Made by a program: the position numbers and the translations under genes. A stretch of DNA of 46,799 bases from Verrucomicrobiia bacterium (GTDB taxonomy: Bacteria; Verrucomicrobiota; Verrucomicrobiia; Limisphaerales; CAIMTB01). Position 1 is the stretch's first letter; every line of letters starts with the position of its first letter. Shown here one piece after another: positions 1 through 46,799 of the stretch. The stretch covers positions 1-46,799 of the forward strand of contig JAHCBA010000048.1 in the NCBI GenBank assembly GCA_019634625.1, written 5' to 3'. The notes under the pieces are model-generated. The model was not told the DNA's origin, ran no database searches, and saw nothing but the letters and a program-made list of their open reading frames with translations.

Positions 1-306
1 GGCGCGGATCATTCGAGGCGCCCCGATTCCGGGGCTTACCGTGTTGCGTGATCTCCGCGTCGATGCGGTGGGGTAAGGCGCTTCGTCTGAGCCGAAGTCA
101 TCGGGTCCATCCAACTGTCCTGTGTTCCGGCTTGAGTCGGCCTCCGCCAAGCTCCAATCCCCTGACCCATTCCCCAGCCCCGACACGCCAAAGCGTGGAC
201 ACCCGACCACCTCTTCCATGCCCACTTTGCGGGAGATGCTCCAGTGGGTGAATGGCACCTGAAGCAGGAAACAAGAGGTCCAGGCGGCGGCAGAAGGCGT
301 CGGTGG
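1..306. other. Left edge, no gene supported
   Basis: No convincing gene is visible in the first 306 bases. Several frames stay open because of high GC, but their products are rich in Pro, Arg and Ser with no recognisable motif. Around 178-205 there is a fragment of the dispersed intergenic repeat containing a palindromic core of the type CACGC-N-AAAGCGTG followed by GACACC. Related copies occur near 13672 and, three times in tandem, at 24229-24570. Confidence 0.5.
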
Positions 307-894
307 TCAGGTTCGGGTGCGTCGGCCGCTGCCGGGAGAGCGGGGTGAGGCGGAGGCGGCCGGGGTGGATGCGGTTCGGTCGGAAGGAGAGGAGCTGTCC
401 GTGGGGCGCGGAGGGTGAGGTGAGGGGTGTTCCTCCGCGGGGATCATTGGGGAGTGAGGGCGGAAGAGGTGCAGGGTGACGATGCCGACGCCGAGGAGGA
501 GGGCGGCGGCGCCGGCGGGCACGAGGAAGATGCCGGGGCCGGGTTCGCCTCCGATCAGCCAGAGGGCGCCGAGCAGAAAGCCGAGGGGGAGGAGGATTTG
601 ACCACTCGTCATGCTCCAGGACATGCAACCCGCCAGTCGGCCACTTGGAACAGGTGCGGCCCGGAGGGTGAAGGCCAGGGCAATCTGAACCAGGGAGAAG
701 AGTGTGCCGTGGGCGTGGGCAAGCGTGAGGAGGAGACGGCGCTGGGTACCGTCAGGACTGAGGTACCAGGAGACCTTGAAGCCGTGGAGAACTTCAAGAG
801 CGATACCCAGGGTTAGGAATGTCAGCAGGCCCGTCCAGCCATAGCGCAGGTGGCGTCGGACGAGGGGAGACGGGGTTGCATCGTGAGTGGGCAT
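307..894 (-). CDS. Small polytopic membrane protein, unknown function
   Basis: This is a 195-residue protein, taking the ATG at 894 as start; an upstream in-frame ATG at 981 would add 29 Pro/His-rich residues that look non-coding. Four hydrophobic segments are visible, beginning with one around WTGLLTFLTLGIALEVL, with a conserved-looking histidine pair in the loop before the second (LAHAHGTLFS). The C-terminal 45 residues are Pro/Ser/Arg-rich and may be real or an open frame running past the domain. It lies 97 bases downstream of the octaheme cytochrome on the same strand, so a joint role in membrane electron transfer is plausible. That is inference from position only; no family is recognised. 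Confidence 0.6.
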   Translation of the reverse strand: MPTHDATPSPLVRRHLRYGWTGLLTFLTLGIALEVLHGFKVSWYLSPDGTQRRLLLTLAHAHGTLFSLVQIALAFTLRAAPVPSGRLAGCMSWSMTSGQILLPLGFLLGALWLIGGEPGPGIFLVPAGAAALLLGVGIVTLHLFRPHSPMIPAEEHPSPHPPRPTDSSSPSDRTASTPAASASPRSPGSGRRTRT

Positions 895-923
895 GGCTGG
901 GGGATGGGGATGGGGATGGGGGC

Positions 924-945
924 CTCGCGGAGATCGTCCCTCTGG
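924..945. repeat. BIME-like 22-bp dispersed repeat, diverged copy
   Basis: This is a diverged copy of the 22-bp motif CTCGCGGAGCTCGTCCCTCC that recurs at 14126, 14179, 15864, 15908, 22594, 22638, 22693 and, in part, 32369. It lies in the gap between the cytochrome gene and the membrane-protein gene. Confidence 0.55.
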
Positions 946-991
946 ACGGCCGATAGCGTTCGGATGAATCCGGATGGGCAATGAAGTGCGA

Positions 992-2923
992 TCATTCCTT
1001 GACGGTCACCGGGCGCTGGTCCTGGGCTTCCAAGAGCGCGGCCAGGCGGTCCCACATGAGTGCGCCATCGGGATGGAGCAGGATTTCCGGGCCGGTCCGG
1101 GTGGGGTTGGGGGTGAGGCGTTGCCAGGTGTCCTGGAGAGCGCGGATGTCGGTTCGGACGTCATTGGCGGGGTTGAGGAAGTCGTAGCGGGTGGATTCGA
1201 AGCCGGGGAGTTTGCGGAGTTCGCGTTCGGCGACGTAGCGCACGACCCCGTAGGAATCGGCGAGGAGTTCGGCCTGGAAGGGGGCGAGCCAGTCCCGGCC
1301 GGAGGCGGCGAGGGCGGGTTCCCAGCCGAGGTGCCAGGAGGCGATGACGCGCTGGGCGGCGTGGCCTTTGAGGAGCCAGAGGAGCGCGGCGGAGGTGGAG
1401 CGTTGTTCGTCGGTAAGGGGGACCCGGGGTTGTCCGTACCAGCGTTCGAGGTGTTCGGCGGTCCAGGCGAGGGTGCGGTCGAGGTGACAGAGGTTGCAGG
1501 CGTTGGGGACGCCGAGGCGGGCGCTGGCGCGGGCGTGAGGGGACTCGATCTGGTGGGAGCGGATGCCTTTGAGCAGGGCGTAGGTGGTGTGGGGCATGTG
1601 GCAGTTGAGGCAGTCGCTGCCGGTCGAGGCGGGGGCGTGGAAGGTGTGGCGCTGCACCTCGGTGGTGAAGCGGGGTTCGGTGTGGCACTGGGTGCAGGCG
1701 TGGCTGGTGTCCATGCCGGGGATCAATTGGTCCACGGGGTCGCTGGCATGCATGGAATGGCAGGAGAGGCAGGACATTGTCCCGCGCCGGTAACAGGCGG
1801 AGGCGGACATGCCGGTGAATTCGCGTCCTCCGGCGAGGATGGTGCCGTCGTCCCACCAGCGTTCCCGGAAGAACTGCGGGTTTTCCCGCCATTCCTGGCG
1901 GCGTTCGGGGGTGGGATCGACGCGGGGATGCTGGATGAGGTAGCGGGTGGCTTCGAGGTCGTCGCCGGGCCGGAACAGGGGGCCGCGCCGGGCGTACTCC
2001 ATGGCGACCTCGTCCTGGAGGATCGAGACGGCGTGGCACTGGCCGCAGACCTGGCTGGAGCGGCGATGATCGAGGCGGGCGGGGTTGACGATGGTGGGAT
2101 CGGGTTGGTCGGAGAGGAGGGCGCGATAGCGTTCGATGGGATCGCGGTGACGGCGGACGTGGGCTTCGCCGGGGCCGTGACAGGCTTCGCAGGCGATGCC
2201 GAGTTCGCCGACCTCGGTGCGCAACTGGCCGGATTCCAGGTCGAGGCCGGGATTGCCGCCGGTGCTGTGACAGCGGATGCAGTGGTGGTTCCACTGGGTG
2301 ATGAAGCGGCCGCGGTCGCCGGGTCCGCGCAGGAAAGCCTCTTCGCGCGGGATCCAGCGTTGGTCGGCGATGAGCCAGACGAGGGGCAGGGTCTGGAGGA
2401 GGCGGTCGTAGCGTTCACTGGCGACCCAGTAGGTCTGGTAGTGGTGGGAGCCTGTGGTCATGACCACCGGAAGTCGGACCCGAGGGATTTCCTCCATCGG
2501 GATGTCACGTCCGCCCTGAACGACGTACATCATCACGTCGGGGTCGGGCATTTCGGCCCAGAAGGCGTCGCCGTCGCGGATCACGCGGTAGAGGAGGCCG
2601 TCCGAGGAAACCGCCGTGCCGTCGAAGGCGCCGAGGACGTTTTCCGGGGCGGCTGCCTGGGTCATGGTGCGGTGAAAGGTGCGATGCCAGGATGCGTGTT
2701 CGCCGGGGTGACAGGCGCGGCATTCGGCGGAGGTGACGTAATCGCCCTGGCTGCGTGGGCCGGGGAGGTCGGCGGCGAGGCGTGCGAGGTTGGCGGTATG
2801 GCGGAGTCCCTCGGACTGGCCGGCCTTGCGGGCGGCCGCGAGGGTCCATGCGGTGACGACGGCGAGGGCGAGGAGGAGGGCGAGTCCGGCGGTTGGAAGG
2901 GGGTGTGAAGGCGGGGCGGGCAT
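992..2923 (-). CDS. Octaheme c-type cytochrome with C-terminal helical region
   Basis: This 643-residue protein is a multiheme cytochrome c, predicted to carry electrons outside the inner membrane. An N-terminal hydrophobic segment (about residues 10-30) serves as signal or membrane anchor. Eight CxxCH haem-attachment motifs are present in order: CRACH, CIRCH, CEACH, CGQCH, CLSCH, CTQCH, CLNCH and CNLCH. Many additional histidines could act as distal ligands. After the last haem motif about 140 residues resemble the helical repeat tails seen in related Planctomycetes and Verrucomicrobia proteins. It resembles the cytochrome c554/octaheme group, but no substrate can be assigned; nitrite, hydroxylamine or tetrathionate reduction are possibilities for octahaem enzymes and are untested here. 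The small membrane protein downstream is probably co-transcribed. Confidence 0.9.
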   Translation of the reverse strand: MPAPPSHPLPTAGLALLLALAVVTAWTLAAARKAGQSEGLRHTANLARLAADLPGPRSQGDYVTSAECRACHPGEHASWHRTFHRTMTQAAAPENVLGAFDGTAVSSDGLLYRVIRDGDAFWAEMPDPDVMMYVVQGGRDIPMEEIPRVRLPVVMTTGSHHYQTYWVASERYDRLLQTLPLVWLIADQRWIPREEAFLRGPGDRGRFITQWNHHCIRCHSTGGNPGLDLESGQLRTEVGELGIACEACHGPGEAHVRRHRDPIERYRALLSDQPDPTIVNPARLDHRRSSQVCGQCHAVSILQDEVAMEYARRGPLFRPGDDLEATRYLIQHPRVDPTPERRQEWRENPQFFRERWWDDGTILAGGREFTGMSASACYRRGTMSCLSCHSMHASDPVDQLIPGMDTSHACTQCHTEPRFTTEVQRHTFHAPASTGSDCLNCHMPHTTYALLKGIRSHQIESPHARASARLGVPNACNLCHLDRTLAWTAEHLERWYGQPRVPLTDEQRSTSAALLWLLKGHAAQRVIASWHLGWEPALAASGRDWLAPFQAELLADSYGVVRYVAERELRKLPGFESTRYDFLNPANDVRTDIRALQDTWQRLTPNPTRTGPEILLHPDGALMWDRLAALLEAQDQRPVTVKE

Positions 2924-2982
2924 GTCGGCGCGGAGGGGCGGGGTGGGTGGGTGATGGGCGGGATCGTTTCGGGACCGGATTG

Positions 2983-3028
2983 GAAAGGCAAACCCCGGGC
3001 GACAGCCGGTGTGGCCGTCGCCCGGGGT
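2983..3028 (-). terminator. Intrinsic terminator of the secreted-protein gene
   Basis: On the minus strand an 11-bp GC-rich perfect stem (CCCCGGGCGAC pairing with GTCGCCCGGGG) with a loop of about 13 bases is followed by TTTGCCTTT. It lies just beyond the stop codon at 3059 and fits a Rho-independent terminator for that gene. The U-tract is imperfect. Confidence 0.7.
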
Positions 3029-3058
3029 GGAATCAAGCCCCTGGGATGGGGCGGGCGA

Positions 3059-5329
3059 TCAGTCGGCCAGGTAGTAGGCCTGGGCGCCGGTGGGGGGGGC
3101 CGTGTAGGGCGACGATGCGCCGGTGACGGGGGTGTAGGGGCCGGTCACCTGGTCTGCGCGCTTGAGGGTGCCGGTGTACTCGATGACGACGCCCGCCGTT
3201 TGGAGGGCGATGCGGGAGATGCCTGCGGGGGCGACGGGGAGGGCAGGTTCCGCGACGGTGCGGCGGCGGTAGGCTTTGAGGGAGGCGGCATCAGGGCCGT
3301 TGACGAGGGAGGCGACGCCGTTGTCGCCGAGGGTGAACCATTCGACACTGGCGCCACCGCCGCCCTCGAACCAGAGGAGGCGGAAGAGATAGACGCCCGG
3401 GGCTTCGGCACGGAAGTAGAAGACGGTGTCCGAGGCGCCGCGTCCGGCGTCGAACCGGCCGAGGACGAGGTGGGTGGGGGTTTCGGCGTTGCCGACGCTG
3501 ACCTGGAAGCCGTCATCGCTGTTGACGACCATGGTGTACACGCCGGCGGCGGGGATCTCGAGGTAGGCGAGGGCTTCACCGGCGATGTTGTCGTTACCGC
3601 CTTCGAGGCCGGGGATGCCGGGGATGAAGTCATCGGCGATCTGGAGTTCGGCGGTGGCGGCGGAACCGCGGAAGCGGCCGGCTTCGCCGCCGTTCTGTTC
3701 GAAGTTCACGAAGTCGATATCGAAGCGACCGGGGGATACTTCGAGGCTGGTGTCGTGGATGCTTTCGCCGAGTTCGCCGCGGAGCTGCTGTTCGGTGAGG
3801 GCGATGGTGGTGCCGCGGGAGGTGGCGAGCTGGTGGGTGCGCCAGCGCATGCCGGGTTCGGTGCGGGTGCCGGGAGCAGTGCCGAGGGCGGCGGGGACGG
3901 TGACGTAGGAGGGTGCGGTGAAGGTCACGGTCTCCTCGAGTTCCTGACCGGCGCGGGTGGTGTAGATCACCTTGAGGGTATGGGATGATCCCGAGGCGAA
4001 GACCTGGGGAGCCATGGAGTAGCGGGCGTCGATACGGTCCGGGGCATCGGAGCCATCGTTGGCGAGGAGGTCCACGCGTTGGACCGACTGCGGGGTGACG
4101 GACGTGCCGTTGAGTTCGAAGCGGATTCCTTTGCTCTCATCCACGCCGAGGTACGTGGTTTCAAGGAGGGAGGCGGTCACGACGGACGGGGTGGCCGAGA
4201 CGGTGACATAGCCGGGTGCGGTGAAGGCGACGGTGTCGGTCAGGTTTCGACCATCGCTGGAGCGGTAGGCAAGTTCGACGGTGTGGGTCGAACGGGGGGC
4301 GAAGACCATTGGGGACTGATCGTAGCGGACGAGCAGTCCGGAGGCGGAGATCTGGCCACCGACGATCGACTCGTCGGGATCGGATTCCTCGGCTTCGCGG
4401 GTCACGGTCACGGCCTGGCCGTTGAGGCGGGCGGTGATGGCGGGGGTGGTGCTGACGGTTTTGCCGAGGGCCTCGACGACACGGACGGCGAAGCCGACGC
4501 CGGAGGCGGTGACGCCGGCGACCATGGGCGGTTCACCGACGGCGAGGTTGTCGAAGGCCCACCACCAGTCGTTGGCGGCCTGGATCATGCCGAACTTGAG
4601 CCGGGCGTTCTGGGCGCCGGCGGGGTTGTTGAGGGGGACGAGGACGGCCTCGTTGACGGCGTTGGGCTTGAAGGTTTCGCTATCTGCCTTGGAGTCCCAG
4701 CGCATGACTTCGATCGGGGTGCCTCCATCCCACTCGACGGTGATGACGGCGGTCTGATTGTTGAGGCGTTCGCCGGTGTCCGGATCGGCGGGGAAACGCG
4801 GGGGGCCGTCGTCGCAGCATTCGGGGCGCCAGCTTGAGTCGAAGGCCATGACCAGGCTGTTGGCGGGGCGGCCGGCGACATTGAACTGGGGGGTGAGGAG
4901 GTAGCTGTTGAAGAGGCCCGGGTAGTGGTCGGCATCATCCCACTCGTCGGGATCGGCGATTGCGGCGGCCCCGTTGGCACGACGGAACTCCGAGCGGCGC
5001 TGGTCATCGACGGTGGGCCACCAGCGGACGTCGGCGAAGCTCCAGCCGGCCCATTCGTGCATGCCGTCGCGGGCGCGGTAGTCCGGCTCACCCCAGCCTG
5101 GCATGCCGGTGTCATCGATTTCCCAGCCGGCTGGCGGGGTTTTGGTCCAGACTTGGGCTCCTGCGGAGGCTTCCTCGACGTTGGGGCCGAGGGGGAGGCC
5201 ATCGAAGTTCTCGAAGAACAGCTTCTGCCCCGGCGCGGGCATCGACAGTGAGGCAGCGAGGGCCAGTAGGGTCGCGTGGCGAACCCGTCTGGTCCCTCCA
5301 TGCGGTGAACGGTGATCTGTGGTTTTCAT
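3059..5329 (-). CDS. Secreted modular protein with PA14-like domain
   Basis: This is a 756-residue exported protein. The ATG at 5329 gives a basic N-terminus and a hydrophobic signal core ending near SMPAPGQ; an ATG 45 bases upstream is less likely. Residues about 35-245 form a module beginning [17 protein letters not shown] with the signature [13 protein letters not shown] and a tail containing ANDWWWAFDN. The same module occurs in the giant protein at 7169-10879. Several beta-sandwich repeats follow, each starting with a PSYVTVSA/PGYVTVSA-like strand, then a PA14-like domain with VYTMVVNSDDGF. The C-terminus carries a short module ending ASSPYTAPPTGAQAYYLAD that also ends two other secreted proteins in this window. 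No catalytic residues are recognised; carbohydrate or surface binding is inferred. Confidence 0.8.
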   Translation of the reverse strand: MKTTDHRSPHGGTRRVRHATLLALAASLSMPAPGQKLFFENFDGLPLGPNVEEASAGAQVWTKTPPAGWEIDDTGMPGWGEPDYRARDGMHEWAGWSFADVRWWPTVDDQRRSEFRRANGAAAIADPDEWDDADHYPGLFNSYLLTPQFNVAGRPANSLVMAFDSSWRPECCDDGPPRFPADPDTGERLNNQTAVITVEWDGGTPIEVMRWDSKADSETFKPNAVNEAVLVPLNNPAGAQNARLKFGMIQAANDWWWAFDNLAVGEPPMVAGVTASGVGFAVRVVEALGKTVSTTPAITARLNGQAVTVTREAEESDPDESIVGGQISASGLLVRYDQSPMVFAPRSTHTVELAYRSSDGRNLTDTVAFTAPGYVTVSATPSVVTASLLETTYLGVDESKGIRFELNGTSVTPQSVQRVDLLANDGSDAPDRIDARYSMAPQVFASGSSHTLKVIYTTRAGQELEETVTFTAPSYVTVPAALGTAPGTRTEPGMRWRTHQLATSRGTTIALTEQQLRGELGESIHDTSLEVSPGRFDIDFVNFEQNGGEAGRFRGSAATAELQIADDFIPGIPGLEGGNDNIAGEALAYLEIPAAGVYTMVVNSDDGFQVSVGNAETPTHLVLGRFDAGRGASDTVFYFRAEAPGVYLFRLLWFEGGGGASVEWFTLGDNGVASLVNGPDAASLKAYRRRTVAEPALPVAPAGISRIALQTAGVVIEYTGTLKRADQVTGPYTPVTGASSPYTAPPTGAQAYYLAD

Positions 5330-5606
5330 TCCTGATGGTGTATGCGTGGTGAAGCGAAGAAACCGGGGAGGCATTCCCGCGGCGCGGCGAGGGAATAGAG
5401 GGGAGGAGCACCGGTCTCAATCCCAGACAGGCGTGGGAGGATCAATTCACAGGACGGTCACACGGGCGTTGCCGAAGGACCCGCGAAAGGGAAGGCAGGA
5501 AGGCAGGAAGGGGCTGGAGGAAGGGTTGCGAGTTGGCAGGGGGCGGATCGGGCCGGGGTGTCTGCGCCGCGGCAGGGGGTGCGCGGGTGGGTCCTCCGGA
5601 AGCGGG
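5330..5606. other. Intergenic spacer
   Basis: This is a 277-base gap between two minus-strand genes. It contains a short GGAAGGCAGGAAGGCAGGAA tandem stretch near 5491. No gene, and no strong hairpin with a T-tract, was seen for the gene upstream. Confidence 0.4.
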
Positions 5607-6830
5607 TCATTTCTGGAGGTGGCGGACGACGGCCTCGGTGCGGGTGCGGACGCCGTACTTGGCGAAGATGCGTTTGAGGTGGCTGTGGACGGTCCAGATG
5701 CTGATGCCGAGTTCGTGGGCGACTTCCTTGTCGGCGAAGCCGCGGCTGAGGAGGTCGAGGATTTCGAGTTCGCGGCTGGTGACTTCGGCGGGATGCCCGC
5801 GCGCAGGGGCGCTGGCGGGTTCGAGGAGAGCCTGGAAATAGCGGGCCACGGTGCGATCGGCGTCGAGGGGCGCGCGAGGGGGTCCGTCGGGAAGGGCCTC
5901 GAACAGGGGCGCCAAGAGAGAGGCCGGTTGGACCCGGCGCAGGAGGTAGCCCTGACTTACGCCGCTGAAGGAGGCGAAGATGGCGTCGCTATCGGTGAAC
6001 ACGCCATGGGTGAGAAGGCGCGGATGGGTGGACGGAGGGGGGTCGAGACGGTCGCGCAGGGTGGCCGCGGGCTGCTCACGGTTCGCGAGGATGATGTCCC
6101 ACCCCTGGGAGCGCGGCGCGTGGGCGGCCGACTCGGCGTCGTCCACGCGGGCCGCGCCGGTTCCGGAGGCGAGAGCCTGAACGAGGGCCCTCCGGACGCC
6201 GGCATCGGGTTCGAGGACGAGGATGCGCCAGCCGTGTTCGCGGTCGGGTGCGGGTTCGGGTGAGCCTGCCCGCGCCGGGAGGGAGAGGAGGGTGGTGTAG
6301 GTGCAGGTCATCGGGTTGGCGCGCCAGAAGACGGCGATGGTGATTTCGCGGGAATGCGACAGGCGGAACCGGGCCCAGCCGTCCCGTTCCAGTTCGCCGC
6401 GCAGATCCTGGGCGCGAAGCCGGGCTTCATTGGGGTCGTCCGTCCCGAGCGGCACATGTTCCGTGATGCCCTGGGCCACCAGGGTGGCGAACCATTCGCG
6501 AGCGCGGGCGGGGCCGAGGTCTCCGACATATTTGCGACGGCCGACGCCCAGGAGTTCGGGGGTGGCGGGGTCGGGGAGAGGGCCGGGAGATCGTCGTCGG
6601 TCGAGGGCCGCCCAGCCGCCGGCGCGGAGCAGGCGGTGGAGATTGGCGGCCTCGCGACCGGCTTCGTGGCGATCGCGGGCGGCGAGGCGGAGCGTCCGGC
6701 GTTCGCCCTGCCATTGGACCTTGATGCACCACCCGGGCACGGTGCGGCGCCGGCCCCGGTAGGTGAATGTGTTCCGGAACAGGCGCCGCTCCCAGTAGGC
6801 CGGGGTGGCGCGGTCGTTCGGCTTGGACAT
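5607..6830 (-). CDS. LuxR-type regulator with repeated integrase-like N-terminal domains
   Basis: This is a 407-residue transcription factor. The last 65 residues are a LuxR/GerE helix-turn-helix with TSRELEILDLLSRGFADKEV followed by LGISIWTVHSHLKRIFAKYG. The central part (about 200-320) has the layout of a receiver domain (WRILVLEPDAGVRRAL...WDIILANREQ) but lacks the usual acidic phosphorylation pocket, so it is probably a degenerate receiver. The N-terminal 170 residues hold two related segments, each with an arginine-rich strand, an EARLRAQDL-like helix and a closing GGWAAL or DGWARF. They resemble the arm-type DNA-binding domain of tyrosine recombinases. It is divergent from the giant secreted-protein gene at 7169, so control of that gene is plausible but inferred. 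Confidence 0.8.
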   Translation of the reverse strand: MSKPNDRATPAYWERRLFRNTFTYRGRRRTVPGWCIKVQWQGERRTLRLAARDRHEAGREAANLHRLLRAGGWAALDRRRSPGPLPDPATPELLGVGRRKYVGDLGPARAREWFATLVAQGITEHVPLGTDDPNEARLRAQDLRGELERDGWARFRLSHSREITIAVFWRANPMTCTYTTLLSLPARAGSPEPAPDREHGWRILVLEPDAGVRRALVQALASGTGAARVDDAESAAHAPRSQGWDIILANREQPAATLRDRLDPPPSTHPRLLTHGVFTDSDAIFASFSGVSQGYLLRRVQPASLLAPLFEALPDGPPRAPLDADRTVARYFQALLEPASAPARGHPAEVTSRELEILDLLSRGFADKEVAHELGISIWTVHSHLKRIFAKYGVRTRTEAVVRHLQK

Positions 6831-7168
6831 TTCCAGGACACTGGCGTTCCGGCCCGGGGCGGCGCAAGCCGGTCTGCCGCATTCGATCCGGTTCAGCAGG
6901 TTACGAAACGGTGAAGTCGCGGAGAAGGTGAGGTGATGGCCATGTGAACCGCGGGCAACGCACAGGGGCGTCTTCCCCCGTTCGGGCGAGTGGCCAGATC
7001 CTGGCGGACCCGGCTAGGGTTCGTGCGCGGTCGGTCAGGGTTCCCGGCAGCGGTTGCCGGTGGATCCGCCTCCTCGAACGCCTTCGCGCCATCCGCGGGC
7101 GGGGCGAGGTTGCCATCGCCAGATTCGCTCACCCCAACACCCATCAACGGCTCTTCACCCTGCCTTCC
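6831..7168. promoter_or_regulatory. Divergent intergenic region
   Basis: These 338 bases separate the minus-strand LuxR regulator from the plus-strand secreted protein, so both promoters should lie here. A frame upstream of 7169 is open back to 6944, but its product is Arg-rich and precedes a clear signal peptide, so it is not taken as coding. No clear operator palindrome was identified. Confidence 0.4.
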
Positions 7169-10100
7169 ATGCGAACCAACAACCTCCCTCCCGACGGTCC
7201 GACCGGCGGCCCGGTCTGGCGCGCCGTGCTGCTCGCCTCCCTGGTTGCCCTGACACTCCACTCCTCCGCACGGGGTGCGGTGGTGGGCCAGTGGAACTTT
7301 GAGAACGGCAACCTCAACGCCGCCGTGGGGGGGCAACCCCTGGCGTATGCGGACGGGGCAGGGGGGCTGACCCAGCAGGGCACCAGCTTCGGGACCACCA
7401 CCAGCCTGGGCATCCCGGACATCGGGGGCGTTGCGGCACCGGTGATGCGGTTCAGCGAGTTCAACTTCCCGGCCGGCTACGCCATGCCGGTCTCGGCTGA
7501 TCCGAACGGGGGCGGTTCCCAGGTGAACACGTGGACGCTGTTCCTGGACGTGCTCTATCCGCAGGAATCCCACAACCGTTGGCGGGCGCTGATCGACACG
7601 GACGGCGGGTTCTTCGGGGAGGACGCGGATTTCTTCATCAACACGGCCAACGGGATCGGGATTTCGGGCAACTACAGCGGAACGATCCAGCCCAACACCT
7701 GGCACCGGATCGCCATTGTGGTGGATGCGCCCAACAATCAGATCCGGAAGTATATCGACGGCATCGAGGTGGGAACCCAGGCGGCCGGGGGGGCCAGTGC
7801 GGTGGACGGACGCTGGGCCCTGACGGCCGGGGGCACGGCCACGTTATTTGCTGATAACGACGGCGAAGTGGCTCCGGGTTTCGTCAGCAGCATTCAACTT
7901 CAGGATGTCGCGCTCGAACGCGGCCAGATCGCGGCCTACGGCGGTCCCAGCGCAGCCGGCGTTCCCACCACCCCTCCCGCCGTCCCGTCGTCCCTCCTGG
8001 CGTGGATCCCACGGGGCGATCTGGCGATGCCCAACACGGACATCGGGATCGTCCTCGAACGGGGTGGAGGCACTATCGATCAGGCGTCCATCGTGCTGCG
8101 CCTGAACGGCACGGCGGTCACCGGCCCGGTCATCACCCCTTCCGCGGACCGGTTGACGGTTCGCCGCTCCGGAGCCGGACCCTTCGCGATCGGGTCCACG
8201 CAGACGATCGAGGTGACTTACAACGAGACCGTGGGCGGCGAGGTTCGGGCGCGATCCTTCACCCACACGTTCGGCATCGCGGTGTTTGTCGAGGATTTCG
8301 ACGGGCTCGAACTCGGCCCCAACGTCGAGGAGGCCCTGGCGGGAGACGCAGTATGGACCAAGACGCCGCCTCCGGGCTGGACCGTGGACGATTCGGGCAT
8401 GCCCGGGTTCGACGAGCCGGATTATGCCGAGCGGAACGGGATCGACGAGTTCTCCGGCTGGACGTTTCTGGATGCGAGCTGGTGGGTGGCGACGGCCGGT
8501 GACCAGCGCCGGTCCGAGTTCACCAAGGCGCGCGGCACGGTGGCTGTGGCCGATCCGGACGAATGGGATGACGGCGGCGGCGGACATTACCAGGGGCTGT
8601 TCAACAGCCTGTTGATCACCCCGGCCATCTCGCTGACGGGAGTGCCGGCCGGGGCGGCGGTGCTGCAGTTCGATTCGAGCTGGCGGCCGGAGTGCTGCGA
8701 CGACGGACCTCCGAACTTCCCGGAGGGCAACATCAACAACCAGACCGCGGTCATCCGCATCGCCTTCGACGGGGGCGAATCCGAGGAGATCCTCCGCTGG
8801 GAATCCCGGCCCGGTCCGTTCTTCAAGGCCGACGGGCAGTTCATCAACGAGACCGTCGTGCTCCCCCTCAACAACCCCGCCGGGGCCAGCACCATGCAGC
8901 TCACCTTCGGTCTCCTCGACGCCGCCAACGACTGGTGGTGGGCCATCGACAACATCGCCATCATCGGCACCGTCCCGGCCCCGGAGATTGTGCAGCACCC
9001 GGTCGGCACGGCACGCATCGTCGGATCGTCCGCAACCTTCACCGTCGGGGCCAGCGGGGCGCAGTTGTCGTATCAATGGACCAAGGACGGCGCCAACATC
9101 GCCAACGCGACCAATGCCACCTTCACCATCGACGCCGTCATGCTTGCCGATGCCGGCAGTTACCGGGTGGTGGTGTCGAACCCGACGGCATCGCTGACCA
9201 GTGAACCGGCGGTCCTGTCGGTGCTGTTCCCGCCCGCCGAAGCCGGCACGCTGACTCAGGGGCTGGTGACCTACCTGGGCTTCGAGGGCAACCTCGACGA
9301 CGCCTCCGGCAACAATCTTCCGGGCATCGCGGTGGGCGAGGTCACCTTCGCCCCGGGCCGGGCGGGTCAGGCCGTGCGGATCGAGAATTCCCGCGCCGAC
9401 GGCATCTACAATTACATCACCCTGGGCGACAACGTCACCCTTTCGCCGGGTCAGGATTCGGACTTCACGGTGGCCTTCTGGGTCAAGACCGAACGGCTGT
9501 CCGGCGACCCTGCGATCATCGCCAACAAGGCCTGGGCCTCGGGCGGCAATGTGGGCTGGACCATCGGCACCCAGGGCGACGGGCGCATCGAGTGGAACTA
9601 CGCCCGCAGCGGCAACACCCGGAAGGATCTGGATTACACCGCCAAGGGAAATGTCCTGAACAACCCCGACGCCTGGTCCCATGTGGTCGTGGTCTGGCGC
9701 ATCGACGGCAACGCCGAGACCTACCTCAACGGTGAGTTGGTGGATGTCACCGCGATCGCGCCGGGCACCGGGGACATCGGCAATCCGGATCTCTCCCTCA
9801 ACCTCGGCCAGGACGGAACCGGCGCGTATGGCAGCGGGGACTGGACCGGCCTTCTCGACGAGGTGGCGATCTGGGAACGCGGGCTCTCCTCGGAAGAGGT
9901 GGTCAGCCTCTATGCCTTCGGCGCCTTCGGCGACAGCATCTATGCACCGGCGCTCTCCAGTCAGTTGGCCACGCTGCTCAAATTCGACGGCGACCTCGCG
10001 GATGCCACCGCCACCGGCAACCACGGCACCGCGGTGGGGAACCCGGCCTTCGCGCCCGGTCGGATCGGGCAGGGCGTGCATCTCCGCACCGAGCGGTCGG

Positions 10101-10879
10101 CCGGCGGCAATGCCTACAACTACGTCACCCTGGGCAGCGGACCGAATGTGCGGTTCGGCGAGACCCAGCCGTTCACGGTCGCCTTCTGGGTGAAGATGAA
10201 CGAATGGAGCAGCGACCCCTCGCTGATCGCCAACAAGAGCTGGGCCAGCGGCGGGAACACCGGCTGGATCGTGGCCACCGACAGCGACGGGCGTGTCCAG
10301 TGGAACTACCGTCGGGATGGCCAGACCCGGAAGGACTTCGACAGTGTGGGCGGATTGCTGAACGACCTGGCGTGGCACCACGTTGCGGTCGTGTTTGACA
10401 TCAACGGGCAGGCGGTGACGTACTTCGACGGCAACGAGATCGAACTCGACCGCGGCAATGCGCCCGGGCGCAAGGACATCACGCCGGCGACCGGCACGCT
10501 CTTCCCGGCGGGCCTGGCGTTGAACATCGGGCAGGACGGCACCGGGGAATATGCGGACAGCTCGCTGTTCGATGCGGTGCTCGACGACGTGGCCTTCTGG
10601 AACCGGTCGCTCAGCGGCCGTGAGATCGCCCTGCTATACGTCCGCGGTCTCAACAACCAGAGTGCCGACGGTTCCGGCGGACCGGATGCCGGGCCGACGC
10701 TGACGGCGGCGGTCTCCGGCGGCCAACTGACGCTGACCTGGACGGGCGCGGACTTCGTGCTCGAGGAAAACGGCGTCGTGGGCACCGCGGGCGGCTGGAC
10801 GCCGGTGGCCGGGGCGGGCGCGAACTCGGCCACGGTACCGTTGACAGGATCGGCGCGGTATTTCCGCCTGAGGAAGTGA
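7169..10879 (+). CDS. Giant secreted multi-LamG protein
   Basis: This is a 1236-residue exported protein. The ATG at 7169 is chosen because a signal peptide follows directly ([20 protein letters not shown]). Domains in order are an N-terminal LamG/concanavalin-like lectin domain (about 25-260), a beta-sandwich linker, and the [13 protein letters not shown] module with [13 protein letters not shown] (about 370-600). This last module closely matches the protein encoded at 3059-5329. An Ig domain follows ([10 protein letters not shown]...[11 protein letters not shown], about 610-690), then two tandem LamG domains starting [15 protein letters not shown] and [16 protein letters not shown]. The C-terminus ends in a short module finishing ARYFRLRK. 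No PEP-CTERM tail or catalytic signature is seen. Adhesion or glycan binding is inferred from domain content. Confidence 0.85.
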
Positions 10880-10976
10880 CATTGCACAATCCGCCAAGAC
10901 AAGGCATCTGATGGATCGCGTCGCCGGGGGCCCAGGCGCCTCCGGCGACACGTCTTTGATCCACCGCCAACGTTTC

Positions 10977-11825
10977 ATGAAAAGAGACCCATACGTACCG
11001 GCCAAGGGTTCCCCCCGTTCGGCCTTCACCCTGATCGAACTGCTGGTGGTCATCGCCATCATCGCCATCCTGGCCTCGATGCTCCTGCCGGCGCTGGCCA
11101 AGGCGAAGGAGAAGGGGCGCCAGGCGAAGTGCCTGAGCAATCTCAAGCAGATCGGCCTCTCGACCGCGATGTATGCCGAGGATAACGACGAGGTGTTCCA
11201 CCATGTGGGGGGCTCGGCGCCGAATCACGGGATGTGGGTGGCCACGCCGCGCAGCACCATTCTCCTCGATCCCAATCATCCCCAGGCGTACTGGGGCATC
11301 GCCTATGCCAAGTACATCCGCTCCACCGGCACCAACTGGAACTGGGAAGGCGCGCAGACGATGTTCCGCTGCCCTTCGGCCCGGGTCGTGGACGAGTGGC
11401 GTGAAGAGGGACTGCGGTTCGCTGCCGAGTACTGGCTCAACTCCTCGATCGGCATCAATGCCTATGTGGTCCAGCCCGCCGACCCCAGCAGCCCGAACAC
11501 ACGGCTGACCGGTCCGCGCAAGCTGTCCAGCTTCCTGAGCCCGACCACCACCGTCTTCGCCCAGGACGCCGCCGAGCAGCGCATGGAAGGCCCCGACGAC
11601 TCGATCGGGCTGTTTCCCGGTCAAAGCGAGTGCCTGACCCAATGGAAGTACGGCCTGGCGAGCCATTATCCGGGCCGCCAGATGGAGATGGAATGGTGGC
11701 GGCACAATCGGCGCTGCAACACCCTCTGGGTCGGCGGCAACGTCTCCTCCGTCCGCTACTCCAAGCGCGGTTACGACTACCGCTGGTACACGGGCGCACC
11801 CCCGCTGGAACAACCCCCGCTGTGA
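10977..11825 (+). CDS. Prepilin-like protein with type II secretion N-terminus
   Basis: This 282-residue protein is of the abundant Verrucomicrobia/Planctomycetes prepilin-like type (DUF1559-like). The ATG at 10977 gives a short basic leader and then [20 protein letters not shown], a type IV pilin/pseudopilin methylation motif with a long hydrophobic helix. The position before the conserved Phe is Ala rather than Gly. After the helix comes [20 protein letters not shown], typical of this family, and a globular extracellular C-terminal domain ending in a [23 protein letters not shown] segment. It lies 97 bases after the giant secreted gene and 17 bases before a lipoprotein gene, so the three may form one transcription unit. 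Its role in surface assembly is not known. Confidence 0.88.
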
Positions 11826-11842
11826 ACCCTTCCCTCCTTCGG

Positions 11843-12217
11843 ATGAAGCTATCTCCCTTGCACGGTGCGTTGCTGATCGCGGTGTCCCTGGTGATGGCCG
11901 GTTGCGGCTCCGGGGACAAGGCCCCCGAGCTGGTCGGCGTGGAGGACATCTCGCAGGGCGCCGCCAGCGCCTTCCAAAGCGGTCAGGCCGAGATTCAGGA
12001 GCTGTCCAACCAGGTGGTGGAGGCCCTCGGCAGGCGCGATTTCAACGGCGCCTGGGGCGCGTTGCAGGATCTGAACGCGCACCCCGATCTCACCGCCGAA
12101 CAACGCGCCTTCGTGGCCCAAAGCCTGGCGAGTGTCGGGGCCGAACTTCAGAAGGCGGAGCAATCCGGCGACGACCGGGCCCGCCAGACCCTCGAGTTCC
12201 ACCGCGCCAACAAGTAA
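11843..12217 (+). CDS. Small lipoprotein
   Basis: This 124-residue protein has a clear lipoprotein signal peptide: a short basic start, a hydrophobic core, and a lipobox LVMAGC with Cys at about position 21. The mature part is helical and Gln/Ala-rich (GQAEIQELSNQVVEALGRRD), with no recognised domain. The gene starts 17 bases after the prepilin-like gene and is probably co-transcribed. Function is unknown; an accessory role at the outer membrane is inferred only from the signal and position. Confidence 0.75.
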   Translation: MKLSPLHGALLIAVSLVMAGCGSGDKAPELVGVEDISQGAASAFQSGQAEIQELSNQVVEALGRRDFNGAWGALQDLNAHPDLTAEQRAFVAQSLASVGAELQKAEQSGDDRARQTLEFHRANK

Positions 12218-12468
12218 CCGGGCGCGGGTTCCCGGTTTGCCTTGGCGCTTAGCTTTCGCCGCCTCGTGGCGGCGGCTTCCCGGACGGGGGGCAGGGCATC
12301 GTTCCGTGTGTGGCCCTGCTCCCCGTGCCTGGGGCGGTCTGAGGCCTGAAACCTGAAACCTGAGACCTGAGACCTGAGACCTGAGACCTGAGACCTGAGG
12401 ACTGAAGGTGGAGGGAGGTTTGGATATTTGAGTGAGTGGCCTGCGGAGGCGGGCCTGGCGATTTTTCT
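12218..12468. other. Spacer before phnW
   Basis: This is a 251-base gap with no gene. It holds the heptanucleotide repeat annotated separately, and no clear promoter was recognised. Confidence 0.4.
12341..12406. repeat. Heptanucleotide tandem repeat (GACCTGA)n
   Basis: About nine copies of a 7-bp unit GACCTGA or AACCTGA lie in the spacer upstream of phnW. The outer units are diverged (GGCCTGA, GGACTGA) and the central ones are identical, the usual sign of slippage. It contains no stop-free frame of interest. Confidence 0.85.
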
Positions 12469-13623
12469 ATGTTGGCACCCATGGTACCCAGTTCGCGCGA
12501 CAAGGTTCTGTTCACACCCGGCCCCTTGACCACCAGTCTGGCGGTCAAACAGGCCATGCTTCACGATGCCGGGTCCTGGCATTGGGAGTTCAATGCGCTG
12601 GTCAAGTCGATCCGTGACCGGCTCCTGGCTCTCGCCGGGCTCGATGCGGGCGAGGGATGGGAGTGCATCCTGCTCCAGGGCAGCGGCACCTTCGGCGTCG
12701 AGGCGGTGCTGGCCAGCGTGGTGCCGCCCCAGGGCAAGGTGCTGGTCCATGCCAATGGCGCCTATGGCGAACGGGCCATCAGGATGCTCGAGCATCACCG
12801 CACGCCGCATGTCGCCTACCGCACGCCCGAGGATGCCGCGCCCGATCCGGTGGAACTCGACCGCCTGCTGGCCGATGACCCCACCATCACCCACGTCGTC
12901 GCCATCCATTGCGAAACCACCACGGGCATCCTGAACCCGATCGAGGCCCTCGGGCCGGTGGTGCGGCGTCACCAACGGGTGTTCATCGTCGATGCGATGA
13001 GCAGCTTCGGGGCGTTGCCCATCGACTTCCGGGCGTGCGGCATCGACTACCTCATCTCCTCGCCGAACAAGTGCCTCGAGGGCGTCCCAGGGTTTTCGTT
13101 CGTGTTCGGGCGGCGGGCGGATTTCGCGGCCACGGCGGGTTGGGCGCGCTCCTTGAGCCTGGATCTGCTCGGGCAGCTCGAGGGCTTCGACAAGAACGGG
13201 CAGTTCCGGTACACGCCGCCGACCCATTCCATCCTGGCGCTCCACCAGGCGCTCCAGGAACTCGAGATGGAAGGGGGTCGCGAGGCGCGGTTCGATCGGT
13301 ACCAGGCGAATCATCGCACCCTGGTGGCGGGGATGACCGCGCTCGGATTTCGTCCCTACCTGCGCACCGTCGTGCAGAGCTGCATCATCACGTCGTTTGT
13401 CTTCCCGAAGGATCCCCGGTTCACCTTCGATGCCTTCTACCGGCGTCTCAGCGACGAGGGCCATATCATCTATCCGGGCAAGATCAGCCAGGCCGACACC
13501 TTCCGCATCGGGAGCATCGGCCGGATCTTCCCCTCGGATGTGTTGAATCTCGTCGCCGCTGTCCAGCGGGTCATCGACGCCATGCAGGTCCGGCCCGATG
13601 CGGGCGGGTCATCCGCGAGCTGA
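12469..13623 (+). CDS. phnW: 2-aminoethylphosphonate-pyruvate transaminase
   Basis: This 384-residue PLP enzyme transfers the amino group of 2-aminoethylphosphonate to pyruvate, giving phosphonoacetaldehyde and alanine. Family features include the N-terminal KVLFTPGPLTTS, the glycine-rich LLQGSGTFGVEA, the cofactor aspartate in FIVDAMSSFGALP (D175) and the Schiff-base lysine in SSPNKCLEGVPGF (K201). Length fits PhnW (about 360-370) with a short extra N-terminus. The start is uncertain: ATG at 12469 or 12481, neither with a good ribosome-binding site. PhnA and a class III PLP enzyme follow on the same strand, each after a repeat-rich gap of several hundred bases. They are one functional cluster but probably not a tight operon. 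Confidence 0.93.
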   Translation: MLAPMVPSSRDKVLFTPGPLTTSLAVKQAMLHDAGSWHWEFNALVKSIRDRLLALAGLDAGEGWECILLQGSGTFGVEAVLASVVPPQGKVLVHANGAYGERAIRMLEHHRTPHVAYRTPEDAAPDPVELDRLLADDPTITHVVAIHCETTTGILNPIEALGPVVRRHQRVFIVDAMSSFGALPIDFRACGIDYLISSPNKCLEGVPGFSFVFGRRADFAATAGWARSLSLDLLGQLEGFDKNGQFRYTPPTHSILALHQALQELEMEGGREARFDRYQANHRTLVAGMTALGFRPYLRTVVQSCIITSFVFPKDPRFTFDAFYRRLSDEGHIIYPGKISQADTFRIGSIGRIFPSDVLNLVAAVQRVIDAMQVRPDAGGSSAS

Positions 13624-13750
13624 CCTCCTGGCTGCAAGGCATGGATTGGCGTGCCTCCCCCCGAGCCGTTCGAACACGCTGAAGCGTGGACACCGAACCG
13701 GGCGGGGCTTCCGCGTCTGCCCTGCCGGCACAGAATCTCCGCCAGGCCGC

Positions 13751-13891
13751 CTTCGTGCTCGTGCTCGTGCTCTTGCTCGTGCTCGTGCTCTTGCTCTTGC
13801 TCGTACTCTTGCTCGTGCTCTTGCTCGTGCTCTTGCTCGTGCTCTTGCTCGTGCTCTTGCTCGTGCTCTTGCTCGCACTCGCACTCGGCCT
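13751..13891. repeat. Hexanucleotide microsatellite CTCGTG/CTCTTG
   Basis: About 140 bases of alternating 6-bp units CTCGTG and CTCTTG form a higher 12-bp period, with an occasional CTCGTA. The array is purely intergenic. Similar hexanucleotide arrays with different units (TCGTAN, TCGATT) occur at 15634, 15966 and 24586. Confidence 0.95.
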
Positions 13892-13970
13892 TTCCCGCTC
13901 CGCTTCTTTCAACACCCAGACAGAATCCCTCCCGCGCACCCGTCGTCCGGTCAATTCGAGGAACGAGGAC

Positions 13971-14001
13971 GAGTACCGCCCTTCGGGCTGAGTACGAGTA
14001 C
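13971..14001. repeat. Dispersed hairpin motif, copy 1
   Basis: This is a 31-bp motif of the form GAGTACC-GCCC-TTC-GGGC-TGAGTACGAGT with a short internal stem. A near-identical copy is at 15795-15823, and a shorter relative (GGGGGCTGAGCACGAGGAC) lies near 24765. Each copy lies next to a hexanucleotide array. Confidence 0.7.
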
Positions 14002-14125
14002 GATGACGGACAAATGGAATAATACGGAGTTGACCCCACTGCCCAAACCGTGAGGCAGGAACCAAGCTGCGCGGGGTCAGATTGGGCACGGTGCATCCCC
14101 AAGTTGTCGGTGAGGAGGCAGCAAA

Positions 14126-14200
14126 TCGGAGGGACGAGCTCCGCGAGTCCTCAATCGAACGCACCACACCATTGCGGCCTCGTGGAACTCGGCCCTCCGA
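14126..14200. repeat. BIME-like inverted pair of 22-bp repeats
   Basis: Two inverted copies of a 22-bp motif (14126-14147 and 14179-14200) flank about 31 bases that include ACCACACCATTGC. The first reads TCGGAGGGACGAGCTCCGCG. The second is its inverse with GGCCCTCCGA at the end. The same architecture, including the CACCAC/GCAATGG spacer motif, recurs at 15864-15929 and 22594-22714. Confidence 0.8.
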
Positions 14201-14308
14201 GGCGATGCTTCGCGAAGTTCGCGCCTCCACCCACTCCTCCGGGATGCACGGGATTGGCCAACCTCCGGACTTCCCCTGAAGACTCCGCACCGGCAGGCTT
14301 TTCCGCCC

Positions 14309-15571
14309 ATGTCCAAAGCCGTCACGTTCACCGTCCATCATCGCACCTACTCGCCTCCGGCCCGCCCGGTGGCGGTCGTCTGCCTCGACGGGTCGGCCGA
14401 CGAGTATCTCGACGCGGCCATTGCCCGCGGACGCATGCCCAACCTCGTCCGGATGACGGCATCGGGATACCGCGGCAAGGCCCGCGGGGCCATGCCCAGT
14501 TTCACCAACGTCAACAACACCTCGATCGTCACCGGGGTGCCGCCGGCCGTCCACGGGATCGGCGGGAACTTCTTCTACGAGGCGGACAGCGGGCGCGAGG
14601 TGATGATGAACTCGGCCTCGTTTCTCCGGGTCGAGACGATTTTTCCCGCGGCCCAGCGCGCGGGCCGGCGGGTCGCGGTGGTCACCGCCAAGGAGAAGCT
14701 GCGCGATATCTTCGCCCATGAGCTGATCGCGGCAGGCGGGATTGCCTTTTCCTCGGAGAAGGCCAATCAGGCCCGGATGGCGACCCATGGCATCGACGAG
14801 GTGGAAGCCCTGGCGGGACCGACGCCGGAGATCTACAGCGGGGAGGCGAGCCTGTACGTCCTGCGGGCCGGAGTGGCGCTGATCGAGCAGGACCGCGCGG
14901 ACTTCCTGTATCTGAGCACAACGGATTTCATGCAGCACAAGTTCCCGCCCGAGGCGCCCGAGGCCCTCGAGTTCTATGCCGGGATCGATGCGCTGCTGGG
15001 CCGGCTTCTCGACCTGGGCGTGGTGGTGGGCCTGACCGCCGACCATGGGATGAACGACAAGCGGAAGGCCGATGGTTCGCCGAATGTGATCTATCTCGAG
15101 ACCGCCCTGAACGACCGGTTCGGCCCCGGATTCCGCGTCATCCTGCCCATCACCGATCCGTACGTCGTGCATCACGGCGCCCTCGGCAGCTTTGCCCAGG
15201 TCCATTTGCCTCCGTCCGATGCGCGGATCGCCGTGCCCGAGGTGGCGACGTGGCTGCTGTCGCTGGTGGGAATCACCGAGGTGCATGACCGGGCGACGGG
15301 CGCGCGGTTGCTCGAACTGCCGATCGATCGGATGGGCGACATCGTGGTCTGCGCGGGGCGCGATGTCGTTCTGGGCCGGACGGTCGATTACCACGATCTG
15401 AAGGCGATCGAGGGCGGGCTTCGTTCGCACGGCGGACGGTACGAGGAAATGGTGCCGTTCATCCTGTCCGAGGCGCCTCGCCCCGAGTACCTCGCCCGGG
15501 CCCGCGCGGATGTCCGCAATTTCGACATCTTCGAGTTCACATGCAATGCGGGTGTGAAATCGGAGGGTTGA
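14309..15571 (+). CDS. phnA: Phosphonoacetate hydrolase
   Basis: This 420-residue alkaline-phosphatase-superfamily enzyme cleaves the C-P bond of phosphonoacetate to acetate and phosphate. Metal ligands and the nucleophile are visible: the first Asp in VAVVCLDGSADEYLD (D27), the catalytic Thr in NVNNTSIVTGVPP (T71), TTDFMQHKFPPE with Asp and His, LTADHGMNDK with the Asp-His pair, and the final His in RSHGGRYEE. Length matches the characterised PhnA family. It lies 685 bases after phnW and 532 before a class III PLP enzyme. No gene for phosphonoacetaldehyde dehydrogenase (PhnY), which normally links PhnW to PhnA, is present in this window. Confidence 0.94.
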   Translation: MSKAVTFTVHHRTYSPPARPVAVVCLDGSADEYLDAAIARGRMPNLVRMTASGYRGKARGAMPSFTNVNNTSIVTGVPPAVHGIGGNFFYEADSGREVMMNSASFLRVETIFPAAQRAGRRVAVVTAKEKLRDIFAHELIAAGGIAFSSEKANQARMATHGIDEVEALAGPTPEIYSGEASLYVLRAGVALIEQDRADFLYLSTTDFMQHKFPPEAPEALEFYAGIDALLGRLLDLGVVVGLTADHGMNDKRKADGSPNVIYLETALNDRFGPGFRVILPITDPYVVHHGALGSFAQVHLPPSDARIAVPEVATWLLSLVGITEVHDRATGARLLELPIDRMGDIVVCAGRDVVLGRTVDYHDLKAIEGGLRSHGGRYEEMVPFILSEAPRPEYLARARADVRNFDIFEFTCNAGVKSEG

Positions 15572-15618
15572 GCGCCACGAGGCCGCAGGGAAGGCGAGCG
15601 ATGGGGGGCGCGCATCTC

Positions 15619-15775
15619 AGTCTTATGCAGCGGACCTCGTACTCGTACTCGTAATCGTAATCGTAATCGTAATCGTAATCGCCCTGCCCAATTCCCATGC
15701 GGAATGGGAGGTCCGAACAGGATCGAACCCATCGGGCCAGCCATGAGGCGACGCTGAAACGGTGTGTCTGCGAGT
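15619..15775. repeat. Composite intergenic element with TCGTAN hexanucleotide array, copy 1
   Basis: This element begins TGCAGCGGACCTCGTACTCG, continues as a TCGTAC/TCGTAA hexanucleotide array (about 15634-15682) and ends with a conserved block containing GATCGAACCCATCGGGCCAG and GAGGCGACGCT. The same order of parts, with different array length, is found at 24582-24770. The flanks are conserved while the array length varies. Confidence 0.8.
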
Positions 15776-15794
15776 CGAGGACGATGACGCGTAC

Positions 15795-15823
15795 GAGTAC
15801 CGCCCTTCGGGCTGAGTACGAGT
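15795..15823. repeat. Dispersed hairpin motif, copy 2
   Basis: This is the second copy of the GAGTACCGCCCTTCGGGCTG motif also found at 13971. It directly precedes the BIME-like pair at 15864. Confidence 0.7.
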
Positions 15824-15863
15824 CCCGGGAAGGGGGAAGAGGTGTGGTGCAATGGATTGCGGA

Positions 15864-15929
15864 CTCGCGGAGCTCGTCCCTCCGAAGGGTGAAGCGGGGT
15901 GGCGAGATCGGAGGGCCGAGTTCCACGAG
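15864..15929. repeat. BIME-like inverted pair of 22-bp repeats
   Basis: Inverted copies lie at 15864-15885 and 15908-15929, separated by about 22 bases and flanked by GTGGTGCAATGG on both sides. The orientation of the pair is the reverse of the pair at 14126. Confidence 0.8.
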
Positions 15930-15965
15930 GCCGGCAGGGGAGTGGTGCAATGGGATGGGAGGTCG

Positions 15966-16003
15966 CTCCCGATTTCGATTTCGATTTCGATTTCGATTCC
16001 GAC
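15966..16003. repeat. Hexanucleotide microsatellite TCGATT
   Basis: Six tandem copies of TCGATT or a close variant lie in the spacer about 100 bases upstream of the class III PLP enzyme gene. Confidence 0.9.
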
Positions 16004-16103
16004 TTGGGACTGTTCCGACGCTGAGGGTCGCCGAGTCCATGGGGTACCGAGTTCCAGACTGCTGCGGATCCCGACAAAACTGCGATCCTTCCCAGACCCA
16101 TCC

Positions 16104-17393
16104 ATGACCTCCTGGCGTGACCGTTCCCTGGCTTTGTTCCCTGCCGGTTCCAATGGCGAATACGCCATTCCTCCCGAACTCGTCCCCGTCCTCGAACGCG
16201 GGCACGGAGGCCGGGTGTGGGACACCGAGGGTCACGAATGGATCGACCTCACCATGGCCTGGGGTTCGGCGCTGGTCGGCCACGGACATCCGCATGTCTT
16301 CGAGGCGGTCACCCGGGCGGCCCGGGACGGCTTCAACTTCGCGGCTGTCAACCGGCGCAGTGTGGAGCTGGCGGAGCGGATCGCCGCCCTTTCGCCCTGC
16401 GTCGAGCGCCTGCGGTTTGTCGCGTCCGGCACGGAGGCCACGATGCTGTGCCTCCGGGTGGCCCAGGCGGCGACGGGCCGTTCGAAGGTGCTGAAGTTCG
16501 AGGGCGCCTACCACGGGCAGCACCCGGTGGGGGTGACCAGCATGCTCAACGGTCGTCCGGCCGTGCTTCCGCAATCCGATCCTTCGGGAGCCGGGGCGGC
16601 CTGGGTGGAGCGCGACGTGCTGGTGGCACCGTTCAATGACCTCGCGGCCACCGCGGCCATCGTGGCCCGGCATGCCGGCGAACTCGCGGCGGTGATCGTC
16701 GAGCCCCTGCACCGATGCCTGCCGCCGAAGGACGGTTTCCTGGCCGGGTTGCGCGACCTGACCCGGCGCCACGGGATCGTTCTGGTCTTTGACGAAGTCG
16801 TCACCGGCTTCCGCCTCGCCCTCGGTGGGGCGCAGGAATACTACGGGGTCATTCCGGACCTGGTCGCCTACGGCAAGGCGCTGGGCGGCGGGTTCCCATT
16901 GGGCGCCTACGGGGGCCGGGCGGACCTGATGGAGGTGGTCAACGAGCACCGGCTGCCGGGTCCGAACTATGCATGGTCCGCATCGACGACCGGCGGCAAC
17001 CCTGTCTCCTGCGCCGCCGGTCTGGCGGTGCTGGACATCCTCTCGGAAGCAGGGGTGTACGAGCGGTTGCATGGCATGGGGCGGCGTTTGCGGGAAGGGA
17101 TGGGCGAGGCGTTGGGGGCGTCGGGTGAGATCGGGCAGGTCCTGGGGGACGGCCCGGTGGCGCAGGTGGCGTTCTCGGCGGAACCCGTGGTGGACCAGCG
17201 TTCCTGGCTGGCGAGTGACCGGGCGCGGGGCCGTGCGCTCATGCTCGAACTGCTGCGGCGCCGGATCTTCCTGAATCCGCTGGGCACCAAGCTCTATGTG
17301 TCCCTGGCCCACGAGGAGACGGATCTGAAGGAGTTCCTGGAGCGGTTGGACGGGGCGCTGCGGGCGACCCGGGGCCGGTGTCAGGACGGGTAA
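16104..17393 (+). CDS. Class III PLP enzyme, probable PbfA ammonia-lyase
   Basis: This 429-residue protein has the fold of class III aminotransferases such as glutamate-1-semialdehyde mutase. Visible features are the cofactor loop VASGTEATMLCLRVA (about 108-113), the Asp of LVFDEVVTGFR (D230) and the Schiff-base lysine in VAYGKALGGGFPLGAYGG (K258). Beside phnW and phnA the most likely identity is PbfA, the PLP-dependent (R)-1-hydroxy-2-aminoethylphosphonate ammonia-lyase, which yields phosphonoacetaldehyde and feeds the same pathway. That assignment rests on context, because the fold alone does not separate it from a transaminase or the mutase. The start ATG at 16104 follows a non-coding repeat region. 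A frame extends upstream but crosses the microsatellite. Confidence 0.85.
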   Translation: MTSWRDRSLALFPAGSNGEYAIPPELVPVLERGHGGRVWDTEGHEWIDLTMAWGSALVGHGHPHVFEAVTRAARDGFNFAAVNRRSVELAERIAALSPCVERLRFVASGTEATMLCLRVAQAATGRSKVLKFEGAYHGQHPVGVTSMLNGRPAVLPQSDPSGAGAAWVERDVLVAPFNDLAATAAIVARHAGELAAVIVEPLHRCLPPKDGFLAGLRDLTRRHGIVLVFDEVVTGFRLALGGAQEYYGVIPDLVAYGKALGGGFPLGAYGGRADLMEVVNEHRLPGPNYAWSASTTGGNPVSCAAGLAVLDILSEAGVYERLHGMGRRLREGMGEALGASGEIGQVLGDGPVAQVAFSAEPVVDQRSWLASDRARGRALMLELLRRRIFLNPLGTKLYVSLAHEETDLKEFLERLDGALRATRGRCQDG

Positions 17394-17702
17394 GCCGTAA
17401 CAGACGCTGGGCCGCAGCACTCCCCGTCACCGGTCCGCTTCGCGCAGGCACCACGCCCGAGTTCGCTCACCGGATCGTGAGCCGGGCATCGCGTGGTCGT
17501 GGCCTTCGGGTTCCGGTCCCGTATTCTTGCTCCTGCTCGCCCCCTCGCCCTCCACCACCGGGGCTGGATCGCGTTGAAATGCCTGTGCGTTCTGTTGCAC
17601 AACCCCTGTTTAGCCTTGTCGCAGGGCAGCAAGATGCTCCATAACGCCGCCCGTACCCAGTTCGGTAACAAGTCAACCAACCCCTATTTGGAAGAAGAAC
17701 CC
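17394..17702. other. Spacer upstream of the lectin-domain protein
   Basis: This is a 309-base gap with no gene. The last 15 bases before the ATG at 17703 contain GGAAGAAGAA, a plausible ribosome-binding site. No clear promoter hexamers were found. Confidence 0.4.
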
Positions 17703-20702
17703 ATGAGGAGTAAAAAACCATGGGCAGCTTCCCGCCTGATCGCGGCGGGAGCGGCCTTATTCGTAGCCGGATCGGCATTCGCCGGTTCGGTCACCTACAA
17801 CTTCACCACGGATCCGCAGGCCGATCCGAATCTCGAGTTCGGCGGGAACTTTGTGAACACCATGCCCTGGGTGGATTCGGGCGGGAATCCCGGTGGATTC
17901 CTCGCACTGACCTGGCCCATCGGCAGTCTGTACCAAGGGGTGATCTTCCCGGACATCGATCCGGGCAAGATCGTCACCGGATTCAATTTCAAGTGCGACA
18001 TCCGGACCGGCAACAGCACGGGCGACCGTGTGGCCGACGGCTTCAGCGTCAGCTTCGCGCGCGATGGGGATCCGGTTTTGGGTGACATCAACAACATGGG
18101 GAACTTCGCCGGTGGCATTGCCGAGGGCGGCACGACCACGGGTATCGCGGTGCTGTTCGACACCTGGTCGGGCAACACGCTCCCCGACGGAGCCGACATC
18201 GAAGGCATCATTGTCCGCGTGGACAACCGGACGGTCCTGCGTCAGGCGCTGCCGACGCGGCATGGCGCCTGCACGGACATCACCAGCCTCCAGACGGGGC
18301 CTTGGGATTCGGAGTACTGGGCACAAGGCGGCGATCCGATGGATCCGGCCTCGTGGGCGGGCCTCTGCTGGCAGCCGTTCGAGATCGATCTGACCCAGGA
18401 CGGCAAGCTGACGGTGGCCTGGAAGGGCAACAAGGTGCTGGACGCGTTCCAGACCGACTACTTCCCGAGCGCGGGTCGGATCGTGTTTGCGGGCCGGACC
18501 GGTGGCGCCAACGGGCACACGCACATCGATAATCTTCAACTGACCACGGTGGCTGTGGAAAGCGGCGGACCGCCTACCGCTCCGGGTGCGCTCACTGTGG
18601 CGCAGGCTGGCGCGCGTCGCGTTGCGTTGAGCTGGGGCCCGGCCACCACGCCGGATGGGACCCGCGTGGCCTACCGCCTGAGCCGCAATGGCAACCAGTT
18701 GGGGGGACTCCTTACCGAAACAACCTACGAAGATCGCGGGCTAAGCCCCGGAACGACTTACAACTACTCCGTGGTGGCGGTTAATTTGGCGGGCCAGGAC
18801 GGACCGGCGGCGACCGTATCCGCGACGACGGTGGCAGAGGTGGCTGGAATCGGCTTCCCGCTGGTGCGCATCTATGACGGATTTGGCGGCGCCGGCCAGT
18901 TCGACATCGACACCGTACTCGCCGATCCCAAGTGGCCCAACAGCCCGGACCGGACCTTCTACGCCAATGGGCTGAACTTCGCCGACTTTGGCGACAACTA
19001 CATGGCGGCGATCTCGACGACGATCACCGTTCCCGAGACCGGCCAGTACCGGTTCTTCGTTCGGAGCGACGACGCCTCGCGCTTCTACATCAACCCGACC
19101 GGCACGGCGATCCCGAACCCGCTGGTGGACCTCCCGGTGGCCCAGGAAAACGGCTGCTGCGGTCCCTTTGAAGAACCCGGGGCCGGTGAGAATGTCGATG
19201 ATGGCACGTTCCCGACCAGCGAGCCGATTCAGCTCACGGCGGGGAGCCGCTACGGTGTGCTATTCCTGGTGAAGGAAGCGGGCGGCGGCGACTTCGGCCA
19301 GGTCGCGATGCGTCGCGAGGGGAGCACCACTCCGGCGAACCAGTTGACCCCGATTGGAGGAGCCCTGATCGAGGCTCCCGCCGATGCGGTGGGCGCTTCG
19401 GCGACCATTGTGACCCAACCGGCCGATGCCACCACGGTTGCCTACCAGCCGGTGACGTTCTCGGTCACGGCGGAAACGGTTTCTGCCTATGGCGCGGGAA
19501 CCTTCTACCAGTGGTACAAGAACGACGCGCTGATTCCGAATGCCACGGCGGCGACCTACACGATTCCGGTGGCCATGCCGGCCGACAACGGGGCGAAGTT
19601 CAAGGTGCTCGTCGGAACGCTGGGTGCGAACGTGACCAGCGCCGAGGCGACTCTCACGGTGAACGCCGGGCAGGCGCCGCTGGTGGCCAACGTCGAGGGC
19701 AGCGAAAGCTTCACCGCCGCCACCGTCCGGTTCAACCAGCCGGTTTCAGCTCCTTCGTCCACGACAGTCGCCAACTACACCTTCAGCGGTGGCTTGACCG
19801 TGTCCGCAGCCACGGTGGTCGATCAGTACACGGTGCGGCTGACCACCTCGACCCAGGCGGAAGGCACCACCTACAACCTGACGGTGAACGGCGTCCAGAA
19901 TCTTGGCGGCACACCCGCTGCCGCGGCCTCGGGCGTCCTCAATTCCTGGCTGCTGGTGCCGAATCGCGCCCGGGCCGACCAGTACACGGGCTTCACGGGA
20001 GCTTCCCAAGCCGACATGGACACGGTGCTGGCAGATGCCAAGTGGCCCAACAGCCCGGACGTGGTGCGTTACACCCCTGGCATGACCTTCGGGGAAACCA
20101 CCAACTTCGGCGACACCTGGGGTGACAACCACATGGTGGCCATGCGGGCGATCCTGCGTCCGACCGAATCCGGTCAGTACCGGTTCTTTGTCCGCAGCGA
20201 CGATGCGTCCCGGCTGTATATCAACACCAGCGGTGCCGCCATTCCCGATCCCCTGGTGGCCCTTCCGATCGCCCAGGAGAACGGTTGCTGCGGGCCGTTC
20301 GAGAATCCGGGAGCGGCCCAGAATGCCGACGATGGGACCTTCCCCACCAGCGAGCCCATCAACCTCACGGCGGGACAGAGCTACGGTCTTCTCTTCCTCG
20401 TGAAGGAAGGGGGCGGCGGCGACTGGGGCCAGGTGGCCTGGCGCCGGGAAGGCGACACCACTCCCGCCGCCTCCCTGACCGCGCTGAGTGCCCATGTGTA
20501 TTGGTACGGTCCGCCGGTCGTGCAGGAGATCGCCATCGACTCCATCGCGTTGCAAGGCGGGAACGTCGTGATCACCTACGCGACGGGAACTCTGCAATCC
20601 GCACCTGCTGTGACCGGTCCTTGGACTGACGTGGCGGGAGCCTCGTCGCCGTACTCCACGGCGCCGACGGGCGACGGCACCTATTTCCGCGTCCGGCAGT
20701 AG
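17703..20702 (+). CDS. Secreted protein with L-type lectin, FN3, Ig and two PA14-like units
   Basis: This 999-residue exported protein has a Sec signal peptide (SRLIAAGAALFVAGSAFAG). Residues about 27-280 form an L-type lectin-like domain (VADGFSVSFARDGDP, GIAVLFDTWSGN). An FN3 domain follows, then a PA14-like unit with GQYRFFVRSDDASRFYIN and QENGCCGPFE, an Ig domain (FYQWYKNDALIPNATAATYT), an SbsA-like Ig domain, and a second PA14-like unit with GQYRFFVRSDDASRLYIN and QENGCCGPFE. The C-terminal module ends ASSPYSTAPTGDGTYFRVRQ. The two PA14-like units are clearly an internal duplication. No PEP-CTERM tail is present although an exosortase gene follows. Surface glycan binding is inferred; the actual ligand is unknown. 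Confidence 0.88.
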   Translation: MRSKKPWAASRLIAAGAALFVAGSAFAGSVTYNFTTDPQADPNLEFGGNFVNTMPWVDSGGNPGGFLALTWPIGSLYQGVIFPDIDPGKIVTGFNFKCDIRTGNSTGDRVADGFSVSFARDGDPVLGDINNMGNFAGGIAEGGTTTGIAVLFDTWSGNTLPDGADIEGIIVRVDNRTVLRQALPTRHGACTDITSLQTGPWDSEYWAQGGDPMDPASWAGLCWQPFEIDLTQDGKLTVAWKGNKVLDAFQTDYFPSAGRIVFAGRTGGANGHTHIDNLQLTTVAVESGGPPTAPGALTVAQAGARRVALSWGPATTPDGTRVAYRLSRNGNQLGGLLTETTYEDRGLSPGTTYNYSVVAVNLAGQDGPAATVSATTVAEVAGIGFPLVRIYDGFGGAGQFDIDTVLADPKWPNSPDRTFYANGLNFADFGDNYMAAISTTITVPETGQYRFFVRSDDASRFYINPTGTAIPNPLVDLPVAQENGCCGPFEEPGAGENVDDGTFPTSEPIQLTAGSRYGVLFLVKEAGGGDFGQVAMRREGSTTPANQLTPIGGALIEAPADAVGASATIVTQPADATTVAYQPVTFSVTAETVSAYGAGTFYQWYKNDALIPNATAATYTIPVAMPADNGAKFKVLVGTLGANVTSAEATLTVNAGQAPLVANVEGSESFTAATVRFNQPVSAPSSTTVANYTFSGGLTVSAATVVDQYTVRLTTSTQAEGTTYNLTVNGVQNLGGTPAAAASGVLNSWLLVPNRARADQYTGFTGASQADMDTVLADAKWPNSPDVVRYTPGMTFGETTNFGDTWGDNHMVAMRAILRPTESGQYRFFVRSDDASRLYINTSGAAIPDPLVALPIAQENGCCGPFENPGAAQNADDGTFPTSEPINLTAGQSYGLLFLVKEGGGGDWGQVAWRREGDTTPAASLTALSAHVYWYGPPVVQEIAIDSIALQGGNVVITYATGTLQSAPAVTGPWTDVAGASSPYSTAPTGDGTYFRVRQ

Positions 20703-20724
20703 CCGGAAGGGCAGGTGGTTTTCG

Positions 20725-20760
20725 AGAGACCGGGCCGCAAGGCCCGGTCTCTTTCTATTT
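20725..20760 (+). terminator. Strong intrinsic terminator
   Basis: A 12-bp perfect stem (AGAGACCGGGCC pairing with GGCCCGGTCTCT) with a GCAA tetraloop is followed by TTCTATTT. It lies 23 bases after the stop codon of the preceding secreted protein. It separates that gene from the exosortase operon. Confidence 0.93.
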
Positions 20761-20840
20761 CTGGAAGCAACGATTCCGCGGCACGCGGCCTTGATTGAAC
20801 GCAGGGGCTGGGGCAAGGCTCTGAGGCACATGGTTTGCGC

Positions 20841-21851
20841 ATGACGTCCGACGTGTCTCCCCCTGACGCCCCCGGTTCCGCGGAAGAGTTGCCTCCAGGT
20901 CTGGCTGAGGAGATGGCGGCATTCTGGAGGGCGTTTCCGGGCAGGACGTTGTTCCTCGGCCTGTTGGGCATCTGGATCGCGCTGTTCCATTTCCTGGGCA
21001 ATTCGACCTTTGGGTATGTCGAGTCCGGATCGCTGTTCGGGTGGCTCAACTATGCGTACAGCCAGTCGCAGGATGACGAGCTGGGGCGGTACGTGCCCTT
21101 GCTGGTGCTCGGGTTGTGCTGGTGGAAGCGGGACGAGTTGATGGCGGTTCCCAAGGGTCCCTGGGCGGGCGGCGTGGTGCTGCTGGGACTGGCGTTGGTG
21201 CTGCATGTGCTCGGGTTCGCCATCCAGCAGACCCGCCTGAGCGTGGCGGCGTTCTACCTCGGGGTGTACGCCCTGCTGGGGGTGGTGTGGGGCTGGACCT
21301 TCCTCAGGGCGGCGTTCTTCCCCTGTTTTCTCTTCGTCTTCTGTGTGCCGCTGGGGACCCTGGCCGAGACCATCACCTTTCCGTTGCGGTTGATCGCCAC
21401 GAACATCACCACCTGGATCTGCCAGGCGGGACTGGGGATCAGCCTGATTCAGAACGGGACCCAGATCTTCGATGCCCAGGGCACGTTTCGATACGAGGTG
21501 GCCCCGGCCTGCGGGGGATTGCGAAGCCTGACGGCCACGCTGGCCCTGGCCTCGATTTATGCCTTCGTCACGCTGCGCCGCCCGTGGCGGATTGCGGTGA
21601 TGATTGCCTCCGCATTCCCGCTGGCCGTGGCGGGCAACGTGCTCCGGCTCACCCTGATCATCCTGGCTGCGGAGGCGTTCGGGCAGGAGGCCGGGAACTG
21701 GGTGCACGACAATGCGGTGATGAGTCTGCTGCCGTACGTGCCGGCTTTTCTCGGGCTCGGCCTGCTGGGTTCGTGGCTCGGAGAGGGCCGGGCGGCGTCC
21801 CAGCCCGCCGATCCTCCGAACCCGGGAACCCTGGCCTCACAAACCCCATGA
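20841..21851 (+). CDS. Exosortase
   Basis: This 336-residue polytopic membrane protein of the exosortase/archaeosortase family is a cysteine transpeptidase that cleaves C-terminal sorting signals at the membrane. The three catalytic positions are visible: Cys in VAPACGGLRSL (C224), Arg in AVAGNVLRLTLI (R269) and His in GNWVHDNA (H289). Eight or so hydrophobic segments are present. The ATG at 20841 is preferred over a TTG six bases upstream. Its stop overlaps the ATG of the EpsI-like gene (ATGA), so the two are translationally coupled, and a sugar transferase follows. This is the standard arrangement of an exopolysaccharide-linked exosortase locus. Confidence 0.95.
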   Translation: MTSDVSPPDAPGSAEELPPGLAEEMAAFWRAFPGRTLFLGLLGIWIALFHFLGNSTFGYVESGSLFGWLNYAYSQSQDDELGRYVPLLVLGLCWWKRDELMAVPKGPWAGGVVLLGLALVLHVLGFAIQQTRLSVAAFYLGVYALLGVVWGWTFLRAAFFPCFLFVFCVPLGTLAETITFPLRLIATNITTWICQAGLGISLIQNGTQIFDAQGTFRYEVAPACGGLRSLTATLALASIYAFVTLRRPWRIAVMIASAFPLAVAGNVLRLTLIILAAEAFGQEAGNWVHDNAVMSLLPYVPAFLGLGLLGSWLGEGRAASQPADPPNPGTLASQTP

Positions 21852-22762
21852 CGCGCACCCGCAGTTGGACCCTGGCCGTCGTTTCGCTCGCACTGATGAC
21901 CGGCGCGGCACTGTTGTTGTTCCGGTTGCAATCGGGACAGCGGTTGGGCGAACCGGGCCTGGTGCTGACCGATGTGGCGCTGCTGGACGACGAGGGGAAG
22001 CTGGCCGCCACCCACAGCATTCACCTGCCGGAGCGCATCCTCGACTACCGGTCCGAGTTGTTGCCGGTGACGCGGGAGGAACTGGACTGGTTGCCGGCCG
22101 ACACCACCTACGGGCGCCGGTTGTACCGGTCCGAGACGGATGGGTTTCCGGTCCAGGTCTCCGGCGTGCTGATGGGAACGGACCGGACGAGCATCCACAA
22201 ACCGGAGTACTGTCTCCCCGGGCAGGGGTTCCAGATCCATACCTGGCGCAAGGAGCGCATTCCCATCGATCGACCGCACCGATACGAGCTGCCGGTGGCG
22301 CGGTTGGATGCGCTGCGGGAGCTTCGGACACCGGGGGGCCAGGTGGAACGAATGGGGGCGGTGTACGTGTACTGGTTCGTGTCCGAAACCCGCCTGTCCA
22401 ACGATCATCTCGAGCGGATGTGGTGGCTGGCAGCGGATCTGGTTCGAACGGGGGAACTCCAGCGTTGGGCCTACATCGGCTGCCTGGCGTATTGTCCGCC
22501 GGGCCGGGAAGACGAAGCCTATGAACGGCTGGTCCGGCTGATTCAGGCGATCGTCCCTGAGTTTCAACGCACCACGGGTCCGGTGATGATGGGCTCGCGG
22601 AGCTCGCCCCTCCGGAAGTTGGAACGGGCGGATGCAATCGGAGGGCCGAGCTCTGCGAGGCCGGCAATGGAATGGAGCGGAGGGACTGAGGGCTCGCGGA
22701 GCTCGCCCCTCCGGATGCGCGTGACCACGCCGGCGTTGTCTTTCGGGGAAGGTCGCGGCTAA
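21848..22762 (+). CDS. EpsI-like exosortase-associated protein
   Basis: This 304-residue protein matches the EpsI/exosortase C-terminal-associated family. It has an N-terminal membrane segment (WTLAVVSLALMTGAALLLF) and a periplasmic domain with TSIHKPEYCLPGQGF, whose HxPExC(L/Y)PG-type motif is typical of this family, then AVYVYWFVSE. It overlaps the exosortase stop by 4 bases. Its expected end is near residue 240 (LIQAIVPEFQRTT). The remaining 60 or so residues (GSRSSPLRKLERADAIGGPS and on) are encoded by three copies of the dispersed 22-bp intergenic repeat. The original stop has apparently been lost and the C-terminus extended by repeat DNA. Confidence 0.9.
   Translation: MTRTRSWTLAVVSLALMTGAALLLFRLQSGQRLGEPGLVLTDVALLDDEGKLAATHSIHLPERILDYRSELLPVTREELDWLPADTTYGRRLYRSETDGFPVQVSGVLMGTDRTSIHKPEYCLPGQGFQIHTWRKERIPIDRPHRYELPVARLDALRELRTPGGQVERMGAVYVYWFVSETRLSNDHLERMWWLAADLVRTGELQRWAYIGCLAYCPPGREDEAYERLVRLIQAIVPEFQRTTGPVMMGSRSSPLRKLERADAIGGPSSARPAMEWSGGTEGSRSSPLRMRVTTPALSFGEGRG
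22594..22714. repeat. Three BIME-like 22-bp repeats inside the 3' end of the EpsI-like gene
   Basis: Copies lie at 22594-22615, 22638-22659 (inverted) and 22693-22714, with the spacer ATGGAATGGAGCGGAGGGAC between the last two. They share the consensus CTCGCGGAGCTCGCCCCTCC. They are in frame with the EpsI-like protein and encode its tail. Confidence 0.85.
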
Positions 22763-22795
22763 CCTCGCGCACCGCCTGGTTCGGGTCAGAGCCGT

Positions 22796-24214
22796 ATGTT
22801 ACGCCGTCAGCGCATTGTTCGGGACCGCATCCAAAAAGTTGCGGATGCGGCGCTGTTTGCGTGCGGGTTTTACCTGGCGTTTCTGTTGCGGTCGAACGCG
22901 GACGACGTGGGCAACTGGCTGGTGGTGTTTTTCGGCTGGTTCGGCGGCACCCCGGAGATCCAGCCGTTCGGGCAGTATGCGTGGTACATGCTGCTGACGG
23001 TTCCGGCGGCGATGCTGCTGCTGAATCAATACGGGTTCTATGGGCGTCCGCTGGTGGCCTCGCGGCGCCAGACGTTGCTGATCCTCTTCAAGGTTTGCAC
23101 CGTCCTGACCATCGGGGTGGTGCTGCTGATGTTCCTGACCCGCGAGCAACTGGCGCGGGCGGTCATCATTCTCTTCGGCGTCTTCAGCTTCGTCCTGGTC
23201 CTGGTGAAGGAGGAAATCGTCCGCTGGTGGATCCGGTCGGGGCTTGAGAAGGGCCAGTTCGAGCGGCGGTTGGTGCTCATCGGGACGGCGGAGGACACGG
23301 AGGGATTGAAGCGCGATCTGTCGGACCGGGAGCGGCACGGGATCCGGATCCTGGCGGAGATCGACGTGAACGAGGTGCCATTGGACCAATTGACGGCGAT
23401 TCTGCACGAGCAGTCCGCGAACGGCGTGGTGCTGGCGGCGCGCCACACGTATTTCGGTCAGCTCGAGAAGGTGATCCATGCATGTGAGCTGGAGGGCATC
23501 GAGGTGTGGCTGCTGGCGGATTTCTTCAAGACCCAGATTTCGCGGACGACGGTGGACGACTTCTACGGGCGGCCGATGATGGTGTTCCGTTCGACGCCTG
23601 AAATGTCGTGGCAGGCGGCGGGGAAGCAGATGCTGGATGTGGCGGGGGCCTTCTGCCTGCTGGTGTTGTTCTCCCCGGTCATGCTGCTGGCGGCGCTGGC
23701 GGTGCGGCTGAGTTCGCCGGGGCCGGTGATCTTCCGGCAGCTCCGGAGCGGGCTCAACGGGAGGCCGTTCACGATGTACAAGTTTCGAACCATGGTCACC
23801 GACGCCGAACAGCGGAAGCAGGAGCTTGCCGCATTCAACGAGATGAGCGGCCCGGTGTTCAAGGTCTCCCAGGATCCGCGTGTGACTCCGGTGGGACGCT
23901 GGTTGCGGAAGTTCTCGATCGACGAGTTTCCCCAGCTCTTCAACGTGCTGCGCGGGGACATGAGCCTGGTCGGGCCGCGGCCACTGCCGGTGGACGAGAC
24001 GCGGCGATTCGATGATTTCGCACATCGCCGCCGGCTCAGCGTGAAGCCCGGCCTGACCTGCCTGTGGCAGATCAGCGGGCGCAGCGAGGTTCGCGATTTC
24101 CGGGAATGGGTCCGGCTCGATCTCGAGTACATCGACAACTGGTCGCTGTGGCTTGATCTCAAGATCCTCCTGCGGACGATCCCCATCGTCCTCACCGGGA
24201 GTGGCGCCAAGTAG
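22796..24214 (+). CDS. Polyprenyl-phosphate sugar transferase (WcaJ/EpsE-like)
   Basis: This 472-residue membrane enzyme starts exopolysaccharide repeat-unit synthesis by moving a sugar phosphate from a nucleotide sugar onto undecaprenyl phosphate. The N-terminal half has about four membrane helices and a CoA-binding-like domain (FERRLVLIGTAEDTEGL). A further helix (about 275-300) precedes the bacterial sugar transferase domain. That domain has RLSSPGPVIFRQLRSGLNGR, FTMYKFRTMV, KFSIDEFPQLFNVLRGDMSL, VGPRPLP and KPGLTCLWQISGRSE. Length fits the family. It begins 33 bases after the EpsI-like gene and is probably the third gene of the exosortase operon. Confidence 0.95.
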   Translation: MLRRQRIVRDRIQKVADAALFACGFYLAFLLRSNADDVGNWLVVFFGWFGGTPEIQPFGQYAWYMLLTVPAAMLLLNQYGFYGRPLVASRRQTLLILFKVCTVLTIGVVLLMFLTREQLARAVIILFGVFSFVLVLVKEEIVRWWIRSGLEKGQFERRLVLIGTAEDTEGLKRDLSDRERHGIRILAEIDVNEVPLDQLTAILHEQSANGVVLAARHTYFGQLEKVIHACELEGIEVWLLADFFKTQISRTTVDDFYGRPMMVFRSTPEMSWQAAGKQMLDVAGAFCLLVLFSPVMLLAALAVRLSSPGPVIFRQLRSGLNGRPFTMYKFRTMVTDAEQRKQELAAFNEMSGPVFKVSQDPRVTPVGRWLRKFSIDEFPQLFNVLRGDMSLVGPRPLPVDETRRFDDFAHRRRLSVKPGLTCLWQISGRSEVRDFREWVRLDLEYIDNWSLWLDLKILLRTIPIVLTGSGAK

Positions 24215-24228
24215 TTGCGGGCAAGTCT

Positions 24229-24570
24229 GCGACCGGCTGAAGCCGGGACACCGAACGGGAGGACGGGCCGCGGTGGTTGGGTGTGCACGCTTCAGCGTGT
24301 TGGGGGCCGTGGAGTGGAGCAGGGGAAGGGAGCAGGGGAAGGGAGCAGGGCTGTGACCGGCTGAAGCCGGGACACCAAACGGGAGGACGGGCCGCGGTGG
24401 TTGGGTGTCCACGCTTCAGCGTGTTGGGGACCGTGGAGTGGAGCAGGGGATGGGAGCAGAGCTGTGACCGGCTGAAGCCGGGACACCAAACGGGAGGGCG
24501 GGCCGCGGTGGTTGGGTGTGCACGCTTCAGCGTGTAGGGGGCCGTGGAATGGAGCAGGGGCTGGGAGCAA
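24229..24570. repeat. Three tandem copies of a 110-bp intergenic unit
   Basis: Copies begin at about 24229, 24351 and 24461. Each unit contains GACCGGCTGAAGCCGGGACA, then GGGCCGCGGTGGTTGGGTGT, the palindromic CACGCTTCAGCGTG and GTGGAGTGGAGCAGGGG. The first copy carries an extra GGAAGGGAGCAG stutter. Two short hairpins per unit (GGCTGAAGCC, CACGCTTCAGCGTG) could fold in RNA. Single copies of the CACGCTGAAGCGTG part occur elsewhere in the window. Confidence 0.9.
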
Positions 24571-24581
24571 GACTTTGCAGC

Positions 24582-24770
24582 AGGCCTCGTACTCGTACTC
24601 GTAATCGTACTCGTACTCGTAATCGTACTCGTACTCGTACTCGTAATCGTAATCGTAATCGTAATCGTAATCGTAATCGTAATCGCCCTCCCCAGTCCCG
24701 AGGCGGATCGAACCCATCGGGCCAGCCCTCAGGCGACGCTCCAAGGGGTGTGCCTCCCGTTTCGGGGGCT
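24582..24770. repeat. Composite intergenic element with TCGTAN hexanucleotide array, copy 2
   Basis: This starts TGCAGCAGGCCTCGTACTCG, runs as a TCGTAC/TCGTAA array (about 24590-24690) and ends with a block containing GATCGAACCCATCGGGCCAG and CAGGCGACGCTCC. It has the same order of parts as the element at 15619-15775, with an array about twice as long. Confidence 0.85.
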
Positions 24771-25194
24771 GAGCACGAGGACCAAGGAGGGATGGCTTGG
24801 GCCAGTTTCGAGAAACGGAGATGCGCCCGTGGTGCCCCCCGCTCCGGGGCCGGCAACGCAACGCATCCGATGGGGTCGATTTTAACAAATCTCTCGACAG
24901 AACGGCCATAGGTGGGGAGAGGCTTCGGGCGGAAGGCGGCGGCATGGGGGGGGGCAAGTGAGTTGTGACACCTGGCGGGAGCCGAGCGGGCCGAGGTGTC
25001 GGGATCCCGTAGGGTCAGGCTACGATCCTGGTGGCGCCGTGGCGTACGGGCATGGAATGGGGAGAGGGTCCATCGACGGCAACAAGACGTAAGGAACGGG
25101 GCAGGGGCTGGTGCATCGTGCGATCCGGGCGTCGCACGGGTCCATGGCAGGGTCCGAGCCGTGGTGGGTTTCAGTCCGTTGGCCGAGTCCGAAC
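24771..25194. other. Spacer upstream of the histidine kinase
   Basis: About 420 bases without a supported gene. An open frame runs from 25111 into the histidine kinase, but the segment before 25195 reads as unstructured and Arg/Trp-rich. No clear promoter or hairpin was identified. Confidence 0.4.
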
Positions 25195-27753
25195 ATGATC
25201 AATCCCGCGATTGTCGCCCTGGTGCAGAATGCGGCCCTGTTGCTGGCCACGGTGGTCGTATTCGATATGGCCACGCAGGGACGGCGGGCCGCGCCCCTGC
25301 GGTGGCGTCAGGCGGGCATGGGCGTCTTCCTTGGGGGACTCGGCATCGGGTTGATCATCACCTCGTATCAGTTCGAGCCGGGGATTGTGTTCGATTCGCG
25401 GTCGGTGCTGCTCGGGGTGGCGGGGCTGTTTTTCGGGGGCATTCCGACGGCCGTGGCGGTGGCCGTGACCGGCTTGTTCCGGTTGTGGCAGGGAGGGGAG
25501 GCGTCCTGGGTCGGCACCGGGGTGATCATCAGCAGCGGAGCGATCGGGTATTTCTGGAGACGGCTGCGGGGGCGTCCATTGACCGACATCGGGGCGGCCG
25601 AATTGTATGCCTTCGGGGTGGTGGTGCACCTGGTGATGCTGGCGTGGATGCTGGGGTTGCCCGAAGCGAGTGCGCGCCGCGTGCTGGCGGCCATCGGCTG
25701 GCCGGTGATGCTGATCTATCCGGCCACCACCACGGCGTTGGGCCTGCTGCTGGCCAACCGGCTGCGGCGGGAGTTGGCGGAACGTTCCATGAGGGCCAGC
25801 GAGCATCGACTCCGGCAGGCGGAACACCTTGCCGGGCTGGGAAGTTGGGAGCGGCCGCCGGGCCCGGCCGCGAAGGAGGGCGCCGATGAACCGATGGTCT
25901 GGTCTGACGAGACGTACCGCATCCTCGGGCATGAGCCCGGAGCGGTAAGGCCCACCTGGCAGCGGTTTCGCGAGCGGGTTCGCAACGAGGACCGGGAGGA
26001 GGTGGAAAGGGTGTCCGGCGAGGCGCTGCGGACGGGTCAGGTGTACCGGGTCGAGTATCGTCTGGCGCTTCCGGACCGCCAGGAGCGCATGGTGATCGAA
26101 CAGGCGGAGCCGCTGCCGGATCCATGCGGCGGGAGGCGGTGGCTGGGCGCTCTCCAGAATGTCACCGAGGCGCGGTTGGCCCAGGAGCGGTTGAGGAACC
26201 TGGCCCGGGCCGTCGAGCAGTCACCGGTCTCCATCGTGATCACCGACCGAACCGGCGCCATCGAGTATGTGAACCCTCGATTCACCCGGGTGATGGGGTA
26301 CACGGCGGAGGAGGTGCTGGGAAAGAACCCGAAGATCCTCAAGTCCGGCGAGATGTCGGATGAGGCATACCAGACGATGTGGAAAGCGGTGCTGGCGGGG
26401 AAGGAGTGGCGGGGCGAATTTCACAACCGCCGCAAGGACGGCTCGATGTTCTGGGAGGCGGCGTCGATCTCGCCGGTTCGGGGGCCATCCGGGGAGATCA
26501 CCCACCTGATCGCGGTGAAGGAGGACGTCACGGAGAAGCGCCTGACCGAATCGAAGCTGCTTCGGGCCCAGCGGTTGGAGAGCATCGGCAGCCTGGCGAG
26601 CGGGATCGCCCATGACCTGAACAACGTCCTCGCACCCATTGTGCTGTGCACGCCGATGCTGCGGAACGATCTCCCGCGGGAGGAACGGGAGGAGTGGATC
26701 GCGACCATCGAGACCAGTGTGGGACGCGCGGTGGGGGTCGTGCGCCAGTTGCTTGGGTTTGCCCGGGGCCGGGAGGGGCCTCGCATCCCGACGCAGGTGC
26801 GTCACTTGATCCGGGAGATCGCGGACATGGCGAGGGAGACGTTTCCGCGCGGCATCGAGGTGCGCGTCGATTGCGCCGCCCACCTGTGGCCGGTGGTGGT
26901 CGATGTCACCCAGATCCACCAGGTCCTGCTCAACCTCTGCGTCAACGCCCGCGATGCGATGCCGTCCGGCGGCCGGCTCACCTTGCGGGCGGAGAACGTG
27001 ACGCTCGACGAGCCCTTCGTCTCGGTGCGGCCCGGGGCGAGCGTGGGGCCGCATGTCCGCATCCGGGTGGAGGATACGGGGACGGGGATTCCCGAGGCGA
27101 TGCGGCACCGGATTTTCGAGACGTTCTTCACGACCAAGGCGGAAGGGCAGGGAACGGGGCTGGGTCTGACCACCGTCCAGGGGATTGTGAGCGACCACGG
27201 TGGGTTCGTTGAGTTCACGAGCGTCGTGGGCAAGGGGACCACCTTTGAGGTGCATCTCCCGGCTCAGCCGGAGGTGGTGGCCGTTGACGATCCCGCGGAG
27301 CGTGCAGGCGAGGTTGCCCGCGGGAACGGAGAAACGATCCTGGTGGTGGACGACGAACCGGCGCTGCTGGAGATCACGCGACGGACCTTGGAACAGTACG
27401 GTTACGAGGTGGCGGCGGCCCGGGATGGGATCGAGGCCCTCGCGCAGTTCGCGAAGCGGGCCGGCGACATGCGGGCCGTGGTGACGGATGTGATGATGCC
27501 GATGATGGATGGCGTGACGCTGGTCCGGGCGATCCGTCGCATTCGCCCGGACACGGCGGTGGTGGTGTCCAGTGGCGGGTTGTTCGATGGTCCGGGCCGG
27601 CAGGCCTTCCAGGCGCTGGAACGACTGGGGGTACGGCATGTTTTGCACAAGCCGCACCCACCCGGTGAACTGCTGCGAGTGCTCGCCGAAGCGTTGAAGC
27701 AGGGCGGGCATGCGAAGGGGGCGAGGGGCACCACCGCCGTATCCATGCAGTAA
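25195..27753 (+). CDS. Hybrid histidine kinase with LytS-like 5TM sensor, PAS domains and receiver
   Basis: This 852-residue signalling protein starts with a 5TM-5TMR_LYT sensor (about residues 5-190; note NPAIVALVQNAALLLATVVV). Two PAS segments follow (about 205-325 and 335-450, the second with ITDRTGAIEYVNPRFTRVMG). The HisKA domain has the phosphoacceptor in GIAHDLNNVLAPI (H473). The HATPase domain shows LLNLCVNARDAM, VEDTGTGI and GTGLGLTTVQG. The C-terminal receiver has ILVVDDEP, the acceptor Asp in VVTDVMMPMMDG and the Lys of VLHKPHPP. The start at 25195 puts the first membrane helix at the N-terminus; in-frame starts at 25111 and 25144 are possible. No partner regulator is adjacent. The ligand is unknown. 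Confidence 0.92.
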   Translation: MINPAIVALVQNAALLLATVVVFDMATQGRRAAPLRWRQAGMGVFLGGLGIGLIITSYQFEPGIVFDSRSVLLGVAGLFFGGIPTAVAVAVTGLFRLWQGGEASWVGTGVIISSGAIGYFWRRLRGRPLTDIGAAELYAFGVVVHLVMLAWMLGLPEASARRVLAAIGWPVMLIYPATTTALGLLLANRLRRELAERSMRASEHRLRQAEHLAGLGSWERPPGPAAKEGADEPMVWSDETYRILGHEPGAVRPTWQRFRERVRNEDREEVERVSGEALRTGQVYRVEYRLALPDRQERMVIEQAEPLPDPCGGRRWLGALQNVTEARLAQERLRNLARAVEQSPVSIVITDRTGAIEYVNPRFTRVMGYTAEEVLGKNPKILKSGEMSDEAYQTMWKAVLAGKEWRGEFHNRRKDGSMFWEAASISPVRGPSGEITHLIAVKEDVTEKRLTESKLLRAQRLESIGSLASGIAHDLNNVLAPIVLCTPMLRNDLPREEREEWIATIETSVGRAVGVVRQLLGFARGREGPRIPTQVRHLIREIADMARETFPRGIEVRVDCAAHLWPVVVDVTQIHQVLLNLCVNARDAMPSGGRLTLRAENVTLDEPFVSVRPGASVGPHVRIRVEDTGTGIPEAMRHRIFETFFTTKAEGQGTGLGLTTVQGIVSDHGGFVEFTSVVGKGTTFEVHLPAQPEVVAVDDPAERAGEVARGNGETILVVDDEPALLEITRRTLEQYGYEVAAARDGIEALAQFAKRAGDMRAVVTDVMMPMMDGVTLVRAIRRIRPDTAVVVSSGGLFDGPGRQAFQALERLGVRHVLHKPHPPGELLRVLAEALKQGGHAKGARGTTAVSMQ

Positions 27754-27777
27754 GGAGGAAAGCGATGGCGCCCGGAC

Positions 27778-29412
27778 TTGGCGCTCCGACGTCGGTTCCG
27801 TTCCCGCCGGATTCACCGAGGTCCAGGCTGCCTTCGCCCCAAGTTCCTCCTCGGGCTCACGGCCACTCCCGAGCGCATGGACGGCGGCGATCTCCTTGCG
27901 CTTTGCCAGGAGAACCTCGTGTTCCGGTGTGATGCCTTCGACGGCATCGACCGCGGCCTGCTCTGCCCGTTCCAGTACTTCGGCGTTCCCGACGATGTTG
28001 ACTACGCCCAGATCCCGTGGCGCAACGCCCGTTTCGACGAGGAGGCCCTGACGCAGGCCGTCGCCACGCAGAAGTGGGCACAGAACGCACTCGAACAGTA
28101 CCGGAAGCGGGGCGGAAAACGGACCCTGGCGTTCTGCGTTTCCCTGCGACATGCCGACTTCATGGCGGACTTCTTCCGCGGCGCGGGAGTGCGGGCGGTC
28201 GCCGTGCATGCAGGTGCCGAAAGCGCACCCCGGGCCGCTTCGCTGGAACAACTGTCGGCGGGCGGCATCGACGTCATCTTCGCCGTGGACATGTTCAACG
28301 AAGGCGTCGATGTGCCCACCCTCGACACCGTGCTCATGCTGCGGCCCACCGAGTCCGGCGTGATCTGGCAGCAACAGTTCGGACGCGGCCTCCGCGTGGC
28401 GGAGGGCAAGTCCCACCTCCGGGTGATCGATTTCATCGGGAACCACCGCATCTTCCTGACCAAGATCCGCACCCTCCTGCGGCTCAATGCCGGGGATTAC
28501 GAAGTGGACCGGGCGCTGAACCTGCTCGCCGACGGTGCCTTCAACCTGCCGCCCGGCTGCGAGGTGACCTACGAGCTGAAGGCCATCGAGATCCTCAAGT
28601 CGCTGCTCCGCGCAAGGACGCCCGATGCCCTGCGGGCCTTCTATGAGGATTTTCGGGAACGGCACGGCATCCGCCCCAGCGCCACCGAGACCTTCCATGA
28701 GGGCTACCTCCCTGGCTCGGTCCGACCCCAATTCGGGTCGTGGTTCGGCTTCGTCGCCGCCCTGCAGTTCGAGGCGAGCTTCGTCAAGGTCGCCGTCCAT
28801 GCCCTGCGAAAGCCCGGCAACCAGGAGAACGTCCTCCCCGAAGTCCTGCGCCAATGGTTCGGCCCGGACGCCGGAATGCCCGGCACCCGACAGTTTGTCG
28901 CCTTCGAACAGACCGAAACCGGCTGGCGGATGGCCGCCGCGGCGGCTCCGGCACCGGTTGGTAAGCCTGAGCGTTGGCGTGAGTATGACCGCCCGGAGAT
29001 CCCCGAACTCTTCGGCCTCCAGTTCAACGCGGGATCCTGGAATCAGGGATTCGCCGTCAAGGACCGTGACGTCTTCCTCCTCGTGACCCTCGACAAGGAC
29101 GACCTCCAGGAGGGCCACAAGTACCGCGACCGCTTCCTGTCCCCCACGCTCTTCGAATGGCAGAGCCAGAATCGCACCCGACGGGACTCCGCCCATGGCG
29201 AACTGCTGCGCGATCACGCCAAGAAGGGCATTGCCGTCCACATCTTCGTCCGCCGGTCCAAGAAGCGATCCGGCCGACCGTCAGGGCTCACCTACTGCGG
29301 CGAGGTCCAGTTCGTTGATTGGGAAGGGGACGAACCTGTCACAATCCGATGGCGCATGGATCAATCGCTACCCGATCGCCTGAAGCAATCGTTCAAGGTC
29401 GGCGGGGTGTAG
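27778..29412 (+). pseudogene. SF2 helicase remnant lacking its N-terminal half (DUF3427 type)
   Basis: The 544-codon frame encodes the back half of a COG1061-type DEAD/DEAH-box helicase with a DUF3427 tail. Recognisable homology starts abruptly at motif III, KFLLGLTATPERMDGG. Helicase C motifs follow (KRTLAFCVSLRHADFM, VDMFNEGVDVPTLDTV, QQQFGRGLRV) and then a DUF3427-like C-terminus with GHKYRDRFLSPTLFEWQSQN. Walker A (motif I), motif II and the N-terminal nuclease-like domain of intact members are absent. The only in-frame start is a TTG at 27778. A good AAGGAGG site with ATG at 27765 is in another frame. It directly follows the histidine kinase stop, so this is probably the edge of an accessory island. 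A non-functional relic is most likely. Confidence 0.85.
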
Positions 29413-29706
29413 CCCCCCGGCTGCGCCCCTGTCCGCATTGGACTCAACTTCCCCAGCCCCGCGCGCAACCTGAGCCCAAGCACCTCTGAGGCGGATCGAG
29501 CAGGAGCTTCGTGGCCGATTCGGCGAGTCCCATTGGCCGATGGCCATCCGCCCCTTCCCCAATCCTCGCAATCGCCTGAGGCCGGTCTGCGCTATTCGTT
29601 CCGGGCACCCCAATAGATTGTGGCGAGATCGCAGAGTGTGAGGCTTTCACGCAATTGAACCCTTCTTAAGTGTTGCGCTATTCAACGCGTCCTGGATCAG
29701 ATCCGA
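29413..29706. other. Intergenic, nothing recognised
   Basis: This is a 294-base gap between the convergent helicase remnant and Fic remnant, with no supported gene. It is locally less GC-rich near 29620-29700. No terminator-like hairpin with a T-tract was recognised. Confidence 0.4.
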
Positions 29707-30252
29707 CTAGGTCCCGGTAAGCAGGTAGCTCCTGATTCTCTGCGCCCCGGGTTTCGTCGGCTGGACGAATCCGTCGTCGCACCACCGATCCAGCCAATCC
29801 CGGGCCGTCGTGGCGGAGATGCCGAACCATTCCACCACATCCGACGGTGTGAAGGCTGTCACCGCCTTCGGATCGTCGAGTGCCCGGACCAGGAGGCGGG
29901 TGAGGAGTTGCTGTTGCAACTCGCGAATGAACTCCTCCGACATCGACCGGCGGCCCTCGATCTGTTCCTCGATCCACTCCAATGCGCGCCAGTAGTTACG
30001 CACCTCCTGCTGCATCTCGGTCTGGGTCCGGTCCACCGCCAGCACCGCACGACCCACTTCGGTGCTGTTCAGCGTGTTGCCCTCGATCCGGGTGGAATTG
30101 CGCGTGGCACGCTGCCGGGCCGCCTGGCGGAGCCAGAGCACGCGATCCGGCGGCAGTGGAAGGACATCGACAACGGCCCGGGCGGACTCGATCACGCCAA
30201 GGTTGCGCACCATCGAGTTCGTATAGTTGGTTGTCTGTTCGTCTGGTCCCAA
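29707..30252 (-). pseudogene. Fic protein lacking the catalytic Fic core
   Basis: This 181-residue product joins the two ends of a Fic-family AMP-transferase. The N-terminal part has the inhibitory-helix motif (S/T)xxxE(G/N) as STRIEGNTL, followed by EVRNYWRALEWIEEQI and EEFIRELQQQ, which in intact proteins leads into the Fic fold. The frame then passes directly to the C-terminal winged helix (FTPSDVVEWFGISATTARDW, DDGFVQPT). The hallmark HPFx(D/E)GNGR loop and its surroundings, usually about 150 residues, are absent, and the deletion is in frame. The start may be the TTG at 30252 or the ATG at 30213. It cannot AMPylate; a residual DNA-binding role is possible but unproven. Confidence 0.82.
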
Positions 30253-30467
30253 TACCCCTCCCGTTGATCACTCCGGTCGATGAATTCCGCTCTCACGGAG
30301 GCACCGAGACACAGAGGATCCTGATCCAGATACCCGCGGACGATTCCGTAGATCGTCTCCGACAAACCGGGTCCCAGATCTCGATGTAACTCAACAGCAC
30401 AGTCGACGACGAGGGTCACTGTGGCGATTCGTTGATCTCCGTGTCTTTGTGCCTCCGTGAGAGGCAT
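30192..30467 (-). pseudogene. GxxExxY-family protein fragment
   Basis: A short frame starting MPLTEAQRHGDQRI has the diagnostic ELHRDLGPGLSETIY (the GxxExxY motif) and then diverges at once into repeat-derived sequence (DPLCLGASVRAEF). Intact family members are about 125 residues and continue with a conserved nuclease-like core, which is absent. The fragment lies inside the inverted-repeat element at 30290-30463 and overlaps the Fic remnant. It is non-functional. Confidence 0.75.
30290..30463. repeat. MITE-like element with 30-bp inverted ends
   Basis: The left end (30290-30320, CTCTCACGGAGGCACCGAGA and on) is an imperfect inverted repeat of the right end (30434-30463, whose reverse complement starts CTCTCACGGAGGCACAAAGA). 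The ends flank the GxxExxY fragment. Such ends commonly border GxxExxY genes in other genomes (general recollection), so this is a shrunken copy of about 175 bases. Confidence 0.72.
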
Positions 30468-30514
30468 CCATGGTGATCGAACTCCGTTGTACCACGTTTG
30501 CTCGGAGAAGGGGA

Positions 30515-30545
30515 GTGGGGGAGTGGGGGAGTGGGGGAGTGGGGG
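30515..30545. repeat. Short GGGGGAGTG tandem repeat
   Basis: About four copies of a 9-bp unit GGGGGAGTG lie between the GxxExxY element and the recombinase remnant. Confidence 0.8.
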
Positions 30546-30583
30546 ACGCGGCTGCCTCGTCCGAAATGGATCCAACGCGCGGC

Positions 30584-31557
30584 TCAGATTCGAATGCGCT
30601 CGATCTCGTCCAGGGTCAGTTCGTCGTGGGTGCGGTCGTAGAGCTTGGTGGTGCGGGGCGATTCGTGCGCGGCAATCTGCTGGGCCTTCTCGATGGTGCC
30701 GCCGTTCTTCAAGTACGCCGTGATGCCGGTCGCGCGGAAGGTGTGGCAACACGTCGAGGCCGGGATCCCGGCGTCGAGGGCGCGCCGCTTGATCATGCGC
30801 AGGACATCGGTCCGGCTCATGCCCCGCTCGGTGCCGCGGCCGCTCTGGCCTTGCAGCGTTCGGAACAGGGGCGTGCCTTGGGCATCGCCGTGCCCGCAGG
30901 CCTTGAGGTAGGCGTCGAGGTGTCGATGCTGTCCAGGAGCCTTCGGGCGTCCTCCGCCTCCAGGACCGGCGTCTTGCCCCGCTTGACGACGTGACGCGGA
31001 CCCCGCACCGATGCCGCCGGATTCGATGGGAGGATCTGGCCGATCACCAGCCAATCCATGAGCATTCGGATGGCCGCCAGGTGCTGCTTGATCGCGACGA
31101 TCGCGGGCGGGGAGAGAGGTAGGGTGGCGACAGTGGTCACGAAGGGCCGTCCGCTCTCATGATGGCGCCGGCGGGTGCGCCGGTGTTGCACGGGTCGGTG
31201 GGGGAGTTCCTCGATGTACGCCGCTACCAGGAACGGCGAGAGATCGCGCAACCGGATTGCGCGCTCGTCGCACCACTCCAGAAACTGTGCCACGGCCCGC
31301 GCGTAGGCCGCCCGGGTGTTGGAGTTGCGGATGTTGGCGGTGAAAAACTCGACGAAACGCCGCACCGCGTCGGGTCCCGCATCGAGGATGACCGCTGGAA
31401 AAGTGCCTCCCGCAAAGGCCTTCGGTGCCATCGCTCCCGAACCCACTCCCGACCATCCTTCCAACACTCCCCGGTTGCCCCCCTGCGCCATCCGACCTCC
31501 CTTACCGTAACGGTCCAGCATCTCTGCCCTTCGTTGGGCTTGTCGCAGGTCCGTCAT
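30584..31557 (-). pseudogene. Tyrosine recombinase with internal deletion and frameshift
   Basis: Two overlapping frames together give both ends of a phage-type integrase. The N-terminal part (from 31557) has a SAM-like core-binding domain (NTRAAYARAVAQFLEWCDER, RMLMDWLVIGQILPSNPA) and stops being homologous at EAEDARRLLDSID near 30915. In another frame the C-terminal part resumes with LDAYLKACGHGDAQGTPLF, then CHTFRATGITAYL (the HxxR box), AAHESPRTTKLYDRT (second His and the Tyr nucleophile) and the end. The missing stretch of roughly 60-70 residues carried the first catalytic Arg and the Lys. The junction sequence contains a small direct repeat (CGACACC/CGACGCC), consistent with a recombination or slippage deletion. 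It should be inactive. Confidence 0.85.
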
Positions 31558-32038
31558 CCGTGCGTCGACGTGTCTCGTGTCGCCGCACGGCACCGTCGAT
31601 CAATTCTTCCGCAATGAAGATGTTCGTGGCGCGAAGCCGCTCGATTGCCTCACGGAGTTCGATGAGGTTCCGGTCGGCGGCATCCTCCAGAACGCCCAAG
31701 GTGCCCTTGACCCGAACGCCCGCCTGGCGCGCGACGCGGCGGCCTACGGATTCGTCCATGAGCACGAAGTCCGCCCCTGAATCCAGCGCGAGCTGGATCG
31801 CCTCCCGTTCTCCCGAACCCAAGTCAAGAAATCGGGCTGATTCGGACGGCGCTTGAACGTCCGCCCACGGGGGCAGGCTCTCCGCCCACAGCCGCACGGG
31901 TTGGGGTGTTCGAGAGTGAAGAAGTTCGCGATGAACCGCCGGAGGCAACAAGACGGACCCGAAGAGATCGCGGACCAAGTCGATGCAGTTGCTGAGGATG
32001 AGGTAGTGGATGGGGCCCGTGTCCGCCACGACGATCAT
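31502..32038 (-). CDS. PIN-domain toxin, DUF3368 type
   Basis: This 178-residue putative ribonuclease toxin of the DUF3368 branch of PIN domains starts VVADTGPIHYLILSNCIDL (first acidic residue D6). It continues with DLGSGEREAIQLALDSGADF and VLMDESVGRRVARQAGVRV, which supply the further acidic residues, and GTLGVLEDAA. The last 25 residues are Arg-rich and run into the start of the recombinase remnant, so the natural C-terminus may be slightly shorter. Its ATG overlaps the stop of the UPF0175 antitoxin gene (ATGA). The pair is a known type II toxin-antitoxin combination. It appears intact and may help retain the otherwise decayed island. Confidence 0.88.
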   Translation of the reverse strand: MIVVADTGPIHYLILSNCIDLVRDLFGSVLLPPAVHRELLHSRTPQPVRLWAESLPPWADVQAPSESARFLDLGSGEREAIQLALDSGADFVLMDESVGRRVARQAGVRVKGTLGVLEDAADRNLIELREAIERLRATNIFIAEELIDGAVRRHETRRRTDDGPATSPTKGRDAGPLR

Positions 32039-32295
32039 GGGACCCTCGGCAACGAGGCGTTCTCAAGATCGTCATCGGCGCCCGACTTGATCGGATAGGG
32101 GACCCGGCCTTGGCGGAACAGTTCCTCGGATTCGTGAAAGCTCAGCCCCAGGATCTCGGCCACCTTGCCGCGCGACAACCGGCCACGGGAGCATTCGTCC
32201 ACCAAGAGCGCTTCGAGCAATCGGCGCGGCATCGTCTCCGGGGCGTACCCCAGGGAACTCGCCACCGGCTCGGGGATTTGCAGCGTGACTTCCAT
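32035..32295 (-). CDS. UPF0175-family antitoxin
   Basis: This 86-residue protein starts at the ATG at 32295 (MEVTLQIPEPVASSLGYAPE). It contains the helix-turn-helix segment RGRLSRGKVAEILGLSFHES, typical of UPF0175, and a C-terminal tail expected to wrap the toxin. Its stop overlaps the start of the DUF3368 PIN toxin by 4 bases. The upstream in-frame extension to 32421 crosses a dispersed intergenic repeat and is not taken as coding. It probably represses its own promoter, as in related modules; this is inference. Confidence 0.88.
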   Translation of the reverse strand: MEVTLQIPEPVASSLGYAPETMPRRLLEALLVDECSRGRLSRGKVAEILGLSFHESEELFRQGRVPYPIKSGADDDLENASLPRVP

Positions 32296-32368
32296 AATTC
32301 CGTCTCCTTCGTATCGATGTCGCCGTTCTCGACCATCCTCCGCGCGGTGCCCGGGAATGCCAAGGTTG

Positions 32369-32393
32369 GAACGGGCGACGAGCTCCGCGAATC
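32369..32393. repeat. BIME-like repeat, partial copy
   Basis: This is a partial copy of the 22-bp dispersed motif (GGGCGACGAGCTCCGCGAAT), located upstream of the UPF0175 antitoxin. It shows that the repeat family of the backbone has also entered or survived in the accessory island. Confidence 0.55.
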
Positions 32394-32539
32394 CACGACA
32401 GCGGATCTGACGCCAACCCATTCACGGCGAGTATGTTAGCTTGAAATCCATTCTATCATACTCCCCCGAATCGGACAATACCGTGAAGCATAAAGGACGT
32501 TATGATTCACGAGAGGAGAGGCGCATCCATGCAGGGACT

Positions 32540-32857
32540 TCAGGGCTTACCGCCGCGAAGCGATTGTCTTGCCTTGGAGTGGAGAAGCTCGATCAGGAGC
32601 CCGACCCTGTCGTAAGCCTCGGCCTCGCGTCGTTCCCCGGCGGTCAGTTGACCGCGCTGGGCGCGCTCACCCAACTCGCTCATCCGCGCCAGGTCTGCGT
32701 CCGGCAACCTGGCCCGCAGAAAAACCCTGGCCACGTCGTTTGGCAGATCGCCGCTCTCGACGTCGAACGCGCGCGCCAACAGCGTCGCTTCATTGGCAGT
32801 ATGCACGAGGTTCGTTGCCACGCTCTGAATCCAGGCGTACGCCGTGGACCTTGACAA
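32540..32857 (-). CDS. Small helical protein, unknown function
   Basis: The product is 105 residues if started at the TTG at 32857, or 93 from a GTG at 32821. The sequence is charged and helical: VHTANEATLLARAFDVESGD, VARVFLRARLPDADLARMSE, LTAGERREAEAYDRVGLLIE, ending HSKARQSLRG. It resembles a widespread family of small proteins with a DxARM...LTxxExxExxxYxRVG pattern, often found next to HNH nuclease genes, but no function is established to my knowledge. No HNH gene follows here. It sits just downstream of the brxL stub. Confidence 0.6.
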   Translation of the reverse strand: MSRSTAYAWIQSVATNLVHTANEATLLARAFDVESGDLPNDVARVFLRARLPDADLARMSELGERAQRGQLTAGERREAEAYDRVGLLIELLHSKARQSLRGGKP

Positions 32858-32902
32858 CTGCTCGGTGCAGCCGTTCCTGGATGGCGGTTGGCCAGTTGTT
32901 GT

Positions 32903-33037
32903 TCAGTCATCCTCCGGCAAGAGAATTGTCACGCTCCGGTCGGCCTCGGTGATAATCCAGAACTTCCGCACGAGATCCTTGCGGACCACCTTGCCGGGGA
33001 AGGCATCGATCAGCTTCTGGTCCAACGCATCAGTCAT
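32903..33037 (-). pseudogene. brxL: Stub of BREX brxL
   Basis: A 44-codon frame begins MTDALDQKLIDAFPGKVVRK and continues DLVRK, matching the N-terminus of the BREX Lon-like protease BrxL (family pattern with F(A/P)G(K/R)VVRKDL). It then jumps to an unrelated or C-terminal segment (FWIITEADRSVTILLPEDD) and stops. An intact BrxL is about 680 residues with an ATPase and Lon protease domain, none of which is present. The stub begins 8 bases after the end of the pglZ remnant, the order found in type I BREX loci, which supports the identification. It is non-functional. Confidence 0.78.
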
Positions 33038-33045
33038 GGGGCACC

Positions 33046-33490
33046 TCAGATCGCCAGTTCGACAGGAATGTCGGTCAGTTCAGCGAGCACGAGTTGGGTT
33101 TCGCAGTCGACGGCTCGGAGACCGACCTTGGTGAGGTTCTGGCCGGACGTCAGCATCATGGTGACGGCGTTGGCCTTGCCGGGTTGCATCAGGATCTCCC
33201 GCGTGCCCTCCTCGTAGCCGTATGACGTGCGGCACATACACCACCATCTTGGGCGGCACTCCGCAGCCCGGCGTCACTTCCCCGTCAGTCGTCACGAACT
33301 CCAGGCATGGCTCCAGAGCCTCTCGCAGCCGAAAAAAGCCATCGCCGCCCAGGAACACCCGGGCGTCGTCAAGAGTCAGCGTCTGGGCCAGGGATCCATA
33401 AACACGATCGGGATCGTACCAGACGACGAGGCCGCGATCGGCCAGCTGCCGTTGGATCAACTCGCGAATGCTGTCAGAAATCTTGCCCAT
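33046..33490 (-). pseudogene. pglZ: BREX pglZ remnant, ends joined
   Basis: The frame from 33490 encodes an N-terminus like that of the BREX phosphatase-domain protein PglZ (IRELIQRQLADRGLVVWYDP, then FFRLREALEPCLEF and PPKMVVYVP). After about 95 residues homology stops, and a different frame carries a C-terminal beta-rich tail (EEGTREILMQPGKANAVTM, LTKVGLRAVDCETQLVLAEL) to a stop at 33046. The metal-binding phosphatase core of intact PglZ (700 or more residues) is missing, and the junction is out of frame. The tail is assigned to pglZ because it immediately precedes brxL. No other BREX gene is seen in the window. Confidence 0.75.
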
Positions 33491-33508
33491 GCCCTGAATC
33501 GAAAGCGG

Positions 33509-33919
33509 TTAGACCAGCAGCGGCACAAAGCCCGCCTTTCGGAAATGCTCGTCGGTCGTCAGCGCCTCCTGAATGTCCCGCTCCTTCATCAGGCAGAAGC
33601 TCAGGCAATCAACGAAGAAATACCCCTGTTCCGCCTGTTGCCGGATCATCGCCTTGGCAGATCGCAACAGGCCGTCGTCCGGATTCACTACCAGGACGGC
33701 GGTGCTGCGATCGATGTAATCAAGGAACCGGGCGACCAGGTGGGGCCGTTTTCGGGTCACGAGCAAGGTGCAGGTCTCGCCCAGAATCCACTCCGTCGTG
33801 ACCGGTCGCACCCGGCCCCGGTTCGTCCGCATCCATGCCACGGCCTTCGCGTGACGCGCGTCGCACTCGTCCATCAGCGCGAAACAGCCGCTGGTGTCGA
33901 AAAGGACCTCAGCGGCCAT
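33509..33919 (-). CDS. VapC-like PIN-domain toxin
   Basis: This 136-residue PIN-domain protein is intact. Acidic active-site residues are visible in VLFDTSGCFALMDECDARH (first Asp), TTEWILGETCTLL (Glu) and YFFVDCLSFCLMKERDI (Asp), with the final acidic position in LTTDEHFRKAGF. The family cleaves RNA, often tRNA or rRNA. Its start overlaps the end of a Phd/YefM-like antitoxin gene by 11 bases. It is the second complete type II toxin-antitoxin module within 2 kb. Confidence 0.9.
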   Translation of the reverse strand: MAAEVLFDTSGCFALMDECDARHAKAVAWMRTNRGRVRPVTTEWILGETCTLLVTRKRPHLVARFLDYIDRSTAVLVVNPDDGLLRSAKAMIRQQAEQGYFFVDCLSFCLMKERDIQEALTTDEHFRKAGFVPLLV

Positions 33920-34172
33920 ACACGGCGGCGTCGATCTCGGTGTTGGTCAAGGGACCGATGCGCTCGGCCAACTCGTCCAGGCGGAAGATCGGATCGTCCA
34001 CCGCCAATTCCGGCTCGGCCTTCAACGGCACAATCCGCGCCAGGGGCTTGCTGCGATAGGTCAGGGTCAGGGTTTTGCCCGCTTTCACCGCCTGCAAAAC
34101 CCGGTCGAACTCGAATCGCATCTCGTGGGTCGTGATGGTCTGCCCACCCCGCCCGGTCTTCGCCCTGCTCAT
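33909..34172 (-). CDS. Phd/YefM-like antitoxin
   Basis: This 87-residue protein starts at the ATG at 34172 (MSRAKTGRGGQTITTHEMRF). The N-terminal half has the Phd/YefM-type DNA-binding fold pattern (EFDRVLQAVKAGKTLTLTYR, SKPLARIVPL). The C-terminal half (IFRLDELAERIGPLTNTEID) is the expected toxin-binding region. The stop overlaps the PIN toxin start by 11 bases. The upstream open frame to 35003 is antisense to a plus-strand gene and is not coding. Confidence 0.85.
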   Translation of the reverse strand: MSRAKTGRGGQTITTHEMRFEFDRVLQAVKAGKTLTLTYRSKPLARIVPLKAEPELAVDDPIFRLDELAERIGPLTNTEIDAAVYGR

Positions 34173-34185
34173 AATGCCGACTATT

Positions 34186-34935
34186 ATGTCCGTCTGCCGG
34201 CGGAATCGAAGCGTGAATTTCGCCGGGCTCCAAAGACTGGCAGCACTCGCCCAACCCACCCTGGCCGAGCACATCCTGATTCGTGAATGCCTCAAGGTGC
34301 ACGGCTTCGAGCCCACCGGACGGAGCCAGTTCCCCAACGGTCGCGCCACCGTCCACTTCGAGGGCACCCGACTCGTCGCAGTTCCCGGCGATGGCTCCCG
34401 GACCTGGCGCTCCGAAGTCGGCTCCGCCCCCCCGAGGCGATCGTCGCGATGCTCGACACATTCCTGGCGACACCGCCTTTCCTCTCTCAGCAGGAAATCG
34501 ACCGCCGCCTCGCGTGCACCCACGCCGCCAAGATCACCCTCAATCGGATCGTGGAGTTGATCCATGAAGCCCCCGACGCCGCTCCCAGCCGCGAACTCCG
34601 CCGCTTCCTCTGGTCCCTCTTCAACGGCCACCACGTCATCAACCTCTACCGCCTCCGCCACGCCCTGGACCGGCAGCAGCCCGGGTGGGCGACCGAAGTC
34701 TTCACCGCCTGGATGAACGGCCACGTCTCCGAGGAATTCCTCCGCCGCGCGCTGAGCGATTCCGGTGATATGGAGCCGAGGGACACAACGCCCCGCCCCC
34801 ACACTTGAGCGCGAACAACTCGACGCCGTCGCCACCGTGAACGAGGTCCTTCGCACCACTCCTCCGGGAGATTGGCATCCGAGACTTTCCCAAGCTCTCA
34901 ACCTGCTTCGGAGGGCGGCTGATTTCCCAAGTTGA
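34186..34935 (+). pseudogene. Unknown gene with two apparent frameshifts
   Basis: Three plus-strand frames read as one continuous protein-like sequence. Part one (from ATG 34186) has VNFAGLQRLAALAQPTLAEH and ends at GDGSRTWRSEVGSAPP near 34433. It breaks in a run of seven C; one extra C restores the frame into part two (EAIVAMLDTFLATPPFLSQQ, GHHVINLYRLRHALDRQQPG). Part two reaches a stop near 34808. A third frame continues (LEREQLDAVATVNEVLRTTP, RLSQALNLLRRAADFPS) to a stop at 34935. No known domain is recognised; the protein looks helical. Either the gene is decayed or the C-run holds a sequencing or assembly indel. It diverges from the Phd-like antitoxin gene. Confidence 0.55.
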
Positions 34936-35022
34936 ATGGCGCCAGGAGCCTCGACGAAGCTGCCGCGTCCCGGAGATTGTTCCCATTCCTCCCCCGGCCC
35001 CATCTGGGGCTCGCCTTATTCA

Positions 35023-37278
35023 TCAGGCTTGCCCAAGCAGCCCAACCCACTCACCGAGAACCCGAAGCGAATCCTCTTCGGCCTGCGTGATGACGATCGG
35101 GGCGAAGTCCGGGTTCAGCGGACGCAGTTCGATCCGGACATGCTGAAGGTTCCCGTCCTCGTCGAATCGCTTTTCGCTCCAGTACCGCTTCACGGTCAGA
35201 CGCCCGACGGTTTCCGGGTCCACGGAGTCCCTTAAGGCAACCAACACGATCCGCCCCTGCCGTGTTCCGGCGAGCGCCTCGCCTGCGCGAAAGAGACAGA
35301 GCGAACCGTCGGGAATTTTTGGTTCCATCGAGTGTCCGACGACCCGAAGGGCGAACATGTCCTTCGAGGCCCGCATTCCCTCGACCCGGGCCCACGCCGA
35401 AGCAGCGCCGGGATCGGGCGCAGTGTGGTCGGGTCCAAAGGCACCGGCTGCAGCCGTAAGTTCGTAGAACGGAACCCAGAGAATGAATCGCTCGCCCACA
35501 GGCGGATTGCCCAGCAGGACTTGCCCCAAGGCATCCGGGGATGTCGTTTGTGGTTCAGGTGCTGACTTGTCCTCCGCGGCCCAACCGCCCACCACCGTGC
35601 GAAACCCGCGCGGTTCCCACCGTTCAACTCCGCGCTGGATGGCGGTGTGCTCGACGGACTCGGCTACGGCGCCAAACAGCCGCAATTCCCAGTCGCCACT
35701 CCGCAGAACTATCCGGCCAGCCAGACGCTCCGCCTCAAAGTCGAACCGCTCCCTGTGCACGCCCCGCATCCGGGACCAGTAGTCGATGATGCAGGATTGG
35801 CGTGAACTCAGGACAGAACGCGACGGTAACTGATCGCGTTTGTCCTGGTTGGCCGCTTTCGATGCCGGCAGGAGATTCCACAGGTCGTTGTTCCGCCAGA
35901 GCGCGAAAGGGATGGCGTGGTCCAACTCGAACCGGCCGCCCAGCGCGACCCCGGTCCAGACGCACACCTTGTCGGTTAAGTCCTCGTACAGACGGCGCGC
36001 AGCATGCACGTCGCGCTCCGCGAGGGGTACGGTGAGCAAGGCGTCGATCACCTGGCTCGGCTTGAGCAAGCCTTGCGAGATCTCAGTGGTCAGCTCAGCC
36101 CAGCGCAACACGGTCGCATCCGCGATCCAAGCCCCCATCAGCGACAACTCCCGCCACAAGTCAGCCGACATCTCCACACGCCCGCTCGCTGAGTCGTACC
36201 GGAAAGTCCCCGATCCGCCGCCTCCGGCGAAGTACACCGGGCCCGCCCGGATCGCATCCCGCACCCTCGACAGGGCCTGCTCGTGCACTTTGGCCGCTTC
36301 CTCGGAGAGACCGCGGCTGCGGTAATCGACGGTGAATCCGGCGAGGCCGCCGCGATTGCGATAGTGCTCCACCAAGCGGGCGAGCGGAGCCCGGAATTTC
36401 ATGGGCTTCGCGCATCCGGGTTTCTCGCCGCGCTTCTGGGGAATGAACTCCGGTGATTCGATCAGCGGCCAATAGTACTCGATCCACTTGTCCGCGATAA
36501 GCCGCAGCGGGACTGCCACCCGTCCGCCGGGGAGCCAAGTGGCCGAGTGATGGCTGGTGGTCGCCAGATCCGCCAAGGCCCGAACCAAGGCCGGCTTGTA
36601 CGTCGCGTCCTTCTTGTCGCGGTTGAGGATCGCCTCGATCGTTTCGAGGCTTCGCGAGCCCGGCCCTTCCAGAACGAACGCCTGCGTCGCCCAGGTCCGC
36701 TCCGTTCGGCCGAGGGTGTCCCCGGAATCCCAGCGATGTGTCCGCCGAAATCCCACCTTCTCGAAGAGGAACTGGAACTGTTCCGGCGGCACCTCATTGA
36801 ACAGCCGTCCGTCCGGGTCGCGATGCGTCTCGGCATCGACGGGAGGCCCCTGCAGCGGTGTCGAAATCAGCAGTCGTCCGCCGGGCCGGAGCACGCGGCG
36901 CAAGTTGAACAGCGTGTCGAACAGCCGCTCCGCCGGCATGTGCATCAGCACAGCCCAGCACAGGATGCCGTCAAAACTGGCGTTGGGGACCGTGCCCAGA
37001 TCCGGCAGCGAATCCCGTCGAAGCCGGCCCGCCAGGGCCGGGTACCGGCGCTTCGCCTGGGTCAACAGGTCCTCGCAGGCATCGATTCCCTCGGCCTCGA
37101 ACCCGGCGTCAACGAGCGCATGAAGATCGCGCCCGGACCCACAACCGACATCGAGAATCCGACCGGCCGTCCCGAAGATCTCATGAAAATGCCGAGCCGC
37201 TGCGCTTTCAGCCGCGGCATATCGCGCCGCCACCGTGGGAGCGTGTTCCGAGTAGAACTGGAGCGTTTTCCCGTCCAT
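35023..37278 (-). CDS. Fusion: SAM methyltransferase, HNH nuclease and S24 peptidase
   Basis: This 751-residue protein (ATG at 37278) joins three enzyme-like domains. Residues about 30-210 are a class I SAM-dependent methyltransferase with motif I RILDVGCGSGRDLHALVDAG and LRRVLRPGGRLLIST. Residues about 215-420 form a helical linker region (LIADKWIEYYWPLIE). An HNH-type nuclease core follows, CVWTGVALGGRFELDHAIPF with NDLWNLLPASKAANQDKRD (about 440-485). Residues about 590-750 are a LexA/S24-type domain with the nucleophile serine in LRVVGHSMEPKIPDGSLCLF (S650) and the lysine in GRLTVKRYWSEKR (K697). All catalytic positions appear intact. S24 domains usually cleave themselves on a damage signal, so a self-processing nuclease is imaginable but unproven. 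It lies in a defence-rich region, divergent from the DUF3883 gene. Confidence 0.85.
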   Translation of the reverse strand: MDGKTLQFYSEHAPTVAARYAAAESAAARHFHEIFGTAGRILDVGCGSGRDLHALVDAGFEAEGIDACEDLLTQAKRRYPALAGRLRRDSLPDLGTVPNASFDGILCWAVLMHMPAERLFDTLFNLRRVLRPGGRLLISTPLQGPPVDAETHRDPDGRLFNEVPPEQFQFLFEKVGFRRTHRWDSGDTLGRTERTWATQAFVLEGPGSRSLETIEAILNRDKKDATYKPALVRALADLATTSHHSATWLPGGRVAVPLRLIADKWIEYYWPLIESPEFIPQKRGEKPGCAKPMKFRAPLARLVEHYRNRGGLAGFTVDYRSRGLSEEAAKVHEQALSRVRDAIRAGPVYFAGGGGSGTFRYDSASGRVEMSADLWRELSLMGAWIADATVLRWAELTTEISQGLLKPSQVIDALLTVPLAERDVHAARRLYEDLTDKVCVWTGVALGGRFELDHAIPFALWRNNDLWNLLPASKAANQDKRDQLPSRSVLSSRQSCIIDYWSRMRGVHRERFDFEAERLAGRIVLRSGDWELRLFGAVAESVEHTAIQRGVERWEPRGFRTVVGGWAAEDKSAPEPQTTSPDALGQVLLGNPPVGERFILWVPFYELTAAAGAFGPDHTAPDPGAASAWARVEGMRASKDMFALRVVGHSMEPKIPDGSLCLFRAGEALAGTRQGRIVLVALRDSVDPETVGRLTVKRYWSEKRFDEDGNLQHVRIELRPLNPDFAPIVITQAEEDSLRVLGEWVGLLGQA

Positions 37279-37440
37279 TCCTCGCAGAGGTAGGCTAGGC
37301 GGCGACCCTCGCGGAAACCAGCGGCGTGTGAGCAGGGTCAACGTCTGCAATCCTCAGGGAGGCTTGTCATCGGAGATCTCCTTGGCTTGCATGTCCCGCA
37401 CCCCCCATGCGCGTAGGCGAACGGCACATTCGAACCTTCC

Positions 37441-38301
37441 ATGGCTGAAGACTGGTCACGCGAGGAGGTCGAAGCCGTGTTCGCCGACTATCTGGCGATG
37501 CTCGCCAGCGAACTCGGAGGCGAACCCTACAACAAGGCAGCCCACAACCGAGCCCTGCAGCGGGTGCTCGGTCGCCGGACGCACGGGTCCATCGAGCGAA
37601 AGCACCAGAACATCAGCGCCGTTTTGATCGACCTCGGTTTCCCGTACATCGAGGGGTACAAGCCGCTCGGGAACTACCAGGACCTGCTGCGATCCGTCAT
37701 TGAGGATCGATTGGATGGCGAACGCCGCCTTCAGGAAATCGTCGCAACCGCCGTTGTTGCGACCCCAACCGCCCCTCGGCTCCCCTCTGACCTCCTGACC
37801 ATCGAGGTGCCCGCCCCGGCTGGTGTCGAGGACAGCTACGCCTTCCGCGATCGTGCCCCTCGACGCCAACCCTCAGCAAAGAGGGACTATCTGGCGATCG
37901 AGGCCCGGAACGCCTCCCTCGGCTTGGAAGGGGAGCGCCTGGTGCTCCGCTTCGAGCACGAACGCCTCTGGCGGGCCGGCCAAAGGACCCTCGCTGAACG
38001 AATCGAGCACGTGTCCCAGACCCGGGGGGACGGGGTTGGCTACGACATTCTCTCTTACGAAACCGACGGCCGGGAGCGGTTTGTCGAGGTCAAGACCACG
38101 CGGTTCGGCGAGATGACACCATTCTTCGTCTCACGAAACGAAGTCCGCGCTTCGGGGGAGATCGGCGATCAGTACCGGCTCTGCCGGGTCTTCGCCTTCG
38201 CGCGCGAACCGCGGCTGTTTACCCTGGCTGGTCCTCTCTCCTATACTTGCAAGCTCGATCCGATCGCGTTCGTCGGAATGCCCAAATCGCGCCGCTCGTA
38301 G
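37441..38301 (+). CDS. DUF3883 domain protein, putative nuclease
   Basis: This 286-residue protein has two parts. The N-terminal 110 residues are helical (VFADYLAMLASELGGEPYNK, HQNISAVLIDLGFPYIEGYK), typical of the helical domain that precedes DUF3883. The C-terminal part is DUF3883, with GDGVGYDILSYETDGRERFV and EVKTTRFGEMTPFFVSRNEV, which preserves the D...ExK core of PD-(D/E)XK-like folds. Proteins of this kind are common in defence islands, often beside helicases. It is divergent from the methyltransferase-HNH-S24 gene (162 bases apart) and convergent with the nuclease that ends the Argonaute operon. Start ATG at 37441. Confidence 0.88.
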   Translation: MAEDWSREEVEAVFADYLAMLASELGGEPYNKAAHNRALQRVLGRRTHGSIERKHQNISAVLIDLGFPYIEGYKPLGNYQDLLRSVIEDRLDGERRLQEIVATAVVATPTAPRLPSDLLTIEVPAPAGVEDSYAFRDRAPRRQPSAKRDYLAIEARNASLGLEGERLVLRFEHERLWRAGQRTLAERIEHVSQTRGDGVGYDILSYETDGRERFVEVKTTRFGEMTPFFVSRNEVRASGEIGDQYRLCRVFAFAREPRLFTLAGPLSYTCKLDPIAFVGMPKSRRS

Positions 38302-38553
38302 CCGCGATCTCTCCCCACTAAACCCGCACAACCTCTGCTCCTCAGCAATGGCAGCATCCCATGTCCGCCTTTGATGTCTGTAGCGCGATACACAGAAGCC
38401 GGTCAGTCGAGTGCGGGGTGAGGATGACGCTGGCAGCTGATGCGGCGACTCCGGTTGATCGAGGCGCGATTGACAAAGTAACGGATGTGATCCCGACTCC
38501 CCCCGGTTCATACGTGCAAGTCGCCCCTGGAAAACGTCTTCAGTAATCATGGA
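38302..38553. other. Convergent intergenic gap
   Basis: This is a 252-base gap between the DUF3883 gene (plus) and the end of the five-gene operon (minus). No supported gene or clear intrinsic terminator was seen. Confidence 0.45.
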
Positions 38554-39684
38554 TCACACCGTCTCCATCATGTGTCCAGGGCGGCTGATGACAATTGCGT
38601 CCACAACGCGGTCGAATTTCCGCATGCCCTCGATAATCAGAGCATGATCTTCTGAGTGGGCGGCGTTGTCCCATAGAAGGACGAGTAGGTGATCATAGCC
38701 GGTGGCCGTCGTGAAATAATTGGAGGCGTCCTGCGCGATCTCATTAACCGCATCCTTCAGTGCGCTCCTGGTACGAGCGAATTTGACCTCGATGAGCAGC
38801 CGTAGGGATGGTATCCCGAAATCTACCCGTGGCTGAATGGGTCCCACTTGGGGAGCATATTCCTCACGTCGCAGGTCAGGAAACACTGGGGCGAGCATCA
38901 CCCAAAGAAGGGCCTGAACGTGGTATTCGTTGTCGATCTGCCACTTGGCCAGTTGGCTCTTCGATGTCTTCGCTTTCGCCTCCCACGGCCATTGCTGAAG
39001 GGCCCGGGGCATAGCGCGCAGCAGTTCCGTAACGATTCCCACGGTCGCCTGGCCCGGCAGCACGACCGGCGACGAACGGCGGATCCAGCCGAGGGCTACA
39101 AGAAGCAATTGCGCGTGGAACGTATCGTTGGGAAGGTCGCCTCGCAGGAGGCACTGGAGTAGCGCGTTTCCCTCATCGTCGGTGCTGGTCACGATTCCGC
39201 GCGATGCCAAAGCAATCCGAAGCTCGGGCGCGCAAGGAGATGCTCCCCCACGCACGATGCGACCTCCTTCGGCAAGCCACGCAGGAGTCACGGCTTCGGC
39301 GCAACGCGCGAGGACTTGGTCGTGCCACGGCGCAAACCACCGACGCTCCCGTGCTGCGAGGCCAAGAACTATGTGCGCCAGTCCATCGGAGACAACGGGT
39401 GCTGGAACGCCGGCTCGATCGAGTGCTACTGCCGCGAGCCACTGAAGGCCGTCATCGAGACTCGACTTGTCCATCGCCCACCCAGCCACCTCCGCGAGAG
39501 AGGCTAGGGCCACGTGCTCGTATTGGCGCAGAGGGGGCTTGAGCGCATCCGCGAGACCTGCTGGCGCTGACCCGGCCCGCAGCCACGAAATGAACGCGGT
39601 CTCAAGTAGCGAGAGATCCCCAGCCTGAGCAGTGGCCACTAGTGTCGCCTCGGCTTCGCGAAGGAGAATCTTTGCCGCCGTCAC
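38554..39684 (-). CDS. PD-(D/E)XK nuclease, DpnII/MboI-like, last gene of the Argonaute operon
   Basis: This 376-residue protein starts at a GTG at 39684 whose last two bases begin the Argonaute stop (GTGA, 4-base overlap), with GAGGTGG eight bases upstream. About 250 residues of helical repeats, ending WEAKAKTSKSQLAKWQIDNE, precede a C-terminal nuclease domain. There VQALLWVMLAPVFPDLRREE leads to the catalytic core RVDFGIPSLRLLIEVKFAR (Asp about 287; Glu and Lys about 298-300). This resembles the REase DpnII/MboI-like domain. Since the adjacent Argonaute has lost its slicer residues, this protein is the obvious candidate for the cutting effector. That role is inferred from coupling and motifs. 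Confidence 0.88.
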   Translation of the reverse strand: MTAAKILLREAEATLVATAQAGDLSLLETAFISWLRAGSAPAGLADALKPPLRQYEHVALASLAEVAGWAMDKSSLDDGLQWLAAVALDRAGVPAPVVSDGLAHIVLGLAARERRWFAPWHDQVLARCAEAVTPAWLAEGGRIVRGGASPCAPELRIALASRGIVTSTDDEGNALLQCLLRGDLPNDTFHAQLLLVALGWIRRSSPVVLPGQATVGIVTELLRAMPRALQQWPWEAKAKTSKSQLAKWQIDNEYHVQALLWVMLAPVFPDLRREEYAPQVGPIQPRVDFGIPSLRLLIEVKFARTRSALKDAVNEIAQDASNYFTTATGYDHLLVLLWDNAAHSEDHALIIEGMRKFDRVVDAIVISRPGHMMETV

Positions 39685-41876
39685 AGGAACCACCTCGACG
39701 TGCCCGCGTCTCCCCGGAGGATGTCGGGATCCCAGCGCGACAGGCTTCCAAGCCGGCCGAGAAGATCCGCGATCAACTCGGCGTACAGGACTGTGATGGG
39801 TACAGAGGTCGGCGTGAAATTGCGCCACGACAGAGCCGCAAAGGCAAGGACCTGATCGCTCAGGTAACCGAGATCCGTGAACGTCGACCCCTCTTGGAGC
39901 TTAATGCAGATCGGGCGCGGGAAGCCGGCCCGATCGTTGCGGATCTCGTTGGGTCCGAGGACAGCGACAAGCGCCTCGTAGCGTCCGATATGGACCACAG
40001 CTCCTCGTGGCGGGATCTGTTGTTGCTCGCTCGGATCGAAGAGGAGGATGGGATGCTGCTCGGCAAGATGAAGGAACGAGAAATCGACCTTCAGGTCGGG
40101 CTCGGCGACACCCACCACCGCGCCTTTAAGCGCTTCGAGATGGTGCTTCCTGAGGTCCTTGAAACTGTGGAGCACGACGCGCACCGAATCGCCCGGCCGC
40201 CAGGCCATCTCAGCGCGTACTCGCTTGAACGCCGCGACAGCACTCTCAACGACTGCGCCCTCGTGCTCTTCGTACTTCACGATGCGCGACGTTTCGGTCA
40301 GGTAGTACCTGCCATCACCACTAAATGCAGTCGTAAGCCCAACAACGCGATCGCGATTTCCACAACGCGTGGTTCCAAGGCTGGCGCTGCCCAAGCCGAG
40401 GATCAGTTCGTGCACTCTGGTTTTAGTCTGCAGCAGCCAGGGCACACCGCCAAGCTTCGAGAAGATTTGAAGGCCGATGCCTCCGAGCGCCCATTGGCGC
40501 TGGCTCGTCGGCTTCTCCATCGTCTCCACGCGGAACTCCTGCACCGGAACGTTCCGCGCAAGGAACTTGGCCTTCGTGACAAGATACGGATTCTGGTCGC
40601 CGGGAGCGTCCTGGGTGTCGCTCGGGACCTGCACCAGCGCGAGTTGCCATTTTGTTCCTGCGTCAATCGCGGTCTGAAACGCCTTCTGGTAGTCGGAGGC
40701 CGAGCTGCTAGCGGCATCGAAAATCGTGAACGAGATCGCGCCGATCTTCCACGTCTGGACGAGTGGACGGTGAGAGCCCTCGCCGTCGCTGAGCGCCTTG
40801 AGGAACAACTCGACCTCGCGACGCCGCGAATTCTCGCAAAGTACACACGCGCGCACGCTGTGTTGTGCGCTCGAAGGCACGTAAACTGGACCCGACTTGA
40901 AGAGCCCGCGCGTGGAGTCGGCGACCTTGTTTCCGCCGACGATGTACTTCGGCAGTGAAGCTGTCGTCTGCCCCAGCTCGTGCGCTGTCACCCAGCCGGA
41001 AAGACGGGCCTTCACACCAGGCGCGATCTCGAAGCTGTCCTGGGAAAGGCGCTCCACGAACCGTGAGATGCGCTCCCACCGCTGGCTCCCCGTCGCGAGC
41101 AGGTTTCGCTCGTCCCACAGCTCCTGGTTAGCTTCGGCCCCGACATAGTGCGCAGCAAGGCGCTGAAGTGCAGCCGGCCCGAGGTCCAGCGTGATGGTCG
41201 ACGCCTCGTACTGCGCGCGGTCGCCGCGCCGGTCAGAGCCGAGATGCACTGTTGTCCCTTCGACCTGGATCACCTGGCCGACCATCGTGGGCCGTCCGTG
41301 TTTGGTGTCTGCAGGGTCGAGACTGAGCACGTAGAGGCCGCGCAGGTCGAAGTCGTCGGCGATAAGATCCGCGCAGGTCGCATCGCCGAGATCCGAGTGC
41401 GTGATCGCGTCGATCACGAGCGCTGGAGCCGGACCGGCTTTGCGATATACGGTTCGCGCTTCCATGCGGAAGCCACGTCGCACGTGAAGAGGGAACCGGC
41501 CCTGAGTCCGTCTTCCGAAAAGCGTGTTGGCAATGTCGTTCTTGGGCTCGAGCGAGACAACCGTCAGCGGCTTGCGACGGATCAGAGCGATCTTTGGCTT
41601 GGCGACGGACCGTTCGAAGCCGCGCTCGATGAGCAGATTGAGCAGCTTGCCGATCTTGTTGGCCGGCCGCGGTTCGAACTTCATGTCGAGCAGTGCGGCG
41701 CTGAGGTTGGTCCGCACCGCCTGGAGAGAATCGCCGCGACGCCGGAAGACGTAGTCCATCCCGTGCGCGTCCTCGAACGCCCGGTGGCGCTCCTTGTCGT
41801 AGGAGGCTAGCGTCCCGACGTCGATCATCGCGTCGTCGACATCGATGAGAATGAAGTTGGTCCTCAACGCCGACAA
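39681..41876 (-). CDS. Long prokaryotic Argonaute with inactive PIWI domain
   Basis: This 731-residue protein is a PIWI-domain prokaryotic Argonaute of long architecture. The N-terminal and PAZ-like half includes FDLRGLYVLSLDPADTKHGR (about 176-195). A MID-like segment has NPYLVTKAKFLARNVPVQEF (about 429-448). The PIWI domain starts at GIGLQIFSKLGGVPWLL and ends with PRPICIKLQEGSTFTDLGYL, FAALSWRNFTPTSVPITVLY and the C-terminal TSRWFL. The slicer tetrad is lost: the first catalytic strand reads LILGLGSASLG (about 491-501) with Gly for Asp, and the third reads VVLHSFKDLR with no Asp-Gly. It should bind guide and target without cutting. It starts at a TTG preceded by AAGGAGG and overlaps the glycohydrolase gene by 13 bases and the nuclease gene by 4. 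Confidence 0.87.
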   Translation of the reverse strand: MSALRTNFILIDVDDAMIDVGTLASYDKERHRAFEDAHGMDYVFRRRGDSLQAVRTNLSAALLDMKFEPRPANKIGKLLNLLIERGFERSVAKPKIALIRRKPLTVVSLEPKNDIANTLFGRRTQGRFPLHVRRGFRMEARTVYRKAGPAPALVIDAITHSDLGDATCADLIADDFDLRGLYVLSLDPADTKHGRPTMVGQVIQVEGTTVHLGSDRRGDRAQYEASTITLDLGPAALQRLAAHYVGAEANQELWDERNLLATGSQRWERISRFVERLSQDSFEIAPGVKARLSGWVTAHELGQTTASLPKYIVGGNKVADSTRGLFKSGPVYVPSSAQHSVRACVLCENSRRREVELFLKALSDGEGSHRPLVQTWKIGAISFTIFDAASSSASDYQKAFQTAIDAGTKWQLALVQVPSDTQDAPGDQNPYLVTKAKFLARNVPVQEFRVETMEKPTSQRQWALGGIGLQIFSKLGGVPWLLQTKTRVHELILGLGSASLGTTRCGNRDRVVGLTTAFSGDGRYYLTETSRIVKYEEHEGAVVESAVAAFKRVRAEMAWRPGDSVRVVLHSFKDLRKHHLEALKGAVVGVAEPDLKVDFSFLHLAEQHPILLFDPSEQQQIPPRGAVVHIGRYEALVAVLGPNEIRNDRAGFPRPICIKLQEGSTFTDLGYLSDQVLAFAALSWRNFTPTSVPITVLYAELIADLLGRLGSLSRWDPDILRGDAGTSRWFL

Positions 41877-43684
41877 GTCGCCTCCTTCGAGAAGCGCTTC
41901 TCGATTACCTCGACGATGTTTCCGTCGGGATCGACGCAGTGAAACGAGTGCTCACCCCAGGGGAGTTCCGCGATCGGCTGAACAGGCCCAGCTCCGAGCT
42001 CGGTCACACGCGTATGTGCGGCGCGGATATCGCTGACGTGAATTTCAATGCGATTCCTTCGATTCGAAGGCTCCAGGGTTACCAACCCGCCCGAGAGATC
42101 GAGAGCCGTCTGTGCGTCGACGAGTGAGAGGGCGCCAAACTGCACGAAGCGATTGCTCTTCCGCGTGTGCGCGAGCCCTAGCCGCTCGTAGAAGGCAGCC
42201 GACGCAGCGAAGTTTGACACCGTGAGCTTCACGCCTCCCGCACGAACCTCGAGCTTCTCCTCGGTGCAGGGCGGCGGCTCCTGCGCGGGCGGTTCCGAAG
42301 GTCGCCGCGACGCTGCAACTCGCGTCATCTGCTCTTTCGACTTCCTGCCGATCTTCGTGACGTAGAGCGTCTGCCCGTCCGAAGTCGCAAGCTGCCACCC
42401 GGCGGCGGTGACCGTCGGCGCGGATGGCGTGAGCCTGTATAGATCCACGACACGCGCTTGGCGCGTGCCACCGAAGTCGAAGTCGTCTCGATGCCCCTCC
42501 AAGACGTTTTCCATGATGGTCTCAAGCACCTTCGACGTCACGACTGGGTGGTCGACAATCGCCCCCTCCGGCTTTAATCGCGCGGCGACCTTGTTCGCGA
42601 TATGTCGGAGATAATGGCTATCCTGCACCGCTCCCCATTCAGGCGGCAGCCAGTCCGATCCCACGAGAGCCCCTACGAGCCCACCGGTCATCGCAGCCAC
42701 GGTGTCGGTGTCCGAGCCGAGAGCGAACGCTGCTCTCAGCACTCCTTGCACCGGCAGCGCGGCATGGCGGGCGGCAAGGTAGATCGCCGCTGCAGCACTG
42801 ACCGTGCCTGAGCCCTTCTCTCGACTGAACGCTCCCATTCGATCAAGGACGGCATCGTCGTCCGAGAGCACGCCTTCCTCCAATCCCTTGATTCCGAGAT
42901 GGAGCAGTTGGCGCATTTCCTCGACGACGTCGTTCCATAGTTTCTCGTAGTCGCGAAGGGAGCTAGTCGCCGCCTCAAGCCAACCGCTTTTTGTGGCCGA
43001 TGCCATGGGTGGCGACCCCCAGGCTGACGAAGTGTCGAGCAGCACCGTGAGGAGCTCGCCGAACCCGACGGTGTGCTGTGCGCGGAGGAGCCACCAAGCT
43101 GCGTACGCGTACGCAGCAGCGCCAACAAGCGCGCGAGGATGACCGTGCGTCGCCGCTCCGTCGACCACGACATCCTTGAGCAACGGGGTCGGATCATCAG
43201 CGTCGGCGTGAAAGACAGCATGGGGGACAATGCGCATGGCCACGCCGTTGCCGCCTGCCTCGAAGTACCGGGCTACGGCTTCAGAGTCTGGTTGCTTCCA
43301 CGGGGCGACACCCCGGAGCCAGCAATTTGCAGCGCGTTTCGTTGCGCCGCCTCCCCCCCGCTCGTAAAGCGTCCAGAGAGGAAGTTCGTTCCTCGTGAAG
43401 AACAACCACCAGGACGAGCCGGCCGTAAGCCGGGAGCGAGCGATCGCCAATGTGAGCTGCGTGTCGTCGCTGTACTCTCCAGCGCGGATGACCTCGGTAT
43501 GCGGGTAGAACCGTCCGCCCCCTCGACGCTCCCAGTCTCGGAACGAAGCCGTGGGCTGAATGTGGTGCTTTCGGCTGATGAACTCCTGCGGCCAGCCTAG
43601 TGCATCGCCTACCGCGAGCGCGGTGAAGGCTGCTTCGACCCGCGTTCGTGCCACTGCCGGCCGCTGCGTGTTGTGGCTGCTCAT
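41864..43684 (-). CDS. ADP-ribosylglycohydrolase fused to a VOC/glyoxalase-like domain
   Basis: This is a 606-residue fusion. Residues about 12-390 are an ADP-ribosylglycohydrolase (DraG/ARH) with both magnesium-site motifs: GDALGWPQEF (about 26-35), GEYSDDTQL (Asp 73, Asp 74) and ALGSDTDTVAAMTGGLVGAL (Asp 325, Asp 327). It should remove ADP-ribose from a modified target. Residues about 400-450 form a small unassigned segment (RQARVVDLYRL, LYVTKIGRKSK), followed by a proline-rich linker. Residues about 484-596 are a VOC/glyoxalase-type fold (AFYERLGLAHTRKSNRFVQF, HSFHCVDPDGNIVEVIEKR). Its ATG overlaps the stop of the DarT-like gene (ATGA). It is the probable antidote to the DarT-like enzyme, in place of the macrodomain protein DarG. 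The VOC domain's role is unknown. Confidence 0.9.
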   Translation of the reverse strand: MSSHNTQRPAVARTRVEAAFTALAVGDALGWPQEFISRKHHIQPTASFRDWERRGGGRFYPHTEVIRAGEYSDDTQLTLAIARSRLTAGSSWWLFFTRNELPLWTLYERGGGGATKRAANCWLRGVAPWKQPDSEAVARYFEAGGNGVAMRIVPHAVFHADADDPTPLLKDVVVDGAATHGHPRALVGAAAYAYAAWWLLRAQHTVGFGELLTVLLDTSSAWGSPPMASATKSGWLEAATSSLRDYEKLWNDVVEEMRQLLHLGIKGLEEGVLSDDDAVLDRMGAFSREKGSGTVSAAAAIYLAARHAALPVQGVLRAAFALGSDTDTVAAMTGGLVGALVGSDWLPPEWGAVQDSHYLRHIANKVAARLKPEGAIVDHPVVTSKVLETIMENVLEGHRDDFDFGGTRQARVVDLYRLTPSAPTVTAAGWQLATSDGQTLYVTKIGRKSKEQMTRVAASRRPSEPPAQEPPPCTEEKLEVRAGGVKLTVSNFAASAAFYERLGLAHTRKSNRFVQFGALSLVDAQTALDLSGGLVTLEPSNRRNRIEIHVSDIRAAHTRVTELGAGPVQPIAELPWGEHSFHCVDPDGNIVEVIEKRFSKEATCRR

Positions 43685-44382
43685 CGCTGACCTCTAAGCT
43701 TGAACACCGTCTCTGACGGCGCTGTGCCGCTCATGAGCCGCGCGCTGAGCGAGTGCGGGTTAAAGAAGTCCGGTGCGATGACGATACGCGGAATGTCAGC
43801 GTGAAGTTGCTCAAGGCGTGCGTGCTCACGCTTGGCCTGGGCCTCGGAGGCAACGGCAATGCCAAGGATGTCCTCGCCCGCCACGCGATCGGGGATGAGC
43901 ACTTCCGCTTGCTGGTCAGTCGTCAACCATGCTGGGTGCTCCGCCGTGCGAGTGAAGGTTTTCCCGTATGCCCCAATCACCGACTGCGCGAACATCGAAT
44001 CGAAGGCACGCTCACCTTCCGCGACGCCGCTGCCATAGTTGGCTGCTGCATTGCGCGCGGAGAACCTGGTGCCGGCTTTCCACAAAGCGTCGGGCCTAAG
44101 CAAAAGCACCACCCAGTCCGCGAAGAGGCTTTCGTTCCCACGCGCTTTTCGAAAGTACCAGGCGTTTGGGTACTGCACCGAGCAGCACACGTGGTCGGGG
44201 AATCCGTCAAGACGCCGCAAGTCGGTTGCGTTGAAGACAGCTTTCTCGTCCTTTCGTAGACGCACAGCGGACAGAACTCCGTTCGGGTCAGTGGCGATGT
44301 GCACGAGGTTGCGTGATGGCGTGAAGTGGCAGAGGCGGGAGATCCCACGCATGGTCACCTTCGCTCGGATAGATGCGATCAT
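43681..44382 (-). CDS. DarT-like DNA ADP-ribosyltransferase (DUF4433)
   Basis: This 233-residue protein belongs to the DUF4433/DarT family, NAD-dependent enzymes that attach ADP-ribose to DNA bases; characterised DarT2 acts on thymidine in single-stranded DNA. Visible features are the N-terminal NAD-binding histidine in ISRLCHFTPSRNL (H19), VCCSVQYPNAWYFRKARGNE, VVLLLRPDALW, and the catalytic glutamate in TTDQQAEVLIPDRV (E160) within the ADP-ribosylating turn-turn region. The ATG overlaps the helicase stop by 4 bases with an AAAGGAG site upstream, and its stop overlaps the glycohydrolase start. A toxin or phage-sensing effector role, reversed by the neighbouring glycohydrolase, is inferred. 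Confidence 0.9.
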   Translation of the reverse strand: MIASIRAKVTMRGISRLCHFTPSRNLVHIATDPNGVLSAVRLRKDEKAVFNATDLRRLDGFPDHVCCSVQYPNAWYFRKARGNESLFADWVVLLLRPDALWKAGTRFSARNAAANYGSGVAEGERAFDSMFAQSVIGAYGKTFTRTAEHPAWLTTDQQAEVLIPDRVAGEDILGIAVASEAQAKREHARLEQLHADIPRIVIAPDFFNPHSLSARLMSGTAPSETVFKLRGQR

Positions 44383-45794
44383 CGCTGGCTCCTTTGCAGG
44401 AGGCCGTCGCTGAGCGGCAAGAGGGGCGTCGGGTCGCCCGTGTGTGTGATTATCAGATTGGACTTCGCTCGCGTGACCGCGACATAGAGCAACTTCGTGT
44501 TCCGAGCCGCCGCGTCATCGCAACCGAACGCCACAACGTCCGGAGGGTGTGGTAACCGCGAACTCGACGCAAAGGGGACGAGCACCGAATCGAACTCCAG
44601 CCCCTTCGCCGAATGGTAGGTCCCGTAGAACAGCTTGGGGCCTCGCGACCAGACGTTGAGCTCTCGATGGAGCCGCGTTGCGTGGACCGGAAGGAGCTGC
44701 GGGAGGTTCTGCTCGATTTCTCGATCTCGAAAGAGCACGGCGACAGTGCCCGTCTCGGCGAGCTTTTGTGCGCGCGTCGCGACAAACTGCATCTCCTCGG
44801 TTTCCACTTTGAAGCCCACGAGAGCAGGCGGCGGCCCATCAGCAGTCGGGGACTTTGGCTCGACAAGGTCGGCAAGGCCGCGGTAGTGGGGAGACCTCGC
44901 GATCGCGAGAGCGAGCTGCGCGATCTGCCTCGAGTTGCGATAGTTCTCTTCGAACTTCCAGACCTTCGGGGCGTTGAGTCCTGCGCTACGCCAAGAAATC
45001 TTGTGGCCGTAGATCTGTTGGGCCATGTCGCCGAAGAACGTCAAGCTGCCGCCCGCTGGGATCGCAGCGGCGAGCGACTGCAGCATCACCGGTGAGAAGT
45101 CCTGTCCCTCATCGATGATGATGTGTGTGTAGCAGCGCTCGTTGTCGTCGTTGCGGAACTCTGTGAGGACGGTCTGAGCCAGGTCGTCCCAGTCGTAAGG
45201 CTTGCCGCTGGCGTTCCTCAGGGCCCGGTAACTTTCGTAGGCGACGAAGACTTGTGCTCGCTCGTTCTGGGGAACACGAGAGCCTGTGCGTCCATCCTGC
45301 TCGGCATCGAAGTAGTCGTCGGCTGATCGAATGCCGTTTTGCGAGAGCCATTGGAACTCCTCCACGAGGAAATCGATGGGCCGACCGAAGACTTGGGTCG
45401 TCACCCCAGTTCGCCTCAGGCCGTCGATCGCACGCTGGGCATAAGCAGCCGCGAGGTCTGGGCTCGCGATGGCGTTGCGCTCCATCTTGCCGCGACTCGC
45501 GAGATAGCCGCGCGCGAAGTGATGGTAGTTGCGAACGTGGACTTGACCGAGCCCCGCGCCCAGCGATTGCAGGTACGCGACGAGACACTTGTTGAACGTG
45601 ACCAAGAGAGTGCGGCCACCATGGTCCGTGTTCGGGTTCGCGAGGTACGCCGCTCGGTGGATGGCCAGCGTGGTCTTCCCGCTACCCGCGGTGCCGAGGA
45701 CGACGGTGTGGCCCGAGGCAGGAAGGGCCAGAACCTCTTTCTGTCGTCCAACGGGGGTTGGAAGCATCGCGGACATCTCAGCTTCCCGGCGCAT
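44379..45794 (-). CDS. UvrD/Rep-like superfamily 1 helicase, first gene of the Argonaute operon
   Basis: This 471-residue SF1A helicase is complete for the motor motifs. Walker A is VVLGTAGSGKTTLAIHRA (about 34-42). Motif II is IIIDEGQDFSPVMLQ (about 225-233), motif III TFFGDMAQQIYGHK, motif IV FEENYRNSRQIA, motif V YHSAKGLEFDSVLVPF, and motif VI LLYVAVTRAKSNLIITHTGD. It is shorter than UvrD (about 720), lacking the large accessory insertions. The start is the ATG at 45794 or the ATG at 45776; neither has a clear ribosome-binding site. Its stop overlaps the DarT-like start. Unwinding to supply single strands for Argonaute or DarT is plausible but not shown. Confidence 0.9.
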   Translation of the reverse strand: MRREAEMSAMLPTPVGRQKEVLALPASGHTVVLGTAGSGKTTLAIHRAAYLANPNTDHGGRTLLVTFNKCLVAYLQSLGAGLGQVHVRNYHHFARGYLASRGKMERNAIASPDLAAAYAQRAIDGLRRTGVTTQVFGRPIDFLVEEFQWLSQNGIRSADDYFDAEQDGRTGSRVPQNERAQVFVAYESYRALRNASGKPYDWDDLAQTVLTEFRNDDNERCYTHIIIDEGQDFSPVMLQSLAAAIPAGGSLTFFGDMAQQIYGHKISWRSAGLNAPKVWKFEENYRNSRQIAQLALAIARSPHYRGLADLVEPKSPTADGPPPALVGFKVETEEMQFVATRAQKLAETGTVAVLFRDREIEQNLPQLLPVHATRLHRELNVWSRGPKLFYGTYHSAKGLEFDSVLVPFASSSRLPHPPDVVAFGCDDAAARNTKLLYVAVTRAKSNLIITHTGDPTPLLPLSDGLLQRSQR

Positions 45795-46063
45795 TCATGG
45801 CGACCGTGTTGGCATCACCGAACAGAATCGGATCTGCTTTCACCGTGATGTTGGAGTCTACGAGTCGGAGACCGCAGTTGTTTTCGATGGAAATCAAGGC
45901 ACGCGCGAATTGATGGGTCCAGAAAAACAGCGGCCACGCGTGGCTGAACCAAGACGGCCGAGCTGACCCTCGGCAATCAAGCAGCCGACCAAGTTCGTCC
46001 CGCCACGGCGGCCAATGAGCGGGCGCAGGCCTAGCTGATGATCTAAGTCGTCAGGAACCGCCA
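45795..46063. other. Gap upstream of the operon
   Basis: This is a 269-base gap. A minus-strand frame of about 57 codons (start near 46065) is open, but its product matches nothing I know and could be chance. The promoter of the five-gene operon may lie here if the HTH gene is separately transcribed. Confidence 0.4.
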
Positions 46064-46291
46064 TCATCGATCCTCTCTGTTGGCAGGCTCGTTTTGGCGG
46101 ACGTCAGCACTGCCGCCCCTTACCCAGTTGTCAACTTCAGAGAGCTTGAATTTCCAGAGGCGACCAATCCGATGCGACGGCAGGCTCCGAGTCTCGATCC
46201 ACCGGTAGACCGAATCCTTGGCAACGCCCAAGTGCTTTGCCACAACCTCAACGGAGCTCCAAGGTTCGGTGGTGTGGACCGGAAGGTTCAT
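46064..46291 (-). CDS. Small helix-turn-helix protein (excisionase/MerR-like)
   Basis: This 75-residue DNA-binding protein starts at the ATG at 46291 (an upstream TTG at 46306 is possible). The sequence PWSSVEVVAKHLGVAKDSVY followed by RWIETRSLPSHRIGRLWKFK is the classic HTH_17/excisionase-type winged helix. It lies 269 bases upstream of the helicase gene in the same direction. It may regulate the operon or be the excisionase of the mobile island. Neither can be told from sequence alone. Confidence 0.85.
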   Translation of the reverse strand: MNLPVHTTEPWSSVEVVAKHLGVAKDSVYRWIETRSLPSHRIGRLWKFKLSEVDNWVRGGSADVRQNEPANREDR

Positions 46292-46306
46292 AGGATCGAG
46301 ACCCAA

Positions 46307-46799
46307 GGTCGCCTTGGGGGGTAAGACAAGGCGATTTTTGCCGACGGAACCGGATCAAAGTCGAGAAGAATGTTCACCAATCGAGTTAAGCGTAGTCGCC
46401 GAAAGCGGTTCCGGATCGAGACTCTGGGGTGACCACGATTGCGAGCTTCGCGGTTTGGTACCATCCGACCGGTGTTCTTTCCTGGTGGTCCTCAAACGCC
46501 GGAAACGTAACCTCGGCGGCGTGAATGCCGGCACGGTGGCCGACGCTGCTTCTCCGGCCGTAGACCGCGCCAGGTAGAATTGATCCGGGTGGCTACTCAT
46601 CGGTCTCGGGGTGGGGCTATCACGACCCACAGCGGACAGAATAGCTTGTTCACAACACACCACGACGAGACCATGCTCTCGTCGAGTCGATGATGGATCT
46701 ACGCTGCGGTGGAGCCGCCGAGGAGAACCGCGAAGGCTCGGTTGAAGGGCCTGAGGTGGCTGCTGTATTTATCGACACGCGGACTGTGATGGCTCACGG
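46307..46799. other. Right edge, no gene supported
   Basis: The last 490 bases contain no recognisable gene. A minus-strand frame at 46355-46663 is open but Ser/Arg/Pro-rich and without motifs. Base composition is less GC-rich than in the left half of the window. Confidence 0.4.

Follow-up and report, generated by a model that had tools for sequence, protein, structure and literature searches.

The window analysed here, a stretch of 46,799 nucleotides taken as a whole, carries five minus-strand genes at positions 38554-45794, each overlapping the next, as confirmed from the ORF list and by inspection of the sequence. From the 5' end of the operon, all on the minus strand, these encode a UvrD-like SF1 helicase (44379..45794; 471 aa from the ATG at 45794, or 465 aa from the ATG at 45776), a DarT1-like predicted DNA ADP-ribosyltransferase (DarT; 43681..44382; 233 aa), an ADP-ribosylglycohydrolase (ARH) with a VOC domain (41864..43684; 606 aa), a long-B prokaryotic Argonaute (39681..41876; 731 aa, with a TTG start) and a bAgaN-like helical PD-(D/E)XK nuclease (38554..39684; 376 aa), for which a GTG start was chosen downstream of the start of the listed 424 aa ORF. 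The helicase/DarT and DarT/ARH junctions are each ATGA, the TTG start of the Argonaute gene lies 13 bases inside the 3' end of the ARH gene and follows AAGGAGG, and the Argonaute/nuclease junction is GTGA. All of the genes, junctions and families listed in the initial annotation were found again and the profiles agree with them; the anatomy of the operon, in its five genes, their families and their overlaps, is almost certainly as read here. None of the five genes reached a curated NCBIfam cut-off, so that no named NCBIfam family covers them. An HTH gene at 46064-46306 was considered as a further component and dropped, having a single weak match (E 0.95) in other loci.

The helicase matched the UvrD N and C domains by profile search and contains the motifs GTAGSGKT (Walker A), DEGQD, GDMAQ, HSAKG and YVAVTR. 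DarT, assigned by profiles, fold and motifs, matched PF14487 with 68 bits and carries HFT (residues 19-21) and QAE (158-160), with E160 aligned to E152 of E. coli C7 DarT1; in both sequence and fold comparison it was closer to the guanine-type DarT1 than to DarT2, whose structures scored lower. The ARH matched PF03747 with 143 bits, together with a VOC match, and is divided into an ARH/DraG domain (42572..43648, minus strand; residues ~13-371), a small beta-rich middle domain seen in the model (42311..42535, minus strand; residues ~384-458) and a VOC (glyoxalase/bleomycin-resistance-like) domain (41894..42247, minus strand; residues ~480-597). Its GDALG, DDT (73-75) and DTDT (325-328) motifs are intact, so that an ARH fold is accompanied by both DDT and D-x-D-T, which we take to have a metal-binding role. 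Enzymes that add and remove ADP-ribose may also act on protein, as where DraT/DraG switch nitrogenase reductase, and DarT and ARH could form an on/off switch of, for example, the helicase or the Argonaute; we consider this highly improbable, as the transferase is a clear relative of DarT1 by sequence and fold and DarT enzymes are described as modifying the bases of ssDNA.

Guanine in ssDNA is reported as the base modified by DarT1 (PMC11543638, PMC11125620). As the DarT of the operon is DarT1-like, its predicted target is guanine and not thymine, and guanine-specific ADP-ribosylation of ssDNA is the activity predicted for it from sequence. Whether the neighbouring ARH could remove such a mark is a separate matter: guanosine-linked ADP-ribose on RNA is reported to resist removal by the ARH-like enzymes that others assayed (PMC11833690), and ARH3 is reported as inactive on DarT-modified DNA (PMC9967889). 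Because other ARHs failed on such linkages, the role of this ARH as the reverser of DarT is putative and unproven.

The Argonaute scored 29.3 bits against Pfam Piwi, barely above the cut-off of 28.9, and 570 bits against PADLOC pAgo_II, so that the PIWI assignment of the initial annotation, like its DUF4433 assignment (the PF14487 match above), stood in the profile search. Its profile matched EcAgo (23wq) over the full length (E 8e-232) and structure 5awh, presumably RsAgo, at E 6e-136. Residues Y431, K435, Q446 and K474, which we take to form the guide 5'-end pocket, were invariant in an alignment of 30 sequences. The strand that we presume to be the place of the first catalytic Asp in active Argonautes reads ILGLGS here, as located by its place and not by alignment to an active Argonaute; two proteins considered as active references, from Haloplanus and Hymenobacter, were rejected, one being short (~436 residues) and the other a SIR2-linked Piwi protein. 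Long-B Argonautes are described as deactivated (PMC10620215), and loss of nuclease activity is likely for this one, to judge by that strand. The nuclease matched DpnII-MboI (PF18742, 136 bits) and PADLOC Aga_Helical-REase (284 bits), has the motifs RVD (286) and EVK (299), and its C-terminal part (residues 208-374) matched EcbAgaN (E 2.4e-29). The earlier description of a long Argonaute, of a class reported as inactive, paired with a separate nuclease was borne out by the profiles.

These two genes resemble the BPAN system, with a full-length match to EcAgo, an EcbAgaN-like nuclease and the same Argonaute-then-nuclease order. EcAgo is reported to use RNA guides, to recognise ssDNA and to activate EcbAgaN, leading to dsDNA degradation, and EcBPAN to be triggered by a plasmid and then to degrade DNA unspecifically (PMC10620215). 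BPAN, BPAS and BPAM are, however, presented there as simple two- or three-gene operons (PMC10620215), whereas here three further overlapping genes precede the pair. As all five genes overlap, both in the window and in a second locus described below (L002), the operon is not a plain BPAN, and the main text of PMC10620215 makes no mention of ADP-ribosyl, DarT, DUF4433, helicase or UvrD.

An alignment-based scan for DarT in species genomes yielded 56 loci, where a scan of contigs with the single DarT sequence gave no relative. Of these loci, 51 have the helicase, DarT and ARH genes arranged in the window's order on one strand, including one with the helicase (L012) and one with DarT (L043) split over two frames, and the loci were spread across Proteobacteria, Myxococcota, Cyanobacteria, Actinobacteria, Firmicutes, Bacteroidetes, Planctomycetes and other phyla. 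Three of the remaining five had DarT and ARH only and two had DarT only; three of the five (L035, L044, L056) lie on contigs shorter than 5.4 kb, which does not explain L055 and L057. Seven ORFs found 3' of ARH in other loci were scanned for families and included a 2OG oxygenase (L011), a resolvase (L004) and Mrr (L022), with no family in L005 or L039. The only repeat was a protein of the mannosyltransferase type, found in the two Latescibacterota loci L007 and L008, so another recurring add-on module after ARH was rejected on the seven scanned. The helicase-DarT-ARH module is widespread and apparently not previously described: no report in the literature searched joins DarT with ARH and UvrD, and de Souza and Aravind 2012 or a 2015 chapter may mention the triplet.

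The module shares features with known DarT systems and departs from each of them. Like DarTG1 (DarT1-NADAR, PMC11543638) it has a DarT1-type transferase, but the hydrolase of the operon is an ARH-VOC protein, no NADAR was detected in the five genes (Pfam, E <= 0.01) and a helicase gene stands 5' of DarT in 51 of the 56 loci. With DarTG2 (DarT2-DarG macrodomain, PMC5179494) it shares the DarT fold and the position of the catalytic glutamate, but Pfam found no macrodomain in the five genes and DarT2 structures scored lower against the operon DarT. From ART-ARH toxin/immunity pairs (PDB 6dre, 8za7) it differs in that the transferase is a DarT and that a helicase, an Argonaute and a nuclease are added. 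A 2025 paper names only macrodomain and NADAR proteins as DarT antitoxins (PMC11833690). Both halves of the operon are of known kinds or near them, and the operon as a whole is a composite of a helicase-DarT-ARH module and an Argonaute-nuclease pair. The initial annotation had proposed that the Argonaute recruits both nuclease and helicase; the nuclease does group with the Argonaute, as in BPAN, but the helicase groups with DarT and ARH.

An Argonaute was present in the fetched stretch of only one of the 56 DarT loci (L002), which counts against a fixed five-gene unit. Conversely, distant relatives of the Argonaute and nuclease were found without DarT in the fetched stretches of three plasmids (L067, L068, L069) and one genome (L099), and three further genomes (L070, L071, L100) had an Argonaute with neither a recognisable nuclease nor DarT. 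As the triplet mostly lacks an Argonaute and the BPAN pair is found without DarT, neither module needs the other. This distribution favours the reading that two independent modules, each acting by itself, share a transcript and that the operon does no more than express and transfer them together, which we regard as possible and yet rather doubtful, on account of the evidence that follows.

The initial annotation had set beforehand, as a test, that the same five-gene order be sought in a second genome, and it was present in L002, a Myxococcota MAG, where all five genes follow in that order and overlap in the same way, down to the TTG 13 bases inside the end of the ARH gene and the GTGA. Identities between the window and L002 were 77% for UvrD, 68% for DarT, 73% for ARH-VOC, 67% for the Argonaute and 69% for the nuclease; values this even across five genes are as would be expected of a unit inherited together, and the retention of overlapping starts despite divergence to 67-77% identity argues against modules that are merely co-expressed. 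The window and L002 seem to belong to different phyla, the phylum samples of the two (387 and 377 genomes) having apparently no genome in common, to judge by how the genomes are numbered. With the order found again in what seems to be a different phylum, the set is likely to act as a single defence against invading DNA.

Among the 377 genomes of the phylum of L002, the Argonaute search found the L002 genome itself (67%) and G600 at 28%, together with a short fragment in G709 and one of ~30 N-terminal residues in G476, and the DarT search matched only the L002 genome and G476. In G476, DarT and ARH-VOC are followed, in the same place, by only the first ~26 residues of the Argonaute, and no helicase or nuclease match was found on its 17-kb contig; we read this locus as a probable remnant of the five-gene set. 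An order-level search (183 genomes) found no DarT and no close Argonaute (34% in G839, 29% in G768, a short piece in G803). In Sorangium So ce128 and So ce1024, DarT, ARH-VOC and Argonaute were each listed on a contig of equal size (13.3 and 12.5 Mb), at which level adjacency is not visible. The five-gene set is thus a recurring composite, kept through long divergence and not fixed.

The two modules were seen to be physically joined in one way only, by fusion of ARH and Argonaute into single polypeptides in P0246 and P0250, which are 78% identical to each other. Both fusions keep the middle domain and lack the VOC domain, the Argonaute continuing from its residue 3 directly after residue 483-492 of ARH. 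Close Argonautes were defined by an identity of 60% or more across 80% or more of the query (33 proteins including that of the window, with fragments P0277 and P0278 left out), and 12 of the 33 were tied to DarT or ARH by fusion or by an equal-sized contig and 21 were not. For the 13 on contigs of at least 20 kb, six had no such tie, which again counts against a fixed unit. Equal contig size is a proxy for linkage, each cluster is represented by its longest contig, and for DarT and ARH the comparison covered the 120 matches listed for each, so both the links and the absences in these counts are uncertain.

A tree of ARH sequences, made by a quick method that gave long-branch warnings, comprised 80 entries (65 of the 120 listed ARH proteins, the two fusions, L002 and 12 other triplet loci). 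Ten of the 11 Argonaute-linked entries and both fusions fell in one 43-entry clade with an SH-aLRT of 100, in which 28 entries have no known label and three are on long contigs without a listed Argonaute; the remaining linked entry, P0173, lies outside. The fewest label changes among the labelled entries was five, and clustering of the linked entries alone was weak, a value as low arising in 28 of 500 shuffles of the labels. One Argonaute, P0260, has a VOC-like tail at its N-terminus, and the ARH-VOC on the same contig (P0173) belongs to a different clade, as though this Argonaute had been transferred along with part of some other ARH-VOC gene. An Argonaute that appears to have moved by itself fits two independent modules, as does the triplet of 51 loci with an Argonaute in one of them and the Argonaute-nuclease pairs without DarT, and the two fusion proteins speak against that reading. 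The fusions bear also on a reading in which DarT and ARH guard the Argonaute arm, such that an invader destroying or inhibiting the Argonaute or nuclease would leave ARH without its partner and free DarT as a second line. Layered toxin-antitoxin arrangements occur in other systems, and in a fusion losing one protein means losing the other; as 55 of the 56 loci with DarT showed no Argonaute to be guarded, we find this improbable.

The operon differs from its surroundings in composition, with a tetranucleotide distance to the host genome of 0.358 against a mean of 0.168 and a maximum of 0.251 for 34 chunks from 17 contigs, while positions 1-30000 of the window are native-like (0.126-0.162). Within 387 genomes of its own phylum there was no other close Argonaute, only four distant ones (24-29%). 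Odd composition together with the lack of another close Argonaute in its own phylum makes it very likely that the operon was gained from outside, apparently by horizontal acquisition. No relative of the Argonaute or DarT was found in viral contigs, so a phage-borne origin is without support there, and the 72,556 plasmid records held only distant Argonautes (12) and distant DarTs (24), all below 60% identity.

Our working interpretation is that the five genes form a single abortive-infection system, with nuclease and DarT both triggered by guided recognition of ssDNA from an invader; we hold this tentatively, at a little short of an even chance. The helicase would open invading or replicating DNA, and the Argonaute, with small RNA guides like those of EcAgo, would bind matching ssDNA and switch on the nuclease, which would then cut DNA collaterally as in EcBPAN. 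The same ssDNA would be the substrate of DarT, and ADP-ribose on its guanines would block replication, ARH keeping DarT harmless until the Argonaute in contact with it changes state. As EcBPAN targets ssDNA and DarT1 modifies it, a helicase that makes ssDNA would feed both arms, and this supply may be the simplest reason for the combination of genes. We infer the activities of all five proteins and the signal from Argonaute to ARH. The ARH-Argonaute fusions make the contact between these two proteins a likely control point, and as to its direction, release of DarT on target binding is the guess that we favour; the fusions could also bring the hydrolase to the target, contrary to the ARH-release step. 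In its fullest form, with a nuclease-dead, RNA-guided Argonaute flipping the ARH antitoxin so that DarT marks guanines on helicase-opened DNA while the nuclease destroys DNA, we consider the proposal unlikely to be right in every part.

No report joining DarT with an Argonaute was found in the literature searched, and guided recognition and covalent marking of DNA bases were nowhere joined in it. If true, the single-system reading would link nucleic-acid-guided recognition to covalent DNA base marking and would be the first case of guide-directed ADP-ribosylation of DNA bases. The ARH-Argonaute fusions offer a direct handle on possible control of a toxin by an Argonaute, and the helicase-DarT-ARH module, found at 51 loci in many phyla, points to a third class of DarT systems with ARH as the would-be antitoxin.

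Between its ADP-ribosylglycohydrolase (ARH) and VOC domains, the ARH-VOC protein of the operon carries a small beta-rich domain (residues 384-458, window 42311-42535) in which D436-G437-Q438 is invariant. This middle domain is retained in the ARH-Argonaute fusions, the single polypeptides P0246 and P0250.

In G476, a genome from the same phylum as the Myxococcota MAG locus L002, an ORF lying 3' of the ARH-VOC gene (L093 4425-4889) has an N-terminal match to Argonaute, with its first ~26 residues matching the Argonaute N-terminus and none beyond, and the 17-kb contig gave neither a helicase nor a nuclease match. The Argonaute P0260 begins at its N-terminus with a VOC-like tail (residues 1-45, CVDRDGHLAEVIEKGP); it is encoded on a contig of 398,790 bases, and a complete ARH-VOC of another clade lies on an equally long contig.

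Helicase-DarT-ARH modules were also observed beside extra genes. In Caballeronia glebae (L031) the module is immediately followed downstream by a second UvrD-like gene (12977-14401, 398 bits), and in an Armatimonadetes MAG (L022) an Mrr restriction endonuclease gene (3584-4489) lies 102 bases downstream of ARH, an adjacency reflecting either chance or a further add-on nuclease.

Within the window, a 544-aa ORF with Helicase_C and DUF3427 (27778-29412, plus strand) is possibly one more defence gene. The operon itself is adjoined by a gene for a NOV_C/DUF3883 protein (37441-38301, plus strand), matching the PADLOC candidate PDC-S36 with 339 bits, and by a gene for a 775-aa protein (35023-37350, minus strand) in which a methyltransferase domain is joined by HNH and S24 peptidase domains, an unusual mix. 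Together, the operon and these two genes look like a defence island.
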